DNA of 64,000 nucleotides from IMG/VR virus record IMGVR_UViG_3300022200_000023, positions 1 to 64,000 of that record; one strand, given 5' to 3'. Shown piece by piece: positions 1 through 64,000 of the stretch. This DNA comes from a virus. The notes beneath the pieces were generated by a model that was not told where the DNA came from, did no database searches, and worked only from the letters and a program-made list of their open reading frames with translations. The translations under genes were made by a program, and so were the position numbers. Each line of letters begins with the position of its first letter. Positions within the stretch are counted from its first letter, which is position 1.

Positions 1-155
1 CAGCAGGGACCTCAGGCTCAGCAGGGACCTCAGGCTCAGCAGCAGGGACCTCAGGCTCAGCAGCAGGCTCAGGCTCAGCAGCAGGCTCAGGCTCAGCAGC
101 AGGCTCAGGCTCAGCAGCAGGCTCAGGCTCAGCAGGGACCTCAGGCTCAGCAGCA
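1..155. repeat. Tandem coding repeat
   Basis: Short units built from CAGCAGGCTCAGGCT and CAGCAGGGACCTCAGGCT are repeated with small changes across the first 155 bases. On the minus strand they encode the AEPEP/AEPEVP tail of the partial protein. The plus strand is also open here (Gln/Ala/Gly-Pro repeats to a stop at 172-174), which is a by-product of the repeat. Confidence 0.85.
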
Positions 156-325
156 GGTGAACCCTGGACTATAACGAGTTTGCCCTCTTCCACTAGGGCC
201 TTGAATCGGTCCGTGGCCAGGAGGGTGTCCGGGACCCGGACTACCTTCCTAGGGTAGAAGCCCCACCACCGCTCTGAGATGATTACGCGAATGTGCCTCT
301 TAGAGACGTTCTTTACCTTAGCCAC
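1..325 (-). CDS. Virion-type protein with C-terminal AEPEP repeat tail (partial, 3' end outside window)
   Basis: A minus-strand frame opens with GTG at 325, preceded by an AGGG-type ribosome site, and runs off the left edge of the window. The first 55 or so residues are basic and hydrophobic (MAKVKNVSKRHIRVIIS, then RWWGFYPRKVVRVPD). The rest is a low-complexity tail of units such as AAEPEP and AEPEVP. It follows the major capsid gene on the same strand but lies beyond a strong terminator, so it may need its own promoter or readthrough. The product is not recognised. An acidic, proline-rich flexible tail would suit a head fibre or decoration protein, but that is a guess. Confidence 0.6.
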   Translation of the reverse strand, partial: MAKVKNVSKRHIRVIISERWWGFYPRKVVRVPDTLLATDRFKALVEEGKLVIVQGSPAAEPEVPAEPEPAAEPEPAAEPEPAAEPEPAAEPEVPAAEPEVPAEPEVPA

Positions 326-370
326 GTTGCTACCCTGCTTGGGGAATGTTCTGAACGAAGTATAAAAGAA

Positions 371-400
371 AAGGCCTTGGAGGGAAACCGCCAAGGCCTT
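371..400 (-). terminator. Rho-independent terminator of the capsid operon
   Basis: AAGGCCTTGG at 371-380 and CCAAGGCCTT at 391-400 form a perfect 10-bp stem with a 10-base loop. Read on the minus strand it is followed by TTCTTTTAT, a good uridine tail. It lies 25 bases downstream of the capsid stop codon. Confidence 0.85.
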
Positions 401-407
401 TAGTTAC

Positions 408-424
408 GTTCCTAGGCTAGGAAC
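408..424. other. Short inverted repeat next to the capsid stop codon
   Basis: GTTCCTAG and CTAGGAAC flank a single G, giving 8-base arms at 408-415 and 417-424. It abuts the capsid stop codon and precedes the terminator. With so short a centre it is more likely a protein site than a hairpin, or it may be chance. Function unknown. Confidence 0.4.
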
Positions 425-1354
425 TTACGCGCCGGGCGCAGCGATATCCGTGATCCTGGCGATGCCGTTCACGTTGCCGATACCGATGCCCGGAGCCGAG
501 TAGCTCCAGAACTCGATGATGTCAGCCTCCTGCTTGATGAACAGGGTGGCGTCCTGCAGCAGGAAGAAGTTGCCGAGGTACTCCTGCGGGGCGAAGAACC
601 AGATCTCATCGTTGGCGATGATGTCGTTCTTGATGGTCGTGATGACCGGGTACCCGTACAGGCTCTTCTCGCCCTCGATGCCCTCATTGTAGTGACGCGA
701 AGCCACCGAGTCACCAATCTGCGCGGCCTGCATTTCCATGGCGTAGTTGTACAGCTCCTTAGTCATCAAGAGCTTCCCGCAGGGAATCTTGTTGGCTAGA
801 AGCATGTTGACACCAGCACGAATGATGGCAGGGTCGAAGTTCGCAGCGCCAGCCTTAGCCGCGGCGGTGCCTTCGTTAGCAACAGGTACCGCCGCCTTCA
901 CCGTCTCCATGAACTTCTGGTCTTCCTGGTCCGCCATATCCTTGACCGAGTTGTCAGTCAGGATCTTGCGGATGTCGTTCTGATAGGTCATCAGCTCGAA
1001 CTTCGACTTCGTGAACCGCTCGGATTCAACCTTGCCGAAGTAGACCGAGTACCGGGGACCCCGGAACCAGCTGCGCTGACCCGTACCCTTGAAGGTCACG
1101 TAGGTGGCCGTGCTGTCCGGCTCCTTCTCGATGATCTTCCGGGGCTGGTCCGTGTTGACGTCGCGGTCCAGCTCATCGGGGCCGATCTCAACGGGCTCGA
1201 GGATTTCCCGGGCGAACGAGTCCTGGCGCATCCGCGAACGGATGAACCGGGAGCCCTCGTCCTCGGCTTCCTTGACCCGGCCCTCCTCGAGCTTCCGAAC
1301 GAAGTTCGAGTTGATGAACTGGGCGCTAAGCTCTGCAGTTTCCTTGCGAGGCAT
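425..1354 (-). CDS. Major capsid protein (HK97-fold type)
   Basis: This is the shell-forming protein of about 309 residues. The sequence has the make-up of HK97-type capsid proteins of large myovirus-like phages: a charged N-terminal region, then a spine and P-domain region, with GYPVITTIKNDI and a hydrophobic C-terminal end (FWSYSAPGIGIGNVNG). I chose ATG at 1354, giving MPRKETAEL, because GGAAGGG lies just upstream; a GTG three codons earlier is the alternative. It is the last gene before a strong terminator and directly follows the decoration candidate, the usual end of a head operon. The call rests on sequence character and position; no catalytic motif exists to confirm it. Confidence 0.78.
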   Translation of the reverse strand: MPRKETAELSAQFINSNFVRKLEEGRVKEAEDEGSRFIRSRMRQDSFAREILEPVEIGPDELDRDVNTDQPRKIIEKEPDSTATYVTFKGTGQRSWFRGPRYSVYFGKVESERFTKSKFELMTYQNDIRKILTDNSVKDMADQEDQKFMETVKAAVPVANEGTAAAKAGAANFDPAIIRAGVNMLLANKIPCGKLLMTKELYNYAMEMQAAQIGDSVASRHYNEGIEGEKSLYGYPVITTIKNDIIANDEIWFFAPQEYLGNFFLLQDATLFIKQEADIIEFWSYSAPGIGIGNVNGIARITDIAAPGA

Positions 1355-1369
1355 TTTTAGCACCCTTCC

Positions 1370-1909
1370 TTAGAGGCTGATGTAGAGGTCGCAGGTGGCG
1401 TTGTCGCCAGCGCCGACCACCTTCAGGCAGTATCCGAAAATCTGCGTGGTGGTGGGGAGCACCGCCTCACCGGCAGCAATCCCAGCGTCAACAATCTGGC
1501 CGTTGAGCAGGGTAACCGGACGTCCCGGGGCCATGAGCGCCTCGTCAAACATCTGGTCCGCTGCAGCCTTGTCGGGGTCGTTCCATAGACGAACGATGTA
1601 CCCGCCGCCAAGAAGAACAGTGATCCGACCCGAAGCCTGCGCCGAGTACTCGTCGCGACCCTCGATAACAAGACCCCAGAGCTCGGGAGCCTCGATGTTA
1701 GCGTGAGCCGCCCCCGCGATCAGACTGGCGTCCTTGGCGGTACGCGCTTCGTCCACCGGGGCGTAGCCTGCACCGGCAGGATCCAGGCGAACCCAGTCTC
1801 CCGTGTGCAGAGAATCGTTACTCGGCACGCCGATGACAAGGTCCTCAGCGACCGCGCTACCGTTCGGCCACCCACGGAGAATGTCGAACTTAGAGTTCAG
1901 AATCGACAT
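1370..1909 (-). CDS. Candidate head decoration or capsid-stabilising protein
   Basis: This 179-residue protein is rich in Gly, Ala, Val and Asp with short alternating hydrophobic stretches, as in small beta-barrel proteins (WVRLDPAGAGYAPVDEA, then GLVIEGRDEYSAQASG). It sits immediately upstream of the major capsid gene, 15 bases away, in the place where many phages encode a decoration protein. It has no lysine-rich or coiled-coil scaffold character and none of the K-T-A motifs of its upstream neighbours. The role is inferred from position and composition only. Confidence 0.5.
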   Translation of the reverse strand: MSILNSKFDILRGWPNGSAVAEDLVIGVPSNDSLHTGDWVRLDPAGAGYAPVDEARTAKDASLIAGAAHANIEAPELWGLVIEGRDEYSAQASGRITVLLGGGYIVRLWNDPDKAAADQMFDEALMAPGRPVTLLNGQIVDAGIAAGEAVLPTTTQIFGYCLKVVGAGDNATCDLYISL

Positions 1910-1920
1910 CTATTTTCTCC

Positions 1921-2268
1921 CTACTTAGAGAGCCAGTTGAGGAAGCGCTCATCGGCCGCAGAAGCCCTGCCTTCCTTGTTTTCAATACCTGCTGTCTTAA
2001 CAGAGTCGGGTCCACCGAACTCATGCGCAGACTCTTCACTAGCTAACTTAGAGAGAATCTCGACGACAGACAAGTCCGCAGCCGAGAGTTTCTCTTTGAT
2101 TTCATCCTCGTCCAGACCGGTGGCCAGCGCAACCTTGTCAAGCACGGGGGACACGAGGCTGTTACGAGCCTCGCTCTCCTTACGCGCGTAATCAGCAGCA
2201 CGGGCATCGTACTCGTCAGCCGCAGCTTCGAGTACGGCGGCTACCTTCTCTAGGAGTGCGTTACTCAT
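1921..2268 (-). CDS. Small alpha-helical virion-type protein with K-x-A motifs
   Basis: A 115-residue, strongly helical and charged protein, not recognised. It carries the short motif seen across this operon: EKVA, DKVA, SKLA and VKTAG. Its start ATG overlaps the stop of the upstream 53-residue gene (ATGA), so translation is probably coupled. TACGCGCGTA at 2181 encodes its Tyr-Ala-Arg. Its place between protease and capsid genes, and its size, would allow a scaffold or scaffold-like role, but I see no direct proof. Confidence 0.6.
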   Translation of the reverse strand: MSNALLEKVAAVLEAAADEYDARAADYARKESEARNSLVSPVLDKVALATGLDEDEIKEKLSAADLSVVEILSKLASEESAHEFGGPDSVKTAGIENKEGRASAADERFLNWLSK

Positions 2269-2426
2269 GGCTCACCATAAATCTTAGACTTCAGGAATTC
2301 CATGCCAATAGCAGACACAAGAAGAGACGCGCACTTTTGGGTGCGGTCTGTCTCATCCGCCGCGGCTTTGGTGCGAAGCAGCTCTGCTAGCTTACGGAGT
2401 TCTTGCGCGGTGACCTTGTGGTTCAC
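2265..2426 (-). CDS. 53-residue protein, paralogue of the next upstream gene
   Basis: An open frame of 53 residues begins with GTG at 2426, overlapping the TGA of the upstream gene (GTGA), and ends in a TGA overlapping the ATG of the downstream gene (ATGA). The overlaps at both ends strongly support it as a real gene. It starts MNHKVTAQELRKLAELLR. The stretch ELRKLAELLR also occurs in the neighbouring 72-residue product, so the pair looks like a partial tandem duplication. Function unknown; probably a small virion or assembly protein. Confidence 0.75.
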   Translation of the reverse strand: MNHKVTAQELRKLAELLRTKAAADETDRTQKCASLLVSAIGMEFLKSKIYGEP

Positions 2427-2641
2427 GGAAGCCTCTCCACAAAAGCGTTGAGTTCTTCGTACGTCGGGTCTGTGTCAGAAGCACGAAGCAGCTCTGCCAG
2501 CTTACGCAGTTCTGCACCTTTCTCGGTCACAGGGTGCGCGGGCTCAGGCTCCGGCGCAGCGCTAGCAGTTTTCTCACGGTAGGCCTGCTTAGCCTCTGCG
2601 AGGATGCTGTCAAGCGCCTCTACTAGTTTGGACTTAGACAT
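2423..2641 (-). CDS. 72-residue helical protein with ELRKLAELLR motif
   Basis: The product begins MSKSKLVEALDSILAEAKQ and includes EKTASAA, then the ELRKLAELLR stretch shared with the next gene. Its ATG at 2641 overlaps the end of the upstream gene, and its TGA overlaps the GTG of the downstream one. No known domain is visible. It belongs with the family of small, charged, K-x-A-containing proteins of this operon. Confidence 0.65.
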   Translation of the reverse strand: MSKSKLVEALDSILAEAKQAYREKTASAAPEPEPAHPVTEKGAELRKLAELLRASDTDPTYEELNAFVERLP

Positions 2642-3243
2642 CAGATGCTCGTGAAGTCATACCCGCCGTAGTTGCCACCAGGTAGAAGTCCCTGGTTAGC
2701 AACCATGCGGTTAAGGCCCTGTAAGAGGTGCGGAGCTGCCAGGCCCGTGGCCAGGCCCCCGCCGTATGCCAGGCCGCGGTTTAGCGTAGCGTTGCCTTCA
2801 CCAGCGCTCTCGCCTGCGGCGTAGCCTCCGGCAGCACCGGCACCCGCGGCTCCCAGGCCGGCAGCACCGAGCCACCAAGGACTGATGCCGCCCCCAGAAG
2901 CACCCTGGGCGGCTTCCGCTGCGGCCTCGCCAGCTCCGGCTCCGGCACCGCTTGCGCCGCCTGCGTTGGGAGCCTGCCAGTCAGGCATCTTGGCCAGCCG
3001 CTGCTCATCTAAGATGCGCATCTGTTCCTTGGGGTCCAGTTTACCCATCGTAGTAGCATCGGGCGCGCGCTTTACTTTACGGGCGCCACCGGACATGAGT
3101 TTACGTACCCCGCCGGGAAGCCCACCGCTGGGAGCCCAGAACGCCTCTTTGGTGCTGAAGTCAGCAGCGAAATCAACGCCAGCCACCTTCTGCCGCTCAG
3201 CTTCGAAGAGCTCGAAGTATGTATTTAGAGCAGCGGTGCGCAT
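2641..3243 (-). CDS. Gly/Ala-rich virion-type protein with membrane-like segment
   Basis: The 200-residue product has a charged N-terminal half with MRTAALNTYFELFEAERQKVAG and a proline-containing basic middle. The C-terminal half is a long Gly/Ala stretch containing WWLGAAGLGAAGAGAAGGYA, which could be a membrane-inserting glycine-zipper. Several proteins in this operon share this design (at 5645, 12860, 15334 and 15659). Internal virion proteins that are ejected into the host often have such segments; that is an inference here. No enzyme motif seen. Confidence 0.6.
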   Translation of the reverse strand: MRTAALNTYFELFEAERQKVAGVDFAADFSTKEAFWAPSGGLPGGVRKLMSGGARKVKRAPDATTMGKLDPKEQMRILDEQRLAKMPDWQAPNAGGASGAGAGAGEAAAEAAQGASGGGISPWWLGAAGLGAAGAGAAGGYAAGESAGEGNATLNRGLAYGGGLATGLAAPHLLQGLNRMVANQGLLPGGNYGGYDFTSI

Positions 3244-3246
3244 CTC

Positions 3247-3798
3247 TTATCGCTGACCAACCCGCGACAGCAGGCTGAGGGTGTTCCTGTAGCCCTTGTA
3301 GGCGCAGTGTTCCGCAGCGGTCTTAATGACCTCCGCGGTCTTGACGTAGCCGTCCTGGTACGCCGATTGCGCAGCGTGGGCCAGCTTCTCCCGCGTCTCG
3401 CGGTAGCCTAGTTCCATGGCCTGCTTCGTAAGCTCAGGGTTGGCTGCGGCGAATTTCTCGAAGCTGTCCGCCGACGCGACCTTCACGCCCGACCCTGCGG
3501 TGTTGTACTTGTCCATGCGAGCAACAAAGCCATCACAGAGAGCAGCGCCAAAAAGCTCCGCCTCCTTGATGAGAGCTTCCTGCTCCGCAGTGGCAAGACG
3601 CTGCGCGATCTTGGTCAGGTCCTGCGTAGGAGTAGCCTGCGGCCGTGCGCCAGCAGTCTTAGTCTGCGTATCCGCCGCAGCCACTGCTGCCTTGACAGCA
3701 TGGCTAAGCGTATTAGCTGTGTCAGTCTGGACAGAGGCGGTCTTCTCGGTGGGAGTGTCGGTCCCAAGCTTGTCCAGAATTTCCGAAAGGCTAGGCAT
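3247..3798 (-). CDS. Lysine/alanine-rich helical protein with many K-x-A motifs
   Basis: 183 residues, nearly all predicted helix, beginning MPSLSEILDKLG. It is the richest carrier of the operon's short motif: EKTAS, TKTAG, KIA, KEA, KVA, KFA, KQA, KLA, VKTA and IKTA. Upstream lies a 73-base gap (3799-3871) before the protease gene; I see no confident promoter there, though TATACT occurs on the minus strand. Position right after the prohead protease and the helical composition resemble a scaffold or core protein. That is a reasonable but unproven assignment. Confidence 0.6.
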   Translation of the reverse strand: MPSLSEILDKLGTDTPTEKTASVQTDTANTLSHAVKAAVAAADTQTKTAGARPQATPTQDLTKIAQRLATAEQEALIKEAELFGAALCDGFVARMDKYNTAGSGVKVASADSFEKFAAANPELTKQAMELGYRETREKLAHAAQSAYQDGYVKTAEVIKTAAEHCAYKGYRNTLSLLSRVGQR

Positions 3799-3871
3799 CT
3801 TACAGTTCCTCTCTGGTGTACCTGCAGACCACGGTTCAACAGTATACGTGTTTTACAGGTGGCACAATAGT

Positions 3872-5644
3872 TCAGGCTAAAAGCCAGGCACCTAGCGCCT
3901 GGGCTGTGGCATCAAAATCAGCTTGTTCTCCAAGCACCGGGTCCACCGACCCAAGCTTGACAATCGTCTCAGGTAGTTTAGTCGGTGTGTACGCGCGTGC
4001 AAAGAGCCTATCTGCGTAAGAAGACACTGCGAACTGCGGTACATAGCTGGCGGTCCGTTCAACGAACGTAGTGCTGTCAGGTACAATCAGGTCCTCTCGG
4101 ACTCGCATAGACTTAGGGCGCATCATAGCAAACGCGCCTGCACCCAGGCCCCCGGAAGCTAACCAGCGAAGTCCGCGATCACCGATTGTAGGCTTGAGTA
4201 GCTTGTTTGTGAGAGCGGCCAGCGCCAGGCTGCCAAGAGCGCTGCCCCCTAGTGCTTTAAGGTGCAGGTCTTGTGCACTCCGCACCGCGCTACCGGTGGT
4301 GTAGTGCAGTTTCCCCGTGGCTGTGTCCCGAACCGGGATAGCAGAGAGATGGCCCCCCTCAAACGGAGACCTAGACGGAAGTACCGGAGACGAGGCCAGC
4401 TTCATCATCCCGCGATCGGTCCAGTCGCGCCGGGCGGCCCAAAGCGCAACTTTCTCTTTCACTTCGTCATCAGGCTCAGCGCTGGGATCGATTACCCCTG
4501 TCTCGATTACCGCGGACGCTAGTTCTGGGTGCTTCGCCATGATGCGAAGCAGATCGCCCTGAACGCTGATTAGCTTTTCAATGACACCCTGCGGTAGCTG
4601 CTGGCCTGTCAGAGAGTAGACTAACAGACGCAAGAACTCAGGAGTAGTAAGAAGTACCCCCATGTCTGAGAGGCTTGCGAGGACCCGAGGGAACTTCTTA
4701 CCGGACAGCCACCCTAGGTCATCGTTGTCAAGCGGCTGGTAGCCGGACAGCACCTTGGGGATGATGTTCTTTACCCAGCCCCGAAGGAGCTTAGCGTTGT
4801 TGGGGTCGGTGCTCTCTTCGGAGTCCTGCCCTGCTGGACTGACCCCGAATCCAACACCCTCGACGTACTTGTCGATCTCCGCTGCTTTAGAGAGAAGGCT
4901 CGCCAGGATCTCTCTAGCTGCTACTTTCTCCCCCAGGGACGCTGACGACTCCGTGAACTCTGGCGTTGCGCTGTCTCTCGCTACTTTCTTGAGCATGTAG
5001 CCTGTGCGGTCCGCCGGACGCCACACAACAGAGATGTCAAAGAAGACAGGGTTGGGGTTGTCTACGAAGACAATGCGGCCATCCGGGAGGATCTCGTTTA
5101 GGTGGTACTTAGCGTGGTCGCAGTACTCCGCGCGACTGGGGGCTTTATTAGCGCAGATGGAGCAAACGTCGAACTTGATCCTGCACCCCATCGAAACCGC
5201 CAAATCCCGCCCATCACGGATTTTGCTAGCGATATCCGGGGCTTTAGCGTCATCAATTTCAAGCACCAGCTCTACGCGGTGCATGTCTTCGTTGTAAAAC
5301 GACTTAACTACACGTCCGAAAGACTTAGCAGGGTCCTTGTTGACGTGGGACCGGTATACATGCGCAGACGACTCAAAGGTCTTGTGGTGCTTGCGCAGCT
5401 CTGCCTCGGAGAATCCATCCCCATTACGGTTAGGCCCGTAGTACTCGCTAGCACCGATAGCCAGGACAAGGATGTAGGTCTTACCTGCCTTGGGCTTGAT
5501 GCTCTTAGCCCAATCGCTGGCTTCGCTAGCGGTTTTGATGGTCTCCGGGTGGCGGAGATCCAGTAGCTGTACTGTAGGCTCAATGGTACCCAGTCTGCGG
5601 GAGACCAGCCTATCCTCGAGCTCCAGGAACTTTGTCAGGGACAC
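3872..5644 (-). CDS. Prohead protease-like protein with long C-terminal extension
   Basis: 590 residues. The N-terminal 220 or so look like an HK97/S78-type capsid maturation protease: after GASEYYGPNRNGDGF comes a candidate histidine in YRSHVNKDPAKSFGR (His100), then a candidate nucleophile in DLAVSMGCR (Ser151). Such proteases cut scaffold and capsid proteins inside the prohead. A cysteine/histidine cluster (CSICANKAPSRAEYCDH, about 161-177) directly after the serine may bind zinc and is unusual. The remaining 370 residues are unrecognised and contain K-x-A motifs (IKTAS, EKVAA) and an Ala/Gly segment. A fused scaffold or minor capsid region is possible. Confidence 0.68.
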   Translation of the reverse strand: MSLTKFLELEDRLVSRRLGTIEPTVQLLDLRHPETIKTASEASDWAKSIKPKAGKTYILVLAIGASEYYGPNRNGDGFSEAELRKHHKTFESSAHVYRSHVNKDPAKSFGRVVKSFYNEDMHRVELVLEIDDAKAPDIASKIRDGRDLAVSMGCRIKFDVCSICANKAPSRAEYCDHAKYHLNEILPDGRIVFVDNPNPVFFDISVVWRPADRTGYMLKKVARDSATPEFTESSASLGEKVAAREILASLLSKAAEIDKYVEGVGFGVSPAGQDSEESTDPNNAKLLRGWVKNIIPKVLSGYQPLDNDDLGWLSGKKFPRVLASLSDMGVLLTTPEFLRLLVYSLTGQQLPQGVIEKLISVQGDLLRIMAKHPELASAVIETGVIDPSAEPDDEVKEKVALWAARRDWTDRGMMKLASSPVLPSRSPFEGGHLSAIPVRDTATGKLHYTTGSAVRSAQDLHLKALGGSALGSLALAALTNKLLKPTIGDRGLRWLASGGLGAGAFAMMRPKSMRVREDLIVPDSTTFVERTASYVPQFAVSSYADRLFARAYTPTKLPETIVKLGSVDPVLGEQADFDATAQALGAWLLA

Positions 5645-6238
5645 TTAGTCCTCCAGGATGAGCTCCGCCACGATGTTGGAAAGGTGGCCGGCAGCGTGCT
5701 TGGTGACCTCGAGGTGATAGGCACTCGCCTCGGGAGCCACGACACTAGCACTCTTCACCAGCTTAGCAAAGGTCTGGTACGCAGCCTCAGCGTCAGCAGC
5801 GGTAGCAGCGCCATCAGCGGCCGTCTTGGCTCCCTGCTGTCCTCGGTTACCCATCATCTGACTGAGCCCGTACACGCCTGCGCCTACGCCCAGGGGCACC
5901 GCAGTCATCAGCGCCGTGTCCCTGAGGTCTTCGTTGGCCTTGTTGGCCACCATAGCGCCTGCGACACCTAGAGGCACCGCAGCTCCGGCGCCCATAGCCA
6001 TACCTTTGCCTACAGACCCCAGTGCGTTGCGGACGTTGTTCCCCTTAAGAGAACTCAGAATCCTGGACCCCATTTTCTCAAGGCAAGCAATGACCGCAAC
6101 GTCATGAGCGAACTTAGCGTTGAGGACGTTCTCCCGCTCCTCGCCCTCGCGCAGCTCTGCCAACTTAAGCAGCGCCTGAGACTTAGCGGCATGCTCTACC
6201 ATAGCAGGCAGAGACGCATACGCAGTGAGATTGCTCAT
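5645..6238 (-). CDS. Virion-type protein with Gly/Ala membrane-like segment
   Basis: I place the start at ATG 6238 (MSNLTAYASL), where it overlaps the TAA of the upstream gene by one base (TAATG); a longer frame extends upstream but lies inside that gene. The product has about 197 residues. A charged N-terminal helix with LLKLAELREGEER is followed by a glycine-rich hydrophobic region (GMAMGAGAAVPLGVAGAMVA, then a second such segment). The C-terminal helix contains TKHAAGH. It also has AKTAADG. Same design as the products at 2641, 12860 and 15659. Not recognised; likely internal virion protein. Confidence 0.6.
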   Translation of the reverse strand: MSNLTAYASLPAMVEHAAKSQALLKLAELREGEERENVLNAKFAHDVAVIACLEKMGSRILSSLKGNNVRNALGSVGKGMAMGAGAAVPLGVAGAMVANKANEDLRDTALMTAVPLGVGAGVYGLSQMMGNRGQQGAKTAADGAATAADAEAAYQTFAKLVKSASVVAPEASAYHLEVTKHAAGHLSNIVAELILED

Positions 6239-6489
6239 TACCGCTTCTCCGTTAACGCTGCCGACGCTTCTAGGCCCTGTCGGACAATGGTCCACGACGC
6301 GTTCTTAAGGTAAATCTTTTTACCTAACTCACGCAGCGCTGCGTCCATGTCGAAATCTGCTACGCCAGCCGTCTTAGCCATGAGCTCGTGGAGCTGCCCG
6401 GAGGAAGCTAGCTGGGCAGCCTGTCCCGTAACTTCCGGTAGCGCACCAGCGGTCTTGAGGTACTCGGTTAGGGTGTCGGTGTGCGTCAT
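6238..6489 (-). CDS. Small protein with two K-T-A-G motifs
   Basis: 83 residues, starting MTHTDTLTEYLKTAGALPEV and containing a second copy of the motif as AKTAGVADF. The rest is helical and charged. It overlaps the downstream gene by one base and lies 4 bases from the upstream gene, so it is part of the same translation chain. No fold recognised. Confidence 0.6.
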   Translation of the reverse strand: MTHTDTLTEYLKTAGALPEVTGQAAQLASSGQLHELMAKTAGVADFDMDAALRELGKKIYLKNASWTIVRQGLEASAALTEKR

Positions 6490-6493
6490 GTCC

Positions 6494-7144
6494 TTACTTC
6501 TTCTTCGAGAAGCGGCCAGTGACCGCAGTTTCAGCCTCAGCCAGACCCTTGATGCTCATGAAGTCCAGCCCACCCTCGTGCTGCACCGCTTCCCGCAGGA
6601 AAGACTTAGTGGCGTTGAGGTCGGTGGACAGGTTCGGGGCAAACCGAGCCATGGAGTGGTACGCCTCGAGCACGCGCTTCATCGGCGCTTGCTTGATGAT
6701 ATCGTCTTCCTTGCGGAGCTTAGATAGCACTGCCTGGCGAGCAGGGCTGTCTACCAGGGTGTTCTTGAGGCCCTTGACGGTGTCTTCCGCCAGGCCCCCG
6801 AGGATCCCCGCTGCGCTTTCGACAGCGAGACCCACGGCCTTCTCCGCGGCAACCTCGTCAGCCTTTACGCGCGTAAGCAGCCCGCCCAGGCCGTCGTTGA
6901 GGCCCCGGTTGATGCGGTAGCCATAGGTACTCATGATGGGCTTGCTGAGCTCATCCAAGTTGAGGATAGACCCGCCGATTATGCCGCCCGTCAGGATGTC
7001 CAACTTAGGCTGAATACCCTTGTCCAACACCGGAACTGCACGCCCGCCTCCACCGCTGTTGCCGCCACCTCCTGCGCTAGCGCCAAACAAACTTCCCAGA
7101 AAAGCCACCTTCTCCCGGTACGCTTCCGCGGTCTTACTTTCCAT
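6494..7144 (-). CDS. Uncharacterised virion-type protein
   Basis: 216 residues. It begins MESKTAEAYREKVAFLGSLFG, combining a K-T-A and a K-V-A motif, then has a Gly-rich linker (ASAGGGGNSGGGGRA). A mixed helical region follows, with GGIIGGSILNLDELSKPIMS. The gene overlaps the upstream gene by 11 bases. TACGCGCGTA at 6866 encodes its Thr-Arg-Val. No enzyme motif seen; by company a structural or ejected protein. Confidence 0.58.
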   Translation of the reverse strand: MESKTAEAYREKVAFLGSLFGASAGGGGNSGGGGRAVPVLDKGIQPKLDILTGGIIGGSILNLDELSKPIMSTYGYRINRGLNDGLGGLLTRVKADEVAAEKAVGLAVESAAGILGGLAEDTVKGLKNTLVDSPARQAVLSKLRKEDDIIKQAPMKRVLEAYHSMARFAPNLSTDLNATKSFLREAVQHEGGLDFMSIKGLAEAETAVTGRFSKKK

Positions 7145-7991
7145 AACGAGACTCCATGAGCTCTAGGCCCGTCTGGGCGTGCAGCCCGCGTTCCCGGGAA
7201 ACAATGAAGTGCCCTGCGGCAATGAGCGCCGGGGACTCGTCGTAGACGCGGTACTGCGCGGCTACCTTAACTGTGCCCTCGTCCGGCATCTGCGTGTACG
7301 TAGGGTAGCCCAGCTTCTCCCGCACAGCGTTGATGCAGTGCACAGCATCGGAGCCGTACGCCGCCAGGCTATCCTGCTCCCAGGTAGCCAGCTTTTCTCG
7401 GCTGTACATGCCTCGAAAGTCCTCAGCGATAGCCTGGCTTAAGTCGTCACAGAAGTAGAACGCCGACGCGATCTTGTCTCGAAGACCGTCCATGGTCCTA
7501 GCGATGCGTACTGCATTCCACTCTGCATTGCGTGCGCTGACTCGAGGCTCCCAGGCTGCGGTCTTACAAGAGCAGCTTTCGCAGCCACCCTCACAGTCGC
7601 AGCCCCCTTCTTCCATGCTCTCTTCCGCAGAGTTCTCATCGGCTACGTCATCGAAGAATAGTCCGTCGCCCTCATCCTCGGGAGGGGGGTTGGTGGGGTC
7701 GTCAGAAGCCTGCTTTACGGGGCGCACATCAACAGGACCACCGTAGTACTTATCAAGAGTAGACTGCGGGTCCGCGACCTCGAACTCGACCATACGGTCG
7801 TCACCTGCGGTCTTTCTGAACAGATCTAGGAAAGCTCCGGTGTTAGCCATCTCTACGACGCGCTTAACCTGCTCCGGGTTGAGCTCCTCGCGCTTGGCTA
7901 CCTTAACGATCCCGTCCTCGAGAGACGTGCCGTCGTCAATGAACATAGCCACAGCTTCTTTGGCTAGTTCCTCGTAATCCTGTCGCTTCAT
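7134..7991 (-). CDS. Uncharacterised protein with cysteine cluster
   Basis: 285 residues. The N-terminal 65 residues are a helical domain (MKRQDYEELAKEAVAMFIDD). An acidic linker leads to a compact run of cysteines around residues 130-143 (CDCEGGCESCSCK), which could hold a metal or form disulfides. A C-terminal domain ends in GLELMESRYGK. K-x-A motifs appear as IVKVAKR, RKTAGDD and CKTAAWE. It overlaps the upstream gene by 4 bases (ATGA). The function is not known. Confidence 0.58.
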   Translation of the reverse strand: MKRQDYEELAKEAVAMFIDDGTSLEDGIVKVAKREELNPEQVKRVVEMANTGAFLDLFRKTAGDDRMVEFEVADPQSTLDKYYGGPVDVRPVKQASDDPTNPPPEDEGDGLFFDDVADENSAEESMEEGGCDCEGGCESCSCKTAAWEPRVSARNAEWNAVRIARTMDGLRDKIASAFYFCDDLSQAIAEDFRGMYSREKLATWEQDSLAAYGSDAVHCINAVREKLGYPTYTQMPDEGTVKVAAQYRVYDESPALIAAGHFIVSRERGLHAQTGLELMESRYGK

Positions 7992-8746
7992 TGAGGGCTC
8001 ACAGAGTGGATAGCGATGTCTGCTCCAAGTTTATTTCGGCTGGTGGTGATATCCAAGCCGGTGAGCTCGATTCGTAGCTCATCAATGGAGCGGATACGGT
8101 CATTGTTGTGTTCTAGCACAGCATCCGCGAGCCGGATAGTGTGCGGTAGCCATGCCCGCGCCTCTTGCGCTGCGGCATCGTTGAGTCGGCTGAAGATGTG
8201 CTCTCGGCTACGCCACATGGAATCAGCCAGCAGAGTCTTAAGCATCTCTGCTACGGAAAGGCTGTTGTTCTTACCAGTTACACGCCACTCGACGTATTCC
8301 CACCCCAGCTTTAGGGCCCAGTTCAACATATCCCTGTAGTACTGCTCGTCATCAGTGCCCGCAGGGAGGTGTTGTACGAACGAGTTCTTGAGCAGGCGGT
8401 TACGGAACACGTCTGTTTCAAAAAACAGAGCTCTGTAGGCTAGGACAGTATCTTCTTCCACCTCAGTGATAGAGAGGATCTCCCCTATGGGGGTGTTAGA
8501 GAATAGCAGCGCAGACAGCACAGTACGCGCGTACGGGATAGCGTTAAGGCACACTGCCTCGTAGACGCTGGCTACCACCTCTTCAGTACCATCAGACCGG
8601 ATGAAGTCCACCAGATAGTTCTGATGTCTGTCCGGAAACGTAGGCGCGGACCCGTGGTCCGTTTGTAGCCACTTAGTGACTTCCCGGTACCGGTAGTCGG
8701 GGGCCCTGTAGTAGCCCTGCGGGATTACTGTCCGGACGTGGTCCAT
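7988..8746 (-). CDS. Uncharacterised 252-residue protein
   Basis: The product begins MDHVRTVIPQGYYRAPDYRYREV and is mostly helical and acidic. A stretch near residues 95-120 (SNTPIGEILSITEVEEDTVLAYRALFF) has the spacing of a helix-turn-helix: a short helix, a turn, then a second helix. That could point to DNA binding, but the resemblance is weak. It lacks the K-T-A motif common in its neighbours. It overlaps its upstream neighbour by 22 bases. No firm role. Confidence 0.55.
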   Translation of the reverse strand: MDHVRTVIPQGYYRAPDYRYREVTKWLQTDHGSAPTFPDRHQNYLVDFIRSDGTEEVVASVYEAVCLNAIPYARTVLSALLFSNTPIGEILSITEVEEDTVLAYRALFFETDVFRNRLLKNSFVQHLPAGTDDEQYYRDMLNWALKLGWEYVEWRVTGKNNSLSVAEMLKTLLADSMWRSREHIFSRLNDAAAQEARAWLPHTIRLADAVLEHNNDRIRSIDELRIELTGLDITTSRNKLGADIAIHSVSPQ

Positions 8747-11013
8747 GTCGCGCTGCCTAGACCCTCAACACTGGGTGCCTCTGCAGCTAGAGTATGCCTA
8801 TCCAAACGGATAATCAAATCTCCAAGTCCGCGGAATACCTGCTTTAACTTCGCCTGGAGGGTAGAGAAGTCCTCCTCTCCAAGCTCTTCCATCAGGTCTC
8901 CCTGCTTCATGGCTACCGACAAAATGATGCGCCCCAGGGAGTCCAGAGACTTCTCCAGGTGAGGCAGGTACTGCGCTACTAGCTCTGTCATCTCAGCCGA
9001 CTGGACTAGAGAAGCCACTGCGGCCGTGTCGAATACACCTGCGTCACGAAGGTCCGCTGCGGCCTCCATGAATTCCGGGTTGATGGGGGGCGCCTGCATC
9101 TGTCCGCCAGGAGCACCGCCCATCATGGAGGGGTCACCGCCCATCATGGAGGGGTCACCGCCCATCATGGAGGGGTCACCGCCCATCATGGAGGGGTCAC
9201 CGCCCATCATGGAGGGATCCATGGGAGGCATCCCGCCACCGCCGCCCATCATGGAGGGATCCATGGGAGGCATCCCGCCACCGCCGCCCATCATCATGGG
9301 GTTAGCCTGCTTGAACAGCCCCGGCAGGTTGGCTAGCCGTGCAGCAGGAACAACATGAGCGGTCTTAGAGTACCCGGGGGAGATCTCTCTAAGGAAGTTG
9401 AGCGCTGCCTGAGCGTGAACTCCGTCAGCCGCTAACTTGTTGATAGCGCTGACGATGTTGCCTACGCGCTGGCCCTCGATGCTCCAGTCTCCCTGGCCCG
9501 AGTTCTTGACTCGCACCTGGTGGCTAGCCTGCTTCACCAGGCCTGCGGAGATGAGGTCCACTAGGGTAGACACGTCTTGCACCAGAGTCACTGCGTTGAT
9601 GCGGTTACGCAGCGCTACCGACTTGAAGTGCGCCGGGACAAAGACGGTGTTGCCCCCCGGAGGTGCGTGCAGCTTCTTTACCTTCAGTTTCTCACTGAGA
9701 ACAACGCTACCTCGAGCGGGAAGCTTGTTCCGGCGCTCGGAATTGAGGTCGGAGCCCCAACCATCCTCGCTTTCCCACCAGTCAACAATCTCCGCGCGAG
9801 ACTCTCCGTTGTCATTTTTAGTGACGCCCCGGGCCCGGAAAGGCTTAGTAGCCTGCCACATGCCCTGTGACACAGAGATTAGCGCCTGCTTACCATTGCG
9901 TAGCGTAGCAACAGTGTCTTTGTTGAGCGCAGTGGCTACAACGCCAACAGGCATGTCCTCTACAGTAGTAAGCGCAACTAGCCCGCCGGTGAGGGCGTAG
10001 TCCCCATTAGGGAAGAGTACTAGGAACCTATCGCCACGATCCCGCCACCTACTCCCATAAGGGCTCCGAATCTTGATGGGACGCGCTCTCTCCGCGTCAA
10101 CAAGGTCGTCCATGCACTCGGGGTTAATGAAGACCGCAGCAACGTGGATCTTCCCCTCGGAGTCGATGATCTTGTAGACGCCGCCTTCCGTGACCTCTTC
10201 GTAGGCTACCGGGTCGTCCATGTTGACAGGGATAGATGCAGTTTTACGCATGTCCCGGACGACGACGCCCTCCGAGCAGGCTGTTTGGTAGGCTACAGCA
10301 GCCCCCTTGCCAAAGGCAGCCCGGAAGTCTGTCGCAGGACTGTCTTGTGTGAGGACCCACACCTGCTGCGCAGGCGCGGAAGCAACCTTCTCGGCGTGCG
10401 GACGTAGAGACTTAGTCAGCCGTTCCGCCCCGTGGTACTCCACTGCAGCGCGCAGGCAGCGCGGGCTCTCTTTGAGAAGATTTGCGAACGCTACCTTGAC
10501 AGTGTTCGGTGCCTCTTCGAGGAAGTCGCACAGGTTCATCTGTGCGCTAGCGTAGCTAAACCGGCCACTAGACGGAGGCGTAGTTATTCCCCGCAGGTCC
10601 ACCCCAGCGTTGGCGGAGTCCGGAGCTTCCGCAGGACCGCCTAGAGGGGTGTCCGTGTCTTTTTCTATTTCCTCGAGCCATGCCTTGTCCAGCGGTAGGA
10701 ACGCGTCAGCATCCTTGTCGTACATGACCTCGGGCGGATCGACCTTATCCCCCGCTAGCACCACAGGTACGTAGATGAACTTCTGCCCCAAAGCTACGAT
10801 GAACACACCGGTGGCCCGCGACTCATCAAGACTGGAGTCCAGAACCTTGAACGTCACGATGGAGTCCAGAAGCCGGGGCATCTTGCTCTCTAGCATGGTG
10901 TACGCCAGCGTAGAGAACATCTGGTCAAAGACGCCCTGCTCAGGGGAGTCCGGAGGGCCCGCGGTCATGAACGCGTTAGTGCGCGGGGAGATAGCAGCAA
11001 GCTTAACGGTCAT
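8725..11013 (-). CDS. Large virion-type protein with GDPSMMG repeats
   Basis: 762 residues, the largest unrecognised protein of the head operon. It begins MTVKLAAISPRTNAF. A mixed alpha/beta region of about 560 residues carries K-x-A motifs throughout (TVKVAF, AEKVAS, MRKTAS, VKQAS, INKLAA, SKTAHV). Near residues 570-635 lies a low-complexity linker of MMGGGGGMPPMDPSMM and GDPSMMG repeats. A C-terminal helical region ends the protein. It sits in an unbroken run of overlapping genes. A tape, portal-vestibule or ejected inner protein are all conceivable; the sequence does not settle it. Confidence 0.6.
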   Translation of the reverse strand: MTVKLAAISPRTNAFMTAGPPDSPEQGVFDQMFSTLAYTMLESKMPRLLDSIVTFKVLDSSLDESRATGVFIVALGQKFIYVPVVLAGDKVDPPEVMYDKDADAFLPLDKAWLEEIEKDTDTPLGGPAEAPDSANAGVDLRGITTPPSSGRFSYASAQMNLCDFLEEAPNTVKVAFANLLKESPRCLRAAVEYHGAERLTKSLRPHAEKVASAPAQQVWVLTQDSPATDFRAAFGKGAAVAYQTACSEGVVVRDMRKTASIPVNMDDPVAYEEVTEGGVYKIIDSEGKIHVAAVFINPECMDDLVDAERARPIKIRSPYGSRWRDRGDRFLVLFPNGDYALTGGLVALTTVEDMPVGVVATALNKDTVATLRNGKQALISVSQGMWQATKPFRARGVTKNDNGESRAEIVDWWESEDGWGSDLNSERRNKLPARGSVVLSEKLKVKKLHAPPGGNTVFVPAHFKSVALRNRINAVTLVQDVSTLVDLISAGLVKQASHQVRVKNSGQGDWSIEGQRVGNIVSAINKLAADGVHAQAALNFLREISPGYSKTAHVVPAARLANLPGLFKQANPMMMGGGGGMPPMDPSMMGGGGGMPPMDPSMMGGDPSMMGGDPSMMGGDPSMMGGDPSMMGGAPGGQMQAPPINPEFMEAAADLRDAGVFDTAAVASLVQSAEMTELVAQYLPHLEKSLDSLGRIILSVAMKQGDLMEELGEEDFSTLQAKLKQVFRGLGDLIIRLDRHTLAAEAPSVEGLGSATWTTSGQ
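9109..9300. repeat. Tandem coding repeats (21-bp and 42-bp units)
   Basis: About five near-identical 21-base units reading CCGCCCATCATGGAGGGGTC plus A are followed by two 42-base units containing GGATCCATGGGAGGCATCCC. On the minus strand they encode GDPSMMG repeats and GGGGGMPPMDPSMM repeats. The near-perfect identity of the units suggests recent expansion by slippage or unequal recombination. Confidence 0.9.
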
Positions 11014-11615
11014 GTGTCGGTACCCTTAGTTGAGAGAATCTGGCCTAGGTAAACAGTAGGCGCGGCCAGGCCATGAATGTAGTGTTGTAGCAAAGATGGC
11101 AGTAGGCGCCCAGCAGACCTGAGTTTTTGGTCTGCACTGCCTACAGCATTAACGGTAGCTTTGGTCTCTTCATAGAGACTTGGTAGGGCTAGTGCTGCAC
11201 TGACGCCTGCCAACGGCGCCAGGACTGCATTCCTAGTGTCCTTGTCCTGCACCATAGACCCGAGGGTCATGCTCACCGGTAACGCTGCAATGGAATTGAT
11301 GAGGTTGGCTTTGTTGCTTAGAGCCAGCAAGCTCTTGTACGTAGGCGACGCTCTCCCAACGCTCCTGGCGTGGCCGGCTTCGTGAGCAAGCTCATCTCCA
11401 GAAGGCGCAGCTAAAGAGATAACGTCTAGCTCGGGGGAGTAATGAGACTCCCCCGTGCCTACTTGTACGTCCTTGAGTTCTGGGGCTCTGGATAGAATAC
11501 GCTTAGCGCGGTCTCTGACCTCGTGGGCTTCTTCCGCGCTAGCGTTCGGGAAAAGGTCCTGGACCCCGCTGAGAGTTACGAGGTCCTGAAACCTAACTGT
11601 GTGACTCGCGGACAC
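11010..11615 (-). CDS. Membrane-associated zinc metallopeptidase-like protein (HEAGH)
   Basis: 201 residues, starting with GTG at 11615. It carries a zincin signature, DELAHEAGHARS, at about residues 74-85, where HEAGH supplies two zinc-binding histidines and the catalytic glutamate. Two hydrophobic segments follow (NLINSIAALPVSMTLGSMV and AVLAPLAGVSAALALPSLY), so the enzyme is probably membrane-bound. No third zinc ligand can be named with certainty. It overlaps the next virion gene by 4 bases. A peptidase in this position could process virion proteins or act on the host envelope during entry; both are inferences. Confidence 0.6.
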   Translation of the reverse strand: MSASHTVRFQDLVTLSGVQDLFPNASAEEAHEVRDRAKRILSRAPELKDVQVGTGESHYSPELDVISLAAPSGDELAHEAGHARSVGRASPTYKSLLALSNKANLINSIAALPVSMTLGSMVQDKDTRNAVLAPLAGVSAALALPSLYEETKATVNAVGSADQKLRSAGRLLPSLLQHYIHGLAAPTVYLGQILSTKGTDT

Positions 11616-11626
11616 AAAGGGAAGCC

Positions 11627-12787
11627 TTAGCGGCCCAGACCCAGCTGGCGGAGGATGTTGGTGGCCGCAGCGGCCTCCTTCTCCTCAACAGCAGCCTCGT
11701 CCTTCTTCTCTTCCTCCGCCTTCTCCTCCGCCATCTCCTCTTCCGCAGCGGCCTCTTCGGCGGCCTTGGTCAGGCGGCGGATGTACTGACCGCGCTCCTC
11801 GTTGGTCATGCCAATCATGGTGCGTAGCGCAGCTAGCTTGTTATGGTTGGAGAGGCCCTCGGGGAGAAAGTGACCTACCTCCGACGCGGTCTTGCGAAGC
11901 AGGTACTCAAACGCCCGGTCCGCAGCGACCTTGCCCTCGAGCTTGAGGTCCGTGGGAGCGCCCGGGTGCGACTGCTCCTGGCCCTGCTGCACCGAAGGCT
12001 CGCTGACCGGAGGACGCTCGTTGGCGTAGCCGTCCGGGCGCTTGCTGCCCTCCGCATCACCCTCGGCGGTGTGATCCAGCTCCGAAACGTGCTGGCCGGC
12101 TTCGACGCCGCCGCCCGTAGCACCCTTGAGGTCCGACGGGTTCATCTCACCCATGGCGAGCTTACGCAGAATCGCTGCAGCCGTGGGCCCGTCAAGGTTC
12201 ACGTTGGCGGAAGCCGACTTACCGTTACCGGAGTGGTCAAACACGTAGGTGCTGGTGGGAGCACCAGGGTGCATGGTCTGCTGGCCCTGCTGCGCAGCGG
12301 GGTGCATCTCCATAGCCGGACGCTGGTTGGCGTAGCTCTCCGGACGCTTCTGCGCCTCAACCGAGCCTTCCTGCGTAATGGCCGCAGCCTGCGACAGGTG
12401 GTTGCCCGGGTTGTCCATGCCACCGCCGGTAGCACCGATGTCCGACGCGCGCTTAGCATAAGCAACGGCCCGCTGCGCACGATTTAGAAGAGCAGCCTCC
12501 TTGGAGGCTTCCTCCTCCGCCAGCTCCAGGAGCTCTTCCTCGGGCGAGGGCTCTGCGTCACCGGTAGCCTCCGCCAGCTCCAGGAGCTTAGCAGCTACGT
12601 CGCCAGTGACCTCCTCAGGAACCTCTTCCTCCGCGACGGCGAGCTCCAGGGGAATTTCGTCGGCAGCCACCTCCGCAGCCAGGTCAGCCATGGCTTCGTT
12701 AGCGTACTTGCCAATAGCGCCAGCGCGGACTAGCGCGTTCTGGACGCCGCGAACGTAGGCGACCTTGAACAGCTTAGGTGTACTCAT
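11627..12787 (-). CDS. Acidic virion-type protein with N-terminal AY-x-x-G signature and internal duplication
   Basis: I start it at ATG 12787 (MSTPKLFKVAYVRGVQNAL), preceded by GGAGAG at 8 bases; an ATG at 12835 is the alternative. The product has 386 residues. It shares the N-terminal AY-x-x-G pattern with several other virion-type genes. It holds two related segments: GATGGGMDNPGNH to HPGAPTSTYVF, and GATGGGVEAGQH to HPGAPTDLKLE, each with an E-G-S-x(3-4)-KRP and ANxRP core, so an internal duplication is clear. The C-terminal end is a highly charged Glu/Lys/Ala helix. Not recognised. Confidence 0.6.
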   Translation of the reverse strand: MSTPKLFKVAYVRGVQNALVRAGAIGKYANEAMADLAAEVAADEIPLELAVAEEEVPEEVTGDVAAKLLELAEATGDAEPSPEEELLELAEEEASKEAALLNRAQRAVAYAKRASDIGATGGGMDNPGNHLSQAAAITQEGSVEAQKRPESYANQRPAMEMHPAAQQGQQTMHPGAPTSTYVFDHSGNGKSASANVNLDGPTAAAILRKLAMGEMNPSDLKGATGGGVEAGQHVSELDHTAEGDAEGSKRPDGYANERPPVSEPSVQQGQEQSHPGAPTDLKLEGKVAADRAFEYLLRKTASEVGHFLPEGLSNHNKLAALRTMIGMTNEERGQYIRRLTKAAEEAAAEEEMAEEKAEEEKKDEAAVEEKEAAAATNILRQLGLGR

Positions 12788-12859
12788 TAGTCCAACTCTC
12801 CGGTGGATATTAGTTCCGTTGCAATCATGGTTCATCCCTTTAGCAATTGCAACTGTGGT

Positions 12860-13552
12860 TCATACAAAAACGGGTGCCTGTTGCACCGCAGGAGAAGCGG
12901 GTTTGTAAACAGTCATGTCTCGGCCCCATTGGTTTCCGACTCCCAACTCCGGAGCTAACTCGCCGGGGGCCAGTTGCACTTCTTTCTTGGGAAACAGGCG
13001 CCCCACACTACCTCCTAGGTAACCTCCAGCTAGAGACCCCGCAATCCCAAACGGCCCGCCCAACGCGTACCCCGCTATCTCCCCCAGGCCGCCTGCCGCG
13101 CCCGCTGCGTCACCAGTGGCAGCTGAGTGCGCAGCTAACCCGATAGGAAGCGCGGCGCCCAGAGTTAGGTTACCCGCACCCATAGCTCCGGAACCGGCAG
13201 CCCCGAGAAGCCCTTTAGTACGGTCCCAGCCCCCCAGGTCCTTGTTTCTAAATTTAGCCCAGTTCTCCTTCATCCCGGGGCTAAACGCGAAGTCCCCTCG
13301 GATGATGCCACCTTTGCCTAGGATGCCGCCCTGGTCATACCGAGCCTTCAGGATCTTATGAGGGCTCTTGTCGCCTAAAAAGATGCCGCCAAGGAAGCCT
13401 CTCTGCAGGTCCGGGTTAATCCACCCAGACTCATTTACGTACTTCCGTGCTTCGCGGAGTTGTCTGCCTTTCAGGGCTTTGCCAAAGAGAACCTCTTTGA
13501 CTCCAGCTTCTTTGACTAAAACGTCAGCAGCGATAGTAGCCGGAGTCTTCAT
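12860..13552 (-). CDS. Gly/Ala-rich virion-type membrane-active protein
   Basis: 230 residues. It begins MKTPATIAADVLVKEAGVKEV, and residues 115-190 form long Gly/Ala hydrophobic stretches (GLLGAAGSGAMGAGNLTLGA, then GGLGEIAGYALGGPFGIAGS), typical of membrane-inserting glycine-zipper segments. A proline-rich hydrophobic tail ends the protein. It overlaps the RNA polymerase beta' C-terminal gene by one base. It may help an injected polymerase or DNA cross the cell envelope, which is speculation from its company. Confidence 0.55.
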   Translation of the reverse strand: MKTPATIAADVLVKEAGVKEVLFGKALKGRQLREARKYVNESGWINPDLQRGFLGGIFLGDKSPHKILKARYDQGGILGKGGIIRGDFAFSPGMKENWAKFRNKDLGGWDRTKGLLGAAGSGAMGAGNLTLGAALPIGLAAHSAATGDAAGAAGGLGEIAGYALGGPFGIAGSLAGGYLGGSVGRLFPKKEVQLAPGELAPELGVGNQWGRDMTVYKPASPAVQQAPVFV

Positions 13553-15333
13553 CAGTACTCACCGCGAGGGCCTTTGCCTAGCTCTTTACCGAATACTATA
13601 GCGGTGTACGGGGTGTTGCTATGGAGGTCGGAACTTTCTCCGTACTGCGCGGCCTGCAGGAAGTTAGCTTTCTGGTACCTGTGGGCCATCCGCTCCATCC
13701 AGTTAGGGTTGAGCAGCGGTACTCGCGAGGCCGACTTCATGACGGCGACTAACTCAGGCGGCTTATCGTTTACCGAGACAGACTTGATCCCTGCACTCGA
13801 CAGATCTTTGGCGACACTGTCTGTGACGGTAGTGCCTGCGGTGTAGTGCAGAGCACTCTCTGCAAGCACGCGCCCTTTAGCTCCAGCTAGAGAACTCTGC
13901 GTAGCGTTATTAGCGTACGCAGCTCTAGCAACGTTGTAGGGGACTATATCCCCCGGCAGGTAGTCGCCCACCGGGCTACGCACTTCCACGGAGTTAAGGT
14001 GTGCTTTTGCCATCACCTCAAAGTGGCGCGGGTCCACGGTCTGTCCAGCGTCGCTGTAGACCTTTTTGAAAGCGTCAACAACGTACTTGCGGCCGGCACC
14101 CAGCCCTTTGTGCTGCACAACCTCGTGTGGCGCAGGGATGCCATCCGTTAGCACGTCTCCTGCCTCGAGCTTGTCCCCGCTCTTCACGTTTAGCTTGCGG
14201 CTAGGAGGAACGTAGTGCTTGGTGTTGCCTACGTGTACGTTGAACCCGCCTTGCGCGGCTTCCTGAACGTTGGTTACTTTACCCGCCTGTTGCGCAAGGA
14301 TGGCCTTGCCCGAAAAGCTAGACGGGATTTCTAAGAACTGACGCACGGCAGCGACGCCTCCGGGGATATCGCTGCTCGCGTCCTCAGTGAGGGACACTCC
14401 GTGCTTGGAACTCAGGGCCATCTGAGTTAGCGGCTCCGCCATGACCTGCGCTGCGCGGACGCCTACGTTGTCGCCAATGTTATAGTCCGCGCCAGTGGTG
14501 GTCTTCCCTTGACATCTCTGGCAGACCCCCTTCGGGGCCTCGCAGGTCATAGGAGAACGTACGCGCGTAGTTCCGGATGTCTTAGCTAAGGACCGCTGTT
14601 CGCGCACATCAATGGGGGAGTTACTACCCACTTTGAACCGCCCAATCAAAGATGGGTCGTCATTAGGAAGGCTGATACCGTTGCGCGTCTTGCAGTCGTC
14701 CAGGCTCACCACCTCCCCGGACATCATCATAGCCATCAGGTTGCCGAGCTCCCCTGGGTCGGCTGTGCCCAACTGGCCTTTGATGACCTGCCCACGACTC
14801 TCGTCCCCGGTGAGCCATGCTTCTGCGGGGGACAGCCCCTCCGCGTAGGAACGCTGGATGAAGTACGGGACCGGTTTCCCAGAAAAGTCGCCCACCACGG
14901 CCTGACCGGTAGTGGTCTTCATTAACTGCGCCGTAGACCCGCGACCCCCAGAGCTGGCCATCAGCCCCATGTCCCCGGGGTGCTTCTTAGTAATGTCTAG
15001 GAATTTGTCCTGCGCCTCTAGCAAAAGCTTAGTAGCAGCCTTGGGGTCAGTGGTGCGCTTTAGACGAGAGTTGATGTCTTTGACGACCTGGTCCCGCTCT
15101 TTGTACATGGGGGCGATGTCATCAAGCCCTACAGAGATCCCCTCATACGTAGCGAACTGGTCCCCGATCTCTTTGATCTTAGCTATAGAGCCCGCGTAAC
15201 CCGTAGGGTTGCTACGCGCGTAATCCAGTACAGCGTTCTTAAGTACCTTCTTGGAAATAGTACCGTTGATGCGGTACTCCTCTGGCAGCTGTGCGTTTAC
15301 CAGCGCACTGCCAAGGGTGCCTGTGATGGCCAT
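13552..15333 (-). CDS. Phage RNA polymerase, beta' C-terminal half
   Basis: 593 residues matching the C-terminal half of bacterial beta'. The bridge-helix hallmark SGGRGSTAQLMKTTTGQ is at about 128-144 (SGARGS-x-Q in bacteria). A trigger-loop region follows with YFIQRSYAEGLSPAEAW and GTADPGELGNLM. Next come the zinc site of beta', DDCKT plus SPMTCEAPKGVCQRC, and the conserved NVGVRAAQVMAEPLTQMAL (bacterial VGVIAAQSIGEPGTQL). It would pair with the fused beta-beta' protein at 17045 to complete the active centre. Four small genes separate the halves. Shorter than bacterial equivalents. No alpha or omega subunit is in the window. Confidence 0.93.
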   Translation of the reverse strand: MAITGTLGSALVNAQLPEEYRINGTISKKVLKNAVLDYARSNPTGYAGSIAKIKEIGDQFATYEGISVGLDDIAPMYKERDQVVKDINSRLKRTTDPKAATKLLLEAQDKFLDITKKHPGDMGLMASSGGRGSTAQLMKTTTGQAVVGDFSGKPVPYFIQRSYAEGLSPAEAWLTGDESRGQVIKGQLGTADPGELGNLMAMMMSGEVVSLDDCKTRNGISLPNDDPSLIGRFKVGSNSPIDVREQRSLAKTSGTTRVRSPMTCEAPKGVCQRCQGKTTTGADYNIGDNVGVRAAQVMAEPLTQMALSSKHGVSLTEDASSDIPGGVAAVRQFLEIPSSFSGKAILAQQAGKVTNVQEAAQGGFNVHVGNTKHYVPPSRKLNVKSGDKLEAGDVLTDGIPAPHEVVQHKGLGAGRKYVVDAFKKVYSDAGQTVDPRHFEVMAKAHLNSVEVRSPVGDYLPGDIVPYNVARAAYANNATQSSLAGAKGRVLAESALHYTAGTTVTDSVAKDLSSAGIKSVSVNDKPPELVAVMKSASRVPLLNPNWMERMAHRYQKANFLQAAQYGESSDLHSNTPYTAIVFGKELGKGPRGEY

Positions 15334-15657
15334 TTACCGCCTCTCACGATTCATAAACGCGTTAGCACCCTGCCACCCGCCTACCCCGCCGAGCAAGCCT
15401 AGGAGAGTTTTACTCACCGTGCTCTGCCCCAAACCACCTAGGAGCCTAGCCCCCGCTACAGCGGAGGCGCCTTGAGCAGCGCCCTGCCCTTTAGTAGCAG
15501 GGGTAGCCAGCAAGGACCCAGGGACACCCCCTGTCATGGTCGTAATGCCGCCCGCCAGGCCACCAGCCAGCAGCGAAGGCAGCAAATCAATGCCAGCGTG
15601 CTTTTGCAGGTCTTCTCGAGCCATAGCAGCCCCGATAGCGTAGGCTCTATCAAGCAT
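15334..15657 (-). CDS. Small hydrophobic virion-type protein with AY-x-IG N-terminus
   Basis: 107 residues, beginning MLDRAYAIGAAMAREDLQKHAG, one of five products in the window with this N-terminal pattern. Most of the remainder is Gly/Ala/Leu-rich (LLAGGLAGGITTMTGGVPGS, then TLLGLLGGVGGWQGANAF), able to insert into membrane. It lies directly between the beta' C-terminal gene and another gene of the same type. Unknown function. Confidence 0.58.
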   Translation of the reverse strand: MLDRAYAIGAAMAREDLQKHAGIDLLPSLLAGGLAGGITTMTGGVPGSLLATPATKGQGAAQGASAVAGARLLGGLGQSTVSKTLLGLLGGVGGWQGANAFMNRERR

Positions 15658-15658
15658 T

Positions 15659-16327
15659 TCAGAACCCTCCTACCGGGTTGAAGTAGTTTACCGGGCGACC
15701 GCCAAGCCCTAGGTGCTGGGCTCCGTACTCACCACCTGACTGACCAACCCCATAGAGCATCATAGAACCACCAAGACCGCCTGCGAGGCCCATGGCTTTG
15801 GGGGCGAGTCCGCCTACCATCTGGCCTATGCTCTTGTCGCTATTGGCAAAAGCGTTCGCCTTGCCCTTAAAGAAGCCGGAGGCGTCAGCCCCTGCGAAAG
15901 ACTTGGCTTTGGCATTGAGGTAATCACGGAACTTGGAATCAGCGCCGCCTAGGTTAGCAAAAGCTGCCCCAGGCTTAGTTTTGCCGAGGCTACGGCCGAT
16001 GCTATTACCCACCCCCTTGGCCACTCCTTTACCCGCGTGCCACCCCGCTGCGCCAGCTAAGCCTCCAGCAGCGCCACCAAGGAAGCCCTTCCAGCGCTCC
16101 CCTTCGTTAGCGGTAGCAGCGCCTAAAATCCCGGATCCAATGGGGGCCCCAATCCACTCAGCCCCGGGGCCGCCCATACCCGCCCCCCACTTTAACGCTT
16201 TGAAGCCTGTGGACTTAGGGAAAGCTTTAGTGGCGTTCCACAAGCCTCTAACGGCGCCGAAGATAGCTTCCTTGGTGAAGTCCTCTTCGGCCTGCGCCGC
16301 CCCCAGCCTATAGGCCTGGCCTAGCAT
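15659..16327 (-). CDS. Gly-rich virion-type protein with AY-x-LG N-terminus
   Basis: 222 residues, beginning MLGQAYRLGAAQAEEDFTKEA, closely parallel to the start of its downstream neighbour. The middle contains long Gly/Ala segments (GAATANEGERWKGFLGGAAG, then GLAGAAGWHAGKGVAKGVG) and the C-terminus is glycine-rich with little charge. The shared start and composition suggest that the two genes arose by duplication or share a targeting tag. Function unknown. Confidence 0.58.
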   Translation of the reverse strand: MLGQAYRLGAAQAEEDFTKEAIFGAVRGLWNATKAFPKSTGFKALKWGAGMGGPGAEWIGAPIGSGILGAATANEGERWKGFLGGAAGGLAGAAGWHAGKGVAKGVGNSIGRSLGKTKPGAAFANLGGADSKFRDYLNAKAKSFAGADASGFFKGKANAFANSDKSIGQMVGGLAPKAMGLAGGLGGSMMLYGVGQSGGEYGAQHLGLGGRPVNYFNPVGGF

Positions 16328-16558
16328 TTAGTACTCAACCGGGGCAGAAAGGTCCATCTTGGAACCCCACGTGACCTTGGTAGTTACGTCATCCGGAGAC
16401 TGGTCCGCCAGGTCCACTGTAAGGTCGGCTTGCGCTTCGGGCTCTTTCATGCTCTTCACGCTGTCTGTGAAGGCTTGGATACCCTTACTGTTGGGAGGCG
16501 CCATCCCTACCTCGGCTAACGCAAGCTTGACCCCCAGTTGGTACGCAATCTTAAGCAT
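16328..16558 (-). CDS. Small protein with AY-x-LG N-terminus
   Basis: 76 residues, beginning MLKIAYQLGVKLALAEVGMAP. Only the first 20 residues resemble its neighbours; the rest is polar and acidic, with no membrane segment. It overlaps the upstream holin-like gene by 8 bases. The shared N-terminus attached to otherwise unrelated proteins suggests a tag and not a common fold. Confidence 0.58.
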   Translation of the reverse strand: MLKIAYQLGVKLALAEVGMAPPNSKGIQAFTDSVKSMKEPEAQADLTVDLADQSPDDVTTKVTWGSKMDLSAPVEY

Positions 16559-17018
16559 CCGCCTTCTTCTTGATGACCCCGAAGCTCTTCAGGAGGTCGT
16601 AGACCACAGACGAGAGAGGGCCCGAGACAAAGACAAAGACAGCCTCCGCCCAAGTGAGTCCTCCCATGACTGCGCCCAGCATGGCCGCCACGCCTGCTAC
16701 CAGGGCCACGACGGACGACCCCCACTTCTTCATGAACTCCTCCGGCAGCCATTTCTTCAGCCCAAAGACCAGAAGCTGCAGTAACACGATGACTACCGCC
16801 ATCCACTGCCCGGCCTTGGCCAGGCTGACTACGGTAGCCAGGCTGTCAACAGCACCCCCCAGGTCTTCGGGGGCCTGAGGTAGCTCCACCTTGGCAACCG
16901 GCGCAGTGTGCCCAGCGTCAACAACGGCGGCGTCGCTGGCTACAGCAACGCCAGCGTCGCCCGCCAGGCTCAGCGCCGGGGCAAAAACCAGAGCTAAAGA
17001 AAAGACACAAGCACGCAT
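16551..17018 (-). CDS. Membrane protein with signal peptide, holin candidate
   Basis: 155 residues. The N-terminus is a classic signal peptide (MRACVFSLALVFAPALSLAG), probably cleaved after SLA. A short periplasmic stretch follows, then hydrophobic segments at about 72-88 (WMAVVIVLLQLLVFGL), 102-124 (SSVVALVAGVAAMLGAVMGG) and 127-143. The tail is basic (KKKADA). Size, membrane segments and charged tail fit a holin, but no endolysin is next to it, so another envelope role is possible. It lies directly downstream of the RNA polymerase fusion gene. Confidence 0.5.
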   Translation of the reverse strand: MRACVFSLALVFAPALSLAGDAGVAVASDAAVVDAGHTAPVAKVELPQAPEDLGGAVDSLATVVSLAKAGQWMAVVIVLLQLLVFGLKKWLPEEFMKKWGSSVVALVAGVAAMLGAVMGGLTWAEAVFVFVSGPLSSVVYDLLKSFGVIKKKADA

Positions 17019-17044
17019 GGAGACCTCCTCAAGAGAATAATAAC

Positions 17045-20000
17045 TTAGGGCTTCAGGATCTCAACGGGGTCATTCACCCCAACTTCGCCACGGTGGTAAG
17101 CTGCCATAGCTTCTGCGCTAGTAGCAAACGTTCGCTTGGGCTTGTTAGTCGCCTTACCTTCCGTGGCCTTGTACAGCCCAATAATAGCCTCGTGAGCAGG
17201 GAAGACATTGATCTCGTTGCGATTCTTGTCTGCGATCACGTTGTTACTCACCAGCATGTTCTGAGCGTCGCGCACTGCTCCTGCTCCGGCAGGGACGTGT
17301 ACCTGGAGCGCGTCTCCATCGTAGTCCAGGTTCATCCCGTGCTCAATGAACGGGTTGACCTTGATGGTCTTGCCGGGAATAGGCTTAGCGTAGCTAGCTA
17401 CAATGCCATGCTTGTGAAGCGTCGGCGCACGGTTGAGCAGCAGCGGCCTGGACTTCAGTTCGGCCAGCATAGCTTCGCGTGCCTTGGAGCCTCGCTCTTC
17501 CACCATCTGCTTCGCGCGCAGAGCGGGCTGCCCCGACTTCACCAAACGCCCCATGATGAAGGGGTTGTACATCTCCCAAGCCATATCTTCCGGGATCCCT
17601 ACTTCGTCCATGCCTAGGGAAGGATCGGGGGCAGCCGTGCCGCGCCCGCTGGTGTCCAGTCGGTTAGCGATGAGCTTGGCGTTATAGAAGCCCGTCTTGG
17701 TCCCGACGATAGTCTTGAGGAGCCCCTTCTTAGCACCCTTGGCTAGCTTCGTGGACACGGGGTCATTAGTGCCTACCACTGCGCCCACGGCGTCGTGTAG
17801 GTGCTTGCGCAGCTCTCCCACATCTTCGTCAGGGAGCCCCGCGTCTTTGGCCTGCTTGAGCTTATCGGTAGCGATGAGCGCGTCTTTGTACATGTGGTTG
17901 ACGTCTGCTACGAGGATGTCACCCCGAGGGCCCGGCACAATGGGCCGGAACATCGGAGGTAGTACCGGCACTTTCTTCATGGTCCAGGCGTCGCCCGGCT
18001 TCAGGCCTTGAGCGTCAACGGCCTCGAGGGCCTTGATTTGCTTGATGACGTTGTCTTGGCTAGAACCCGGAGTCATTTTCCAGACGTCTTTGCGCAGCTC
18101 CGCCGCTTTGTCTTTAGCGTTGATAGCGTTGAGCTCGCGCTTAATAGCAGCCCCGCCGTCGGTCTTGATTTTGTTAGTGAACTCGTTGTTGGTCATCCCA
18201 AGGACACGTCGAGCAGAGTCCTGGAAAACAGGGCTCACCACCGGCTCATCGAGTTCGATGTGAGACCACTTTTGGCCAGTTAGGCCGCCGGTAACAGCTT
18301 CGTCGAAGAGCCCGCCCTTCTCCGAGCGCAGGTCCTTAGCACGAACCATTTTGGCATTGTCAATCTTGCCTGCGGAGAACTTCTCTACGTCCTTGTCCGT
18401 CAGCGGCGCGAGGGACATCTGGTTGTCCTCGCGCTGCATGTTTACACCCATGCCCTGCAGCATGGCAGTGAACTTATCGTAGGCGAAGCTGGTCTTGGGC
18501 GGGGGGAGAGGCCGTCCCAGCTGTACAGCGCGCCAGTACTCTGTGTTGCGCGTACCACGGACAGTAGCGTTCTCCTTGAGAGTGTCTCTGGCGTCGTGGG
18601 CCAGGAGGGCGTTGATCTCCATGCGCCCGGTGCCCTTGGCTCCGTGGATACCCCCCTTACCCGGCTGCTGGTTGATGTCGTAGGAGTTGTTTACACCTCG
18701 GGCCGAGAAGTTGGTGTCTGTGCTTTTGAACATCTTGTAGGTGTACTGCGGGCCGACAAAGATGTTGGGGATCTTCTTACCTGTCACCGGGTCAAGGAGA
18801 GTCTCCTTGTCCTTAACGTCATTGTCTTTCAGCAGCTGCTTCGCCCACTGGACGTTGTCCCTTTTAGCGAAGTTGTCCACGACAATGGGCTTGCCCTGCT
18901 TCTCTGCTACCTTTGCCACCGCTGTTTCCAGGATTTGCCCCGGGTTAATGCGGCTAATGACGCCAGCTGAGGTCCACAGGAGGTCCAGCGGCTTGCCCCC
19001 CTCGTCTTGGAGCATTTCGTCATCCTTGACGATCTTCGCCACTACGCCCTTCCCGCCATATCTGTTGGACAACTTGTCGCCTACCTTCATAGGCTCAACA
19101 GACTTAACAGTTACCGCGATACGGTTCCCCTTCCGGACAACGTCAACAACTTCTCCGGGGGTGTCTTTGTCCCAGGTGAGAGACTGATCTCGGAAGTTCC
19201 GGCGCAACGACTTGTGAATGCGTCCGAACATCTGGCTCTCGACCGACGGAGGGGCCTTGCGGACTACTGCTGCGATGGGGTCTCCAGGCTGCAGGATCGT
19301 CCCAGGCTTGACTAGCCCTTCCTCGAGATTTGCGTACTGAGCGTCTGTGAACGTACGCGGGAACTGCGCGGAGTGCTTCTTGTGGTCAACAAAGGTGTCC
19401 GGGTCAGCCTGGATGGTCTTCTTGACCATGTGCTTGCTGGACATCCTGTTAGCCGCGGACTCGGACAGCACCACAGCGTCGTTAGAGTTGAGACCGTGGT
19501 ACGCGACGTAGCCGACCTTGAGGTTCTTGCCCAGGGCCAGCGTGCCATCGCGAGTGAAGTTAGAATCAGCTAGGACCTGGCCCTCATCGACCTCGTCGCC
19601 CGGCTTCACCTTCAGGTAGTGGGACAAGTACGTCTTCGACGCCAGCGGGTGCCGCTTGCTAAAGGGAGTCTTGTGAAGCTCGCCCTGTTCGTCGCGGATG
19701 TTGATAAACCCGTCCCGGATAGAGGACACAGTGCCTTTGACCGCAGACCGAGGCAGAACCTGGTTTCCGACCTCTTCCTCCCAAGACTTGAACTTAGAAG
19801 AGTGGGCGTTGACCTGCACAAGCGGCGCCTCAGAGTCCTTGAGGGGCACGGCCTGCTGCGCAAACTTGGAAGCCATGATTAGGCGGTTACCCTGAGCACT
19901 GTCCATGAAAGGGATGAGGTTGGTGCTCACCCCGTACATGGCCATCGGCCGAGTAACCTGGTAATCAACGTCCCCAGGGCGAACCTTTTTAACCTCGCCC

Positions 20001-21391
20001 CCTGCTAGAGCGTCTACTCGGCCTTTAGTGATGTCCTGGTTGGGGAAAGCAATGGTGGCCTTGTCTAACTCGGCAGCCGAGACGGACTCTACCTTCCCTG
20101 TTTTGGCGTTTTTGAGGACGGTGTAGATGTTCCCGTCTTTATCTTTACGCGCAAAGAGCGCAGCGCCAACATCAACGCCAGCAGCGCCAGACTCAGGAGT
20201 CCTAAAGGGATCCAGAATCCCGAGATGAGAAGGGTGTAGAGTTCTGACATCTCCCGGGATAGCTCTGTCACTCTGGATACCCCCCTCCCCGAAGCGCGTT
20301 ACGTTCGTCGCAGCGTTCAGAATCTCCACCGGGTTGATCTGCGTGGGGGACACAGAGATCTGCGAAGTCGTCAGAAAGTTGCGCAGGGACGGAGTCAGCG
20401 CCGAAGTGGGCAGCACCTTCCGCACTTCGGGCTTACCTGTCAGGTCCAGCTTGGACTTGGTCTTCCACCCAAACTCGCGCTTTGTCAGGTCAAGCCGCTC
20501 CTTAACGAAGTCCTCGACGGTGTGTAGAGTCTGAAACTCCAGGCTGTCTCGGTTGTCCTGCTTCTCCTCGCCCTTGTGGACCTTGAGGAGCTTGCCACTA
20601 GCAGCGAGCAGCGCCTGCGGAGTAACCTGGCTAAAGCCCCGCCCCAGGGTCTTAGCCGTAGTAGCTTCGTCTAGCTCGGTAGCTCCGAACTCCTGGTGTA
20701 GTGCATCTCTAACCTGGTCTCGGCCCTCAGCCGATCGGCGCTTGGAGGGTACGAGCTTCTCGTAGAGCTTCTTGGCGTGAGCAGCGCGGTTGCTGTCAAA
20801 CGCTGCTTTGTTATCAGCAGCGAGAGCCTCGCCCCACTGACCTGCAATGTCCTGGTGCGGGACGCCCATCTCCCGCAATACGGAGTACAGAGGGATCTTA
20901 CTGGTCCCGTACTCCATGTTCAGATGCCCCTCTTCGGGGTTCATACTCAACCGGAAGTTAGCGCCCTTCTTGAGGTTGAAGGATGTCTCCAGATCACCGT
21001 TGCCTCGTACGCGCGTATAAACTCCCGGCTTAGTTCGGAGCTGGTTACGCACCGAGTACTCATTACCCCGCACTACAAAGGTGTTCAGCGGAGTGAAGTA
21101 CGGCACCTGAAGCAGCGTATGCCCCTCCTGCTTGTCCAGGACGTTGCCTTCTTTGTCCTTGATGACCACGTCTGCCTTGATGGGCTCTGTCAGAGAGCGG
21201 CCCTCGAGGATGGCGTTCTTGTGGTCTTCTCCGGAGAAGGTCTTGGGCTTCAGCTGTACGTTGCTTACCTCGATAGTTCGGTGGTCACCGATGATCGGGA
21301 AGATGTTCTTGACACCTTCTAGAGCCGATTCACGGATGCGCTCCCGGCGCTTTTCCGAGTAATCGAGGACTGGGATGAGCTTATCAGTCAT
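17045..21391 (-). CDS. Phage RNA polymerase, beta fused to beta' N-terminal half
   Basis: 1448 residues. The first 1030 or so match bacterial beta: an N-terminal PYFTPLNTFVVRGNEYSVRN block, GDKLSNRYGGKGVVAKI at about 770-790, and QQPGKGGIHGAKGTGRMEIN near 905. Without a stop the chain enters beta': VPVLPPMFRPIVPGPRGD, then LLLNRAPTLHKHGIVASYAK, and the catalytic magnesium loop NLDYDGDALQVHVP near 1355-1368, with all three aspartates kept. It ends before the bridge helix, which is in the 593-residue product at 13552. It is shorter than bacterial beta plus half beta', so several lineage-specific domains are missing. Its place in the virion operon suggests a packaged polymerase. Confidence 0.94.
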   Translation of the reverse strand: MTDKLIPVLDYSEKRRERIRESALEGVKNIFPIIGDHRTIEVSNVQLKPKTFSGEDHKNAILEGRSLTEPIKADVVIKDKEGNVLDKQEGHTLLQVPYFTPLNTFVVRGNEYSVRNQLRTKPGVYTRVRGNGDLETSFNLKKGANFRLSMNPEEGHLNMEYGTSKIPLYSVLREMGVPHQDIAGQWGEALAADNKAAFDSNRAAHAKKLYEKLVPSKRRSAEGRDQVRDALHQEFGATELDEATTAKTLGRGFSQVTPQALLAASGKLLKVHKGEEKQDNRDSLEFQTLHTVEDFVKERLDLTKREFGWKTKSKLDLTGKPEVRKVLPTSALTPSLRNFLTTSQISVSPTQINPVEILNAATNVTRFGEGGIQSDRAIPGDVRTLHPSHLGILDPFRTPESGAAGVDVGAALFARKDKDGNIYTVLKNAKTGKVESVSAAELDKATIAFPNQDITKGRVDALAGGEVKKVRPGDVDYQVTRPMAMYGVSTNLIPFMDSAQGNRLIMASKFAQQAVPLKDSEAPLVQVNAHSSKFKSWEEEVGNQVLPRSAVKGTVSSIRDGFINIRDEQGELHKTPFSKRHPLASKTYLSHYLKVKPGDEVDEGQVLADSNFTRDGTLALGKNLKVGYVAYHGLNSNDAVVLSESAANRMSSKHMVKKTIQADPDTFVDHKKHSAQFPRTFTDAQYANLEEGLVKPGTILQPGDPIAAVVRKAPPSVESQMFGRIHKSLRRNFRDQSLTWDKDTPGEVVDVVRKGNRIAVTVKSVEPMKVGDKLSNRYGGKGVVAKIVKDDEMLQDEGGKPLDLLWTSAGVISRINPGQILETAVAKVAEKQGKPIVVDNFAKRDNVQWAKQLLKDNDVKDKETLLDPVTGKKIPNIFVGPQYTYKMFKSTDTNFSARGVNNSYDINQQPGKGGIHGAKGTGRMEINALLAHDARDTLKENATVRGTRNTEYWRAVQLGRPLPPPKTSFAYDKFTAMLQGMGVNMQREDNQMSLAPLTDKDVEKFSAGKIDNAKMVRAKDLRSEKGGLFDEAVTGGLTGQKWSHIELDEPVVSPVFQDSARRVLGMTNNEFTNKIKTDGGAAIKRELNAINAKDKAAELRKDVWKMTPGSSQDNVIKQIKALEAVDAQGLKPGDAWTMKKVPVLPPMFRPIVPGPRGDILVADVNHMYKDALIATDKLKQAKDAGLPDEDVGELRKHLHDAVGAVVGTNDPVSTKLAKGAKKGLLKTIVGTKTGFYNAKLIANRLDTSGRGTAAPDPSLGMDEVGIPEDMAWEMYNPFIMGRLVKSGQPALRAKQMVEERGSKAREAMLAELKSRPLLLNRAPTLHKHGIVASYAKPIPGKTIKVNPFIEHGMNLDYDGDALQVHVPAGAGAVRDAQNMLVSNNVIADKNRNEINVFPAHEAIIGLYKATEGKATNKPKRTFATSAEAMAAYHRGEVGVNDPVEILKP

Positions 21392-21502
21392 GGTCTAAAT
21401 CTAGCCCAAAACACGCAAATCAGACATCGGAATTTGGCATAAGTAATTGACGCGCACCCGGTAACATTCCGTTATCGGGGCGCGTCCCTGCAGGAGGGAT
21501 CG
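21392..21502. promoter_or_regulatory. Divergent promoter region with long hairpin
   Basis: This gap separates the minus-strand polymerase gene from the plus-strand cassette. It holds AATTTGGCATAAG (21431-21443), nearly the same as AATTTGGTATAAG at the other head-operon boundary (26581). TTGACG at 21447 could be a -35 box. A hairpin of 16 bp with one bulge and one G-T pair spans 21449-21486 (left arm GACGCGCACCCGGTAAC, right arm GTTATCGGGGCGCGTC). The plus-strand gene has a perfect AGGAGG ribosome site just after it. Confidence 0.5.
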
Positions 21503-22501
21503 ATGGCGAGAGCCAACGACCGCCGGCAGGGCAAGGGCAAGCAGGACAACCAGAAGAAGGCGCCGCCTCCACCGCGGCACCCTCGAAAGAAGTCCGCCTC
21601 GTGTCGCCGTGACAACGGCAAGACGAGGCGCCAGGCGGGTCCCTTTGGGGACGCCGCCCGGCTGCTGATCCAGGGGTGGCAACGAAGGGAGACCTTCATC
21701 AAGACGGGGGAGGCACCCCCCGTCTCCGGGCCACCCGCCCGGACGCCCGATCTGCCGGCCCTCCGTGATCGCCCCGAGGTCACGGAGGCCTACATCGGCC
21801 ACACCTTGAGAGAGTTGTGGCGGTTGGACGGGGAGAGGTGGGGGGCCCGGCGCGCACGACAGTTGCGCCGTGTCCTCCTGGGTTTCGGGGTCCCCACCAA
21901 GGCGAGCAAAGCCGCTCGCCGAAAGTGGGGAAAAACGGAGGCGCCGCCGAGCACGGGAGGCAGCGCTTCGACCCTTCAAGAGCAGCTGGTGCGGCTGCTC
22001 TTCGAGGGGAAGCTGGATGGGCTGGTGCCACAGCCCAAACAGTTCGTGCGAGTCGGGATCGCGTCGGAGGTGGAGGCCGTCCGATCCTGGAAGTATGACT
22101 CGCAGAGCGCGGACTACAACGAGCGCGCGTTGTGGTCAGCGGAGGAGTTCACCTACTTCGAGAACATCATGCAGCTCGAGGGAGCGCCTACCCTCGAGCT
22201 TCGCGCTGGTGAGACGGAGGACCTGTATCTCCTACAGGGCCTCCCCTCACTGTCGTGGCTCTCCGCCCGTGCAGCGGAGAGCGACGACCTCTTGGTGGGA
22301 GCCGGTGTTGACAGTCACCGACTCTTCATCGGACATCTCGAGTGCACCGGTCCAGGGAGGACCGGTAGTTGCACCCACTACCGAGATGTCACGCTGGGGG
22401 ACCTCTTCTACTGGGGACGCAAGTCCTCGGGTAGGTTGAGGGTCCCCCCGCACAAGTGTCAATTCTGTCGCAACTTGGTGGACTGGGCCTACAAGGCGTA
22501 A
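21503..22501 (+). CDS. Uncharacterised protein of GC-rich cassette (gene 1)
   Basis: 332 residues, starting ATG after a perfect AGGAGG. The first 50 residues are very basic (MARANDRRQGKGKQDNQKKA, then HPRKKSASCRR). The middle is helical and Arg-rich, and the C-terminal third is acidic, ending in a Cys pair (CQFCRNLVDWAYKA). Codon use, with G or C at almost every third position, differs from the flanking head genes, and it is on the opposite strand. It carries none of the K-T-A motifs or TACGCGCGTA sites found elsewhere. It looks like a recent insertion (moron-like). Not recognised. Confidence 0.7.
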   Translation: MARANDRRQGKGKQDNQKKAPPPPRHPRKKSASCRRDNGKTRRQAGPFGDAARLLIQGWQRRETFIKTGEAPPVSGPPARTPDLPALRDRPEVTEAYIGHTLRELWRLDGERWGARRARQLRRVLLGFGVPTKASKAARRKWGKTEAPPSTGGSASTLQEQLVRLLFEGKLDGLVPQPKQFVRVGIASEVEAVRSWKYDSQSADYNERALWSAEEFTYFENIMQLEGAPTLELRAGETEDLYLLQGLPSLSWLSARAAESDDLLVGAGVDSHRLFIGHLECTGPGRTGSCTHYRDVTLGDLFYWGRKSSGRLRVPPHKCQFCRNLVDWAYKA

Positions 22502-22523
22502 GGGTCCAGTCACCGAGAGTCGT

Positions 22524-22562
22524 CCACCCCCACTCAAGGAGAAACTGAGTGAGAGGGGGTGG
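22524..22562 (+). terminator. Strong hairpin between the two cassette genes
   Basis: CCACCCCCACTCA at 22524-22536 pairs with TGAGT at 22546-22550 and, after a 4-base bulge, GGGGGTGG at 22555-22562, giving 13 bp. It is followed by GCGCGTTTTCC. A partial terminator or an mRNA-stabilising or attenuating element is likely, since the next gene starts only 37 bases later. Confidence 0.6.
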
Positions 22563-22598
22563 GCGCGTTTTCCACCACAACACAAGAAAGGGGATACC

Positions 22599-23891
22599 GT
22601 GCAGTACTCGCGCGAGTCCCTGAAGCGGTTCGCGGGGGCCTTCTCGGCCACCGCGAACCGGGAGCCCCGCGTGTTGACGCACGCGGACAACAACAACAAC
22701 AACAACAGCTCGCTGCCGACCAACAACCTGTTCGGCTTCTCCCCGGGGCGGTCGCGGCTCATGCACGACCTGGTGGGGAAGAAGGTCATCGCCCTGGGCT
22801 GGCCCGAGGCGAGCCCCTGGTTCTCGAGCAACACCGGGGACCCCGTGCTGTTCGAGGGGACCCTGAAGGAGGTCACCTCGAACTGGATCGGGTTCGAACC
22901 CCGATTGACCTTCGAGGGGCAGGAGCGGGCGTGCTACCTCGAGCACGCCGTCGCCGTCGGGTGCCCGGATGCGGCGGTCGTGCACGTCTGGGACAGCGAG
23001 ATCGCCGGGGCGCTCATGCCGCTCCTCCAGACGGTCGTCAACGGCGGGGAGAGCCCCGCCGAGCGCAAGGCGGATGCGGTCGAGCGCAAGCTCGAGCGCA
23101 TCCTGGCACTGATCACGGCCGCGGGGGTCGACCTCAGCGCGCTCAACCTCGACGACGACGACGACGCCCCCGCCGCCAAGCCCGCCCGCAAGGGCAAGAG
23201 CAAGGGCCGCAACATGGCCCCCACCCACGGCGACCGCCCCACGGTCGTCTCCCGCCCGGCCCCGGGCGAGACGCTGAGCCCCGCCGTCCAGGCCGGGGCG
23301 AAGCGCGCCCAGCGGAAGGCCACCGAGGCCGACAAGCGGCGGGCGGAGCAGAAGGAGGCCCACCGGGCGCAGGCCCAGCGGCGCAACGCCGCTCAGGCGG
23401 CGATCCTCAACGACCTCGAGCGGGTCGTCGAGGCGGTGGCCAAGCTCCCGTCCGTCCCGAAGGGGACCGGGCGGGAGGTCAAGCAGAAGGCGGCGGCCCT
23501 GGCCAACGCCAACGCGTCGTACCACGAGGCGGTCGCCGGCATCCGGGACCTCGACAAGGAGGACCCGGAGCACGAGGTGGCCCTGCAGACGCTCAACACC
23601 GCCAAGGCCAACCGGAACAAGGCCGGCAGCGAGCTCATGGAGCTGGCCGAGACCTGCCTCGCGGAGGGCACCACCGACAGCTTCGCCGGGGCGCTCGAGG
23701 TCCTCATCGCGGCCGAGGAGGCGAGGACCGCGTGGTTCGACGCGAAGGCCCGCGGTGACCGCGCCCGCATGGACGCGATCGTCGCGGAGATCGAGGCCGC
23801 GTCCAAGGAGGAGGCCGAGGAGGCCGAGGAGGCCGAGGAGGCCGAGGAGGCCCCCGAGGCCCCCGAGGCCCACGCCGCGGGAAACGGCTGA
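22599..23891 (+). CDS. Uncharacterised coiled-coil protein of GC-rich cassette (gene 2)
   Basis: 430 residues, GTG start with AAGGGG upstream. Residues 30-36 are a run of Asn encoded by CAACAACAAC repeats. Residues 45-140 look like a compact globular domain (LMHDLVGKKVIALGWPEASP). A poly-Asp patch and a basic patch (KPARKGKSKGR) follow. The rest is a long Ala/Glu/Arg/Lys coiled coil ending in repeats of EEAEEAEEAEE. Codon use is extremely GC-biased. The opposite strand is also open for hundreds of codons, which is an effect of this bias and not evidence of a gene. Function unknown. Confidence 0.68.
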   Translation: MQYSRESLKRFAGAFSATANREPRVLTHADNNNNNNSSLPTNNLFGFSPGRSRLMHDLVGKKVIALGWPEASPWFSSNTGDPVLFEGTLKEVTSNWIGFEPRLTFEGQERACYLEHAVAVGCPDAAVVHVWDSEIAGALMPLLQTVVNGGESPAERKADAVERKLERILALITAAGVDLSALNLDDDDDAPAAKPARKGKSKGRNMAPTHGDRPTVVSRPAPGETLSPAVQAGAKRAQRKATEADKRRAEQKEAHRAQAQRRNAAQAAILNDLERVVEAVAKLPSVPKGTGREVKQKAAALANANASYHEAVAGIRDLDKEDPEHEVALQTLNTAKANRNKAGSELMELAETCLAEGTTDSFAGALEVLIAAEEARTAWFDAKARGDRARMDAIVAEIEAASKEEAEEAEEAEEAEEAPEAPEAHAAGNG

Positions 23892-24240
23892 ACCCGAGGA
23901 GCCTCTCCTGCCACGAGCGGGAGAGGCTCCGCCGAGCCCGGCTAGCCGACGAGGCAAGCCGGGTACTCATAGGGGAGGTCAGGGTGGTCCGCGGGCCCCG
24001 AAAGGGGTTCAAGGGCCGCCTAGGCCGTCCGGGACCTCGCGTACACATCGAGGCCCCGGAGGACGCGCTCTCTTCGGGGCGCGTCACTCAGCCGTGAGCG
24101 TGGCCCCTACCCACCGCCTGCCGGGGTAGGGGCCTAGTAAGGCAGGCAGACCACTCAGCCAGGGGTGCACCCGTACAAGGGAGCGGTACCCTGGCTGAGT
24201 TCGGCGTTCCTGGCTCCCCCGCTTCGGCGGGGGAGTCTTT
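23892..24240 (+). ncRNA. Candidate structured RNA or multi-hairpin 3' region
   Basis: Four or five strong hairpins follow one another with no convincing gene: 23898-23930 (13 bp, GGAGCCTCTC with GAGAGGCTCC), 24062-24085 (GACGCGC with GCGCGTC), 24102-24134 (GGCCCCTACC with GGTAGGGGCC), 24154-24199 (CTCAGCCAGGG with CCCTGGCTGAG), and a terminator at 24212-24243. The last three long stems are perfect. The spacing and final terminator fit either a structured noncoding RNA or an unusually ornate 3' untranslated region of gene 22599. The coding strand is inferred from the terminator tail. Confidence 0.4.
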
Positions 24241-24243
24241 CTT
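24212..24243 (+). terminator. Rho-independent terminator of the cassette
   Basis: CTCCCCCGC at 24214-24222, a TTCG tetraloop, and GCGGGGGAG at 24227-24235 make a perfect 9-bp stem, extended by GG/TC wobble and pair. It is followed by TCTTTCTTTTCCTT. This is a textbook terminator on the plus strand and closes the GC-rich cassette. Confidence 0.9.
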
Positions 24244-24450
24244 TTCCTTCGGGGCCGGGACAATACCGGCCAACCCTGCGGCGCCACACCTGCGCTGCGT
24301 TGTTCAACAATTGGAGACAGCATGGACCCGACGATGGATCCCGAGCCCTGGCCGATCGACCGCGACTAGTCTAGGCTAGCCGCGAAGCCACTCGGGAAAA
24401 ACTCGTCACTAGCAAGAGGTAGCTGGGGCCAGCCCCAACAGCTGCAAGCT
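24241..24450. other. Short noncoding boundary between cassette and head operon
   Basis: No convincing long gene lies here. A 15-codon plus-strand frame (24322-24369, MDPTMDPEPWPIDRD) has a GGAG site upstream and could be a mini-ORF; I would not rely on it. Near 24420-24445 an inverted repeat (GGGGC/GCCCC within AGCTGGGGCCAGCCCCAACAG) may end minus-strand transcripts coming from the portal gene, though no T-run follows it. Confidence 0.4.
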
Positions 24451-24840
24451 TCAGCGCCTCTTTTTAGGTTGCTCGACGCGCTCCATCCACTCCAGGTACA
24501 CCTTGTAAGACTGGGTACCGATGATGTCGTGGATCTCTCTGCGAGCTAAAATGACGTGCCCGTTAGCGCCTTTGTTAAGGAGCTCTTCGTACTCAGCGTG
24601 CCCCTCAGCGCCCACGATGAATACACGCGCGTACGCCTTGTAGTTGTCCTTCTTTTCTTTAGCTCCGGGAGGCGTAATGGTCCCGGCAGGCTTAGAGCTT
24701 AACAGCTCCTCCAGGCCGTAGATTTCCCCAACAGGGCCTTCGCGGATGATCTCCTGCTCCATGGGAGGACGCGGTGCGTCGAGGCCCCGTTGGTCTCCCG
24801 CTAGCTGCGAGTAGTCAACAATGGTATCCGAGCCCGCCAT
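24451..24840 (-). CDS. Uncharacterised protein following the portal gene
   Basis: 129 residues, beginning MAGSDTIVDYSQLAGDQRGLD, with a proline-rich acidic first half and a compact second half (YKAYARVFIVGAEGHAEYEE). It ends in the basic tail QPKKRR. Its start overlaps the portal stop by one base, so it is coupled to portal translation. A TACGCGCGTA variant at 24624 encodes its Ala-Tyr-Ala-Arg. A head-assembly or connector role is plausible from position alone. Confidence 0.55.
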   Translation of the reverse strand: MAGSDTIVDYSQLAGDQRGLDAPRPPMEQEIIREGPVGEIYGLEELLSSKPAGTITPPGAKEKKDNYKAYARVFIVGAEGHAEYEELLNKGANGHVILARREIHDIIGTQSYKVYLEWMERVEQPKKRR

Positions 24841-26567
24841 TACATCATCCCTCCGGGAGCACCGCCGCCCTGCATCATGGCGCTGGCTTCGTTCTTCTGG
24901 TCAAGGTTGATCTGCTCCATACGCTGAATGACCACGGAGTACATGACGTAGTCTTCGGCCTGTAGCGATGCAAGCTGGGACTTCTTCTGCGACTCCGGCA
25001 TCTGCATCATCTGCATAGCGATGTTCTCGGCCTGACCAATGATCGCCTGCTGGTCATAGTTAGTGCCCATAGGCTGCTGGCCCTGCTGAGCCTGCGCCTT
25101 GGCTTTGGACGCCAGGCTCTCTTGGAACTCGGTCTGTAGACGTGCGATATCTTCTTGCATGCGCATGTCTGCGAGCGCCTCTTCTTTGATGCGCGACCGT
25201 TCCTCAGCTAAATCAATTTCGTACGTCTCTGCAAGCGTGGTCTTGCTAATGACGCCGCCCTGCCAGAGGCTCAGGATGAGCTGCTTCTGCTGCACGTCAT
25301 CAACCATCTTGAAGTCTCCGAGCTCAACCTCGATCTCCGGCCAGCCCAGGTACTTAGCGACCTTGGTGCTCATCCACTGCAGGAAGTTGTTTAACTGCGA
25401 GACCGCCGTCTCTAGCTGGTTCTCGAGCATCCGCAGGGTCACACTGGACCCGGTGAAACTAAGCCCGCCGTACACGAACTCCTTAGGGAAGCCCATTGCC
25501 GAGATGATGTTGTCCTCGGCGCGCTGGATTTCGGAGTCGACTAGCAAGGCTCTGCCGTCCCCGCCTAGCGCTGTCTGTCCGACAGCCACAGGAGCGGTCA
25601 TGATGTGATTGGGGTCCCGCCGCCACTGCTTCATGTTGTAACTGAGGTCATCCATCCAGGACTGGATAGACATGGTGGTAATGGGGTCTCCACTGCCGGA
25701 CGTGGCAGCAGGGTGGACGATGCGCTTGGGCACAATACGCTCTAGCGCGATGGCCTCGTTGGCTTTGCGTAGCACTGCTGCGTGGTAAAACAACGGCATC
25801 GCAGCTACTAGCTGCGGGTAGCCCCAACCACTCTCGACACCCGCAGGGGCGTCAGCCTTCATGTGCCAGAGCTCGCCTTTGGTGAACTTAAAGGAAGAGT
25901 CCTCAGCGATTGTCTTTAAGACACTGAGAGGCATCGTCATCACTGTGTGACGATCGCCTTTGTCAACGAGCTCCTTAGTTTTGGCCGGGATCTCTAAATA
26001 ATACTCGTACTCGTTTGTGATGGGGTTGTGGACGATGTTGATGAGCTTGGGGTCCCAACGGATGATATTGATCCGTGCGGGGTCCACCACCTTCTGATCT
26101 TTTACCAGAAAGGAGCCCTTCTTCTTACAGGCTGGGCATACGCCAGAAAACCTCGCCCGGCGAGGGTGGTACTTGAAGTCAACGTAGGCAATGTCCGTGC
26201 GGACGTTGCACGTCTTACAGACCAGCATTCTCTTGAACGGAAGCTGCACCGACGTAAGGCTGTTGCCGTAAACCTGCAGGTCGATACTGGCGCGAATGCA
26301 CGCACGCTTAGCGCCGATGACCTTCTCCAGCGTGCGGCGGTACTTCTCGCGAAGAGACTCGCTGTCAGTGTAGTAGTTGATAGTGGTGATGGGGTACTCA
26401 GCGAACTTCCGCACCCCTGCGAAGATCTGAGCAGAGTTGTAGTAGAGGTACTCTACCCAAGTGAACAGCTTCTTCAGATCCTTCGGGGTATGCGCGTGTG
26501 CCCAGAGGCGCATGGGGTCCGAGTACATATCCCCGAGGTTGGTGGACTCATCGGCGCCTAGAAGCAT
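24840..26567 (-). CDS. Portal protein
   Basis: 575 residues. The portal ring occupies one capsid vertex and passes DNA. Typical features are an N-terminal region with FAGVRKFAEYPITTINYYTD, a central DPLNI-like block (INIIRWDPKLINIVHNPITN), a stem region with MGFPKEFVYGGLSFTGSSVT, and a Gln/Met-rich C-terminal tail. A zinc-ribbon-like insertion, CKTCN near residue 122 and CPACKKK near 150, is unusual for portals and may bind zinc. It is the first gene of the minus-strand head operon, with a 33-base divergent region upstream. Confidence comes from overall pattern and from the head-gene context. Confidence 0.85.
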   Translation of the reverse strand: MLLGADESTNLGDMYSDPMRLWAHAHTPKDLKKLFTWVEYLYYNSAQIFAGVRKFAEYPITTINYYTDSESLREKYRRTLEKVIGAKRACIRASIDLQVYGNSLTSVQLPFKRMLVCKTCNVRTDIAYVDFKYHPRRARFSGVCPACKKKGSFLVKDQKVVDPARINIIRWDPKLINIVHNPITNEYEYYLEIPAKTKELVDKGDRHTVMTMPLSVLKTIAEDSSFKFTKGELWHMKADAPAGVESGWGYPQLVAAMPLFYHAAVLRKANEAIALERIVPKRIVHPAATSGSGDPITTMSIQSWMDDLSYNMKQWRRDPNHIMTAPVAVGQTALGGDGRALLVDSEIQRAEDNIISAMGFPKEFVYGGLSFTGSSVTLRMLENQLETAVSQLNNFLQWMSTKVAKYLGWPEIEVELGDFKMVDDVQQKQLILSLWQGGVISKTTLAETYEIDLAEERSRIKEEALADMRMQEDIARLQTEFQESLASKAKAQAQQGQQPMGTNYDQQAIIGQAENIAMQMMQMPESQKKSQLASLQAEDYVMYSVVIQRMEQINLDQKNEASAMMQGGGAPGGMM

Positions 26568-26600
26568 TTATCCGCCTCGAAATTTGGTATAAGCGAGTAG
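26568..26600. promoter_or_regulatory. 33-base divergent promoter region
   Basis: Only 33 bases separate the portal start (minus) from the zinc protein start (plus). It contains AATTTGGTATAAG, which includes an extended -10-like TGGTATAAG. Almost the same string, AATTTGGCATAAG, lies at 21431 before the other divergent boundary. The spacing to the plus-strand ATG is very short, so if it is a -10 element the plus-strand transcript would be nearly leaderless. Confidence 0.45.
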
Positions 26601-26999
26601 ATGCGATCACCTACCTGCGAGTTCTGCGAGAATCTTACTCCCTGCGGCGAGAGCGAACAACTGCCGCGTAGGACGTGTTTGCTTCTTGCAGAACCCAACG
26701 AACTTCCGATCAACATGGCTCTCTGGAGGCCTGAAATTCCAGAGGACGCTGACGAAGAAACTGTCGAGCGTCTGTTCACAGAGCACCAATACCCCGAGTG
26801 TCCTCGGTGCAAGACAGGGCACCTGCGTCTTCAGGGGTGGCGAACCATGGGGATGGACTTCCTCAGCGGGGTCACGTACGAACGTGAAGTCGCGGTAGTG
26901 TGCGACACGTGTGAGGTTCTTCACGTACGCGCGTACGATAACAATAAGGACCCTGCGATCCAATTCATCCCGGTAGCAAAGCTCTCCGCCACGACATGA
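26601..26999 (+). CDS. Small double zinc-site protein
   Basis: 132 residues, the first gene of the plus-strand replication operon. It has an N-terminal four-cysteine cluster (CEFCENLTPC at 6-15, then Cys26; pattern C-x2-C-x5-C-x10-C), and a second ribbon with CPRCKTGHLRLQG and CDTCEVLHV. The first cluster is nearly the same as two clusters in the helicase encoded next. Its stop overlaps the helicase ATG (ATGA). TACGCGCGTA at 26926 lies in it. Likely a nucleic-acid or protein-binding zinc protein working with the helicase. Confidence 0.65.
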   Translation: MRSPTCEFCENLTPCGESEQLPRRTCLLLAEPNELPINMALWRPEIPEDADEETVERLFTEHQYPECPRCKTGHLRLQGWRTMGMDFLSGVTYEREVAVVCDTCEVLHVRAYDNNKDPAIQFIPVAKLSATT

Positions 27000-29041
27000 A
27001 TCTGGACTACCATGTTCTGAAGAACGGCTTTCCCGTCTTTACGCTGCGCAGTTCCAACCAGGCCTTCTCGAAGGTCTACGGTGCAAAGTACTCAGCGAAA
27101 TTCGGGCTTTGGATGTTCCCTGCGGGGAAGCCGTTCTTCGAACGGGTCCTTGATGACCTAGAAGTTTTAGCTCCGGGGGTTGGGCGCACTGACGCTACCG
27201 AAAGCTATTTGGCACAGGTGGACCAGGCTGTAGCTACGAGTCCTCTTGTTCCCAACTACGCGCACCAAGACGAAGCAGTGCAAGCGCTGTTGCAGCACTC
27301 TCGGTACGGGCTTTTCTTGGACCGAGGGCTGGGCAAAACCAAGGTCGTCATTGAAACAGTGCGGGAGCTGCACCGACAGGACCCGAGCCTCCGTGTGCTC
27401 ATCCTGGCTCTGCGAGTAAACCTCTACACCTGGGTGGACGAGTTCGCACAGTTCACTAGAGGCGAGCTAAGCTGCTACCCCTTCGAAGCAGCCGTATATG
27501 CACCTAAGCGGCTGCGAGACAAGGCCGCGGCACTCAAGGAGGAGGCTCGCGTTCGCGCAAACGTGGCAGTGCGCCGCAAGCTGGGCCCGCTGCCTAGCAC
27601 AGCGACCGATGCGCAGAAGAGAGCTCGTCTGGGCGTCATCAGAAAAGCTGTCAAGGCCGCTTGGAAAGAGCTGCCCTCGGCCGCGTACCTAGCTAGGGAA
27701 GAGCTGCTACAGCGAGTAATTCAGCACGAAGACCCCACAGCGCTGGTAGTAACGTACGAGACTGCTTCGGCGTCCCTACAGATGCTGCTGGACCGCTTCG
27801 ACTACCGGGTCATCGTGGCCGACGAGTCCCACAGGCTTCGAGGACACAACACGGGCATCACCAAGGCCGCGCACAAGCTGGCAGCAAAGGCTGGCCGCAG
27901 GTACCTGGTCACGGGCACCCCGTCTCTCGGCAACCCGCTGCACGTCTGGGGGCAGTTCAAGTTCCTGGGGGACTTTGTTGTCCCCGGGTTCTGGGATTTC
28001 CGCAAGCGCCACGTGGTGACGGCGCCGTCCAACCCCAACTTCGTCACTGGGTTCAAAAACCTGGACAAGCTGTCTGCGCTGACGGATGAACTGTCCCTCC
28101 GCAAGACCGCAGAGGAGTGCTTGGACCTGCCGGATCGCGTCTTCCAGCACCACAGCATCCCCCCGTCCGCAGCTCAAAAGGCTATCTACAACACCATCAT
28201 CGAAGACCGCATCATCAATTACGATGGCACCGACGTGGAGCTCACAGAGCCCGTAGTCATGCTCAACAAGCTGGCGCAGCTTAGTGCGGGGTTCTACTAC
28301 GTAGATCGTAGAGACCCAACAATCTGCGACGGGTGCGAACACCAGGCTCACTGTGTTCTGAACGAAGTACAGCCCTACACGCAGGCTTGTCATGTGGTCA
28401 CCAAGGCTCCGGACCGCGGGATCTTTTGGGCAGAGGACACTCCTGCGGTGCTATCAGCTACTGTCGAGCTGGTCAAAGAGCACCTCGAAGAGAAGCGCAA
28501 GGTCATCGTCTGGGCCAAGCACCACGCAGTACTGGACCGGCTCTTCGAGGAGTTGAAGGGACCCACTGAGTGGGCTTTAAGCCCTGGTGGGGAAACGCTG
28601 TTGCGCTACGACAGCCGCGTCAGCACACCTCCTCACGAGATTGAGAAGACTTTCAACACGCACCCCCGGGCTAAGGTACTATTGGCGCAGATCTCCATGG
28701 GCATCGGTGTCACGTTCAAAGCACCTGTCATGGTCTACTCGGAGGTGGACTGGCGCCTTGATTTCTGGTTGCAGAGCTTGGACCGCAATTACGGCATTAG
28801 AGCCAAAGGGTTCAAGAAGCTACTAGTTCAAACAGTAGCTGCTCGAGGGTCTTTGACAGAATCTACGTTGAATCTGTTAAAAGAAAAGCGAGACGTAGCT
28901 GAACTGCTCGCACGAAAGCCCTCTTGCGTGGGCTGCGAACAGGTCTCTACTTGTTTGGCGCAGGGTACTGAGCCCTTTGAAGAGGGGTGCAAGTACGACA
29001 GCAAAGTCTCCCTCGCCAAGGTTCGTCCGAAGTTTCTTTAG
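26996..29041 (+). CDS. SNF2-like superfamily 2 helicase/translocase
   Basis: 681 residues. Walker A is YGLFLDRGLGKTKVVIE near 104-118, the DEAH-type box is VADESHRLRG near 275-283, motif III is VTGTPS, and the C-terminal RecA lobe has KVIVWAKHHAVLDR and a final QSLDRNYGIRAKG region. It resembles SNF2-type DNA translocases of phages that act in replication or recombination. Two unusual cysteine clusters of pattern C-x2-C-x5-C-x11-C are present (CDGCEHQAHC, near 442, and CVGCEQVSTC, near 643). RNase H and a RecB-like nuclease are encoded just downstream. Confidence 0.88.
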   Translation: MNLDYHVLKNGFPVFTLRSSNQAFSKVYGAKYSAKFGLWMFPAGKPFFERVLDDLEVLAPGVGRTDATESYLAQVDQAVATSPLVPNYAHQDEAVQALLQHSRYGLFLDRGLGKTKVVIETVRELHRQDPSLRVLILALRVNLYTWVDEFAQFTRGELSCYPFEAAVYAPKRLRDKAAALKEEARVRANVAVRRKLGPLPSTATDAQKRARLGVIRKAVKAAWKELPSAAYLAREELLQRVIQHEDPTALVVTYETASASLQMLLDRFDYRVIVADESHRLRGHNTGITKAAHKLAAKAGRRYLVTGTPSLGNPLHVWGQFKFLGDFVVPGFWDFRKRHVVTAPSNPNFVTGFKNLDKLSALTDELSLRKTAEECLDLPDRVFQHHSIPPSAAQKAIYNTIIEDRIINYDGTDVELTEPVVMLNKLAQLSAGFYYVDRRDPTICDGCEHQAHCVLNEVQPYTQACHVVTKAPDRGIFWAEDTPAVLSATVELVKEHLEEKRKVIVWAKHHAVLDRLFEELKGPTEWALSPGGETLLRYDSRVSTPPHEIEKTFNTHPRAKVLLAQISMGIGVTFKAPVMVYSEVDWRLDFWLQSLDRNYGIRAKGFKKLLVQTVAARGSLTESTLNLLKEKRDVAELLARKPSCVGCEQVSTCLAQGTEPFEEGCKYDSKVSLAKVRPKFL

Positions 29042-29042
29042 C

Positions 29043-29486
29043 TTGCTAGTAACGATCACCACAGACGGGTCAGCAGTTAAGAACCCGGGCCCAATTCGCA
29101 TTGGGGCCGTTCTGCAAGACGCTGACGGAAACATTCTCGCCTTGCTGTCAGAAGACGCAGGCGTAGGTACAAACAACGTCGCAGAGTACCGAGCGATTCT
29201 TAGAGGACTTGAGGTGGCGGAGCGGCTAGGAGCCAGCCACGCTACCGTTTACTCAGACTCGCAACTCTGCATCAAACAACTCAATGGCGAGTACGTGGTA
29301 AAAAATATCCGCTTGCGCCATTGGTACGATAAAATACGGCGACTGGAAAAGCGTATTACGCGCGTACGGTACCGGTGGCAAAGCCGCGAAGAGGGCCTTC
29401 AGCCTGACGCGGATGCACTTGCTGCCGGAGGCGAAGAAGCCCAAACCGTGCTGCTGAAGTACGCTCGAGTCGCTGTTCAGGAGTAA
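29043..29486 (+). CDS. Ribonuclease H (type I)
   Basis: This enzyme cuts RNA in RNA-DNA hybrids, for example to remove primers. The fold's catalytic pattern is visible: ITTDGSAVKNPG (first Asp), TNNVAEYRAILRG (Glu), VYSDSQLCIKQ (Asp), and a final Asp in DADALAAGG. No ATG suits the start. TTG at 29043, directly after the helicase stop, gives MLVTITTDGSA and 147 residues, and leaves a complete domain; an earlier TTG at 28977 would overlap the helicase. TACGCGCGTA at 29357 encodes Thr-Arg-Val. Confidence 0.9.
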   Translation: MLVTITTDGSAVKNPGPIRIGAVLQDADGNILALLSEDAGVGTNNVAEYRAILRGLEVAERLGASHATVYSDSQLCIKQLNGEYVVKNIRLRHWYDKIRRLEKRITRVRYRWQSREEGLQPDADALAAGGEEAQTVLLKYARVAVQE

Positions 29487-29489
29487 GTC

Positions 29490-30314
29490 ATGCCCATTGG
29501 GCTCGACGTCGATTTTGAAGACACGGAACGAGGACCCGCTTCCCCCGCTTTGGAAGTTCCCGGCGGGTACCTCTCCAACAGCCGCATTGCCAAATACTTA
29601 CGTTGCGGCGAAAACTTTAGACGTACGTACGTAGAAGGGAACCGCTGGCGCGGCAACGCCAGCACTTCCGTAGGGAAGTCGGTCCACGCCCTGGTCGAAA
29701 ACACCCTTCGAGATTTCATGGCCACTGGGTACCTCCGTCCGATTGAAGCAGGGCTCGACGAGGCCAGTGGAGTAACCACGGGGATCTTGAATGACACAGA
29801 GCTGGTCGGAGACGAGTTAGCTGTCTCTAACGACGAGTACATAGCTCGAGTGCAGCGCGCCTACAAAGTCTGGCATGAGCTGCGGGCACCTGAGATTGTG
29901 CCGGTGGTAGTTGAAAAAGAGTTCGACCAGCCGGTTAACGGCGTGAGGGTCAAAGGAATCATTGACCTTATTGACGCTGGTAGCGGAACCAATACGATCA
30001 TTGACTTGAAGATCACCAAGCGTAAAAAGTCAGAACGCGAAGCTAAAAATTCCCTGCAGCTCGCGCTTTACGCAAACGTTACCAGCGTCCCTCGAGTGGG
30101 GTTTGACGCAATCGTAGACAAGGCCTCTGGAACAGAAGTTCACCCGGTGAGGGTTACTCTCACCCCGGGCGAAATCAAGTGGGCAGGCACCCTAGTGCGA
30201 AACGTAGCAGAGAGCATCTCCAAGGGGGTGTTTCCGCTATCTTCGCCAGAAGAGTGGTGGTGCTCTGAAAGCTTCTGTCCCTTTTGGAAGGACTGTCGCG
30301 GCGGCGCCGGATAG
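29490..30314 (+). CDS. RecB/Cas4-like PD-(D/E)XK nuclease (first copy)
   Basis: 274 residues. Family features in order are a Ser-rich start, YLSNSRIAKYLRCGENFRR, with the first cysteine; VGKSVHALVE; the central GIIDLIDAGSGTNTIIDLKI, where Asp and Asp-x-Lys form the active site; a Gln helix (SLQLALYANV); and a terminal cysteine cluster, CSESFCPFWKDC. The cysteines suggest an iron-sulfur cluster, as in Cas4 and AddB. The window has a second such gene at 33516. Likely role: processing of DNA ends in replication or recombination, with the adjacent helicase and RNase H. Confidence 0.8.
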   Translation: MPIGLDVDFEDTERGPASPALEVPGGYLSNSRIAKYLRCGENFRRTYVEGNRWRGNASTSVGKSVHALVENTLRDFMATGYLRPIEAGLDEASGVTTGILNDTELVGDELAVSNDEYIARVQRAYKVWHELRAPEIVPVVVEKEFDQPVNGVRVKGIIDLIDAGSGTNTIIDLKITKRKKSEREAKNSLQLALYANVTSVPRVGFDAIVDKASGTEVHPVRVTLTPGEIKWAGTLVRNVAESISKGVFPLSSPEEWWCSESFCPFWKDCRGGAG

Positions 30315-30340
30315 CTACCGAACTCCCGGCCCTCGGTAGC
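30314..30340 (+). other. Hairpin between operon segments
   Basis: GCTACCGA at 30314-30321 and TCGGTAGC at 30333-30340 form a perfect 8-bp stem with an 11-base loop. It lies just after the nuclease stop codon and before the next ATG (30358). No T-run follows, so it is more likely a processing or stabilising element or a weak terminator. Confidence 0.5.
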
Positions 30341-30357
30341 GAGGGATTATTTATCCT

Positions 30358-30636
30358 ATGGATAGAGACCCTATAACAACGGCACTAGCCGAAAACCCTT
30401 CTAGAGAAAAAGCGGAAAAGATCCTAACCGCCCTTGAAGCCCTAGTAGATGTGGGCAGCGTGCTTGTAGCCCGCACGGGTAAGCCTTCCCTGAAATTGGG
30501 AATCGTAGCCCTGCGAGCGTCCATAAAAGCAGTCAAGGCATACCTGGCTACGCGCACAGGTGCGGATCTGTATTTAGCAGTGGACAACACCAACCCCCCA
30601 ACTGAGCGAAAGGAAGACGATATTGTCCTTCACTGA
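30358..30636 (+). CDS. Small helical protein of unknown function
   Basis: 92 residues, beginning MDRDPITTALAENPSREKAE. It is helical, with a hydrophobic centre (ALEALVDVGSVLVARTG) and a charged end. It overlaps the ParB-like gene by 14 bases, so the two are probably translated together. No motif recognised. Confidence 0.6.
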   Translation: MDRDPITTALAENPSREKAEKILTALEALVDVGSVLVARTGKPSLKLGIVALRASIKAVKAYLATRTGADLYLAVDNTNPPTERKEDDIVLH

Positions 30637-31597
30637 AGCTGACGTTTCTCTCTCTGAGCTGCATGTCGATCCCGAAAACAACACTCGGGAGGACTATGGC
30701 GACATCGACGAACTAAAGACTCGCATCAAGGCACTGGGCCTGTGGGGACGTATCCACGTAAGCGAGGTAGTCGATGAGGGTGACGGAAAGAAGTATACCC
30801 TCGAAAACGGGTTCCGCCGTGTTCGCGCTGTCAGCGAACTAGTCAGCGAAGGCGTCACCCACAGCAAGACGGGGCAGGACCTTCGTACCCTGAAGGCGCA
30901 AGTGCTAGACGGCAGCATGACCGACACGGAGCGTGCAGAGCTCATGCTGGCCATCAACACTAGCCAGAAAGCCTGGACCCCGTACGAGCAGGCCAAGGAG
31001 ATCGAGTACCTTCTTCAGAACGGGATTGACCTTCCGGACATTCAGGAGCGGTTGGGGCTAAAGGAGCTGGCGGTTAAGCAGCGGCTAGCCCTCCTGTCGG
31101 CGCCAGACTTTCTCCAAGACGCGCTAGCGAAGAACGAGGTCTCCGCAACCCACGCTCGAGCTATCCTTCGTGTGCCCAACGAAGACATGCAGAAGGAGCT
31201 AACCCAGAAGGCTGTGTCGGAAGATCTGGCTACTCGCGAAATCGAGACCCTGGCTGAAACCATGGTCGAGAAGGCGGTGGAGCAGGGAGCACCTGAGCCT
31301 CGCCGTAAGCGCAAGAAGAAGGATGAAGGTGCCGTCAGCGTTCCCAAGACCCCTACGCTGCCTGTGCGTCCTGCGGAAGAGATCATCGCTGAGATGGAGG
31401 CCTACCAGGCCGCGATGCTCGACGCTGACGAGGTCACCAAGGTGGAGCTGGAGGCGTACGTAGCAGCGCTTAGCTGGACGCTGTACGACGCGGACATTTC
31501 TCCGGCCGCCGAGGACACCGCTGACGCCGACGACGTTGATGAGTCGGAAGAGGAAGCTGATCTGGACGACGACGACGCGACGGAGGCGGCTTCCTAG
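30623..31597 (+). CDS. ParB-like nuclease-fold DNA-binding protein
   Basis: 324 residues, TTG start with AGGAAG seven bases upstream. The N-terminal ParB/sulfiredoxin-type domain is visible: LSELHVDPENNTREDYGDID, GRIHVSEVVDEGDGKKYTL, then ENGFRRVRAVSELV. A helix-turn-helix region follows (LPDIQERLGLKELAVKQRLALL). The C-terminus has a basic nuclear-signal-like patch (RRKRKKKDEG) and a strongly acidic tail. ParB-type proteins bind palindromic sites and can spread on DNA. The window's repeated palindrome TACGCGCGTA makes this gene an obvious candidate reader, but nothing in the sequence proves it. Confidence 0.8.
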   Translation: MSFTEADVSLSELHVDPENNTREDYGDIDELKTRIKALGLWGRIHVSEVVDEGDGKKYTLENGFRRVRAVSELVSEGVTHSKTGQDLRTLKAQVLDGSMTDTERAELMLAINTSQKAWTPYEQAKEIEYLLQNGIDLPDIQERLGLKELAVKQRLALLSAPDFLQDALAKNEVSATHARAILRVPNEDMQKELTQKAVSEDLATREIETLAETMVEKAVEQGAPEPRRKRKKKDEGAVSVPKTPTLPVRPAEEIIAEMEAYQAAMLDADEVTKVELEAYVAALSWTLYDADISPAAEDTADADDVDESEEEADLDDDDATEAAS

Positions 31598-31666
31598 AGT
31601 CCTCGCGGGCGCTTCAGGGACGCGCCATAACGGCTCACCCCCCTACAGCCCTGAAGCTACACACGT

Positions 31667-31698
31667 CCCCGGCCGTGGCCCAAAGCCGGGGTTCTTTT
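31667..31698 (+). terminator. Rho-independent terminator after the ParB-like gene
   Basis: CCCCGGC at 31667-31673 pairs with GCCGGGG at 31685-31691 and is followed by TTCTTTTA. A second, outer inverted repeat upstream (GCTTCAGGG at 31611-31619 and CCCTGAAGC at 31649-31657) lies between the stop codon and this terminator. The pair closes the plus-strand operon just before the minus-strand sigma gene ends. Confidence 0.85.
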
Positions 31699-31701
31699 AG
31701 T

Positions 31702-32490
31702 TCAAAAGACGTCGTGAAACTCGCGCACTTCGTCGTACGCCATCCAGCGCCGCAATTTAGAAAGCGAGCCTGCCTTCAATTGCCGCACACGCTCACTGCT
31801 GAGCCCTAAATACGTGGCAATCTGCCGGAGGCGCAGTCCCTCGCCTTCATTGATGAGCCCGAAGTACGCGCGCAGGATGAACTGCTCCCGCACGGTCAAA
31901 AAGCGAAACCAGCGTCCGAAGAGCTCTCGAGCGTCCGAGACGCTTTGAAGCTCCTCCCTTGGGGAGTCTGGCTCGAAGTTACCGGTTAAGTCTGCTGAAG
32001 GGAGGTTGGGCGGGGAGTCTTCTGGAGCGGCGGAGATAGCTTGATATCGACTGTCCGCGGAGGACACGTTTTCCCCGCGGGCCCGCCTAGTAGAGGCGGA
32101 CTGCATTCGGTATTTCTTCTCCTTTGAGGAGGGCGCTACGACCTCGTGCAAGGAGGTCAGTTCTGTGCGCATGTGCATCAGTATCCAGAAAGCGGCATAC
32201 GATGCGAAGCGCGTCCCCCTCTCAGGATCGAATTTATCGACAGCCTCCATAAGCCCTACATTCCCTGCCGAAATAAGTGCTTTTAAGGTGTCGGGGTTCT
32301 TGTCCATCCAGTACCGACGGGCTAAGCTGAACACCAGCTTCAAGCAACTCTCGACCAGCAAGCGCCGGAGGTTAGGGCACGAAGTTTCTATGTACTCGCG
32401 GAAAAGTTCGCGTTCCTCTTCGGGGGAGTAGGTCCGCACCCTGCTTAGGGCTAGGTAATAAGCCTTGAGAACAGGGTCAGACGAATTCAT
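31702..32490 (-). CDS. Sigma-70 family transcription initiation factor
   Basis: 262 residues from ATG 32490 (MNSSDPVLKAYY). Region 1.2/2.1: ALSRVRTYSPEEERELFREY. Region 2: LLVESCLKLVFSLARRYWMD, then LKALISAGNVGLMEAVDKFD, and RGTRFASYAAFWILMHMRTE, which is the promoter-recognising part (bacterial GLMKAVDKFE and FSTYATWWIRQAI). A shortened, variable middle replaces region 3. Region 4 near 198-248 holds a helix-turn-helix, LRQIATYLGLSSERVRQLKA. Bacterial sigma factors have the same order. The only minus gene within the replication region, with a palindrome at its promoter side. It probably serves the phage RNA polymerase, the host's, or both. Confidence 0.93.
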   Translation of the reverse strand: MNSSDPVLKAYYLALSRVRTYSPEEERELFREYIETSCPNLRRLLVESCLKLVFSLARRYWMDKNPDTLKALISAGNVGLMEAVDKFDPERGTRFASYAAFWILMHMRTELTSLHEVVAPSSKEKKYRMQSASTRRARGENVSSADSRYQAISAAPEDSPPNLPSADLTGNFEPDSPREELQSVSDARELFGRWFRFLTVREQFILRAYFGLINEGEGLRLRQIATYLGLSSERVRQLKAGSLSKLRRWMAYDEVREFHDVF

Positions 32491-32558
32491 GGGTACCCAT
32501 AAGCTTGCTGCCAGTGTAGGCAGTGTACCAGGAAAAAGAGGAGACGTCTCCTCTAACA
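32491..32558. promoter_or_regulatory. Divergent regulatory region with 18-bp palindrome
   Basis: This interval between the sigma gene and the SSB-like gene holds the perfect palindrome AGAGGAGACGTCTCCTCT (32537-32554), a direct repeat CAGTGTA (32512 and 32521), an inverted repeat CTGCC/GGCAG (32508-32523), and CCATAAGC, related to the GTATAAGC of the other divergent region. On the minus strand the palindrome is followed by TTTTT and could also act as a terminator hairpin with an ACGT loop. An operator is the simpler reading. Confidence 0.6.
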
Positions 32559-33455
32559 ATGTCAACGACTTACAAGGAAATACACCTAGTGTCAACGACT
32601 GAATTGGCCATCAAGGCCGAAGACCTTTTTGCTCTAGAGCATCTGACCGAGGTCCAGCAGGAGATGCTGGAAACCCTGCTGAGCCGTTTCTCCGGAGGTA
32701 GCAACGCCGGAGGGCCCGTGGGGCTGGATATCACGGACGACACCCAGTCCCCGCTCCAGCTCCCCGTGGTCAAGCTGCGTCAGCGGATGACCACAGACCC
32801 GTCGTGTCCGGAGACGGCGAAGATCGGGGATCTGTACGCCACCAGCGGCGATCTGCTAGACAACCCCTTGACGGTGATCCCTGTCGCTATCTGGAACTCC
32901 AACATCAAGTGGGAGGAGGGCGGCGGCAAGAACATCGAGTGCTCCAGCCCTGACGGTAAGTGGGGCGCCATCAACATCGCTTGCGCTGACTGCCCGGACA
33001 AGCCCTGGCGGGACAACACAAAGCAGGCGTGCGACAACGTTCTCAACGCGGTGGTTCTCACGGAGAACCTCGGACTTTACCAGGTTCGCTTCTCCGGGAC
33101 GTCGTACACGGCCGGGCGCACCCTGGTTCGTTTCGCGCGTACGCTTCCCAACCTGTGGTGTCGGACTTTCGCTATCTGCTCTTCTTCTCGGAAGAACAAC
33201 AAGGGCGAGTACTTTGTGTTCGAGACCAAGGCCACGGGTGAGGAGCCCACTGCGGACGTTCAGAAGGTTGCGGAGTACGTTTGCCGTAGCCTGGCCGCCG
33301 CCCGAGAAGGCTTCCTGATGGATTGGTACAAGCGCGTCAAGAGTGGCGGCTCCATGCCCGAGCAGACCGAGACGACGGGTGGGGTTACCACCATCGGGAC
33401 CGAGGTGCTCTCCTCCTCGGCCGCGGATGACGACCCGGACTTCGGAGAGATGTGA
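32559..33455 (+). CDS. Candidate single-stranded DNA-binding protein
   Basis: 298 residues from ATG 32559 (MSTTYKEIHLVSTTEL). A GTG at 32589 with AAGGA upstream is an alternative; the string TGTCAACGACT is repeated at both sites. The protein has a mixed core with a possible zinc site (ECSSPDGKWGAINIACADC, then a Cys about 12 residues on), followed by beta-rich sequence. It ends in the acidic tail SAADDDPDFGEM, which resembles the acidic tails of SSB proteins. It starts the nuclease-primase-polymerase series. The SSB role is inferred from tail and position. Confidence 0.6.
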   Translation: MSTTYKEIHLVSTTELAIKAEDLFALEHLTEVQQEMLETLLSRFSGGSNAGGPVGLDITDDTQSPLQLPVVKLRQRMTTDPSCPETAKIGDLYATSGDLLDNPLTVIPVAIWNSNIKWEEGGGKNIECSSPDGKWGAINIACADCPDKPWRDNTKQACDNVLNAVVLTENLGLYQVRFSGTSYTAGRTLVRFARTLPNLWCRTFAICSSSRKNNKGEYFVFETKATGEEPTADVQKVAEYVCRSLAAAREGFLMDWYKRVKSGGSMPEQTETTGGVTTIGTEVLSSSAADDDPDFGEM

Positions 33456-33460
33456 GTCTC

Positions 33461-33505
33461 AGGCGGGGGTGCTGCACAATTGCGCCCCCGCCTGGTCTCT
33501 TTTTT
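33461..33505 (+). terminator. Rho-independent terminator after the SSB-like gene
   Basis: AGGCGGGGG at 33461-33469 pairs with CCCCCGCCT at 33485-33493; the tail GGTCTCTTTTTT ends in six T. The next gene begins 11 bases later with its own AGGAG site, so transcripts for the downstream genes must read through or begin elsewhere. This would give more SSB-like protein than polymerase. Confidence 0.85.
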
Positions 33506-33515
33506 AGGAGAAAGA

Positions 33516-34292
33516 ATGCACAAGTTTTCCGAAGCAGCGTTGTCGGGGGCGCCTTGGTCCGTGTCCAAGGCTGATACTGCAATCAAGTGCCCGCTTAAGT
33601 ACACGTATCAGTACGTCGAGAAGTTAAAGCTCACCGGCGCGCAAGCTGCGAATCTAGACGACACGGCTCTCCGCGTTGGCAGCGCCGCCCACGAGTACGC
33701 GGAGGCCTGCGCCAAGGGTCGCCCTAAGACAATGGCGCTTAGGCAGGCCATCAAGAAGAACAAGCTTCTCTCTGAAGAGAAGGAGAAGCTCGAGTACCTC
33801 ATCCCGGGCATCGAAGAGTTTCTTACGCGCGTAGAAGCGTTTAAGACTAATCAGGGAATCAGCGACGACCTGGTAGAGGGAGACTTCGGCATTACTGCGG
33901 AGGGTGCACCAACCGGGTTTTGGGACGACGACGTTTTCTTTCGATGGAAGGTTGACCGCCAGCTAGTCTCTGCTACCGGCAAGACGGCGGCGATTATTGA
34001 CCTGAAGACGGGAAAGTCTACTTCGCTTCGTTGGTCCCAGAATCAGTTGGACGCGTACGCTTACGGCGCGTTCTGCGCGTATCCGGAGCTCGAGCGTGTA
34101 CGGTGTGGGTTGTTTTCTGCTATGGACGGAGACTTCATTTGGGCTCCGGAGTACCGTAGAGACACTATGGATGACAACCCCACCCCCGCTTTCCTGGAAG
34201 AAGCGGCCGAAGCCTCTACGTCGACGGAAGCCAAGCCCGGTAAGCACTGCAACTGGTGCCCCTACCAGAACGTCTGCCCGGCAAAGCAGTGA
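33516..34292 (+). CDS. RecB/Cas4-like PD-(D/E)XK nuclease (second copy)
   Basis: 258 residues, ATG 33516 after AGGAG. Features: WSVSKADTAIKCPLKYTYQY with the first cysteine; RVGSAAHEYAEACA; FRWKVDRQLV; then AAIIDLKTGKS, the Asp-x-Lys active site; a Gln helix (WSQNQLDAYAYGAF); and terminal CNWCPYQNVCP. The four cysteines are those expected for a 4Fe-4S cluster. It resembles the product at 29490 but is clearly distinct. Primase follows directly. TACGCGCGTA at 33824 encodes Thr-Arg-Val. Confidence 0.85.
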   Translation: MHKFSEAALSGAPWSVSKADTAIKCPLKYTYQYVEKLKLTGAQAANLDDTALRVGSAAHEYAEACAKGRPKTMALRQAIKKNKLLSEEKEKLEYLIPGIEEFLTRVEAFKTNQGISDDLVEGDFGITAEGAPTGFWDDDVFFRWKVDRQLVSATGKTAAIIDLKTGKSTSLRWSQNQLDAYAYGAFCAYPELERVRCGLFSAMDGDFIWAPEYRRDTMDDNPTPAFLEEAAEASTSTEAKPGKHCNWCPYQNVCPAKQ

Positions 34293-34298
34293 TCTCCC

Positions 34299-37200
34299 GT
34301 GGCGAAACTTTCCCGACGGCAGAGCTTTTCCGGCAATAAATTTCGTGGAGTCTGGGCTGAGCTAAAGCCAGAAGCGTGGTTCACCCTTCTCAAGGAGATT
34401 AGCCCGGATAGCGAATTCAGCCTTCGCGGAGAGGCGCTGCTAGGGTGTTGTCCCTACCCGCAGCATAACGACAGTACCCCCTCGTTTTGGGTCTACCCTA
34501 AGCGGGGGTACGCAAAGTGCTTTGGCTGCAACCGCTTTGAATCCAACCCAGTCAGGTTCCTGTCTGACATTTCGGGCATGTCTTGGGCGGAGGCCGTTTC
34601 CTTCTATAGGAACAAGTTTTCGGTCACCAGCTTCCCCAAGACGGTTGGAAAAGAACTAGACCAACGCGAAGGGCTACAGCGAGTACGCAGCGTTATAGCG
34701 AAAGTCAGTAAAGAGTGCCTGTTGCGCGCACTGCAGCCGTATGCTGACGGAGACCAAAAGTCTGAGTACGCTATTTTCTTCGCCGCGCTGAAGTACTTGG
34801 AGGGTCGAGGAATCCCACTAGACCGGAGCCTCCTGAAAGCTCTGCCCGTGGGGGTGCTCCCTCCGCTAAAGATGGTTACTAAGATCGCAGGGCCGGACGT
34901 CTCTAAGCACTGCTACGATTACCTCCAGAAGTACATGACGACCTCCTACTTGGGGGCGTTGATGTTCAGCTACAACGACACGCCAACGTCCATTGGGGGG
35001 TTCAAACTCCGCGCAGACTTCTTGCGTGCAGAGGGCACCAAGGACCACGTCTACGTCAAGAACCCTGACGATTCCCCGATAGGGATTTTTGGGCTTAAGT
35101 TCTACAGCTCCCTTATCCGTGGTAACTCAGGGCACAAAGAAGCCCTGGTCATGGAGGGGGAGTTTGACGTGCTCTCCAACCTGGTGCACCAGCTCCAGGA
35201 CAAAAAGCCCTATGACATCGTCCTAGGCACCGGCGGCAGTTCGGACATCTACCTGGATGACCTGGAAGAGTTCGGCATAGAAAAGGTCCTGCTGGTCCCT
35301 GATGGTCCCGACCACGGCGGTAACGAGATAGCCGAAAGTTGGCTCAAGCGTACCAACATACCCGCTAACGTATTTACCTGGCCTGCAGCAGTTAAGTCCA
35401 AAGACCCAGACGAGGCTATTCTCACGTACGGGTGGGAGCAGTGGCTGACTGCGTTAACTGAGGTTGACGAGAATAGCGAACAGCGCGTCAACTTCATTCT
35501 GCCGCACGAGTGGGCTGCGCGTCGTCTGCGGGAAAAGCTCATCGACGCTGACTTCGAGGACGTCCGGGCGCTGAAAACCCTGGCGGCCCGCGTGGGCGAA
35601 TGTCTCCTAGACCCCTCGGAGCAGAAGGCGTACATCGACAGCGCGGTGCAGTTTACCGGGCTGTCCCCCTCGGACCTCATAGCTCTCATCGTTGGGGGAG
35701 AGGACACCGAGGAGGGCTTCATGCAGCGCATCGTGTTTGCGCTGCAACAGGAGTACACTTTCCTGGGAACGGAGCCTAGCCAGGCCGGACTCCGCTTGAC
35801 GTTCTGGCACAAGAAGAAGCGTCTGCTGCGTACGGCGTCCATCAGCCGGACGTCAGACCTGTTCTCCACTATCAACGCAGATTTGGGCACATTCGTCGAC
35901 TGGGCTAGAGAAAATGTTGGCGTACCCGACTGGGTAGCAACTAAGTCCGCTGGTAGCAGCGGCGGCGTGATGCCGGTACGGTACTCCGATCAGGAAAAGA
36001 TCGTCAGGAACTACGTAGAGCTAGCCCTGACCCGTCTCCTGAAGACGCTGCCTGCCATGCAGGACCTCATCCAGCTGAAGGCTGGGTGTCACTACATCGA
36101 CGTCAAGTTCAAGAAGAAGACGGAGAAGCGCTGGGTCATCGTCAACGGAAACGACGTGTACCTGGGGGTGCCTGAAGAGTCGGGAGTATCCTGGCGTGTC
36201 TTGGACGGTCCGCAACTCGGCACGTACATCTTCAACTTAAATCGCCGTGCATGGAGTGCAGAGCTAACCGGCCTCGACGATTTAAACGAGGGTCTGGGGT
36301 CAGATTTGCCCTGGGCTTTCCGGTTCATTTGCAACGTCATCGACACCTGCTGGCGGTTTAAGCACCAGCAGGAAGACGTGCAGTACATAGCCGCAGCGCT
36401 CATGTTGAACACAGTGTGCTCGGCTCTTCCTCGCCAGCTATACACGATGATCAACGGCCCTCGTGGGTCCGGTAAATCTTCGCTGCTAGGCCTGCTGTCC
36501 GGCAACAACCCGACAACTAGGTTGCTCGAAGCTGCCTTCACTATGGACAGCTACACTGTTGCGGGTTTCAGAAAGGAGATGAACCACTGCTCTCTCGGCG
36601 CTGTACTAGACGAGTTCGAGGACCAGGGCAACGACACTCACAGTCGCAACGTGCGCGGCATCCTGCGGGATATCCGCGGACTCACTAGTAACCCCGAAGC
36701 GCGTATCTTGCGCGGCAACATGGAAAACCCAGAAGCCACCGCCTACGTCCTCCGGTGCCAGATCTGGGCCGCTGCCATCCAGTACTTGAGGGACGAGGCG
36801 GACGTAAGCCGCTTCGTGCAGATCAAGACCGACATTGCTGAGGGGCACCCAAACCCCAAAACAACAATGGCTACGATGTTCTCAGAGACGGATTTTCGGA
36901 GAGCACGTAGGGCACTGACGCTGGGCATGTTCAAGGTCGTCCCGGATCTCCTCAAGGAAATCAAGTGGTTGCGCGGAGTCTACGCGTCACAAGGACTCAT
37001 GTCGGCTCTGTCAGACCACGCGGGCGTTACCGTGCCTAGCCGGTACCTAGACGGCGTCCTCATCCCTGCTGCGATACTTAAGCTGGTGGGGCAGGACCCG
37101 CACGAGTTCATCACTAGATTCGTGACAGCCAAGGCCACTATGCTTAAGCAGGTTGTGGGCGCGTCGCACGAGAAGTCGCTTCTTGACCACATTCTCTCGG

Positions 37201-37613
37201 CGCAACTTCAGTACTCGAAGCCCGGGTCGGACGTACGGCACACCAACGTTCGAGGCCTCCTGTCTAGCCCTACAGAGCGTACGCTACTCAACGAAACTGA
37301 GTCCGGGGTTTACTACGTAGACTTCGCCTTGGACGCTAGCCAGCCCACTACAAAAACTAGCTGGTTGATTGTGTTGTGGGCTGACGCCATCCATAGCGTA
37401 CTGAAAACAGTAGGTCCTCTCCGAGGAGAAACCCCCGCGCGCCTGAAGCAGCTGGCTGAGGCAAGCGGCTCTATGGTCGTCTCTCCCAGAGAGTTCCACA
37501 AAATCCCTGGAGGGATCGCACCGCACCTCAAGGTCGGCGTGAAAATCACTGACTTCACGGTGTTTGACATCACCGATATGCTCACTGCATGGGATGAATC
37601 CCGAATTGACTAA
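34299..37613 (+). CDS. Primase-helicase fusion
   Basis: 1104 residues, GTG start. A CHC2-type primase zinc finger is at 51-77 (CPYPQH, then CFGC). A TOPRIM domain follows with EALVMEGEFDVLSN near 280 (catalytic Glu) and LLVPDGPDHGGN near 333 (Asp-x-Asp). The C-terminal part is an ATPase with Walker A NGPRGSGKSSLLGLL near 715 and Walker B GAVLDEFED near 767. It would lay primers and may unwind DNA at the fork. It is not a simple DnaB-type helicase: the ATPase part looks more like the virus-type domains fused to primases. The DNA polymerase gene overlaps its end. Confidence 0.85.
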   Translation: MAKLSRRQSFSGNKFRGVWAELKPEAWFTLLKEISPDSEFSLRGEALLGCCPYPQHNDSTPSFWVYPKRGYAKCFGCNRFESNPVRFLSDISGMSWAEAVSFYRNKFSVTSFPKTVGKELDQREGLQRVRSVIAKVSKECLLRALQPYADGDQKSEYAIFFAALKYLEGRGIPLDRSLLKALPVGVLPPLKMVTKIAGPDVSKHCYDYLQKYMTTSYLGALMFSYNDTPTSIGGFKLRADFLRAEGTKDHVYVKNPDDSPIGIFGLKFYSSLIRGNSGHKEALVMEGEFDVLSNLVHQLQDKKPYDIVLGTGGSSDIYLDDLEEFGIEKVLLVPDGPDHGGNEIAESWLKRTNIPANVFTWPAAVKSKDPDEAILTYGWEQWLTALTEVDENSEQRVNFILPHEWAARRLREKLIDADFEDVRALKTLAARVGECLLDPSEQKAYIDSAVQFTGLSPSDLIALIVGGEDTEEGFMQRIVFALQQEYTFLGTEPSQAGLRLTFWHKKKRLLRTASISRTSDLFSTINADLGTFVDWARENVGVPDWVATKSAGSSGGVMPVRYSDQEKIVRNYVELALTRLLKTLPAMQDLIQLKAGCHYIDVKFKKKTEKRWVIVNGNDVYLGVPEESGVSWRVLDGPQLGTYIFNLNRRAWSAELTGLDDLNEGLGSDLPWAFRFICNVIDTCWRFKHQQEDVQYIAAALMLNTVCSALPRQLYTMINGPRGSGKSSLLGLLSGNNPTTRLLEAAFTMDSYTVAGFRKEMNHCSLGAVLDEFEDQGNDTHSRNVRGILRDIRGLTSNPEARILRGNMENPEATAYVLRCQIWAAAIQYLRDEADVSRFVQIKTDIAEGHPNPKTTMATMFSETDFRRARRALTLGMFKVVPDLLKEIKWLRGVYASQGLMSALSDHAGVTVPSRYLDGVLIPAAILKLVGQDPHEFITRFVTAKATMLKQVVGASHEKSLLDHILSAQLQYSKPGSDVRHTNVRGLLSSPTERTLLNETESGVYYVDFALDASQPTTKTSWLIVLWADAIHSVLKTVGPLRGETPARLKQLAEASGSMVVSPREFHKIPGGIAPHLKVGVKITDFTVFDITDMLTAWDESRID

Positions 37614-40600
37614 GCAAGTAAAGCCCGCAGGATGCCGTGGGTGCTCCCTTTTCGAGGCACCCATGTCCTCCGGCTACGTGGGCAGTACCGAGCCCATAGG
37701 GCTCTTTTTGTTCGGTCGTCCCCCAATGTGGGGAGACCATCTATCTGGGTCCGCATTCTCCGACAGAGCAGCGCGACTGCTGACCAAGATCCTCACGGAC
37801 CTGGCCTCTGAGGAAAGCCGAGACCCCACTAGCTCCCTGCTGTCCCCCGCCAAGGACCTCTATCGCCAAAAGGCATACATGTACGCGGTGCAGTGCGGTA
37901 AGCAGGGCCCCGCCCCTGATAAGGCCACAGTGACGCACTGTGCAGGTGCATACACGCACCACGTGATCTCACAGCTACAGCCCAAAGTCATTGTAGCTAT
38001 GGGCACGCTAGCCTTTCAGTCACTGGGCCTGAAGGGTACGGTCAAGGACCTTCGGGGCAAGGTCATGCCTGTGACCATCGACGGCACACAGTACAAGGTG
38101 ATCCCTACAATCAGCCCGGTGTCCCTGCTGAAGCGCGAGGATGCAGGGCTATACAGCGTAATCAAGAATGACGTTGCCCGCGCTGCCAACGAAGCGGCTG
38201 GCCTAACTGCTTCGCTAGACATGGGGGCCCTGACTGCTAGCTATGAGATTCCCAAGTCCATCCCAGAGCTCGCAGCTTTAGCCGAAGACTACGCTACGTA
38301 CACAGAAGACGGCAAAACCATCGGCAACACGTTGATGGCGCTGGATACCGAAACGAACACCCTGACTCCTTGGGAGCCGGGTGCGAAGGTAATCATGGTT
38401 TCCGCAGCCGTCGACAAAGGCAAGGCCTGCGCAATCTTCTTGGACCACCGGGAGGCGCCATACGATTGGCGTGAGGCGCTTCCGTACGTGTTGCGCATAA
38501 CCATGTCCCCGCACCCGAAGACCTGGTGGAACTACAAGTTCGATCGTCAGATGTTCTGGTGCACCATACTCCCGGCACTACTAGAGCTCTGCCAAGACCC
38601 GGACTACCGCGCACACCTAGAGACCATAACGCGCCACAGTCTGGAAGACATCCTCGAGGTAGCTGGGCTAAACAATACCCGCTGGGACGGACTGCTTGGA
38701 GAGCACCTTCTAGATGAAGACAAAAAGGGCTTCTACGGGCTGAAGACCGTTGTCGCTGACTACCTGCCCGAGTACGCAGGCTACGACGACGAGCTCAGCG
38801 AGAACTTTAAGGAAGCTGGTGGACGGCAAAGCAAGTCTGAGTTAGCGGCGCGCGAGCACCCGCTAGCCCAGCTTCCGATAGGTCTATCGTACGACAACCC
38901 CAGCGTCCTCCCGGCTCCGCTGGACACTAAGTTCTCGGAGTACTACCTGGCACTATGCCAGGTCCGAGACGACGCAGCGGAGAAGCGCGCTGACTGGAGC
39001 CGGAAGAACTACCCTGAGGTTCCTCGAGAAGAATTTGCTCGTCGCAAAGAGTACCTAACTTCGCGCGTAAAGAACCTGGACGCCGCGATTAAGCAAGAGA
39101 AAGCGGAGGATAAGGCTTACCAGCGTTTTCTGAAAACGTACATGGACGGGTACCAACGAGCTCTGCAAGCCAAAATCGAGCTCGGAAACACACCTGACGC
39201 AACCTATGAGGACATCGACCCCGACATCCTCAGCGTCTACGCCGCAATAGACGCCGACGTTACTAAGCAAATCACTCGGCGGCAGCGTATACGCGCGTAC
39301 AGGGAGGACCCTCCTGGCCCCTCTGTGGGGCGGCCCACGCTGATTACCCTGATGCGTAGGCACTACCTGCCTCTGACCGAAGCGCTAAGTGAAATCCAAG
39401 CTGAAGGCGTGTGCGCGGACCGCGAGTATCTCCACTCCATCGGAGACAGCATTGATGCTGAGAAAGAGGTCGTCGAGCGGGAAATACGCGACATGCTCTT
39501 CGCAGACGTTGGGCTGCCCCAGGACAAGGACATCAAGCTCAACAACCCCTCCACTCTGGGGGACATCCTCAACGGGATGTACGGCCTGCCGGTACTCAAG
39601 ACAACCGACAAGGGCCAGGCTTCCATGGCTGAGGCTGTCTTAACAGAGTACGCAGAGGGCGGCTATGACATCGCTGAGCGGCTACTGACCTGGCGAAAGT
39701 TGGGCAAGGCCCGCAGCACGTACATCAAAAACCTGCTTGAGCTGTCCTCCATCGACGGCCGCATTCGCGGGAACGTGCACATCAACGGCACGGCTACGGG
39801 GCGTACTTCCTCGAGCCAACCGAACCTGCAAAACCTTCCGCACATGCTGGGCCGGGTGAACATTAAAAAGGCGTTCATACCTACCCCAGTACACCGGGCG
39901 GAGTGGTGGGATTCTCAGAGGAACCGCGCCATGGCCGAGAGGTACGGTTGGCGCCGAGACGATCGGCTTGTGTGGGTCGACGTGGACTTCGCTGGCGCGG
40001 AAGTACGAGTGCTGTGTCGCTACGCGCAGGACCCTGCACTCCTAGAGGCGCTCAACCGCGGCGACGACATGCACTCTTGGATGACCGCGGAGATCCACGG
40101 CCTGGATTACGAGTTCGTGAACAAGGACCGTAAGGAAAACCCCAAGGGGGAGATGGCTACCCTGCGCAGTGCAACGAAGCGCGTAGTCTTCGGAACCATT
40201 TACGGCGCGGGCGCTGCTAAAATTGGGGAACAGATCGGCGTCGATGAGACAGAGGCGCAAGCGATCATAGACAAGCTCATGCGCCGTTTCCCGTTGATCA
40301 AGCGGTACATGGACGATACCCGCCGAGAGATTGCCAAGAAGCTGCGCGTAGTTACTCCGTACGGCCGCTTCCGCCGGTTCCCGATGGCCAATGTTGGTCG
40401 GTGGATGAAGGGTAGGAACGACCGGCAGGGCATCAACTTCCTAGTGCAGAGCTACTGCTCTGACATCGTTATGTCCTGCTTGGTCAACATGCACCGTTCC
40501 CGATCGGGAATATCCGGGCGGTTACTGCTCACTGTGCATGACTCTATCTGCCTGGAAATGCCCGATCGGGAAATTTCTAAGCTGCTGCCTTGGCTTAACC

Positions 40601-40734
40601 AGACCGTAGATCAGCATATCAAAAAGCAGTTCCCCGATATGCCGGTCTCTATGCCGTACGACGTTGATGTCGGCTACTCCTACGGGGAGAAGCAAGACAT
40701 CAGCAAATTTGTGTCACAAGAGAATGTTGCATGA
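37594..40734 (+). CDS. Family A DNA polymerase with N-terminal UDG-like domain
   Basis: 1046 residues from ATG 37594 (MNPELTKQV); a TTG 30 bases upstream is possible. Residues 1-200 resemble family 4 uracil-DNA glycosylase with cysteines GCRGCSL, AVQC and VTHC for an iron-sulfur cluster. The usual T-x-H-P-S motif reads TISPVSLL, so activity is doubtful. The exonuclease domain has ALDTETNTL and WWNYKFDRQMF. Polymerase motif A is VDFAGAEVRVL, motif B RSATKRVVFGTIYG, and motif C LTVHDSICLE. A roughly 200-residue insertion separates exonuclease and polymerase. Such UDG-polymerase fusions occur in SPO1-type phages. TACGCGCGTA lies at 39290. Confidence 0.92.
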   Translation: MNPELTKQVKPAGCRGCSLFEAPMSSGYVGSTEPIGLFLFGRPPMWGDHLSGSAFSDRAARLLTKILTDLASEESRDPTSSLLSPAKDLYRQKAYMYAVQCGKQGPAPDKATVTHCAGAYTHHVISQLQPKVIVAMGTLAFQSLGLKGTVKDLRGKVMPVTIDGTQYKVIPTISPVSLLKREDAGLYSVIKNDVARAANEAAGLTASLDMGALTASYEIPKSIPELAALAEDYATYTEDGKTIGNTLMALDTETNTLTPWEPGAKVIMVSAAVDKGKACAIFLDHREAPYDWREALPYVLRITMSPHPKTWWNYKFDRQMFWCTILPALLELCQDPDYRAHLETITRHSLEDILEVAGLNNTRWDGLLGEHLLDEDKKGFYGLKTVVADYLPEYAGYDDELSENFKEAGGRQSKSELAAREHPLAQLPIGLSYDNPSVLPAPLDTKFSEYYLALCQVRDDAAEKRADWSRKNYPEVPREEFARRKEYLTSRVKNLDAAIKQEKAEDKAYQRFLKTYMDGYQRALQAKIELGNTPDATYEDIDPDILSVYAAIDADVTKQITRRQRIRAYREDPPGPSVGRPTLITLMRRHYLPLTEALSEIQAEGVCADREYLHSIGDSIDAEKEVVEREIRDMLFADVGLPQDKDIKLNNPSTLGDILNGMYGLPVLKTTDKGQASMAEAVLTEYAEGGYDIAERLLTWRKLGKARSTYIKNLLELSSIDGRIRGNVHINGTATGRTSSSQPNLQNLPHMLGRVNIKKAFIPTPVHRAEWWDSQRNRAMAERYGWRRDDRLVWVDVDFAGAEVRVLCRYAQDPALLEALNRGDDMHSWMTAEIHGLDYEFVNKDRKENPKGEMATLRSATKRVVFGTIYGAGAAKIGEQIGVDETEAQAIIDKLMRRFPLIKRYMDDTRREIAKKLRVVTPYGRFRRFPMANVGRWMKGRNDRQGINFLVQSYCSDIVMSCLVNMHRSRSGISGRLLLTVHDSICLEMPDREISKLLPWLNQTVDQHIKKQFPDMPVSMPYDVDVGYSYGEKQDISKFVSQENVA

Positions 40735-40736
40735 CC

Positions 40737-41100
40737 TCTAACTAAGCGCCCCGTTGGGCCAGCAGCGCAACGCTGTTTCAGTTGGTCTCATCAGTGCTCT
40801 GCGAGCACTGATGGTCATCTCGGCGACCTGGTCGCTGCAATCTTCGTTAGTTAGATTTGGGATAGCCCACTTTGTGTGGTTGGGGAAGTGACTTCCCTAG
40901 AGTAACACTAAGGGCCCGGCCCCCCTTCCAGATGTCCGCCGGCGCCCGGCGGGGCCCTCTACTTAAGTGCCCCGCGGAGCTCGGTTAGGAACTCAATAAA
41001 TCGTATCCCAAGCTTTGAATCAGGCAGCCTTTCGGCTAATCCCCCGAAACGGGGGAGACGTACCTCCGGGGCTCCTACCGTCACTCCCCGTCGGCGGAGC
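40737..41100. ncRNA. Candidate large structured RNA beside terL
   Basis: About 400 bases without a gene lie between the polymerase stop and the terminase stop. Domain 1 is closed by TCTAACTAA (40737) with TTAGTTAGA (40847-40855) and holds hairpins at 40748-40759, 40761-40777, 40789-40813 (10 bp, CATCAGTGCT with AGCACTGATG) and 40823-40835. Domain 2 is closed by TTGGGATA (40857) with TATCCCAA (41004-41011) and holds hairpins at 40867-40879, 40883-40897 and 40911-40958 (CCGCCGG with CCGGCGG inside AGGGCC/GGCCCT). CCCCCG/CGGGGG at 41041-41055 follows. I see no tRNA, tmRNA, RNase P or intron core. A replication or packaging site is an alternative. Confidence 0.5.
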
Positions 41101-41138
41101 TGCTCGAGATGAACTGGGCTCGAAATCGTGATTCAACG

Positions 41139-42767
41139 CTAAGCAATCAACGAAGATCTAGCATCTGCGCTGTAGAAGGTAAGGTCCTTGCGGCGGATCT
41201 TGCCTGCAATCCACGCGAAAATCTGAGCGTGGAGTGCGTCGTCTGGGTTGGAGGGGGCGTGACGCCATACCCGCTTTCCGGCCTGCGTCACTTCCTCGTA
41301 CACCGACAGCATGTCCTCAAACACCGGAGCGCTCTGCTTCACGTTGGGGTACCGGTACAAGCCGTTCTTGGCGTTGTAGAGGAAGTTGTCGATCATCGTA
41401 GTACGGTCCGCCATGTAGCGGTCTCGCTGGTTCCAGCGAAGGTGGGCTCCTCCGCCCTCAACCCCTGCGTACTGAACCTGCCATACCCGCTGGGGCCCTA
41501 GGCGCTTAGTCAGTAGGTTGTTGCCGATGTGGCCCTCTCCTGCGTCACCAATCGCGAGACTTACCTGGTATAAGTTAAAGACGCGGGCGATTTCCTCGAC
41601 GGAGTCTACTGGGTTGACCACCGGGAAAATCTTGAACCACAGAGTGTGGTGGCGCCCTCCGGCGTCGATACCCCAGATCCAGGCGACAGTCCTAGAGTTA
41701 CCTTTCGAGCCCCCGCCGGACCAGTCTACCCCTCCCACTACGTGGACAACGCCCTTGGCCGACTCCGGCCTAACGGCCTTAGACGGTGAGGCGTCAAGAG
41801 TGTGCTCCTCGCAACAAGCCTGAAGCTCGTCAAGAGAGATAAGCCTCGCTCCGATAGAGTCGGAGATGCCCAGCACCTCGTTCTTAAAGTCCGAGGGTGC
41901 GTAGTCTTCGTGCTTCTGCAGAATTCTGGACCAGCGTTCAGGCCTCTCGTTGTTGAGCGGCAAGATTAGCTGCGGGATGTGGAAGCCCTTGATCCGGTCA
42001 GCGTCCGGAGATTCTGGGTCCACGTCATCGGGGACGGGGTTCATGTCTATCCACGTCCCATTACGGGGGTTTACGTACGCCTTACACTTGAGGCAAATGA
42101 TCCCCTTCTTTCCGATTCCCGCGTCATTGACGTAGTAGGAATAGTCGCCGCAAGCTTCACACTTCACGCACCACTCGGACTGGGTGGAGGACCGCCACAT
42201 AAACTCAATGGTGTTCTCCATCGTCTTAGGCGTGCCCGTGTAGCCAAAGTACCCGTAGTTGGAGTTAGCGGCGCACTCAGAGACCACAGGGACAACCTCG
42301 TCGTAGAGGATGTCCTGGATCTCATCGAAGTTGATGCGGTCAGCAGAGTACCCACGTGCGCGGTCAGGATCGTCCGACGCGTATGTGAATATGAGCTCAC
42401 TACCGTTAGCAAGGATCTTCAGGAAGACGTTGTCCGGGGCGTGCGGGTCTAAGTATAAGTCTCTCACCAACGGCGAATGCCGGAGCATCTTGGCTACGCG
42501 CGTATTAGAGAAGGTCGACGTCTGCTTGAGACTTGGGCTGACGTAGAGGGTTCTGAAGTACGGACGCGAGATCGCATCGACCACAGTGTGTGCTGCGGCT
42601 GACACGGACTTCCCTACCTGTCGCCCGCATTTCATCAGCGTTTTTCGCCACTGCCCCCTGTAAATAGCGTCATACATGGGGTAGTCGTATAGGGAAAATT
42701 GAGTGCCCTCTAGCCAGAGAAGCTTCTCGGCTAGTTGGCGACGCGACGCTTTGAATTCGACAGACAT
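41139..42767 (-). CDS. terL: Terminase large subunit
   Basis: 542 residues from ATG 42767 (MSVEFKASRRQLAEK). The DNA-packaging ATPase has Walker A CGRQVGKSVSAA near 48 and Walker B ADRINFDEIQD near 137. The nuclease domain (RNase H fold) has VGGVDWSGGGSKG near 350, LAIGDAGEGHIG and NPDDALHAQIFAW. Between them lies a zinc-ribbon insertion (CVKCEACGDYSYY, then CLKCKAYV). The start codon overlaps the start of the divergent MoxR gene by two bases, so promoters must lie inside each other's genes. TACGCGCGTA at 42495 encodes Thr-Arg-Val. I found no small subunit. Confidence 0.93.
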   Translation of the reverse strand: MSVEFKASRRQLAEKLLWLEGTQFSLYDYPMYDAIYRGQWRKTLMKCGRQVGKSVSAAAHTVVDAISRPYFRTLYVSPSLKQTSTFSNTRVAKMLRHSPLVRDLYLDPHAPDNVFLKILANGSELIFTYASDDPDRARGYSADRINFDEIQDILYDEVVPVVSECAANSNYGYFGYTGTPKTMENTIEFMWRSSTQSEWCVKCEACGDYSYYVNDAGIGKKGIICLKCKAYVNPRNGTWIDMNPVPDDVDPESPDADRIKGFHIPQLILPLNNERPERWSRILQKHEDYAPSDFKNEVLGISDSIGARLISLDELQACCEEHTLDASPSKAVRPESAKGVVHVVGGVDWSGGGSKGNSRTVAWIWGIDAGGRHHTLWFKIFPVVNPVDSVEEIARVFNLYQVSLAIGDAGEGHIGNNLLTKRLGPQRVWQVQYAGVEGGGAHLRWNQRDRYMADRTTMIDNFLYNAKNGLYRYPNVKQSAPVFEDMLSVYEEVTQAGKRVWRHAPSNPDDALHAQIFAWIAGKIRRKDLTFYSADARSSLIA

Positions 42768-43989
42768 GAGCGATACAACCGAAAAGGGCTCCGCCCAAAA
42801 CCGCTTCTGGGAGGAAATGGGTGTTCCTCTCGTTACCGTACAGCAGGCCCGCCTGGCCGTAAAGATGGCATTCGACGCCGGACTCGTCCCCGCTCTCGTG
42901 GGACACGCCGGCATCGGCAAGACGCAGTCCCTCAAGGAAGAGGGCCGCGAAGACCGCGGAGGTGGCTACTACGGCTGGTACCTCCAGACCGCCATGCCCG
43001 AGGACGTGCAGGGGCTGGCTTTCCGCGCACCGAACGGAAAGTCCTACGACTACCTGCAGCAGTCGCAGATAGTGAACAACGTGGACAGCCACGAGGGCGG
43101 CGTCATCGTCCTCGAGGAGCTCAACCGCGCCTCCAAGGAGACAGCGGCCGCGGCGTTCGCGTTCATGGATCAGTTCCACGAGAACTTCCCGAAGGGGTGG
43201 CACCTGGCGCTCGCCATGAACCCCAGCGGCGGAGAGTACGCCACGGACTCTCTGATCCACGACCCGGCGCTACGCCGCCGCGTCGTGTGGATCGCGGTAC
43301 GCGAAGACCGTACAGAGTGGCTCCGCTACGCGCGTGATCGCGAGCTGCACCCGATGGTAATCGCCTACATCGAGGCGAACGCCAACATGCTCCTGGACAC
43401 CAAGCGCCGCGCAGCCGGGCGGATCTACGCCACCCCCGCCTCGTGGGAAAAGGTGTCCACCATCCTCAAGACCATAGAGGAGCAGAACGGGGGCAACCTG
43501 TCTCCGATCCCCGCCGCCACCGAGAACGTTCTCTCGGGGCTGATCGGGGACACCGCGGCCGGTGAGGTCCTGCGGTTCATCGAGGACAACAACATCATCA
43601 TCCACCCGCAGGAGGTGTTGGAGTCCTACAAGGGGGAGAAGAGCGAGGTTCGCTCCCGCGTGCGCAACGCCATCCGATCCGGCCGCGTGGACGTCGTCTC
43701 CGCCCTGTGCGACAACCTCAAGACGGTGCTGCTGTCCAGCATGCCCAAGGTCAACAAGAAGCTCTGCGAGAACCTCGTGACCTTCTTGAAGGACCTGCCG
43801 AACGAGCTGAGGATGGTCGTCATCACTGGTTTCCGCGAGGCCAACACGCAAGAGGCCTCTCGTTGGGTCAGCACTCTTCAGCTGGAGCTGGTGCGCACCC
43901 CCGGGTACTCGGACGTCTTCACGTCCATCCTGGGAGACGTCACCAAGGTCGAAGAGGCGCTCAGCGACGAAGAGGCCAACAAGAAGTAA
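42766..43989 (+). CDS. MoxR-type AAA+ ATPase
   Basis: 407 residues from ATG 42766 (MSDTTEKGSAQ). Walker A is GHAGIGKTQSLKEE near 46-59; the Walker B strand reads GVIVLEELNRASKE near 118-131 with Glu in place of the usual first Asp; the sensor region is LALAMNPSGGEYATD, then PALRRRVVWIAV. MoxR ATPases act as chaperones and are typically paired with proteins having VWA domains. Such a partner is encoded at 48427, also with a metallopeptidase domain. A TACGCGCGTA variant lies at 43327. Followed without gap by a helicase gene. Confidence 0.88.
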   Translation: MSDTTEKGSAQNRFWEEMGVPLVTVQQARLAVKMAFDAGLVPALVGHAGIGKTQSLKEEGREDRGGGYYGWYLQTAMPEDVQGLAFRAPNGKSYDYLQQSQIVNNVDSHEGGVIVLEELNRASKETAAAAFAFMDQFHENFPKGWHLALAMNPSGGEYATDSLIHDPALRRRVVWIAVREDRTEWLRYARDRELHPMVIAYIEANANMLLDTKRRAAGRIYATPASWEKVSTILKTIEEQNGGNLSPIPAATENVLSGLIGDTAAGEVLRFIEDNNIIIHPQEVLESYKGEKSEVRSRVRNAIRSGRVDVVSALCDNLKTVLLSSMPKVNKKLCENLVTFLKDLPNELRMVVITGFREANTQEASRWVSTLQLELVRTPGYSDVFTSILGDVTKVEEALSDEEANKK

Positions 43990-45855
43990 GTGGCCGAGAA
44001 GCGCCTCGAGGAGTTCTTCCCTTTGGCGGGGGTTCAGCCATACCCCCACCAGAGGGAAGTCTTCTCTTTAATTGAGAAAGCTCGTAGGGACAAACCTGCC
44101 GCTAAGTTCGTAATCCTCCGCGCGCCCACTGGTACAGGCAAAAGCGCCATTACTATGACGCTCGCTCAAGCCGCAGGCACTGCGCATGTTTTAGCGTCGC
44201 ACCGCTTCCTCCAGCAGCAATACGTAGACGACTACTCTCACTTGAACCTGGGGAACCTCTGGGGGAAGAGAAACTACGTTTGCATGGCCAGCGCTACACT
44301 TATAGACGCTCCAGGGTCTAGCACCCCCTATACCTGTGGAGACTGTCTCGCGTACCGGAACGACCGAAGGGTAGACCTTGCACTCAGCCCCAGTAACTTC
44401 ATCGCAAAGCACTGCTCCGTGCATAATGGCGACGGCATGAATTGCCCGTACCAGCGTGCAAAGACGGAGACACAGGCGGCTGATATAGCGCTAACGAACT
44501 TCAACAGTTTCTTCGCTCACTACAACTACAGCGGCCTCTTGAAACCTCGTCAGGCACTCATCATCGACGAGGCGCACCTCCTGCCCGGCAGGCTGGTGGA
44601 CATCTTGTCGGTAGGGGTGCAGTACCTGTCCCGCAGCAAGCACAAGGAAGTCTACCCGCTGCCGCGACCCACCGACCGCATGGAACAATGCGCGGCCTGG
44701 TTGGAAGCCAAGGTCCTCCCGTTCTTGATGAAAACCGTGTCCCGCGTGGGACCGATCATTGTGCGGTGGAACTCAACAGCCTCTCAGTGGGAAATGCCGG
44801 ACGGGTCTTGCGCCGCGGACTACATCGATGGTCTCCGGGGGGCGGTTCAACGAATCATGGCTGACCTGTTAAAAGCGTCTCCCACCTTAGCGGGGGCCCA
44901 GGGCGGGCTGCTGAGCTCTGCTCACGCCGAAGAACGGCAGTTTCGGGCCTGCAAGCTACTGCTCACAGTACTAAGGCTAATCCCGTCGCTCAAGGCTCAC
45001 CCGGACAGTTGGTGCGTGGACGTAGAGCACAACCCGGACAGAGTCGTCTTTCGGCCTATCAAACCGGGCCGCCTAGCTCACGCAACGCTATTTAGCGCAG
45101 GCAGCGAAGTAGTGCTCTTGTCGGCTACCCTGGATAAAGGACCTTTCCTAGAAGACCTGGGTATAAGGGAAGACGAGATCCGTGCGTTCATCGACGTGCC
45201 ATCTCTGTTTCCTGTGAAGTGCCGGCCAATCATCTACTGCGCTGCTGGTAACATGCGCAAAGCAGACGCTGAGGCCACTCTGCCGAAGATGGCGGAGAAG
45301 ATTGCAGAGATCCTCACCGTAAACCACTCAACCCACAAGGGCATCATCCACACGCACACGTTCAAAAACGGTGAGATGCTGCGGGCGCTGCTTCCTCCAG
45401 AGGTGGCTAATCGGATCATTTGGCACCAGCCAGGCGGACCCAACGTAGAACGCCTCATCGAGGACTTTTACGACAGTGACCAAATGTGGCTTGCTAGCCC
45501 TTCGTGCACTGAGGGCCTAGACGGACGTGGGCCGAGGGTGCGGGCCCAGATACTGATGAAAGCTCCGTACCCCAACTTGGGAGGGAGTGCGCGCATCAAA
45601 AAGCGCATGAAGCTACCTGACGGAAATCTCTGGTACGCCATGCAAGCCGCTAACACGCTGATCCAGGCGTACGGGCGGGGCTGTCGGTACCAGAAGGACT
45701 ACTGCGTAACCTACGTACTGGACTCCGGGATCACGGGTCTAGTCGGTAAAGCTCGAAACAACCTCCCAACCTGGTTCCTCCAGGCATGGGATATGCGCTA
45801 CCCGCAAAGGTGGCAGCAAAACAGACCAGGTGTATGGACGATACGAAAAGCCTGA
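43990..45855 (+). CDS. DinG/XPD-like helicase with iron-sulfur cysteines
   Basis: 621 residues, GTG start directly after the MoxR stop. Motifs: YPHQREVFSLI, Walker A RAPTGTGKSAITM near 45-57, four cysteines (YVCMAS; YTCGDC; KHCSVHNGDGMNCPYQ) between motifs I and II as in the 4Fe-4S helicases, DEAH box ALIIDEAHLLPG near 190, and C-terminal LASPSCTEGLDGRGPR and AANTLIQAYGRGCR (motif VI). Such helicases unwind DNA 5' to 3' and act on repair or replication intermediates. Confidence 0.9.
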   Translation: MAEKRLEEFFPLAGVQPYPHQREVFSLIEKARRDKPAAKFVILRAPTGTGKSAITMTLAQAAGTAHVLASHRFLQQQYVDDYSHLNLGNLWGKRNYVCMASATLIDAPGSSTPYTCGDCLAYRNDRRVDLALSPSNFIAKHCSVHNGDGMNCPYQRAKTETQAADIALTNFNSFFAHYNYSGLLKPRQALIIDEAHLLPGRLVDILSVGVQYLSRSKHKEVYPLPRPTDRMEQCAAWLEAKVLPFLMKTVSRVGPIIVRWNSTASQWEMPDGSCAADYIDGLRGAVQRIMADLLKASPTLAGAQGGLLSSAHAEERQFRACKLLLTVLRLIPSLKAHPDSWCVDVEHNPDRVVFRPIKPGRLAHATLFSAGSEVVLLSATLDKGPFLEDLGIREDEIRAFIDVPSLFPVKCRPIIYCAAGNMRKADAEATLPKMAEKIAEILTVNHSTHKGIIHTHTFKNGEMLRALLPPEVANRIIWHQPGGPNVERLIEDFYDSDQMWLASPSCTEGLDGRGPRVRAQILMKAPYPNLGGSARIKKRMKLPDGNLWYAMQAANTLIQAYGRGCRYQKDYCVTYVLDSGITGLVGKARNNLPTWFLQAWDMRYPQRWQQNRPGVWTIRKA

Positions 45856-46118
45856 GAGACTACGGTCTCCCGGATGTAGAACCCACGGGGACCCCCGAGT
45901 GGGAGCCTCTGGAAGGAGACGACGCACCGCCGTGCCCTAACTGCGGTGCCCGGCTTTGCAAGGTGAAGGTCGCAGTCAAGCTGGCGCTACTACGTGGCGG
46001 AGCAGGGACGGCCCACTACTTGGGGTGCCCTGCGTGTCCCTGGGCCAGCCCCAGCACTGCTGTCTCGGACAGAGCTAGCCCTACAAGCGGACCCCAGCCT
46101 CCAACAACTGAGAGTTAA
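45834..46118 (+). CDS. Small zinc-ribbon protein
   Basis: 94 residues, ATG 45834 (MDDTKSLRDYGLPDVEP), overlapping the helicase end by 22 bases. A zinc ribbon is visible: CPNCGARLCKV and LGCPACPWASP. The tail is Ser/Pro/Thr-rich. Its end overlaps the converging minus-strand gene by 38 bases. Function unknown; nucleic-acid binding is likely. Confidence 0.6.
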   Translation: MDDTKSLRDYGLPDVEPTGTPEWEPLEGDDAPPCPNCGARLCKVKVAVKLALLRGGAGTAHYLGCPACPWASPSTAVSDRASPTSGPQPPTTES

Positions 46119-46758
46119 GCAAACTACGCATCGTACTGACGTAGTTGCCTACCTCCATAAGAACCCTGGCGTGCACGCACGCGGCGTCATCCTCGTCGTA
46201 CGGGCACTCCTTGTGAGTGCCTAGGAGCTCCAGGGTTCTTTTCTTTAGTTCCTCTTCTCGGCCCACCTTCGGGACCATGGTGTCCAGCGCATCCTGTGCA
46301 AACGCCAGCTCAGGAGGAACAATCACCAGACCGCTTGTAGCACAAAGAGCAGCGGCGTAAACAGCGGGCTCATCCCCGTAAAACTGCGGCCCACTCCACT
46401 CTTCGTAATGCTGGGCCATGAGGCGCATCTCCACTACCGTCCAGCAGAGCTCACCAACCTCTGTGCCCGTGATGGACTCTGGCTGCGCAACCCGCCCATT
46501 GAGCGTCTCAGAGAGGTTCTCCAGCACGCGAGCGTCCCACAGGTAGGCAGGGTTAGCCCTGACCGCTGTGACCGCTAGGAGGCGGTCCAAGGCGGCCTCG
46601 TCGGGGGGCAGGCAGCCCTGGTCCTCCAAGAAGACCAAGAGGCTATCTGTCTCCCACGCAGCATGCGCCCCGCCCGTAAGCTCGTCACAGGCAAGGCTCT
46701 GCACTAGGGCCAGTGTGTCGCCCGAAGAGAGGAGGGATTTGGCTTTTTCTAGGAGCAC
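46081..46758 (-). CDS. Uncharacterised protein
   Basis: 225 residues, GTG start overlapping the upstream stop (TAGTG). It is helical and acidic with no membrane segment, beginning MLLEKAKSLLSSGDTLALVQ. A short Cys-containing stretch (HKECPYDEDDAACVHARV) lies near the C-terminus. No motif recognised. It belongs to a three-gene minus-strand group whose other members look like virion proteins. Confidence 0.6.
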   Translation of the reverse strand: MLLEKAKSLLSSGDTLALVQSLACDELTGGAHAAWETDSLLVFLEDQGCLPPDEAALDRLLAVTAVRANPAYLWDARVLENLSETLNGRVAQPESITGTEVGELCWTVVEMRLMAQHYEEWSGPQFYGDEPAVYAAALCATSGLVIVPPELAFAQDALDTMVPKVGREEELKKRTLELLGTHKECPYDEDDAACVHARVLMEVGNYVSTMRSLLNSQLLEAGVRL

Positions 46759-47414
46759 TAGTACCCCATGCGATCCGAGGCGCTAGCAAGACCACCCCAC
46801 TGCCGTTGTGGGTTCGTAGCCGACTCATGAGCGCGTCGAGCTCTAGCTTGCTCTTGAGCGAAGTTAAAATCTTGGTTGATCGCCGCGCGCCGGTTAGCCG
46901 CTTCCATAGCGCGCTCGTTCGCAGCTAATTCCGACTGCGACAAGTTTCTACTGCGGTGCTTCGGGGGATTTCCAAAATTGTGCTTCCAAGCGTCCACAGC
47001 GTCAGATGCGTCAAAGTTCAGCTGTTGATCAAACGGTAAAACTTGGGCAGCTCTAGACTCCAGGCCTGCTTGGGAGTAAGCATTCCGACCTGCAGAAAAT
47101 GCTCTATTGTGCTGTCTTTGCAGATCCTGCAGGCGGTGTAGGTCACTGGCCGAACTGGTTGCAGGGTTAAAGTTGTTCAGAGCATCCCGGAAATCCATAT
47201 CAACCTGGTTGTAGTGGTTCAAGGCGTCCCTGCGAGCTGCTCCGCCAGTTCGCTTGTGCCAGGCCTTCTGAACCCCACCCCACGCGTCACCTAGCGCATC
47301 AGCGCCTCGTCGGAAGATGTTAGCAGTCTTCTCCGTGCCGTCCAGCATCCCGAAGTCTTCTAGCGCCTGCTGGCACCCAAGATCATAGGCCTCTTTGAAA
47401 AAGTGTTGGCTCAC
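46758..47414 (-). CDS. Virion-type protein with AY-x-LG N-terminus and K-T-A motif
   Basis: 218 residues, beginning MSQHFFKEAYDLGCQQALED followed by FGMLDGTEKTANIF, combining the AY-x-LG signature and the K-T-A motif seen in the head operon more than 30 kb away. The rest is rich in Ala, Asn, Gln, Arg and Asp and looks largely helical. Its likeness to the head-operon proteins suggests it is also a virion component. Function unknown. Confidence 0.6.
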   Translation of the reverse strand: MSQHFFKEAYDLGCQQALEDFGMLDGTEKTANIFRRGADALGDAWGGVQKAWHKRTGGAARRDALNHYNQVDMDFRDALNNFNPATSSASDLHRLQDLQRQHNRAFSAGRNAYSQAGLESRAAQVLPFDQQLNFDASDAVDAWKHNFGNPPKHRSRNLSQSELAANERAMEAANRRAAINQDFNFAQEQARARRAHESATNPQRQWGGLASASDRMGY

Positions 47415-47415
47415 T

Positions 47416-48387
47416 TTATCTCCCCAACTGCTTCAGCAGCAGCGCATGCATGTCCCGAGGCAAAGTCGGGAAAATCTCTTTGACCTTGCTGGGGTCCACT
47501 ACCCCACCCTCAGCGATCTCTTCAACGACCTCAGGGCCGAGAACGTCCGAGTAGAACTCAGGGCCCTTCTTCACCAGCTCCGCCAGCGCTACGGGGGTGC
47601 CGCCCAGGTCCACCATCTCAGTCATGGCTTCCTTGGTGTTGAACACGGTCTTCAGCGGATCCGGGAGAGACTTACCGTAAAGGCGAGCTAGGCCGTGCTG
47701 CTTGTCGAGCTCGGACACAGCCTCCGCCACCTTCGTAAGTTCGGCCCGTTCTGTGGTAAAAGGAAGGGACCGCACCAATTGAGCTACGCGCGTATAAGCT
47801 CCGGCCCCAGCAGGTGCTGCAGCCCCTCGAGCGTCAATCCACTCAGCCGCCTTGTCGCGGTCACAGGGAACGATACCCGCCCACTGGTAAACCTCGGTGG
47901 GAAGCTCCTCGTCTCGGGCTGCCGCGTGCTTAACGAGAACAGAAGCCGCAGTAGCCAGGCTCGTAGGAGACAGCTTGCGCTGGTTGCGCGAAATGGCCTC
48001 GTGCGCCAACTTAAGGCTGGTTCCACTGTAGATAGGGAACTGGCGTGTGTGCGGTAGCAGGTAGTCCGGAGTTTCGGCGGCTGCAGCCACCTTCTCAAAC
48101 TCCTTCTTAGGCAGCGTTGCGCCGTAAACCGTGAGTGCTGCCTGAATGCGGCCCGTGACTTCGGGCGCTACACTCGCCGTCTTCTCTGCATACGCGGAAG
48201 ATAGCAGTGCGTGCTCCTTGGTGTGCACTGGAAATTCTCGGTTAACCGGGTCTGCAAAAGCAGACGAAGGTAGGTTGTCCCGAACCTCCCGCCCCACTTC
48301 AGCAGTTTTCACGAGCGGACTCAGGGTAGGCCGCTCAGCGATGATTTCGCGTAGAACAGCAAAAGTGGTGTCGGTGTTCTGATCCAT
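47416..48387 (-). CDS. Virion-type protein with repeated K-x-A motifs
   Basis: 323 residues from ATG 48387 (MDQNTDTTFAVLREI), with GGAGAAGG just upstream. K-x-A motifs: VKTAEVG, EKTASVA, FEKVAAAA, LKLAHEA, VKHAAARD and LTKVAEAV. The protein is predominantly helical without a membrane segment. TACGCGCGTA at 47785 encodes Thr-Arg-Val. First gene of the minus-strand three-gene group, divergent from the VWA operon. Likely structural; no fold recognised. Confidence 0.6.
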   Translation of the reverse strand: MDQNTDTTFAVLREIIAERPTLSPLVKTAEVGREVRDNLPSSAFADPVNREFPVHTKEHALLSSAYAEKTASVAPEVTGRIQAALTVYGATLPKKEFEKVAAAAETPDYLLPHTRQFPIYSGTSLKLAHEAISRNQRKLSPTSLATAASVLVKHAAARDEELPTEVYQWAGIVPCDRDKAAEWIDARGAAAPAGAGAYTRVAQLVRSLPFTTERAELTKVAEAVSELDKQHGLARLYGKSLPDPLKTVFNTKEAMTEMVDLGGTPVALAELVKKGPEFYSDVLGPEVVEEIAEGGVVDPSKVKEIFPTLPRDMHALLLKQLGR

Positions 48388-48426
48388 GTACCTTCTCCGA
48401 GAGCTGGTCAAATTCTAGACAAAAAA

Positions 48427-49851
48427 ATGCAGAAGAAAAAGCATACAGCGTCCCTCGAGGCGCTACTAACCTATCTGCTTTCCGCCCACGGCGGGAGCAA
48501 GACCTCACCGTTCTTCCCGCACGTCCTGCGTGCGTTGGTGAAGAGGCCCGTGCCGAACATGGGCACCTTCGGAGTCAGCATCACCCCGGAAGGCAAGCTC
48601 CTTCTGATGTACGACCCGAAGATCCTGGAGCGGCTGTCGGTACGCCACGCCATCCTCGTACTCATCCACGAGGTGTACCACATCGTTCTCCACCACATTC
48701 CTCGCGGGCTGCGCCTGCTGGACCAGGTGGCGTCCTCCACCGAACTGGAGAAACGCAAGTTCTTCGCCATCTCCAACATTGCTGCCGACTACGCGGTCAA
48801 CTCGCTCATGGTGCAGTGCGGGGAGTGCATCCCCAGTGACTTCAAGCTCATGGGAGAGAAGGACCCAAAGACGGGCAAGTACGACTTCGCGGGGTGCTAC
48901 CCCACGGACTCGCAGCTTCCAGAGCGCAAGACCTACGAGTGGTACTTCAACGCGCTCATGTCCGACCTGGACAACTTCGTCCAGCAGCTTGTGGCCTTCA
49001 TGAAGGCCGCAGGCACATTGGGCGAGGGTGAAGGCCCGAAGGGGAAGTTCCCCACCGACGAGGAGATCGTCGAAGCGCTGGAGCGCTACCGAGAGATGCA
49101 CGCTCCGACCAACAACGACGACGAGCTCAAGCGTCAGTCAGACCAGATGAACCCGGACCAGCGCCAGGCCGCAGCGGGCAAGGCTGAGCGGGAATCTCGC
49201 CAGGCCGTCCGGAAGGCCAAGGAGGAGACGCAGAAGTCTCGCGGGTCCCTTCCTGCAGGGTTGGAGGAGTACATCTCCAACATGCTGGAAGAGGCAGAGA
49301 TCCCGTGGCAGCAGTTCTTCAAGACCTGGCTGCAGAACACCCTGCGCCACCGCCGTAAGCGGTCCATGTGCAAGCCGCGTAGAAGGCTTCTCGACATGGA
49401 GGACATCTGCGAGTTCCCCGGCCGAATGCGCGAGAAGATCTACACGATCATCTTCGCCATCGACACCTCCGGGTCCATGTCCAACTCGGACATCGCAGAC
49501 GCGCTGTCGGAGTTGCGGGGAATGCAGGCAGCTGCCCCTGGCATTCAAATCACGGTCATCGAGTGCGACGCCCAGATCGGCCGGGAGTACACGATCGACG
49601 AGTTCACCGAGCCCCAGCGCAACGTCACCGGGCGCGGCGGGACGCGCTTCGAGCCCGTGTTCGAACGGGCAGCGCAGCTCAAGGCTGATGCGCTGATCTA
49701 CGCCACGGACGGCTATGGGTCCCTGCCCTCCATCGAGCTCATGCGCGTTCGCCCGCTCTGCTGGCTGGTGACGCACAACGGCGTTGCTCCCTGGGAGGCT
49801 GGCTACGGCTCCGGCGCTCAGTACGGCCACGTAATCAGGCTGAAGCGCTAA
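48427..49851 (+). CDS. Metallopeptidase-like protein with C-terminal VWA domain
   Basis: 474 residues. The N-terminal part has a zincin signature, LVLIHEVYHIVLHH, with HEVYH at 81-85, as in the putative metallopeptidase domain family paired with VWA-like domains. A charged linker (about 210-280) follows. The C-terminal VWA-like domain has the metal-site motif FAIDTSGSMSNSD near 345, then TGRGGTRF and DALIYATDGYG. Proteins of this build work with MoxR ATPases; one is encoded at 42766. It opens the operon that contains the reverse transcriptase. No clear ribosome site precedes the ATG (poly-A instead). Confidence 0.85.
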   Translation: MQKKKHTASLEALLTYLLSAHGGSKTSPFFPHVLRALVKRPVPNMGTFGVSITPEGKLLLMYDPKILERLSVRHAILVLIHEVYHIVLHHIPRGLRLLDQVASSTELEKRKFFAISNIAADYAVNSLMVQCGECIPSDFKLMGEKDPKTGKYDFAGCYPTDSQLPERKTYEWYFNALMSDLDNFVQQLVAFMKAAGTLGEGEGPKGKFPTDEEIVEALERYREMHAPTNNDDELKRQSDQMNPDQRQAAAGKAERESRQAVRKAKEETQKSRGSLPAGLEEYISNMLEEAEIPWQQFFKTWLQNTLRHRRKRSMCKPRRRLLDMEDICEFPGRMREKIYTIIFAIDTSGSMSNSDIADALSELRGMQAAAPGIQITVIECDAQIGREYTIDEFTEPQRNVTGRGGTRFEPVFERAAQLKADALIYATDGYGSLPSIELMRVRPLCWLVTHNGVAPWEAGYGSGAQYGHVIRLKR

Positions 49852-49853
49852 AC

Positions 49854-50534
49854 ATGGCTTTACCGGAGAACGGGATCCTGCACATCAAGGTCTATAAGGC
49901 CGCGACGCGCGGGATCCCGTTCGACCAGTTCTATTTAGTGCCGAAGACCGAGCGGGAACTTTTTAAGCGTGTGTTCCCCGCTTATGTCCGCACACAGTTC
50001 AACGATACTTTGTGGTCGCGCATTTTAGGCGTGGAAGTTAGCTCCGTGGCTAAAACAGACACCACGGGCTACCACCGCAAGGAAACTCTGGACCCGCTGG
50101 CAACGCTGTCTGCACTTTGGCAGACCGAGCAGTGGCCTGAGGTGCATAGTCACTTCGACGTCGCAGTGCCCGTGGTCCTGCAGCACCCCAAAACCGTCCC
50201 CGATGAGCGCAACAACCCAATGAACGGCTCCGCGCGGCTGGGCTACTTAGTAGCCCGAGGGTGGCATCGGTCTAGAGCGGCTTCCCAGAGCCCGAAACTC
50301 GTCAACCGGCTTGACGCCGCCAACACGGTCTTCGTGGCTTACGGAGAAGAAGTGCGTCCGCTTTGTTTAGCGTGTCCTCGGCTACATGACGTACTGGACG
50401 GGCGTTGCTCGCTAGGAGATGACTACTGTCTCCGCACAATAGGCCTTGTGGGTAAGCCCACCTACCTCGCACGCTTGAAGGTCTACAAGGAAAGCGAAGA
50501 TTTGGCGGAAGTTGCTTCCGCCTTCCCTGAATGA
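49854..50534 (+). CDS. Uncharacterised protein upstream of reverse transcriptase
   Basis: 226 residues, starting 2 bases after the previous stop. It begins MALPENGILHIKVYKAATRG and is mixed alpha/beta. A cysteine cluster near residues 168-189 (CLACPRLHDVLDGRC, then Cys6 residues on) may bind zinc or iron-sulfur. Its stop overlaps the reverse transcriptase ATG (ATGA), so the two proteins are probably made in step. Not recognised. Confidence 0.65.
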   Translation: MALPENGILHIKVYKAATRGIPFDQFYLVPKTERELFKRVFPAYVRTQFNDTLWSRILGVEVSSVAKTDTTGYHRKETLDPLATLSALWQTEQWPEVHSHFDVAVPVVLQHPKTVPDERNNPMNGSARLGYLVARGWHRSRAASQSPKLVNRLDAANTVFVAYGEEVRPLCLACPRLHDVLDGRCSLGDDYCLRTIGLVGKPTYLARLKVYKESEDLAEVASAFPE

Positions 50535-51664
50535 CAGCGTACAACCACACGCAGCTAGCCGTCCTAACCATCCCCACCGTACAACACAGCCTGCCTCCAG
50601 TAATGGATGACGTTTCCCTGGCGTACAGCCTCGGCATTCGTCCCAAGACTCTCTGGTGGGCTGTGTTCGGTGGGCGGGAGCTAGCTGGAACAGCTAAATC
50701 GACTTACACAAAGGGCGCCATCCTCAAGCGAGGGAAGGCGGGCTCACGTGGCGCACTTCGCGCCATCCACGTCCCTGACTGGCGCGTCAAGAACATTCAG
50801 AAAGTCCTCTCTGCTGCCTTCGTGAAACCCATCCCTGTGGGAGACCACGTACGCGCGTACGAGCCGGGGGTAAAACCCCTGGACACCGCTGAAGCGATAG
50901 CAGGCAGCAAGATCCTGTGGTCCTTCGACCTAAAAAACTTCTTCGGGTCGATCCGACTACCCTGGATCCGTGAGTACTACGAGAGTCTGGGGTACCCCAG
51001 GCAGGTGGCAAACCTCATTGGGCAGCTGTGCTGCGTCACTGACGTACACCCCTCTGGCAAAGGCAAAGTCAGGTTTTTGCCGCAGGGGACCGTCGTGAGC
51101 CCTGCACTAGCTAACCGAATCGCCGACCATCGCTTAGACCAGAGAATACTGACGTTGGCGCAGGCCAACGGCTGGTCTTACTACCGGTACTCGGACAACG
51201 TTTACATGGGGCACCCAGACCGTCTCAGCCGAGAAGAGGTAGACGCTTTCAAGGGACAGGTATTTACCGCGGTGGGGCAGTCTGGTTGGCGCCACCACAA
51301 ATCCCGAGTAGCCCTGTACTGGAACAGACAATCAGTGCTCGGCGCTGTCGTGAACGAAAAGCCAAACATGCCTTCTGACGAATACAAAGCACTGCGGGCT
51401 GCGGTCTACAACTGTCGCGTACATGGATTCTCGTCCCAAGTAGCCAAAGCTAGGCAGCGCTTCAAATCTTCGATTACCACTGATGAGCAACTCATCTCCC
51501 ACTTGCGAGGACGGTTGGCCTACCTAAAGGCTCTCCTGTCCGAGGACAAGTACAACAAATTGCACGATGATTTCTCCGCAGCCCTTGAGGCGCACCGGAT
51601 TACGGTGCAGCGCAAGTGGCTGGAAGAAGACCTACAAGACGCACGCGATGCTGCCGGAACTTAA
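50531..51664 (+). CDS. Reverse transcriptase (retron/group II-like clade, YSDN active site)
   Basis: 377 residues. Palm motifs: WSFDLKNFFGSIR (catalytic Asp133), FLPQGTVVSPALANRIAD (183-200), YYRYSDNVYM with Tyr220-Ser-Asp222-Asn223, KSRV, and VLGAVVNEKPNM (269-280). The N-terminal RAIHVPDWRVKNIQKVL matches the finger region of retron-like enzymes. The usual YxDD is YSDN, so the second Asp is Asn; polymerases with GDN exist in some RNA viruses, so activity is possible. No retron NAxxH motif is seen. Overlapping genes on both sides leave no room for an adjacent msr-msd RNA. TACGCGCGTA at 50850 lies in it. Confidence 0.88.
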   Translation: MTAYNHTQLAVLTIPTVQHSLPPVMDDVSLAYSLGIRPKTLWWAVFGGRELAGTAKSTYTKGAILKRGKAGSRGALRAIHVPDWRVKNIQKVLSAAFVKPIPVGDHVRAYEPGVKPLDTAEAIAGSKILWSFDLKNFFGSIRLPWIREYYESLGYPRQVANLIGQLCCVTDVHPSGKGKVRFLPQGTVVSPALANRIADHRLDQRILTLAQANGWSYYRYSDNVYMGHPDRLSREEVDAFKGQVFTAVGQSGWRHHKSRVALYWNRQSVLGAVVNEKPNMPSDEYKALRAAVYNCRVHGFSSQVAKARQRFKSSITTDEQLISHLRGRLAYLKALLSEDKYNKLHDDFSAALEAHRITVQRKWLEEDLQDARDAAGT

Positions 51665-53297
51665 GGTTTACAACCTGACGCAGGGGTACGGGGGCAGCGA
51701 CGCCCCCGCGGCTGCCTACCGCGTAGAAGCCGAGCACCTGGACACGCTGCTTGGCTTGCTGCGGGATGCGCACCCACAAGGTTTGTTGGTGGCGTGCGTC
51801 CCTGACCCGGACGGGTATGTGCTGGTCAGCTCCCTTGGGCGGTTACCACTACTTTCCGTGGTCGACCTGGAAGCCGAGCTAAGCGCCGCCAGGGAACACG
51901 TAGACCTTCGAGCTTACTTTCAAGGTCGCGAACTAGCACCTGGGACCGGGGAGCTGACGACCCTGATTCAGGCCTGTAAGGTCCCCGCTAGGTTGCTGGG
52001 GGAGGGGTGCTACACCGTGTGCCCCAAAGCTCCTCCGCACTGTTTGTCCTACCTCAGCGGCCAAGACCGTCTCCCGCAGACGCCTATACCGTACCAGACG
52101 CAAGTAGCGAGCCGTTCCCATGCTCGAGGGCGAGGCGACCACCGAAACCGGTTCCGCAGTAGACCCTACTACTCAGAGCAGCGTAGTACTCAGTACTTCC
52201 CGCTGCTACAGTGGGTGAGCGGAGTAGAGCCCCCGGTCCATAACATCAACACCGACTTTGTGCGCTTTTTACACTCCAAGCTAAGTGAGGACCTGGACGC
52301 CTTGCTGCGGACGAAGTTCTGTGTGAAGACGCCCGAAGTAGCTAGACCGTGGCAAGTTTCGTCCCGCGCTTACTTCCCAGAAGCCGGTCTTAATGATTAC
52401 GGCGGTTTCCGTGGTATCAACCTATCCACTAACCTAGCTGCCGAAGTTCAGAAGCTTCGGTCAGAGCGCGGCCAAAAGGCTGCCGCTGGGCGCAAGATGG
52501 TTGCCGATGAGTGTTCCCGATGCGTCTTTGCAGACGGTCATTGTTCCCAGAGGCCCAAGTACCGCTGCGCCGGCCACGTAAGCCCCGAATATTTTGCTGC
52601 GACTGTGAAGTCAGCCGTAGAGGAATACTACGGGGGCATACCGGACCCTAATGCCGACTGGGTACAGAAGCACTTCAAGCTACAGGAGACCTCAGGTGCC
52701 TGGCGCCCTCCGAACAGTAAAGGAAGGCCTGCTGGCGTCTCGGTGTTCGGCGTGTTTCCTACTGCAGACGCGGCGCTGGGACTCCGCGCGTCCCACCCCT
52801 TAATCAACCACCGCGCAGTCAGAGCGGGGGACTGGCGTCCTCCTGACGGAGCTCCTCCTGGTACCCTGTACGCACGGCTACTGTGGAAGTCTTGGAGACG
52901 AGGCTCGCGCGAGGGGCGGCCCGTGTTCGCCGCTCCGCTAGTAACTCCCGCGGGCAACTTCTTAGCGGACACTCCGTACATGATTTCCGGCCCAGGCGCT
53001 AACCTCCTAGACTACGCACTGAACCGGCCTGACTCGGTAGTCCAAGACCAGATCGCACTTCTAGACACAGAGGAGAAGTGGCTCTCTTACTGGGCCGTAC
53101 TTCTTGTGGCGTGCTTTGGTAGGAGTGGGTGGTACAACTACAAGTCCTTGTTCTCCAGCAGGGTGCAGGCGGGCAACTACAGCAACTGCCCGAGCATCGG
53201 CTCCCGCTGGTATCGCACACAAGCTACGTACCTAGCACTGATGTCTTGGCCTCTAGACTTGTACCCCTCCATGCTAATGCCCCGAGACAACTCGTGA
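51648..53297 (+). CDS. Uncharacterised protein of the reverse transcriptase operon (549 aa)
   Basis: 549 residues from ATG 51648 (MLPELKVYNLTQGYGG), overlapping the reverse transcriptase end by 17 bases. The first 160 residues look like a compact domain. An Arg/Ser/Tyr-rich linker follows (SRSHARGRGDHRNRFRSRP). A cysteine cluster lies near 290-307 (CSRCVFADGHC, then RC). The C-terminal half is rich in Trp, Pro and Tyr. The basic linker and zinc-like cluster would suit RNA or DNA binding. Not recognised in any family I know. Confidence 0.7.
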   Translation: MLPELKVYNLTQGYGGSDAPAAAYRVEAEHLDTLLGLLRDAHPQGLLVACVPDPDGYVLVSSLGRLPLLSVVDLEAELSAAREHVDLRAYFQGRELAPGTGELTTLIQACKVPARLLGEGCYTVCPKAPPHCLSYLSGQDRLPQTPIPYQTQVASRSHARGRGDHRNRFRSRPYYSEQRSTQYFPLLQWVSGVEPPVHNINTDFVRFLHSKLSEDLDALLRTKFCVKTPEVARPWQVSSRAYFPEAGLNDYGGFRGINLSTNLAAEVQKLRSERGQKAAAGRKMVADECSRCVFADGHCSQRPKYRCAGHVSPEYFAATVKSAVEEYYGGIPDPNADWVQKHFKLQETSGAWRPPNSKGRPAGVSVFGVFPTADAALGLRASHPLINHRAVRAGDWRPPDGAPPGTLYARLLWKSWRRGSREGRPVFAAPLVTPAGNFLADTPYMISGPGANLLDYALNRPDSVVQDQIALLDTEEKWLSYWAVLLVACFGRSGWYNYKSLFSSRVQAGNYSNCPSIGSRWYRTQATYLALMSWPLDLYPSMLMPRDNS

Positions 53298-53725
53298 ACA
53301 TTACTGGCGCCGACCTGAAGAAGCTCATACCTGATGAGCTGCGCGCACAGGTCGACAAAATCTCGTTCCCTTCACAGTCCGGGGGGACCGAACCTTACGC
53401 AGTGGTCACGTTGGACACGGAGTTCGGGCAGCTAGACGTAGTGGTCTATCGCAAGGAGATGGCTAGGTTCATGGGGCGAAACTCCGCCCCGACCGCCCGA
53501 GGAGACTCGGCGTCCCCGGGCAGTACCCTAGACACAACCACCGCGCAGACCAAGGACTACTATGTGGGCAAGACTCGCAAGACTAGCGCGGGCCTCACTG
53601 AGACCTTAGTAGGGTTCACGGCGGGGTCTTCCCAGAAGGAGAAGCCTGCCAATGTTGGCCGAAGAGTCCGCCATCCCGAGACGGACCGCCTAGTCTGGCC
53701 TATCTGGAAACTGGGGAATGGCTGA
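53294..53725 (+). CDS. Small protein of the reverse transcriptase operon
   Basis: 143 residues, GTG start overlapping the preceding TGA (GTGA), beginning MNITGADLKKLIPDELRAQV. The N-terminal 70 residues look like a small alpha/beta domain (YAVVTLDTEFGQLDVVVYRK), the rest is a polar Thr/Ser/Gly-rich linker and a basic end. Its stop overlaps the next gene start by 8 bases. Function unknown. Confidence 0.65.
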   Translation: MNITGADLKKLIPDELRAQVDKISFPSQSGGTEPYAVVTLDTEFGQLDVVVYRKEMARFMGRNSAPTARGDSASPGSTLDTTTAQTKDYYVGKTRKTSAGLTETLVGFTAGSSQKEKPANVGRRVRHPETDRLVWPIWKLGNG

Positions 53726-55088
53726 GATGAACTACTTCCAGCTAGGACCGGAGTACGAGCCCACGAAGGCCTACTTCGTGTCCTCGGCTGGAAAGGTAAC
53801 CGACGTAAGTCGAGAGATGCAGATTGCTCGTAGCATGAGCCCATTTCTTGGCTTCCCTGCAGGGGGTAGTCTGCTGTTGCTGGCCACAGCCAAATTTAGT
53901 AACTGGGGCCAGCGTCTGGAGAAGCGGGTCTACGTAGCGTCAGGAGAGGATACCGCTCCTGAAGAGCTAGTCCGCGCATTCTATGCAGCTAAGATTGGCC
54001 ACCCGCTGCTGCTAATAACCACAGCCGCACAGCGTCTTCTGGACACTAACTACGTGACCACTATCCGGTGTGTCACGTCTATCCCTGGGACCCTGGCGGA
54101 CACCTGTCCCAAAACAGCAGTTTTGGCTGGGCTAGCCCAGAACACCAAGACAGGTCTTCACCTTAGCGTCTACAGTGCTACTAGCCGCAGCCTAGCCCCC
54201 CTTTTTGACAAAACCGCGTACATTAGAGAGAAACTGCTTTCGCAGTTTACTGCTCTGGCGGTAGGGGACACTGCCCTCTCCGACAACCGAACGCGGGCTT
54301 TGACCGCAGGAGTCACAAAGCGGAATACTAAGCTTCCGCTGGACCGCGTAGCCTTACTAGGAGAGTGGTACCGAGAAGACTTCCACGCGCTGAAACACGG
54401 CTTATGCCTAGCGTCCCAGTGTAAGCCTTACGCGCCGGAAATAGCAGGCAATGACGCCCTCATCCAAAGCGCGGCAGAAGCCTTGCCCGCGCAGTGGTCC
54501 CGCTTGACGCAGTACAAAGCCTTGCAGAAAGCAGGAGAAGCCGCGGTACGAGAACGCAGCCACTGCGTAGGGGGCCACCGAGCCGGTCTGGACACTAAGG
54601 GTCGCTGGAATCTGTATCGCCTATTGTCTTACGACGACTACAGCCGGTGGTTGAACCCGGTGCTGGCGACGGCACAGGCCGTCCTGGCCTACAACACGAC
54701 TGCATGCCCGCTAAGAACGTGGGCTAAGTACGTGGAAAGCCTGTCAACTTCGCCACCGGCTAAGGAAGACCTAGTGGCGCTACTGCACTACAGCGTTCGG
54801 GAACTGGGTGCACGGAGTTACTGTTACGGTGCAGAGACCGCCGGCCCCGTACCGGAGAGTGTCCTCGACGGACTGCTGTCCCGAGAGAACGCAACTCGCG
54901 GGTGGTCAATACTAGACCTGTACGGCTTGTTTAAGGCCTTGCCGAGGCTCCCCAGGTCAGAAGCTCTCCTAACCTACGTAGAGGCGCTGTTTTCTAGATT
55001 CTACAGTGACGCTATAGACGCTCCGGAGCGCCAAACCGCGGAGGACACAGCCATGCTAGTAGAAATAGGTGCCCAGTTAGGGTTCTAG
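53718..55088 (+). CDS. Uncharacterised protein closing the reverse transcriptase operon
   Basis: 456 residues, ATG 53718 (MAEMNYFQLGPEYEP), with a second ATG at 53727. A mixed domain of about 280 residues is followed by RERSHCVGGHRAGLDTKGRW, where HCVGGH faintly recalls the H-C-V-G motif of PcfJ-like plasmid/phage proteins, and then by a helical C-terminal region. The likeness is short and may be chance. The gene ends the operon just before a strong terminator. Confidence 0.65.
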   Translation: MAEMNYFQLGPEYEPTKAYFVSSAGKVTDVSREMQIARSMSPFLGFPAGGSLLLLATAKFSNWGQRLEKRVYVASGEDTAPEELVRAFYAAKIGHPLLLITTAAQRLLDTNYVTTIRCVTSIPGTLADTCPKTAVLAGLAQNTKTGLHLSVYSATSRSLAPLFDKTAYIREKLLSQFTALAVGDTALSDNRTRALTAGVTKRNTKLPLDRVALLGEWYREDFHALKHGLCLASQCKPYAPEIAGNDALIQSAAEALPAQWSRLTQYKALQKAGEAAVRERSHCVGGHRAGLDTKGRWNLYRLLSYDDYSRWLNPVLATAQAVLAYNTTACPLRTWAKYVESLSTSPPAKEDLVALLHYSVRELGARSYCYGAETAGPVPESVLDGLLSRENATRGWSILDLYGLFKALPRLPRSEALLTYVEALFSRFYSDAIDAPERQTAEDTAMLVEIGAQLGF

Positions 55089-55089
55089 C

Positions 55090-55124
55090 AAAGAAGCGCT
55101 TTCCGGCTTGGGGAGCGCTTCTTT
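55090..55124. terminator. Bidirectional rho-independent terminator
   Basis: AAAGAAGCGCT at 55090-55100 pairs with AGCGCTTCTTT at 55114-55124, an 11-bp perfect stem with T-rich tail on the plus strand (TTTTTAG) and T's on the minus strand from the A-rich left arm. It separates the converging reverse transcriptase operon and the appendage operon. Confidence 0.9.
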
Positions 55125-55131
55125 TTAGCTG

Positions 55132-56379
55132 TCACTGCAAGCTAGTTAAGTCGATGTCGGGGCAGACCACCAGCAGCTCAGCGGCAGCAGCGTTTTCAGA
55201 GCTTTGCGCGCTTGTGACGTCCGCCTGCGCAGACTCGAGCTCGCTGAGAGCAGAGTTTTCAGCGGTAATCTTAGTATTAAGATCAGTGTTGCTCGTAGCA
55301 CATTGGGTCGTAGCGTAACTAAGATGCTCCGCGATCTTGGCTGCCAGGCCCGACGAGCTCTGGTACGAGTTTAGCGCTGCTTGTGCTTTGTTCGCTGCCG
55401 CCGCTGCTGCGCCGTAGTCGTTAGTGGGTAGGATGTCTGTGAAAAGCCGGATCTCGAAAGAGTCAGCCCCTGCTGCTGGCGTGAAACTGAATGCCGGAGA
55501 TACCGTAGCGTTAGTAGCGCCTACTGCGATAATAGCCCGGACCTCCTTATGCCCGTCAGTAGCATCCGTGAGGGCCAGAATTCCGCCAATGTACGCACCC
55601 TCCAGGGCGACGCCCAGCTTCACCACCGTAGCAGTGCTACCCGCCTGAGCTGTGCCTGTGAGCCCATTCACCGCCCTAGTGGCCCTCTCAAATTGGTCCG
55701 CTGCAGCGTTCAACGCCGTAATAGCGTTTTGTAGCGCGATGGCTGGATTAAGGGCCGGAGCAGTATTAGCCACGTCAACCAGCCCGTTGAGCTCAGTGAG
55801 ACGGGTCTTGTAGCCGCAGTGGATGTCACGCTTGTCACGACTAACGGTCGTATTGCCCTGCGCAGTATTGTACGCCGTCTGCTTAGTGGCCTGAGTGAAC
55901 TCAGCGTCCACTCGGGCTTCGTACGCGTCGGAGTAAGCGGTTTTGTAGCCGTCCTTAACTGCAGCGCCCGCAGAGTTAGTCGGCAGCTGCGTAGTCTCAG
56001 CTGCCGTAATGAACTGCGTCCGCGACGTCTGCCAGGTGGTGACCAGGCTGTCCACTCGGTCAGTGACAACAGGGATGGCCGCGATAGCCGTGTCTAAATC
56101 GTCGAACGTTAGTGTGACTTTGGCTACCCGGTACTCGGTGTGCCCTAGGGCCACTGCGGTAGACCGAATGTCCTGCACCAGGTCCATGTCTGCGATAGTA
56201 GCTACGCGCGTAAAAACGTCGTCCGGCGCCGTAGCTCCTAGCGTCACCACAAATACATGCGGAGACATCGGAGGAGTGGATGGAGACGAGCCCGACGTGG
56301 CTACGATCTCAATGTGATACTTAGCGATGCCTCCGCTATAGGTAGCGTATCTCCGCTGCTTAACGCTTAGCTCAGACAT
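55132..56379 (-). CDS. Coiled-coil appendage-type protein
   Basis: 415 residues, beginning MSELSVKQRRYATYSGGIAK. The first 80 residues are beta-like (YHIEIVATSG, then FVVTLGATAPDDVFTRV). The rest is long Ala/Thr/Asp-rich heptad sequence with a beta-rich insert near 270-320 (GTAQAGSTATVVKLGVALEG). It ends with helical sequence (LSELESAQADVTSAQSSENA). The make-up fits a tail fibre or appendage protein. TACGCGCGTA at 56203 encodes Thr-Arg-Val. Last gene of a three-gene minus operon, overlapping its neighbour. Confidence 0.58.
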   Translation of the reverse strand: MSELSVKQRRYATYSGGIAKYHIEIVATSGSSPSTPPMSPHVFVVTLGATAPDDVFTRVATIADMDLVQDIRSTAVALGHTEYRVAKVTLTFDDLDTAIAAIPVVTDRVDSLVTTWQTSRTQFITAAETTQLPTNSAGAAVKDGYKTAYSDAYEARVDAEFTQATKQTAYNTAQGNTTVSRDKRDIHCGYKTRLTELNGLVDVANTAPALNPAIALQNAITALNAAADQFERATRAVNGLTGTAQAGSTATVVKLGVALEGAYIGGILALTDATDGHKEVRAIIAVGATNATVSPAFSFTPAAGADSFEIRLFTDILPTNDYGAAAAAANKAQAALNSYQSSSGLAAKIAEHLSYATTQCATSNTDLNTKITAENSALSELESAQADVTSAQSSENAAAAELLVVCPDIDLTSLQ

Positions 56380-57124
56380 TCAAGACCTCAGAGGCAGTAG
56401 GCGCAGTCGGCGCCTTTACGGTAACCACAATATCTGCTGTATCGGAGACGCTATCGGTGACTCGCACGGTTACTGTCTCTACCACGTCTACCCCACCGGC
56501 AACAAACACCCCAGTACTGGTAACCAGGCTACTGTTAGTAGTGCCGTCCGACACAAGACTGTACACATACTCCCGAACACCGCCAGAGGCCTCAAAGTGT
56601 AGTTGGTCCCCAGGGTATACGGAGTACGCCACGCTGCTGTCTCTGTAAGGCACCGCGCCAATCACGCCCAAAGTAAGGGGGCCGAAGGTGCCGCTGGTAC
56701 TGGACGAATCCACGCCTAGCAGTGCCTTGACGCCTCCTCTGGCGGCCTGGTACGCGTTGTTAGCCGCGTCCCACTTAGTGTAAGTCTGGCTGATGCTGTT
56801 AGTTCTGTAGGCGTGGTACCCAAAGGCGTACGTACCGTTGGTAGCTTCGTCTGGGTCGTATACGTCTGCTTCGGAGGGGTCGATTACCCCGAGCCCGGAC
56901 AGATCAACGTGGTTGGCCACTCTGCGGTACTGAGGAGAGCTCCACGTCCACGCACGGTACCCTGTCTGCGGAGCTTCGTCCGGGGCGGGATCTACCGTCT
57001 TGGCCCTAACTACAACGAGTATACTGTCCGAAACCTCGGAAGGCCCGGAGGTAGCTAACGTCAGCGTCCACAGAGAAGACGGGGCATCATACGTCAGCCC
57101 GGCCGTGAGGGTTAAGCTAGGCAC
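56372..57124 (-). CDS. Beta-rich protein with Ig/cadherin-like domains
   Basis: 250 residues, GTG start overlapping the upstream stop (TAGTG). Two beta-domain regions are visible: MPSLTLTAGLTYDAPSSLWT with STILVVVRAKTVDP-like strands, and a C-terminal half (YPGDQLHFEASGG, then TVTVRVTDSVSDTADIVVTV) with the look of a bacterial Ig-like or cadherin-like domain. Such domains are common on phage surfaces and may bind host glycans. Structural appendage protein is the likely role. Confidence 0.58.
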   Translation of the reverse strand: MPSLTLTAGLTYDAPSSLWTLTLATSGPSEVSDSILVVVRAKTVDPAPDEAPQTGYRAWTWSSPQYRRVANHVDLSGLGVIDPSEADVYDPDEATNGTYAFGYHAYRTNSISQTYTKWDAANNAYQAARGGVKALLGVDSSSTSGTFGPLTLGVIGAVPYRDSSVAYSVYPGDQLHFEASGGVREYVYSLVSDGTTNSSLVTSTGVFVAGGVDVVETVTVRVTDSVSDTADIVVTVKAPTAPTASEVLNV

Positions 57125-57489
57125 TACGCGGACTCTAGCTCATTAACCGCTACACCCACAAACGCAGCTACCTCTTCGTACGCGTCCAACACAGCTTGTA
57201 CGCGCGTAACGAAGTCGCCTTTGGCAGCAGCCCCCGATGCAGCGGTATCATAGACTATTGTGGCGGTGGCCTTCCGGTAGTGGCTGTAGTTCGTATCCCG
57301 TACAGCCGGGTACGCAACAATCTCGTACGGGGAGGCTACGCCCACGTAAGCGTCTTTGTCCTCTGTCACTCCTCGGCTAAACATAAGCAATTCGTCGGGG
57401 ATACCGTCTCCATCGCTGACCGTAGCTACAATTTGGGATTGACCCTCTCCCAGTATGGTACAGTTCAGCGTCAGAGTTAATGTAGCCAC
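57124..57489 (-). CDS. Small beta-rich appendage-type protein
   Basis: 121 residues, GTG start inside the 10-bp palindrome CCACGCGTGG (57487-57496). It begins MATLTLTLNCTILGEGQSQI, similar in style to its neighbour's start, and looks like a single beta domain followed by a helix (GDFVTRVQAVLDAYEEVAAF). TACGCGCGTA at 57199 gives its Thr-Arg-Val. Divergent from the RuvC-like gene. Function unknown. Confidence 0.58.
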   Translation of the reverse strand: MATLTLTLNCTILGEGQSQIVATVSDGDGIPDELLMFSRGVTEDKDAYVGVASPYEIVAYPAVRDTNYSHYRKATATIVYDTAASGAAAKGDFVTRVQAVLDAYEEVAAFVGVAVNELESA

Positions 57490-57502
57490 GCGTGGTCTCC
57501 AA

Positions 57503-58024
57503 ATGCATACTTACCTGGGGATAGACCCCAGCCTAACGTCCACAGGAATAGTACTCCTATCTTCCAACACCCGGCCAACAGAAATCGCGTTATGCCCTAC
57601 CACCCGGAAATACAGGCTGAGCTGGTTCTATAGCGAGGTGGAGAAGCTTTTGTGGGGTCGTCGCGTGACTTATGCCGCCATAGAAGGCCCTTCGTACGGG
57701 AGCGTCGGCAGGGGCTCTGACCTGGATCAGCTGCGGGGGGCGCTGCGCCTTCTTCTAGAGCTGCGCAACATCCCCTATGTTATCCCTGCCCCCAAGGAAG
57801 TTAAGAAATTCGGAGCAGGCCTGGGTGGCGCTACCAAGCCCCAAATGGTGCGGGCGGCCAACGCTGACGGCTGCGCCTCCGACTTAGACGACATCTGCGA
57901 TGCCTGGCACCTGGCCCGACTTGCTGAAGGCGTATACTTAGGTCGAAGCCCAAAGCCTACCCGCGCCTCTGCGCAAGTAGTTCACAACCTAATCACTAGG
58001 GTGGCAGAGCATGCCTCTCTCTAA
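57503..58024 (+). CDS. RuvC-like Holliday junction resolvase
   Basis: 173 residues from ATG 57503 (MHTYLGIDPSLTSTG). RNase H-fold resolvase motifs: YLGIDPSLTSTGIVLL with the first Asp, VTYAAIEGPSYGSVG with the Glu, and DDICDAWHLARLAE with the final Asp pair. RuvC-type enzymes cut four-way DNA junctions; phages use them to debranch DNA before packaging. It overlaps the next gene by 14 bases. Confidence 0.85.
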   Translation: MHTYLGIDPSLTSTGIVLLSSNTRPTEIALCPTTRKYRLSWFYSEVEKLLWGRRVTYAAIEGPSYGSVGRGSDLDQLRGALRLLLELRNIPYVIPAPKEVKKFGAGLGGATKPQMVRAANADGCASDLDDICDAWHLARLAEGVYLGRSPKPTRASAQVVHNLITRVAEHASL

Positions 58025-58463
58025 CGCCACCCTTCTTCAAGAGCTAGTTGACTTAGGGGAACACGCTACTCAACCCGGAGCGGCCCGAGCTTGGGGCGCT
58101 GCTTACGCTGCTTACGCCCAGCAATCTACCGCGCTCTCTCCTACACCGGGAATAGCCTTAGCTACTGCGACAAGTGTGATTGTCCCGGCCTTAGCTGGGC
58201 TCCCCTCCGCCGGTAGCAGTTTCTACTCAACACTAGCTGCCGCATTGATGGCTTTCTGGACGACAGCAATCCCTTCAGGTACTCCGGGTGCGGGGGCAGT
58301 GCTTGTGCCCCCCGGGCTAGCTGAGCTTCTCGAGCCGCCGTCGCGGTCTGCATTAGCAGCTCGAGACCGCGTCTCTGCCCTGACTCCTATTGCTAATACG
58401 CTGCACACCTGGGCACTGACGATATCCTACACCGTAGGGCAGAGCAGCGTGCCTCTTACCTAG
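58011..58463 (+). CDS. Uncharacterised small protein
   Basis: 150 residues, overlapping the RuvC-like gene by 14 bases. It begins MPLSNATLLQELVDLGEHAT and has mixed hydrophobic segments rich in Ala, Thr, Pro and Leu (LALATATSVIVPALAGLPSA; then STLAAALMAFWTTAIPSG) without strong charge. It could be structural or membrane-associated. Its end overlaps the converging minus-strand gene by 8 bases. Not recognised. Confidence 0.6.
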   Translation: MPLSNATLLQELVDLGEHATQPGAARAWGAAYAAYAQQSTALSPTPGIALATATSVIVPALAGLPSAGSSFYSTLAAALMAFWTTAIPSGTPGAGAVLVPPGLAELLEPPSRSALAARDRVSALTPIANTLHTWALTISYTVGQSSVPLT

Positions 58464-58926
58464 CCCCAAGTTCGTACCCTGCGTAGCCGCCCGCAAGAAA
58501 CAATACTGCCCCCGCCGCAATGACCCAGTAAAGCGCACCTCCACGCACAGACCACTCGTACTCCTCTGCGACTTCGGCTTCTAGCGCGCGGAGCATTTTA
58601 GCGTCCTCCTCGCCCACTTCCATGTACTCAGCAATCGCGTTCTCATAGGACGCCACCGCTAACGTGTATAGCCTAGCCTGTCTCTCTAGCAGAGTAATCT
58701 TAAGCTCGTAGCTGCCTAGGAGATCTTCGTTCTCCCGGCAACCCACTTCGTAAAGCTTGAGTAGCTTGGCCTGCTCGAAGTCGTAGCAAGCTAGATCCCC
58801 GACTACGGACCACCGAGGTAATTCCGCGCTAAGGCTGTAAGTCGGAAAAGCTAGTTGCAGCACGCACGTTAGCGCGAGCAGTCTCGGCCCTAGTCCTGAT
58901 GTCCCCGATGGTTTGATCGATAACAT
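58456..58926 (-). CDS. Signal-peptide protein with C-terminal membrane anchor, spanin candidate
   Basis: 156 residues from ATG 58926 (MLSIKPSGTSGLGPRLLALT), with longer starts possible. An N-terminal signal segment (LLALTCVLQLAFPTYSLSA) is followed by a helical, heptad-like external part (about 50-125) and a C-terminal transmembrane helix (ALYWVIAAGAVLFLAGGYAG). This is the order found in unimolecular spanins, though the lipobox is not clear. The gene overlaps the next upstream membrane gene by 98 bases in another frame, which is typical for spanin pairs. Role inferred, not proven. Confidence 0.5.
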   Translation of the reverse strand: MLSIKPSGTSGLGPRLLALTCVLQLAFPTYSLSAELPRWSVVGDLACYDFEQAKLLKLYEVGCRENEDLLGSYELKITLLERQARLYTLAVASYENAIAEYMEVGEEDAKMLRALEAEVAEEYEWSVRGGALYWVIAAGAVLFLAGGYAGYELGAR

Positions 58927-59167
58927 CGATGTCCTCCTGAAGCGCTTCGGCCTTGAGACGAGCATCGCGAGCAGCGTTAGCCGATGTGGCCGCCTCCTCC
59001 AACTTTTTCGCTCGCTCAAGCATGTAGAGCTTCATGCGTCTATGAACCGAGTGCGCCCCACTTTTTAGCTTCAAGAGCCCTATAGCGGCAATCACTGCCA
59101 ACGCTACCAAATATACCCACCAGGGAGCCTCGGCTTTTTCTAGCGCCCGCAGCAGTTCCTTTTCCAT
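58829..59167 (-). CDS. Membrane-anchored coiled-coil protein, inner spanin candidate
   Basis: 112 residues, starting MEKELLRALEKAEAPWWVYL. One transmembrane helix (WWVYLVALAVIAAIGLLKL, 16-34) is followed by a long charged coiled coil to the end. That is the design of an inner-membrane spanin (Rz-type), and its gene overlaps the next gene, as Rz and Rz1 do. No endolysin is seen beside it. Alternative: a membrane-linked virion protein. Confidence 0.5.
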   Translation of the reverse strand: MEKELLRALEKAEAPWWVYLVALAVIAAIGLLKLKSGAHSVHRRMKLYMLERAKKLEEAATSANAARDARLKAEALQEDIDVIDQTIGDIRTRAETARANVRAATSFSDLQP

Positions 59168-60831
59168 TACGGGTTCTCGTTGGTAACAACGTACGCCACC
59201 AGACGCCCCGCGGTGGTGTTGCCTAGTTCTGCGGCTCCACCGACCGCCGTGAACTGGAGCTGGAGCCGCTTGTTCGCCTGCACGTCTACTGCGTAATCAA
59301 AGAAGTCCTGATCCCCCACTACCTCAAATCGACCAGTGGGCATCTCCAGCAAATCTACCTCAGCGAACGGAGTATACACAGCGTCCGCCGTATCAATCTT
59401 AAAGTTCAGCGCCGTCTGGCTACCGTCGGAAGTGGTGAACACCTCGGTGATGTCCACGTAGATGCGGGTAAGCTTCGCGTCCTTCGTGGCGTAGTTGGAG
59501 CCGAAACGCTGAAACGCATCTACTGCAAGCCCGGCAACGGCCCCCGCAGCCGCCACCGTAGTATCGGTAACTTCTGTCACGTGCGTGAGGTCATGCCGAG
59601 CAATGGCAGTAGCCAGATAGTCTAGCTGCGCGCTGAGAGTGCCCGCAGCCGTGTAGACGTTGTACGTGTCCGCTGCAGCAGAGGACCCAGTCCTGGCCTT
59701 GCTGCCGATGCTTGCTGCGCCCTCATGCGCGTCTTCATCAGAAGCTAGGTCGAGGAAGTTAGCGGGAACTTTGAAGCTAGCCCTACGGATCGCGGAGTTT
59801 TCCACGTACCCGCCGTTAGGCGTGAAGACAAACCCCGACCCGTCGAAAGTACAGATCGGTACGAGATGGTGGTTGGGGTAGTCGTACTGAGTGGTAGTAG
59901 CTCCGGTAAAGCTGTCCCCGCTGGTGACTAGCTCCTTGCCTCCAACGCCGTCAAATTTGTACAGGGACCAGGCAATCCCAGGGTCGTCGTTGTCCCACAG
60001 AATCCGAAAGGGCGTGGTTTCCGGGACCACCACGGTAGTCTCGGTCACCCAAAGAACCGTTAGGTAGTCTATGTTACCACTGCCATCAACACCCCCGCGG
60101 CCTCCATTGTCGTACCAGTACGTGGCCCCTTGGTTGTTGCAGTTCGTAATGGTGACCCACATGTCTACCTGCGGGATGCCCCCCGCACTAACCAGGCCGG
60201 CTTCCTCCGTGCCATCCGGCCCATACTTGGTAATCAGATTAGCCCCGGGACTTGTGAGCACTACGCGCGTAGGGAGCGCTACGAGCTCCGCTTCGGTAAT
60301 GTTGCCCGCAGCAAGACCGGGGTAGTCCAGGTCTGTGCCCCAGGATTTGTCCTTCCAGCTCCCGGAACCTGTGCGCTCGAACTTGAGCGCCAGGGAATCT
60401 CCTCGCCGCATCATCGTCAGGTCGTTGTCACTGGCCTGCGCGTAGAATGCTGTGAGATCCCCTTTTACAATAACCGCCTTTCCGCCATCTACACCGGCGT
60501 AATTCGGCGCGTGCACGATCAGCTTCTGGTCGTCGGCTGGAGTTATTTTGTACCCTGTAGACGCCGGGATGCCGGTAGTAGCTAGCGGGGTGTGGTCAAC
60601 CTGCTCAATCCCAATGAACCCCCCGTCCGAAGAGATAAACGCCCCAGATGCAGCAATGGCGTGCTCCTCGAGCGTGTGAGACTCTGTCTTGAGCTTCTCA
60701 GTACGCTTACGCAGGTTCTCCGTGGGCCGGTTGGTAACCGTGTCTACGACGGGCTCAGTGTTGGACACCGGCTGGATGGAAGCTGAGGTGTTCTCGCCGG
60801 TGTCGCCACCCTGGGTAAAATCAATCGGCAT
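59167..60831 (-). CDS. Appendage or baseplate-type structural protein
   Basis: 554 residues, beginning MPIDFTQGGDTGENTSASIQ. After a helix (NLRKRTEKLKTESHTLEEH) the sequence is beta-rich with many Gly/Asp/Thr turns (ATGIPASTGYKITPADDQKL; then VVLTSPGANLITKYGPDGTE). Near 390-440 comes a helix-beta region containing SAQLDYLATAIARHDLTHVT. The overall character is that of tail appendage or receptor-binding structural proteins. TACGCGCGTA lies at 60262. It follows the next gene by 8 bases. Exact role unknown. Confidence 0.58.
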   Translation of the reverse strand: MPIDFTQGGDTGENTSASIQPVSNTEPVVDTVTNRPTENLRKRTEKLKTESHTLEEHAIAASGAFISSDGGFIGIEQVDHTPLATTGIPASTGYKITPADDQKLIVHAPNYAGVDGGKAVIVKGDLTAFYAQASDNDLTMMRRGDSLALKFERTGSGSWKDKSWGTDLDYPGLAAGNITEAELVALPTRVVLTSPGANLITKYGPDGTEEAGLVSAGGIPQVDMWVTITNCNNQGATYWYDNGGRGGVDGSGNIDYLTVLWVTETTVVVPETTPFRILWDNDDPGIAWSLYKFDGVGGKELVTSGDSFTGATTTQYDYPNHHLVPICTFDGSGFVFTPNGGYVENSAIRRASFKVPANFLDLASDEDAHEGAASIGSKARTGSSAAADTYNVYTAAGTLSAQLDYLATAIARHDLTHVTEVTDTTVAAAGAVAGLAVDAFQRFGSNYATKDAKLTRIYVDITEVFTTSDGSQTALNFKIDTADAVYTPFAEVDLLEMPTGRFEVVGDQDFFDYAVDVQANKRLQLQFTAVGGAAELGNTTAGRLVAYVVTNENP

Positions 60832-60839
60832 CGTTAGGC

Positions 60840-61469
60840 CTACGCAAAGCTAAGAGTCCAAGCGTACTCGAACTGAACTGTATCGTCTTTAGGGCTGGGG
60901 GTAGTCACCCTGCGCGCAAAGACCCGAGAATTTGTGGAAGCGCTAGGATCCGTGACAGGCTTGCTGGTGTTGCCTCGAGTGAGCAGGGCCACCTCTCGCA
61001 GAGTGTTGCCGTTAGCTTGCTCAGCCCCCAGCGTACCTACAAAGCGCACGGAGTTGTTCGTAGGAAAATCTATGTTGGAGATGCGTACGAAGCTCTCAGC
61101 TCCCGCAACGGGAGAAACCAAAGCCGTATCAGTTCTGGCCGCTGCAGTGGCGTCAGTCCCTACCCTCATGTACCGGATAGCGTTGTGTATGGGGCTAGGT
61201 ACCAAGGTTTCCGCTAACGCAAACCCCCGCGACGCGTCCGCAGGGTGCTCTGCTGCTGTAGCAAGACTGTAGTCCACCGTCTCGGGGGACACCGCCGAGC
61301 TATCAAAGTTCGACTGGACCAGAAGGTCAATCAGGATTACCGGCGACATGTAAGAGATGGCGTTAGGGCCCTCGTGTACCCGTAAAACTGCTCCTGTAGC
61401 TGCGTCCAGCACGCGCAGAGTTACTTGCCCTCGTATAGCTAGCAGCGAATCTCGCACACTAAACCTCAC
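60840..61469 (-). CDS. Appendage-type structural protein
   Basis: 209 residues, GTG start overlapping the upstream TGA (GTGA), starting MRFSVRDSLLAIRGQVTLRV. It is beta-rich with Asn/Thr-rich turns. A stretch (FVRISNIDFPTNNSVRFVGT, then LREVALLTRGNTSKP) recalls small phage tail proteins that sit next to fibres. It ends VQFEYAWTLSFA. A tail or baseplate-associated role is likely; nothing more specific can be said. Confidence 0.58.
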   Translation of the reverse strand: MRFSVRDSLLAIRGQVTLRVLDAATGAVLRVHEGPNAISYMSPVILIDLLVQSNFDSSAVSPETVDYSLATAAEHPADASRGFALAETLVPSPIHNAIRYMRVGTDATAAARTDTALVSPVAGAESFVRISNIDFPTNNSVRFVGTLGAEQANGNTLREVALLTRGNTSKPVTDPSASTNSRVFARRVTTPSPKDDTVQFEYAWTLSFA

Positions 61470-62974
61470 CCATAGAAACTAGGCGCCTTTTCCTTGGTAG
61501 CCAAATTAGTGGACTGGTAGTGCAGATCCACATAGAACAAAAACGGATTCTGATTAAGAGTATCCGCTGCGTCACCGCTGTCTCGGTAGCACCGAACCAA
61601 AAAAAGCCCGTCAGGCTCTAGGTCGTCCGTGTCCAGCAGCCCCCCCGCCCCCGACGCCGCTGTCAGCTGGGTTTCCGCCACCATGTGGTAGTATTGCGTG
61701 CCGCTAGCCGTCTGCACCACGCTTACTGTAACAGGCGCTACGTACGCTGCCTGTTGGTGCCCCTTTGCGTAAGTACACTCAAAATACCACTTAACGTCTC
61801 CCGGACTTCCTCCGGCACCTCCGGTGTCTACTACATTCTGCGCCCAGTGTGTGTGGATGTGTACGTCCGTACCCGGGACATAATCGTGGGGCATGTGGTA
61901 CTCGTGAAAAGTCTCTGTTAAGCCCGGAGTGAACTCAAACTGGCGAATACTCCCCAGAAATATGCTCAGCGTAGGCGAGTTAGGCCCGGTGGGCCGAACA
62001 TTTCCGCCGCTAGTAATGTCCCGCCACCCAAAGACAGGAGCGGCTTCGATTAGTTTGATGCCGGTGCCTTGCGTACCTGCTGCCACCCAATCTTTACCGT
62101 CCACCACAACACGGTCCGGTGCTCCGTCGATCCAAACAGAGCCTCCTTCTACGGTGGCCATGGTAGTGGCTGCTTTGTGAATAACAGTGCCCAGCCTGCG
62201 CGTGTTAGTACCCGCAGATGCGGATAGCACAGATGTGTTGCTTACAAACACCGGGGACCCTACCGAGAGGAACCCGGATGTGTCCATAGGCAGGGGGCCC
62301 TCTAGTATGAGGGTCCCGTGTGCGCCGACGGCAATGTTCTCGGAGCACACGCCTATGTGCGTCGACACTACGTTAGCGTTTGTAGCGGCCACCTTCTCGG
62401 CGGTTAAAACAATATCCGAGAGGTGCTCCTCCATGTCGTCGCCGTCTTGTCCCGCGGAGGCGTGCCGCGCGAAGAAAGAAAGGCTAGCTGTCTCCCCCAG
62501 AAACAGATCCTGTGTGCCCCCATTAATTACTCGAACGCACTTACGTCCGCCCCGCATAAGCAAATTTGCATGGAGTTGCTCCTCGACCGCCCGGGCCCAC
62601 CCGGTGTCTGCGTCATATTCAAACTGTTCTCGCGGAGCAGGTAACGCCTCTGCGCCGTACGCGCTAGAAACTTCGTACAGAGCCGTCAGCACCTCCTGCG
62701 CAGACGTACCTGTGTTAGTGGCCACCAACCGCACTAAGTACCGGCCTGCTACTTCTGGGGTGAATGTCTTGTTCTCTAGCGTAGTTGGATTGGCGATAGT
62801 CAGCGCCGACGGGTGGTGGGCGGGGCCGTAGATAGCAAACCCCTCCCCGTCCCCCGTCGCAGTGTAATTCGACCAGGCTCCTTCGGACAGTGTGACGGTA
62901 ACCAACTGGTTAGCGTCCCGCCCGGCCTTAACTTGTGCTGCGCCGCTACCGTCATTAACCAGGAGAGTCGCCAT
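61466..62974 (-). CDS. Appendage-type structural protein with jelly-roll-like C-terminal domain
   Basis: 502 residues, beginning MATLLVNDGSGAAQVKAGRD. The N-terminal 110 residues form a beta domain. The middle (160-280) resembles small decoration or capping repeats (GFLSVGSPVFVSNTSVLSAS). The C-terminal 170 residues include FHEYHMPHDYVPGTDVHIHT with many His/Tyr and beta strands, of the kind seen in phage surface proteins with jelly-roll folds. A receptor-binding or decoration role is inferred. Confidence 0.6.
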   Translation of the reverse strand: MATLLVNDGSGAAQVKAGRDANQLVTVTLSEGAWSNYTATGDGEGFAIYGPAHHPSALTIANPTTLENKTFTPEVAGRYLVRLVATNTGTSAQEVLTALYEVSSAYGAEALPAPREQFEYDADTGWARAVEEQLHANLLMRGGRKCVRVINGGTQDLFLGETASLSFFARHASAGQDGDDMEEHLSDIVLTAEKVAATNANVVSTHIGVCSENIAVGAHGTLILEGPLPMDTSGFLSVGSPVFVSNTSVLSASAGTNTRRLGTVIHKAATTMATVEGGSVWIDGAPDRVVVDGKDWVAAGTQGTGIKLIEAAPVFGWRDITSGGNVRPTGPNSPTLSIFLGSIRQFEFTPGLTETFHEYHMPHDYVPGTDVHIHTHWAQNVVDTGGAGGSPGDVKWYFECTYAKGHQQAAYVAPVTVSVVQTASGTQYYHMVAETQLTAASGAGGLLDTDDLEPDGLFLVRCYRDSGDAADTLNQNPFLFYVDLHYQSTNLATKEKAPSFYG

Positions 62975-62984
62975 CAGCTAATCC

Positions 62985-64000
62985 TTATCCACCGAATTCA
63001 CCCCCGCCGAAGGGAGCACCACCAACCCCGCCGCCTCCGCCGACAGGGACAACCTCCACCTCAAGAAGGTCATCTACGACCTCCCCAACGAGGTCCCACA
63101 GCGAAGCCTCGTGAGCAACGAAAGGATATGTGTGCGCGGGACGCGCCTCAATCAAAGTTCCTACTATAGTCGCCAGATCCTGCGGATACGGGGAAGTGCT
63201 GTTGTTGATCAGCACCTCAAACGAGTTCCACTTCAGGAACTTGTCCAGCAGCAGATACGCCACCGCGTGGTGTGTCTGTTCCCCGAACCGCAGAGAGCAA
63301 GTCGACGTGACCTTACCGACAATATCATAGTCTACGTCATCTAACTCTTCATAGCGGCCGTCCACCAGAAAGCTGGCTTCCCCCGTAAACGCGTTAGGTG
63401 ACAGGAGCCAAATGCTGTGTCGGCTGATGACTGCGTCATCAGTACCCAGGTTCCAAAACGTGGTCCCGATCAGAAGGTTGTCAGTTTGCGGGTCTATGAT
63501 CGACAGGAAGTCAACGTTGTTGTCATAGAGCACTGCGCAGGGGGTCCCCGGATCCGCAACCAAACTCTCCGCGGTCACACCATCGGAGTTGGCTCCGTAG
63601 TACATCCCAAGATCGCCGTAATACGCCTGGTACCCGTAGTACCCGTACCGTACGGGGAATAGCGAAGTCTGAACCCGCCGCCTCTCTGCGCCCAAACCCT
63701 CCACCAAGGTGGGCGGAATAGTAGTGTTGTGCCACCACGTAGGGGACTCTAGGTAGTCCGTGACCTGGTGCGCGTCCGCTATGGTCTGGAAAGCACTGAG
63801 TGGCGTGTCCACCGCTGCATTGAGCGTAAACTGCCCGGCAGTACCTTCCGCCAGGACAACCGTGGCCGCGCCCTCGGTGTGCTCAATCCGCCACGAAAGA
63901 CCGCTAGACGCAGCTCCCGGGTCGTCCGCCAGCTTGATCTGCAGCGCACTGTCGTACAAGAACTCAATCTCGTACTCATCTAGCCCTACGACCACCTTAG
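62985..64000 (-). CDS. Appendage-type structural protein (5' end uncertain, may continue beyond window)
   Basis: At least 336 residues in the window. A GTG at 63995 could start it, but the frame remains open to the window edge, so the true start may lie outside. The sequence is beta-rich (DEYEIEFLYDSALQIKLADD), with a Tyr/Gly-rich patch (RYGYYGYQAYYGDLGMYYGA). It ends in a glycine-rich tail (PVGGGGGVGGAPFGGGEFGG), a feature of chaperoned or trimeric tail tips. Downstream genes are of the same structural type. Function unknown. Confidence 0.55.
   Translation of the reverse strand, partial: KVVVGLDEYEIEFLYDSALQIKLADDPGAASSGLSWRIEHTEGAATVVLAEGTAGQFTLNAAVDTPLSAFQTIADAHQVTDYLESPTWWHNTTIPPTLVEGLGAERRRVQTSLFPVRYGYYGYQAYYGDLGMYYGANSDGVTAESLVADPGTPCAVLYDNNVDFLSIIDPQTDNLLIGTTFWNLGTDDAVISRHSIWLLSPNAFTGEASFLVDGRYEELDDVDYDIVGKVTSTCSLRFGEQTHHAVAYLLLDKFLKWNSFEVLINNSTSPYPQDLATIVGTLIEARPAHTYPFVAHEASLWDLVGEVVDDLLEVEVVPVGGGGGVGGAPFGGGEFGG

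Follow-up and report, generated by a model that had tools for sequence, protein, structure and literature searches.

A Lys-x-Ala motif in phage head proteins as the probable cleavage site of the prohead protease

Introduction

In phage T4, as excerpts of PMC5694885 describe it, the genes for the prohead protease (gp21), the scaffold (gp22) and the capsid protein are adjacent, the scaffold holds many cleavage sites, internal proteins carry short N-terminal propeptides (targeting sequences) that precede a site, and cutting follows Glu (IxE or LxE). Excerpts on SPN3US (gp245) and the phiKZ-type phages, which are large and have a multisubunit virion RNA polymerase, describe auto-cleavage beside the catalytic domain of the protease, N-terminal propeptides (most of them over 100 residues in SPN3US), a preference for Ser after the cut and, again, cutting after Glu, as A-x-E in SPN3US (PMC10052503, PMC5694885). 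In phage P1 (Pro/DarB), the capsid protein has an N-terminal propeptide cut after Glu (MLE/SVAAEM, the slash marking the cut), and the N-terminal 30 residues suffice to target cargo, according to excerpts of PMC9024508. Herpesvirus assemblins, which belong to eukaryotic viruses, have a release site past the protease domain (excerpts of PMC4498786), and their scaffold is part of the same protein.

Here we analyze the head genes of a phage represented by the first 64,000 nucleotides of IMG/VR record IMGVR_UViG_3300022200_000023 (the window). The locus is like T4 in its protease fold, in the adjacency of the three genes, in a many-site scaffold-like protein and in short N-terminal segments before a site, but Lys and Ala are conserved here in place of the cut Glu. 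On our reading it would share the listed features of the SPN3US and phiKZ systems apart from the Glu cut, and its proposed propeptides span only ~20-40 residues. The assemblin fold recurs as well, with a K-V-A where assemblins have their release site, and a proposed capsid propeptide and N-terminal address recall P1; the first 30 residues of DarB contain no K-x-A. Salmonella phage Arash and Vibrio phages D69, D148 and D181 are relatives, with capsid proteins 38-43% identical to that of the window phage. Arash and D69, the two compared in this respect, have a similar head-gene order and a K-x-A-enriched head module. In the relatives x is mostly E, Q, A, V or S, whereas the window phage prefers T.

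Results

A Lys-x-Ala motif is enriched in the head module

A short K-T-A motif had been predicted to recur through the virion-type proteins of this phage. KTA is present in all 12 genes for which it was claimed, with 19 copies in total (Table 1); ten of these fit the strict form [EVIA]-K-T-A-[SGAE] and the other nine do not. Using residue-level shuffles that preserve the Lys and Ala content of each protein, and gene sets (head, distant and other) picked by hand, we counted 16 KTA against 1.9 expected in 18 head-cluster proteins, a number reached in 0 of 300 shuffles; the two distant genes (46758 and 47416) have 3 against 0.2. The 65 other proteins of the record show no excess (9 against 7.9). 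Enrichment after correction for Lys and Ala content, which the original prediction had put forward as its check, thus persists. The pattern is wider than KTA: the looser K-x-A, in full approximately [LMF]-[EVT]-K-x-A-[SAEG], is the real unit, with 78 copies against 35.1 expected in the same 18 proteins and no excess in the 65 others. Besides T, the residues V, L and E are over-represented at x. Control pairs show no excess in the head set (AxK, 27 versus 34.8; RxA, 23 versus 30.1; KxL, 25 versus 24.0).

Table 1. Head-cluster and other K-x-A genes of the window, all on the minus strand.
Feature	Position	Strand	KTA copies	Remarks
Major capsid protein, HK97 fold	425..1354	-		K-E-A at residues 28-30 (bases 1265-1273), proposed propeptide cut
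Small head protein	1921..2268	-	1	4 K-x-A including KTA; 28 homologs, 3-7 sites each
72-aa head-cluster protein	2423..2641	-	1	EKTAS and RKLAEL; second site kept in 24/26
Scaffold-like protein, between protease and capsid genes	3247..3798	-	4	11 K-x-A
Predicted prohead protease, assemblin/gp21 fold	3872..5644	-	1	Fold match, profile match, position
Head-cluster protein	5645..6238	-	1	5 K-x-A
83-aa protein	6238..6489	-	2	Two KTAG
Head-cluster protein	6494..7144	-	1	Starts MESKTAE
Head-cluster protein, Arash gp220 ortholog	7134..7991	-	2	8 K-x-A
762-aa head-cluster protein, Arash gp218 ortholog	8725..11013	-	2	11 K-x-A
386-aa acidic protein, N-terminal tag LFKVAYVRGVQNAL	11627..12787	-	1	12 K-x-A
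Gly/Ala-rich protein	12860..13552	-		N-terminal DVLVKEAG site
Tagged Gly-rich protein MLDRAYAIGAAMAREDLQKHAG	15334..15657	-		
Tagged Gly-rich protein MLGQAYRLGAAQAEEDFTKEAI	15659..16327	-		
Tagged protein FFKEAYDLGCQQALEDFG...EKTAN, distant from head cluster	46758..47414	-	1	
K-x-A-rich protein	47416..48411	-	2	8 sites

The motif belongs to the head module and not to virion proteins generally: 12 tail-type proteins contain 19 K-x-A against 24.1 expected, which rules out a generic virion motif. A motif at the DNA level is also ruled out, since 12 different 9-base sequences encode the 19 KTA copies, as for a peptide signal; in positions 1-16400 the coding strand has AARACNGCN 16 times and the opposite strand twice. 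Homologs of the distant 47416 protein have 10 sites in D69 and 8 in Arash (gp242).

We then ranked all gapped residue pairs by their enrichment, with gene sets for Arash, D69 and Mycobacterium cluster C phage Tonenili, a scan of 22 further loci and the tag scans described below all built by a greedy longest-ORF rule. For each of the window phage, Arash and D69, K-x-A heads the list in the head module, and it falls to rank 1544, 1529 and 1213, respectively, of 1600 in the remaining proteins. The pair is also first in the head module of 21 of the 22 further loci, and it stands 141st or lower in the 17 downstream regions that gave a result. As a positive control, eight T4 head proteins returned IxE at rank 1 (30 versus 14.6 expected); in the head set of the window, K-x-A leads and the first 12 pairs include neither IxE nor LxE. 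For Tonenili (partial genome, L015), the 23 K-x-A against 15.8 expected rank 77 of 1588 and are not significant; KHA (position 28) and KTA (position 219) are nevertheless present in its protease and KQAKLA (42-47) in its capsid protein, and we treat K-x-A in this phage as a lead only.

K-x-A sites flank the predicted protease domain and mark the capsid N-terminus

By its modeled fold, profile match and gene position, the 3872-5644 product is predicted to be a prohead protease of the gp21/assemblin superfamily. Its model is closest to T4 gp21 (5jbl_B; Z 10.5, rmsd 3.0, 139 residues) and next to the herpesvirus proteases (Z 4.6-7.6 for VZV, PRV, HSV, HCMV, EBV and KSHV), phrog_18299 (head maturation protease) matches it at E 1.6e-10, and its gene adjoins those for the scaffold-like and capsid proteins. 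A PDB sequence search with the protease alignment returned coiled coils, FliJ and Protein L only. All 21 aligned protease sequences keep H99 and S150 (alignment numbering), and a weak hhalign match (E 0.07, 0.8% probability) places these residues against the NHPP and GVSS stretches of gp21, which we take to contain its catalytic residues. K-x-A sites at residues 37-39 (bases 5528-5536) and 220-222 (bases 4979-4987) flank the catalytic domain, the second just past it in a segment with pLDDT under 50. A site precedes the domain in 24 of 25 proteases, with 11 different residues at x, and one follows it in all 25.

A scan of IMG/VR for the capsid protein gave at least 43 loci. Among the matches listed, 43 of 44 capsid proteins have an N-terminal K-x-A, and the single exception (L057) begins past the site. 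The capsid model matches the HK97 prohead (3qpr_A) with Z 16.5; nothing better than a chance hit (E 0.96) came from searching PDB sequences with the capsid alignment. In the predicted model the KEA lies at the N-edge of helix 27-45 and aligns near HK97 residues 116-122, ~15 residues beyond HK97's own cut, presumably at 103/104.

Orthologs of the scaffold-like protein carry 7-14 K-x-A sites. We aligned 28 rows, one of which (L046) is in fact a 7134-protein homolog assigned here by mistake and kept in the conservation counts. The columns holding K and A of these sites rank with the most conserved (0.93-1.0, against a mean of 0.47) and x is variable; with that row dropped, site spacing ranges from 4 to 45 residues with peaks at 13 and 15. 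The capsid N-terminus, the flanks of the protease domain and the scaffold are where a prohead protease must cut, and the recurrence of K-x-A there supports its reading as a cleavage site.

An N-terminal tag often precedes a K-x-A site

At least 12 proteins of the window phage bear an N-terminal AYxxGxxxA tag, in most cases followed by K-x-A, and 12 of the 14 occurrences among 208 ORFs (G001) fall in the first 30 residues. Across four records, 17 of 22 tagged proteins have a K-x-A within 30 residues after the tag, compared with 2.8 expected from random 30-mers and 8.1 from shuffles, the latter being higher because the post-tag stretches are rich in Lys and Ala. From its sequence pattern, a short N-terminal element on unrelated proteins that precedes a proposed protease site, the tag is a candidate capsid-targeting signal of the T4 or P1 type. 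No Arash protein has the tag in its first 30 residues, searches of 50,697 phage records by tblastn gave no real match for one tag sequence and none for the 47416 protein, and neither PHROGs nor Pfam contains a family matching the scaffold-like protein or the tagged proteins tested.

The original prediction also raised the idea that the motif itself is a capsid-interior targeting signal. In Arash, no virion protein is detected more than the RNA polymerase ortholog (PMC10585845), and K-x-A is neither enriched nor depleted in the window RNA polymerase subunits (15 versus 15.9 expected) or in Arash gp206 and gp217 together (12 versus 12.5, a count that leaves aside gp216). Because the polymerase is packaged without K-x-A enrichment, the motif is not itself the targeting signal, nor is it a packaging signal needed by all head proteins; that function may lie in the AYxxGxxxA tag, which usually ends in K-x-A. 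If exposed sites are cut, K-x-A should be selected against in enzymes that are packaged too; we looked for such depletion in these polymerases and did not find it.

The motif has a seven-residue footprint

Across 1,396 distinct K-x-A contexts, the depletion of proline is confined to positions K-2 to K+4, where it is stronger for KTA, and beyond them proline is normal or raised. This gives a seven-residue footprint, L-[EVT]-K-x-A-[SAEG], within which orthologs keep K and A constant and vary x. Confinement of the proline exclusion to the footprint suits an extended substrate peptide and not a long helix.

Ser is 3.1-fold enriched directly after the Ala, and Leu 2.8-fold two residues before the Lys. 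Herpesvirus assemblin cuts an Ala-Ser bond, and the invariant Ala, with Ser favored next to it, makes the same bond the candidate here, with the cut probably after Ala; a Lys two before the Ala is, to our knowledge, not part of the herpes rule. A variant of the cleavage reading, not exclusive of it, places the cut after Lys ([LMF]-x-K/x-A), with the enriched Leu paralleling the Ile or Leu two before the cut Glu of T4 ([LI]-x-E); HK97, moreover, cuts after a Lys. We consider this variant unlikely, since in the listed capsid matches the Ala is as invariant as the Lys, Ser is enriched after the Ala, and an invariant P2' Ala would be unusual.

K-x-A could instead be a docking motif, a peptide that stays uncut and, by attaching to the inner face of the capsid, the scaffold or the protease, retains proteins in the prohead. 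The tag, as K-x-A-Y-x-x-G-x-x-x-A, resembles a helix-packing element with small residues every four, the scaffold repeats have their two preferred spacings, and some sites are in predicted helices (in the protease model, two in helix 233-255 and one in 392-405). The short proline exclusion, the scaffold-family spacing with no single period, the sites around the protease domain and at the capsid N-terminus, and the packaging of the Arash polymerase without K-x-A enrichment all argue against docking, and we judge it decidedly unlikely as the general role. A scaffold-binding role, also part of the original prediction, may apply to the minority of sites in predicted helices. That the motif is a by-product of composition, of helical Ala/Lys-rich proteins or of the common descent of one domain is scarcely credible: the head proteins are Ala-rich (13.7%) and repeated orthologs enter the family-wide tallies, but shuffles that preserve composition together with the control pairs rule out a composition artefact, the sites are spread over many separate head-cluster protein families, and K and A are conserved where x and the flanks are not.

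Discussion

Based on these data, we propose that the phage's own prohead protease probably cuts at K-x-A. Of the roles first suggested for the motif, this one draws strong support from position, conservation and footprint; we infer that cleavage happens, with the bond after Ala (x-K-x-A/S), and that the tag serves as an address. The prohead would assemble around a scaffold made up of the 3247-3798 product and neighboring K-x-A-rich proteins. The protease would then release itself at the sites flanking its catalytic domain, cut up the scaffold at its many sites, take ~30 residues off the capsid protein and trim the N-terminal propeptides of co-packaged proteins, some of which would carry the AYxxGxxxA address before the site. 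As the packaged RNA polymerase is not depleted of K-x-A, accessibility would have to protect it.

Some observations stand against the proposal: the placement of several sites in predicted helices, the capsid KEA included, and the offset of that KEA from the HK97 cut. In virion mass spectrometry of Arash (PMC10585845), the scaffold-like gp223 has a listed coverage of 100% and gp220 one of 95.8%, which does not look like proteins that are cut up and cleared. The same coverage column gives the primase gp183 89.7% with 2 unique peptides (PMC10585845) and looks loose, and we regard it as unusable as evidence on cutting, either way.

More tentatively, we suggest that in this clade of large tailed phages with a virion RNA polymerase the head protease recognizes x-K-x-A/S, with a herpes-like Ala/Ser bond and not the Glu cut of T4, phiKZ, SPN3US and P1, and that a modular tag (K-x-A-Y-x-x-G-x-x-x-A ... 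K-x-A) is common to a dozen small proteins with no relation to one another, often rich in Gly, that would enter the head and be trimmed there. The pair-ranking test, which recovers the T4 site too, could decode prohead protease specificity where only a genome is known. If our reading is true, a cut-site code would have been obtained from sequence alone in a clade with almost no annotated head proteins, the scaffold, the capsid propeptide and the injected cargo would be identified, and the loading of proteins into phage heads would gain a new tag.

K-x-A is enriched in the head proteins

All 12 genes in which the original prediction placed a recurring KTA peptide do carry it, in 19 copies, and the excess survives shuffles that preserve each protein's own composition: across the 4,589 residues of 18 head-cluster proteins there are 16 copies where 1.9 are expected, and none of 300 shuffles is as high. 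KTA is one case of a broader pattern, K-x-A (Lys, any residue, Ala), our proposed prohead protease site. The same 18 proteins have 78 K-x-A (35.1 expected) and 51 K-x-A-[SGAE] (13.8 expected), neither count being reached in 300 shuffles, and other forms in excess are KVA (14 versus 2.2), KLA (10 versus 3.4) and KEA (8 versus 2.5). The two distant genes have 3 KTA versus 0.2 and 10 K-x-A versus 3.7; the 65 remaining proteins (24,904 residues) show no excess (KTA, 9 versus 7.9; K-x-A, 104 versus 126.4).

When every residue pair at gaps of 1-4 is ranked without bias, K-x-A comes first in the head sets of the window phage (of 1580), Salmonella phage Arash (of 1464) and Vibrio phage D69 (of 1536, two stretches searched); in non-head proteins it ranks 1544, 1529 and 1213, respectively, each of 1600. 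As a positive control, ranking the pairs of eight T4 head proteins in this way returns the known gp21 site, IxE, at the top (30 versus 14.6). Among the matches listed, 22 loci extend far enough upstream of a related capsid gene, and K-x-A heads the ranking in 21 and comes second in the other, although some of these loci are closely related and thus not 22 independent trials. Downstream, 17 regions gave a result, and there K-x-A ranks no higher than 141.

Conservation and footprint of the sites

We find that 43 of 44 aligned capsid proteins (drawn from Arash, D69, locus L007 and at least 43 capsid loci) retain K-x-A, with x being Glu in 39, Gln in 2, Leu in 1 and Arg in 1; the sole exception comes from a contig that begins past the site. 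Of 25 aligned proteases, 24 have K-x-A directly ahead of the catalytic domain, x being any of 11 residues, and all 25 have it directly behind the domain (x = Val in 24, Ser in 1). The protease missing the first site is that of locus L040, whose gene (240-2594) appears to be split by an intein-like insert. This insert ends in AEGICSHN ahead of a conserved Cys, and the 1,060-aa homolog of locus L038 may also hold an intein. Members of the scaffold-like family (27 homologs) have 7-14 sites apiece, and the K and A columns of their alignment are among the most conserved (0.93-1.0 versus a mean of 0.47), with x taking up to seven residues; L019, L023 and L040 have additional tandem repeats built on K-x-A.

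Across 1,490 family sites, with orthologs counted repeatedly, Leu (2.8-fold) and Met (3.1-fold) are enriched two positions before Lys, Glu (3.4-fold) directly before it and Ser (3.1-fold) directly after Ala. Counted over 1,396 distinct contexts, proline is depleted from K-2 to K+4 only (0.15-0.35); beyond this footprint it is normal or raised (1.34 at K-4, 1.33 at K+6), with about 2-fold enrichment around KTA at K-6, K-4, K+6 and K+9. This proline pattern looks like that of an extended seven-residue peptide within a flexible linker and speaks against a long helix being what the sites share.

Structure models of the protease and capsid protein

In the AlphaFold2 protease model (numbered one below the gene, the first codon being dropped), residues from about 40 to 212 form a domain of high confidence between disordered stretches, and the two conserved K-x-A sites are at its edges. 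T4 gp21 is the closest structure to the model in the PDB (Foldseek E 0.0041, probability 1.00; Z 10.5, rmsd 3.0, 139 residues); herpesvirus assemblins come next, with alignments that run to residues 211-223, about where K-V-A lies (219-221). The herpesvirus release-site bond is Ala-Ser. Herpesvirus proteases self-release at this site, past the protease domain (PMC4498786). The capsid model adopts the HK97 fold: its residues 27-305 align with 119-383 of HK97 prohead 3qpr_A at Z 16.5, and KEA 28-30 is predicted at the start of helix 27-45. An N-terminal capsid propeptide is removed by all studied prohead proteases (PMC7411985).

Some observations count against reading K-x-A as a cleavage site: some sites are inside predicted helices of the protease model, K-x-A is neither enriched nor depleted in the RNA polymerase, and coverage of Arash gp223 is given as 100% in PMC10585845, in a column that looks unreliable.

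An N-terminal tag usually precedes K-x-A

Of the 208 ORFs in G001, a record of this or a very similar phage, 14 contain AYxxGxxxA, and in 12 it falls within residues 1-30; four records yield 22 proteins with this tag near the N-terminus. K-x-A follows within 30 residues in 17 of 22 (expected 2.8 from random 30-mers, 8.1 from shuffles of the same stretches) and K-x-[AGS] in 20 (6.0 and 12.9); R-x-[AGS] follows in 4 (7.6 from random 30-mers). Searching with the full length of the 46758 protein (46758-47414) also finds a second protein that matches in the N-terminal part only (49% over residues 4-47). The tag resembles capsid targeting sequences described for T4 internal proteins (PMC5694885) and P1 DarB (PMC9024508). 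It is absent from the first 30 residues of every Arash protein and so seems particular to the branch of the clade to which the window belongs. A cluster of small tagged Gly/Ala-rich proteins of membrane-active look (G001 150172-156833; L067, L068) possibly encodes ejected conduit proteins.

Genome setting

The window covers bases 1-64,000 of an IMG/VR phage record 95,530 bases long. Both the protease and the 46758 protein are identical in IMGVR_UViG_3300025687_000001 (160,861 bases); the two records therefore come from one phage or from two that are almost identical. Relatives of the protease, RNA polymerase and capsid proteins are encoded by Arash and by Vibrio phages D69, D148 and D181; gene-order comparison covered Arash and D69.

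Head-gene cluster and adjoining genes in the window
Feature	Coordinates	Strand	Setting
Capsid protein	425-1354	minus	Head-gene cluster; several small genes between it and the scaffold-like gene
Scaffold-like gene	3247-3798	minus	Head-gene cluster
Protease	3872-5644	minus	Head-gene cluster; then more unknown genes as far as the RNA polymerase genes
RNA polymerase genes	13552-15333 and 17045-21391	minus	Beyond the unknown genes of the head cluster

The RNA polymerase adjoining the head genes is multisubunit, with beta fused to the N-terminal part of beta' and the remaining beta' separate. Its Arash ortholog is the most-detected virion protein (PMC10585845), so it is probably a virion RNA polymerase. 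Elsewhere in the cluster, a protein with a zincin-like HEAGH motif (11010-11615), present in only 5 related loci among those listed, is a possible second protease in the head, and a 762-aa protein (8725-11013) has a Met/Gly/Asp/Pro tandem repeat (DPSMMGG) in its later part. Outside it are an ORF (50531-51664) that carries a YSDN motif and resembles a reverse-transcriptase-type polymerase, and AAA-type ATPase and von Willebrand-A-like proteins in two sets that look MoxR-like on inspection (42703-43989 and 48427-49851; also L004 16-2575).

Relation to known prohead proteases

T4, phiKZ, 201phi2-1 and SPN3US all have proteases that cleave after Glu (PMC5694885), and the P1 capsid protein is likewise cut after Glu (PMC9024508). 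Since we found no K-x-A prohead protease site in the open-licence literature, we file the window-phage system as a prohead protease system with a different predicted site code and a CTS-like tag. In Mycobacterium phage Tonenili (Cluster C; L015 19217-22927 and 23505-24506), KHA at 28 and KTA at 219 flank the catalytic domain of the protease, and the capsid protein, which matches PDB 6wkk (Gp27 major capsid protein; E 2e-28), has KQAKLA at 42-47. Based on this placement, the site code may predate the clade of the window phage.

Follow-up and report, generated by a model that had tools for sequence, protein, structure and literature searches.

The window analysed in this study, a 64,000-nucleotide stretch of viral DNA belonging to a 95.5-kb virus record (IMG/VR IMGVR_UViG_3300022200_000023), contains a plus-strand operon of six genes that includes a reverse transcriptase (RT). 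The first gene, orf1 (48427..49851, 474 aa), matches Pfam DUF2201_N (4.5e-20) and DUF2201 VWA (5.8e-15), which agrees with the metallopeptidase-VWA protein of the original prediction. A 2-nt gap separates it from orf2 (49854..50534, 226 aa), which carries a C-terminal cluster of four Cys and overlaps the RT gene (50531..51664, 377 aa) by 4 nt. The RT matches RVT_1 (3.7e-15) and shows a YSDN catalytic box. orf4 (51648..53297) overlaps the RT gene by 17 nt; its start has been corrected to the ATG at 51648, giving a protein of 549 aa with two four-Cys clusters. orf5 (53294..53725, 143 aa) and orf6 (53718..55088, 456 aa) follow with overlaps of 4 nt (orf4/orf5) and 8 nt (orf5/orf6). For orf2, orf4, orf5 and orf6, searches of Pfam, PHROGs and PADLOC returned no family. 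The operon is closed by a plus-strand hairpin followed by a T run (55087..55128), with a folding energy of -24.5 kcal/mol and z = -4.1 against shuffled sequences; a simple terminator scanner did not detect this terminator, which is seen by folding against shuffles. Apart from the start of orf4, the six ORFs, their order and spacing and the single strong terminator had all been predicted correctly.

The operon is flanked by a conserved divergent gene upstream (47416..48387, minus strand) and a conserved convergent gene downstream (55132..56379, minus strand). A MoxR-like ATPase gene (42751..43989, plus strand) matches phrog_1297 at 2e-45 in PHROGs, with an AAA_5 match under the curated cut-off.

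The window was found unchanged inside a 160.9-kb contig. Since both ends of this contig fall within one 129-bp tandem array, the genome holding the window is probably complete at about 160.4 kb. Among the phage's own genes are those for a PolA polymerase with a fused UDG-like domain, for a DnaG-like primase (with a CHC2 zinc finger and a Toprim match under the curated cut-off) and for a helicase with Helicase_C_2 and DEAD domains.

Conservation of orf2, RT and orf4 among related phages

Direct searches recovered one relative besides copies of the same phage. Relatives were gathered via the terminase, which gave 80 related loci at an identity of at least 40%. A profile built from four phage RTs identified the RT in 33 of 50 related phage records; these matches, together with the window, L004, L024 and L027, make up a set of 37 RT loci, a few of which are nearly identical. 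DUF2201 is present in all 37 loci, orf2 was detected in 35 and orf4 in 32, and the gene order DUF2201-orf2-RT-orf4 is maintained across the set. In the distant phage L024 the same six genes occur in the same order, with identities to the window of 45% (RT), 27% (orf2), 25% (orf4), 42% (orf5) and 25% (orf6). This shared order, together with the co-occurrence of orf1, orf2 and RT in 35/37 RT loci, excludes a chance arrangement.

Among 41 loci that have DUF2201 and at least 3 kb of downstream sequence (some being near duplicates), 33 hold the whole trio of orf2, RT and orf4, one has orf2 and RT, two have the RT only and five are without any trio gene; orf2 or orf4 without RT was found in none of the 41. 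The position of the trio in the genome is constant as well: a homologue of the divergent gene lies directly 5' of DUF2201 in 37/37 RT loci, and the same minus-strand gene cluster is present downstream in 32. Gene coordinates and neighborhoods thus show that the trio genes are overlapping, co-inherited and placed at one genomic site.

orf5 and orf6 were found in two of the 37 RT loci, the window and L024. DUF2201 also occurs in phages without RT, and in other phages its family lies close to the ATPase with no RT alongside. On gene content we therefore conclude that the conserved system is the trio orf2-RT-orf4, located directly after the DUF2201 gene, and that orf5 and orf6 are local additions. 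By the same comparison orf1 is the usual upstream neighbor of the trio and is not specific to it; in the window the DUF2201-VWA protein and the ATPase at 42751-43989 lie in the same genome region, and the ATPase likely partners orf1. The prediction of a single six-gene system is not supported in this form: the full order recurs in L024, but the conserved unit comprises only the middle three genes, and DUF2201 is also paired with an ATPase where a phage has no RT at that place, which speaks against including orf1. The opposite expectation, RT neighbors varying freely among related phages, applies to orf5 and orf6, whereas orf2 and orf4 are conserved with the RT.

Some sister phages do without the trio, which is therefore not essential. 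In large RT-less records (69 to 158 kb, possibly fragments) no orf2, orf4 or RVT_1 match was found anywhere. The place after DUF2201 is filled by a phrog_1362 gene in some RT-less phages; an assignment of this gene to DUF932 was unsupported. Genes downstream of the RT in L162 and L163 were considered as orf2-like and orf4-like candidates and rejected: their Cys patterns fit, and the profile comparison was not significant.

The reverse transcriptase, its partner proteins and the search for a cis RNA

The best 25 PADLOC matches of the RT are all retron RTs, the nearest models being RT_XIII, RT_other and RT_outgroup (RT_XIII up to 1.8e-80 for the RT of L045), and the best relative in the PDB is the Ec86 RT. 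In a midpoint-rooted tree whose limited reference set comprised 11 RTs of the retron lineage, the phage members all group in a single clade (support 100/99). By profile and tree placement, the RT is a member of the retron/retron-like lineage. Scans of genome contigs recovered one remote Prevotella RT only.

All 37 RT members keep the Asp of motif A, the PQG glycine and the first Asp in YxDD. The last catalytic Asp is kept in 30/37 (YADD, YSDD or YCDD) and replaced by Asn in seven, the YSDN of the window and six other loci. Six of these seven form the window's clade (98/92) and the seventh, L145, sits on a long branch elsewhere in the tree; YSDN is strictly kept between members that are 45-66% identical. 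In region Y the VTG motif, whose role in contacting the msr has been described (PMC6868368), reads VLG in the window, and its T is changed to L in 36/36 members. Region X (NAxxH) reads TAEAI in the window; a His near this place is kept in 31/37 members, as scored with a loose pattern, and lost in the window's clade. Within the retron/retron-like lineage VTG and NAxxH are present in only 47% and 59% of RTs, respectively (PMC4244168). Ahead of motif A, 25/37 members carry an inserted Cys/His segment (CxxC...HxCP). Close pairs give dN/dS values of 0.08-0.24 for the RT; substitution rates and alignments thus show purifying selection and a polymerase core that is intact in most members.

All three YSDN-clade records that were tested encode RNase H; the 11 YxDD records and the five RT-less records examined do not. 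This distribution could be explained by shared ancestry alone, and RNase H was rejected as a general partner of the RT because it is encoded in the window's clade only.

The zinc-like clusters noted in the original prediction hold for both partner proteins. orf2 has four invariant Cys in one cluster (alignment of 33 members), and orf4 has seven invariant Cys plus one kept in at least 90% of members, arranged in two clusters (alignment of 30 members). Searches of PHROGs, PADLOC and PDB sequences, and for orf4 also of Pfam, gave weak scattered matches only, with no convincing PADLOC match including the retron effector and accessory models; orf4 had no match in GenBank phage or plasmid collections. 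A DDE_Tnp_1_6 match of orf4 in 4/30 members (best 7e-4) lies around a Cys cluster and was not taken as homology. Profiles built without the window's group recovered the window's orf2 at 1e-27 and its orf4 at only 0.0065; L024 (8e-11) and L131 (9e-8) bridge the latter to the wider family. AlphaFold models of homologues of the window's proteins reached pLDDT 89.3 and pTM 0.85 for orf2 (L067), and pLDDT 91.1 and pTM 0.80 for orf4 (L069). Foldseek comparison with the PDB gave no match at E <= 0.001 for either (best 0.68 and 0.04), and the orf4 model had no match in BFVD. Comparison of these homologue models with the PDB (both) and BFVD (orf4) suggests that orf2 and orf4 are proteins of new fold. 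A reading of orf6 as PcfJ-like, based on the motif SHCVGGH, was rejected since L024 orf6 lacks this motif.

Between orf2 and RT the spacing is in most cases -4 to 0 nt or an overlap, the larger gaps of one subgroup contain small ORFs, and less than about 90 nt separates the operon from the divergent gene upstream. There is consequently no room for an msr-msd RNA beside the RT in any member, as predicted for the window. No islands of synonymous-site conservation were seen in ten pairs, and Rfam gave no match at E <= 1 within 44000-60000. A retron RNA in cis was therefore rejected, as was a group II intron, for which that region also offers no intron-sized noncoding space. Spacing and conservation thus show that the operon and its immediate flanks leave no place for a dedicated RNA gene; an RNA acting in trans may be encoded elsewhere in the genome.

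Proposed function and comparison with known systems

Our preferred reading, held tentatively and with slightly less than an even chance of being right, is that orf2, RT and orf4 form a three-protein RT complex which derives from the retron lineage and serves a near-core nucleic-acid function in a large phage clade. The three proteins would assemble into one complex consisting of an active polymerase, the RT, and two metal-binding Cys-cluster proteins, orf2 and orf4. These two may take the role of the absent msr RNA and present the primer or the template. An RNA acting in trans, such as a phage or host mRNA or a tRNA, would be the substrate; alternatively there may be no template, as for the Abi and DRT1 polymerases, which work without one. 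The DNA made would then aid phage replication, host takeover or counter-defence and not act in a mobile defence cassette. DUF2201 and the ATPase would be co-expressed neighbors that may remodel the complex or load it with metal, which is the weakest step of the scheme. In a more far-reaching version, to which we give somewhat less credence, the trio would be an RT machinery of a new class. Two metal-binding proteins with new folds would have taken over from the guide RNA of a retron-lineage polymerase, large phages would employ the machinery in a near-core infection step, and one clade would work with a natural YSDN site. Several observations count against an RT complex. The window's own clade has YSDN and may be weak or inactive, some sister phages are without the trio, two RT loci have no recognisable orf2 and orf4, and the retron-like RT lineage is best known from defence.

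This last point leads to the scenario of a new retron-like defence type carried by the phage, in which the RT and its product would restrain an orf4 or orf2 toxin until a rival phage infects. Retrons are defences made of an RT, an RNA and an effector (PMC12548924), the RT here is of their lineage, as its RT_XIII scores indicate, and the two partner proteins could be effectors. There is, however, neither msr-msd space nor VTG, orf2 and orf4 lack convincing PADLOC matches, and exchangeable defence cargo would not be expected to stay at one site, with its partners co-inherited, across a diverse clade; we regard such a defence as unlikely. A role in counter-defence, where a retron-RT mimic with orf2 and orf4 would capture or copy host retron or DRT RNAs and so blunt immunity, seems a little less likely still. 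It would fit a retron-lineage RT that has no RNA of its own and has early-region neighbors. The loss of the msr-contact motif can be cited in its favor, yet the same loss in region Y argues against msr binding; the conserved polymerase core suggests catalysis over mere capture, and the near-core status a more general need.

For the window's clade in particular, the YSDN enzyme might be a weakened or inactive scaffold kept for binding and not for synthesis, as the Asn in 7/37 members and the lost region-X His would suggest. All other core residues are kept, however, and YSDN itself is strictly conserved at considerable divergence. Natural GDN or ADN active sites are known from some viral polymerases. 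We consider a scaffold improbable, to about the same degree as counter-defence. The assumption of a diversity-generating retroelement (DGR) is by no means supported by our data and has a negligible probability. DGRs do exist in phages (PMC8867640), and the original prediction had raised both diversification as a function and a known DGR with a template repeat just outside the window. No TR/VR pair with adenine-specific differences was found in the whole 160.9-kb contig, which extends the predicted absence of template and variable repeats from the window to the genome of about 160 kb and disfavors both suggestions. The sole slightly A-biased repeats are the coding 129-bp tandem array (about seven mismatches) in a tail-fibre-like protein, and the RT scores with retron-lineage models.

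The categories in use for bacterial and phage RTs are retrons, DGRs, group II introns, CRISPR-RTs and Abi/DRT defence enzymes. In the present case the RT gene is almost fixed across a large and diverse clade of uncultivated phages; it is tied to two protein families with no known match and has no cis RNA. The suspected undescribed phage RT system is in line with this, as the system matches no described type in the libraries searched. An active RT would mean that many DNA phages reverse-transcribe as a routine step of their life cycle, and that the trio is a defined three-protein system with a natural series of active sites (YADD, YSDD, YCDD, YSDN) and natural losses.

orf1 and the ATPase form a pair of the kind known from other phages, DUF2201 (VWA) plus MoxR-like ATPase; such pairs are also seen in phages where no RT lies next to them, and here the RT trio comes after the pair. 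AbiK/Abi-P2 (PMC9508834) and DRT1 (PMC13275509) are polymerases related to RTs that work without a nucleic-acid template; their resemblance to the trio RT is at most a possible analogy in function, and the trio RT differs in having partner proteins. An Abi/DRT placement of the RT seems unlikely, as no Abi or DRT model is among its best 25 PADLOC matches; the references of the tree were retron-lineage RTs, with no Abi/UG members. By the tests made, the trio is neither a DGR nor a group II intron. It shares with retrons the RT sequence lineage, the RT motifs and, in most members, the RYADD/RYSDD box. It differs from them in lacking msr-msd space, in xLG for VTG, in the Cys/His insertion of 25/37 members, in orf2 and orf4, for which none of the retron accessory models gives a match, and, within the clade of the window, in the lost NAxxH and, in the window, YSDN instead of YxDD. 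With no ncRNA beside the RT, no VTG and no known effector, the trio does not, by these tests, qualify as a retron in the strict sense. The only parallel that we found in the literature is the RT of staphylococcal jumbo phages, which is conserved, without DGR features and of a role that is not known (PMC10638138). Compared by RT alone, the sampled jumbo phage enzyme falls outside the trio clade, at an exact place that is weakly supported; what it shares with the trio is a conserved phage RT that carries no DGR features.

RNase HI and the Cys/His insertion of the RT

A phage-encoded RNase HI (window 29043-29486, + strand; best PDB match 7.5e-21) is confined to three of the 19 large records examined (G001, the contig that contains the window, G003 and G006), all of which carry a reverse transcriptase (RT) with a YSDN catalytic box; it was found in none of the 11 records with a YxDD enzyme and in none of the five RT-less records. 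Shared ancestry alone may be the reason for this co-occurrence. Between region X and motif A, just before the latter, 25 of the 37 phage RTs compared bear a Cys/His insertion (CxxC...HxCP; carriers include L132, L138, L149 and L160), and no RT of the window's clade has one.

Loci lacking the complete trio

In the RT-less phages L060, L068 and L071, the position immediately following the DUF2201 gene is occupied by a phrog_1362 protein (L060:4234-5394, - strand; match 3e-32). L162 is an RT-only locus that encodes two proteins downstream of its RT: one of 202 aa, in which four Cys residues cluster near the C terminus (L162:7394-7999, - strand), and one of 554 aa, which contains two Cys clusters (L162:5748-7409, - strand). 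An equivalent pair lies downstream of the RT in L163, likewise an RT-only locus. In its Cys clusters this pair resembles orf2 and orf4 in a rearranged arrangement, but comparing the downstream proteins with orf2 and orf4 by profile gave no significant match.

Genome completeness and gene annotation

The genome in contig G001 is probably complete, since both contig ends (L178:1-469 and the end of L185/L186) lie inside the same tandem array, whose 129-bp unit encodes 43-aa repeats within a tail-fibre-like protein. Eleven phage tRNA genes are clustered at L182:11438-14531, and a family A DNA polymerase is fused to an N-terminal uracil-DNA-glycosylase-superfamily domain (window 37594-40734, + strand). 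The family of orf1 (window 48427-49851), phrog_1314, is labelled 'HNH endonuclease' in PHROGs and in GenBank phage annotations; this label looks wrong, because Pfam instead assigns DUF2201 metallopeptidase-like and VWA domains to orf1.
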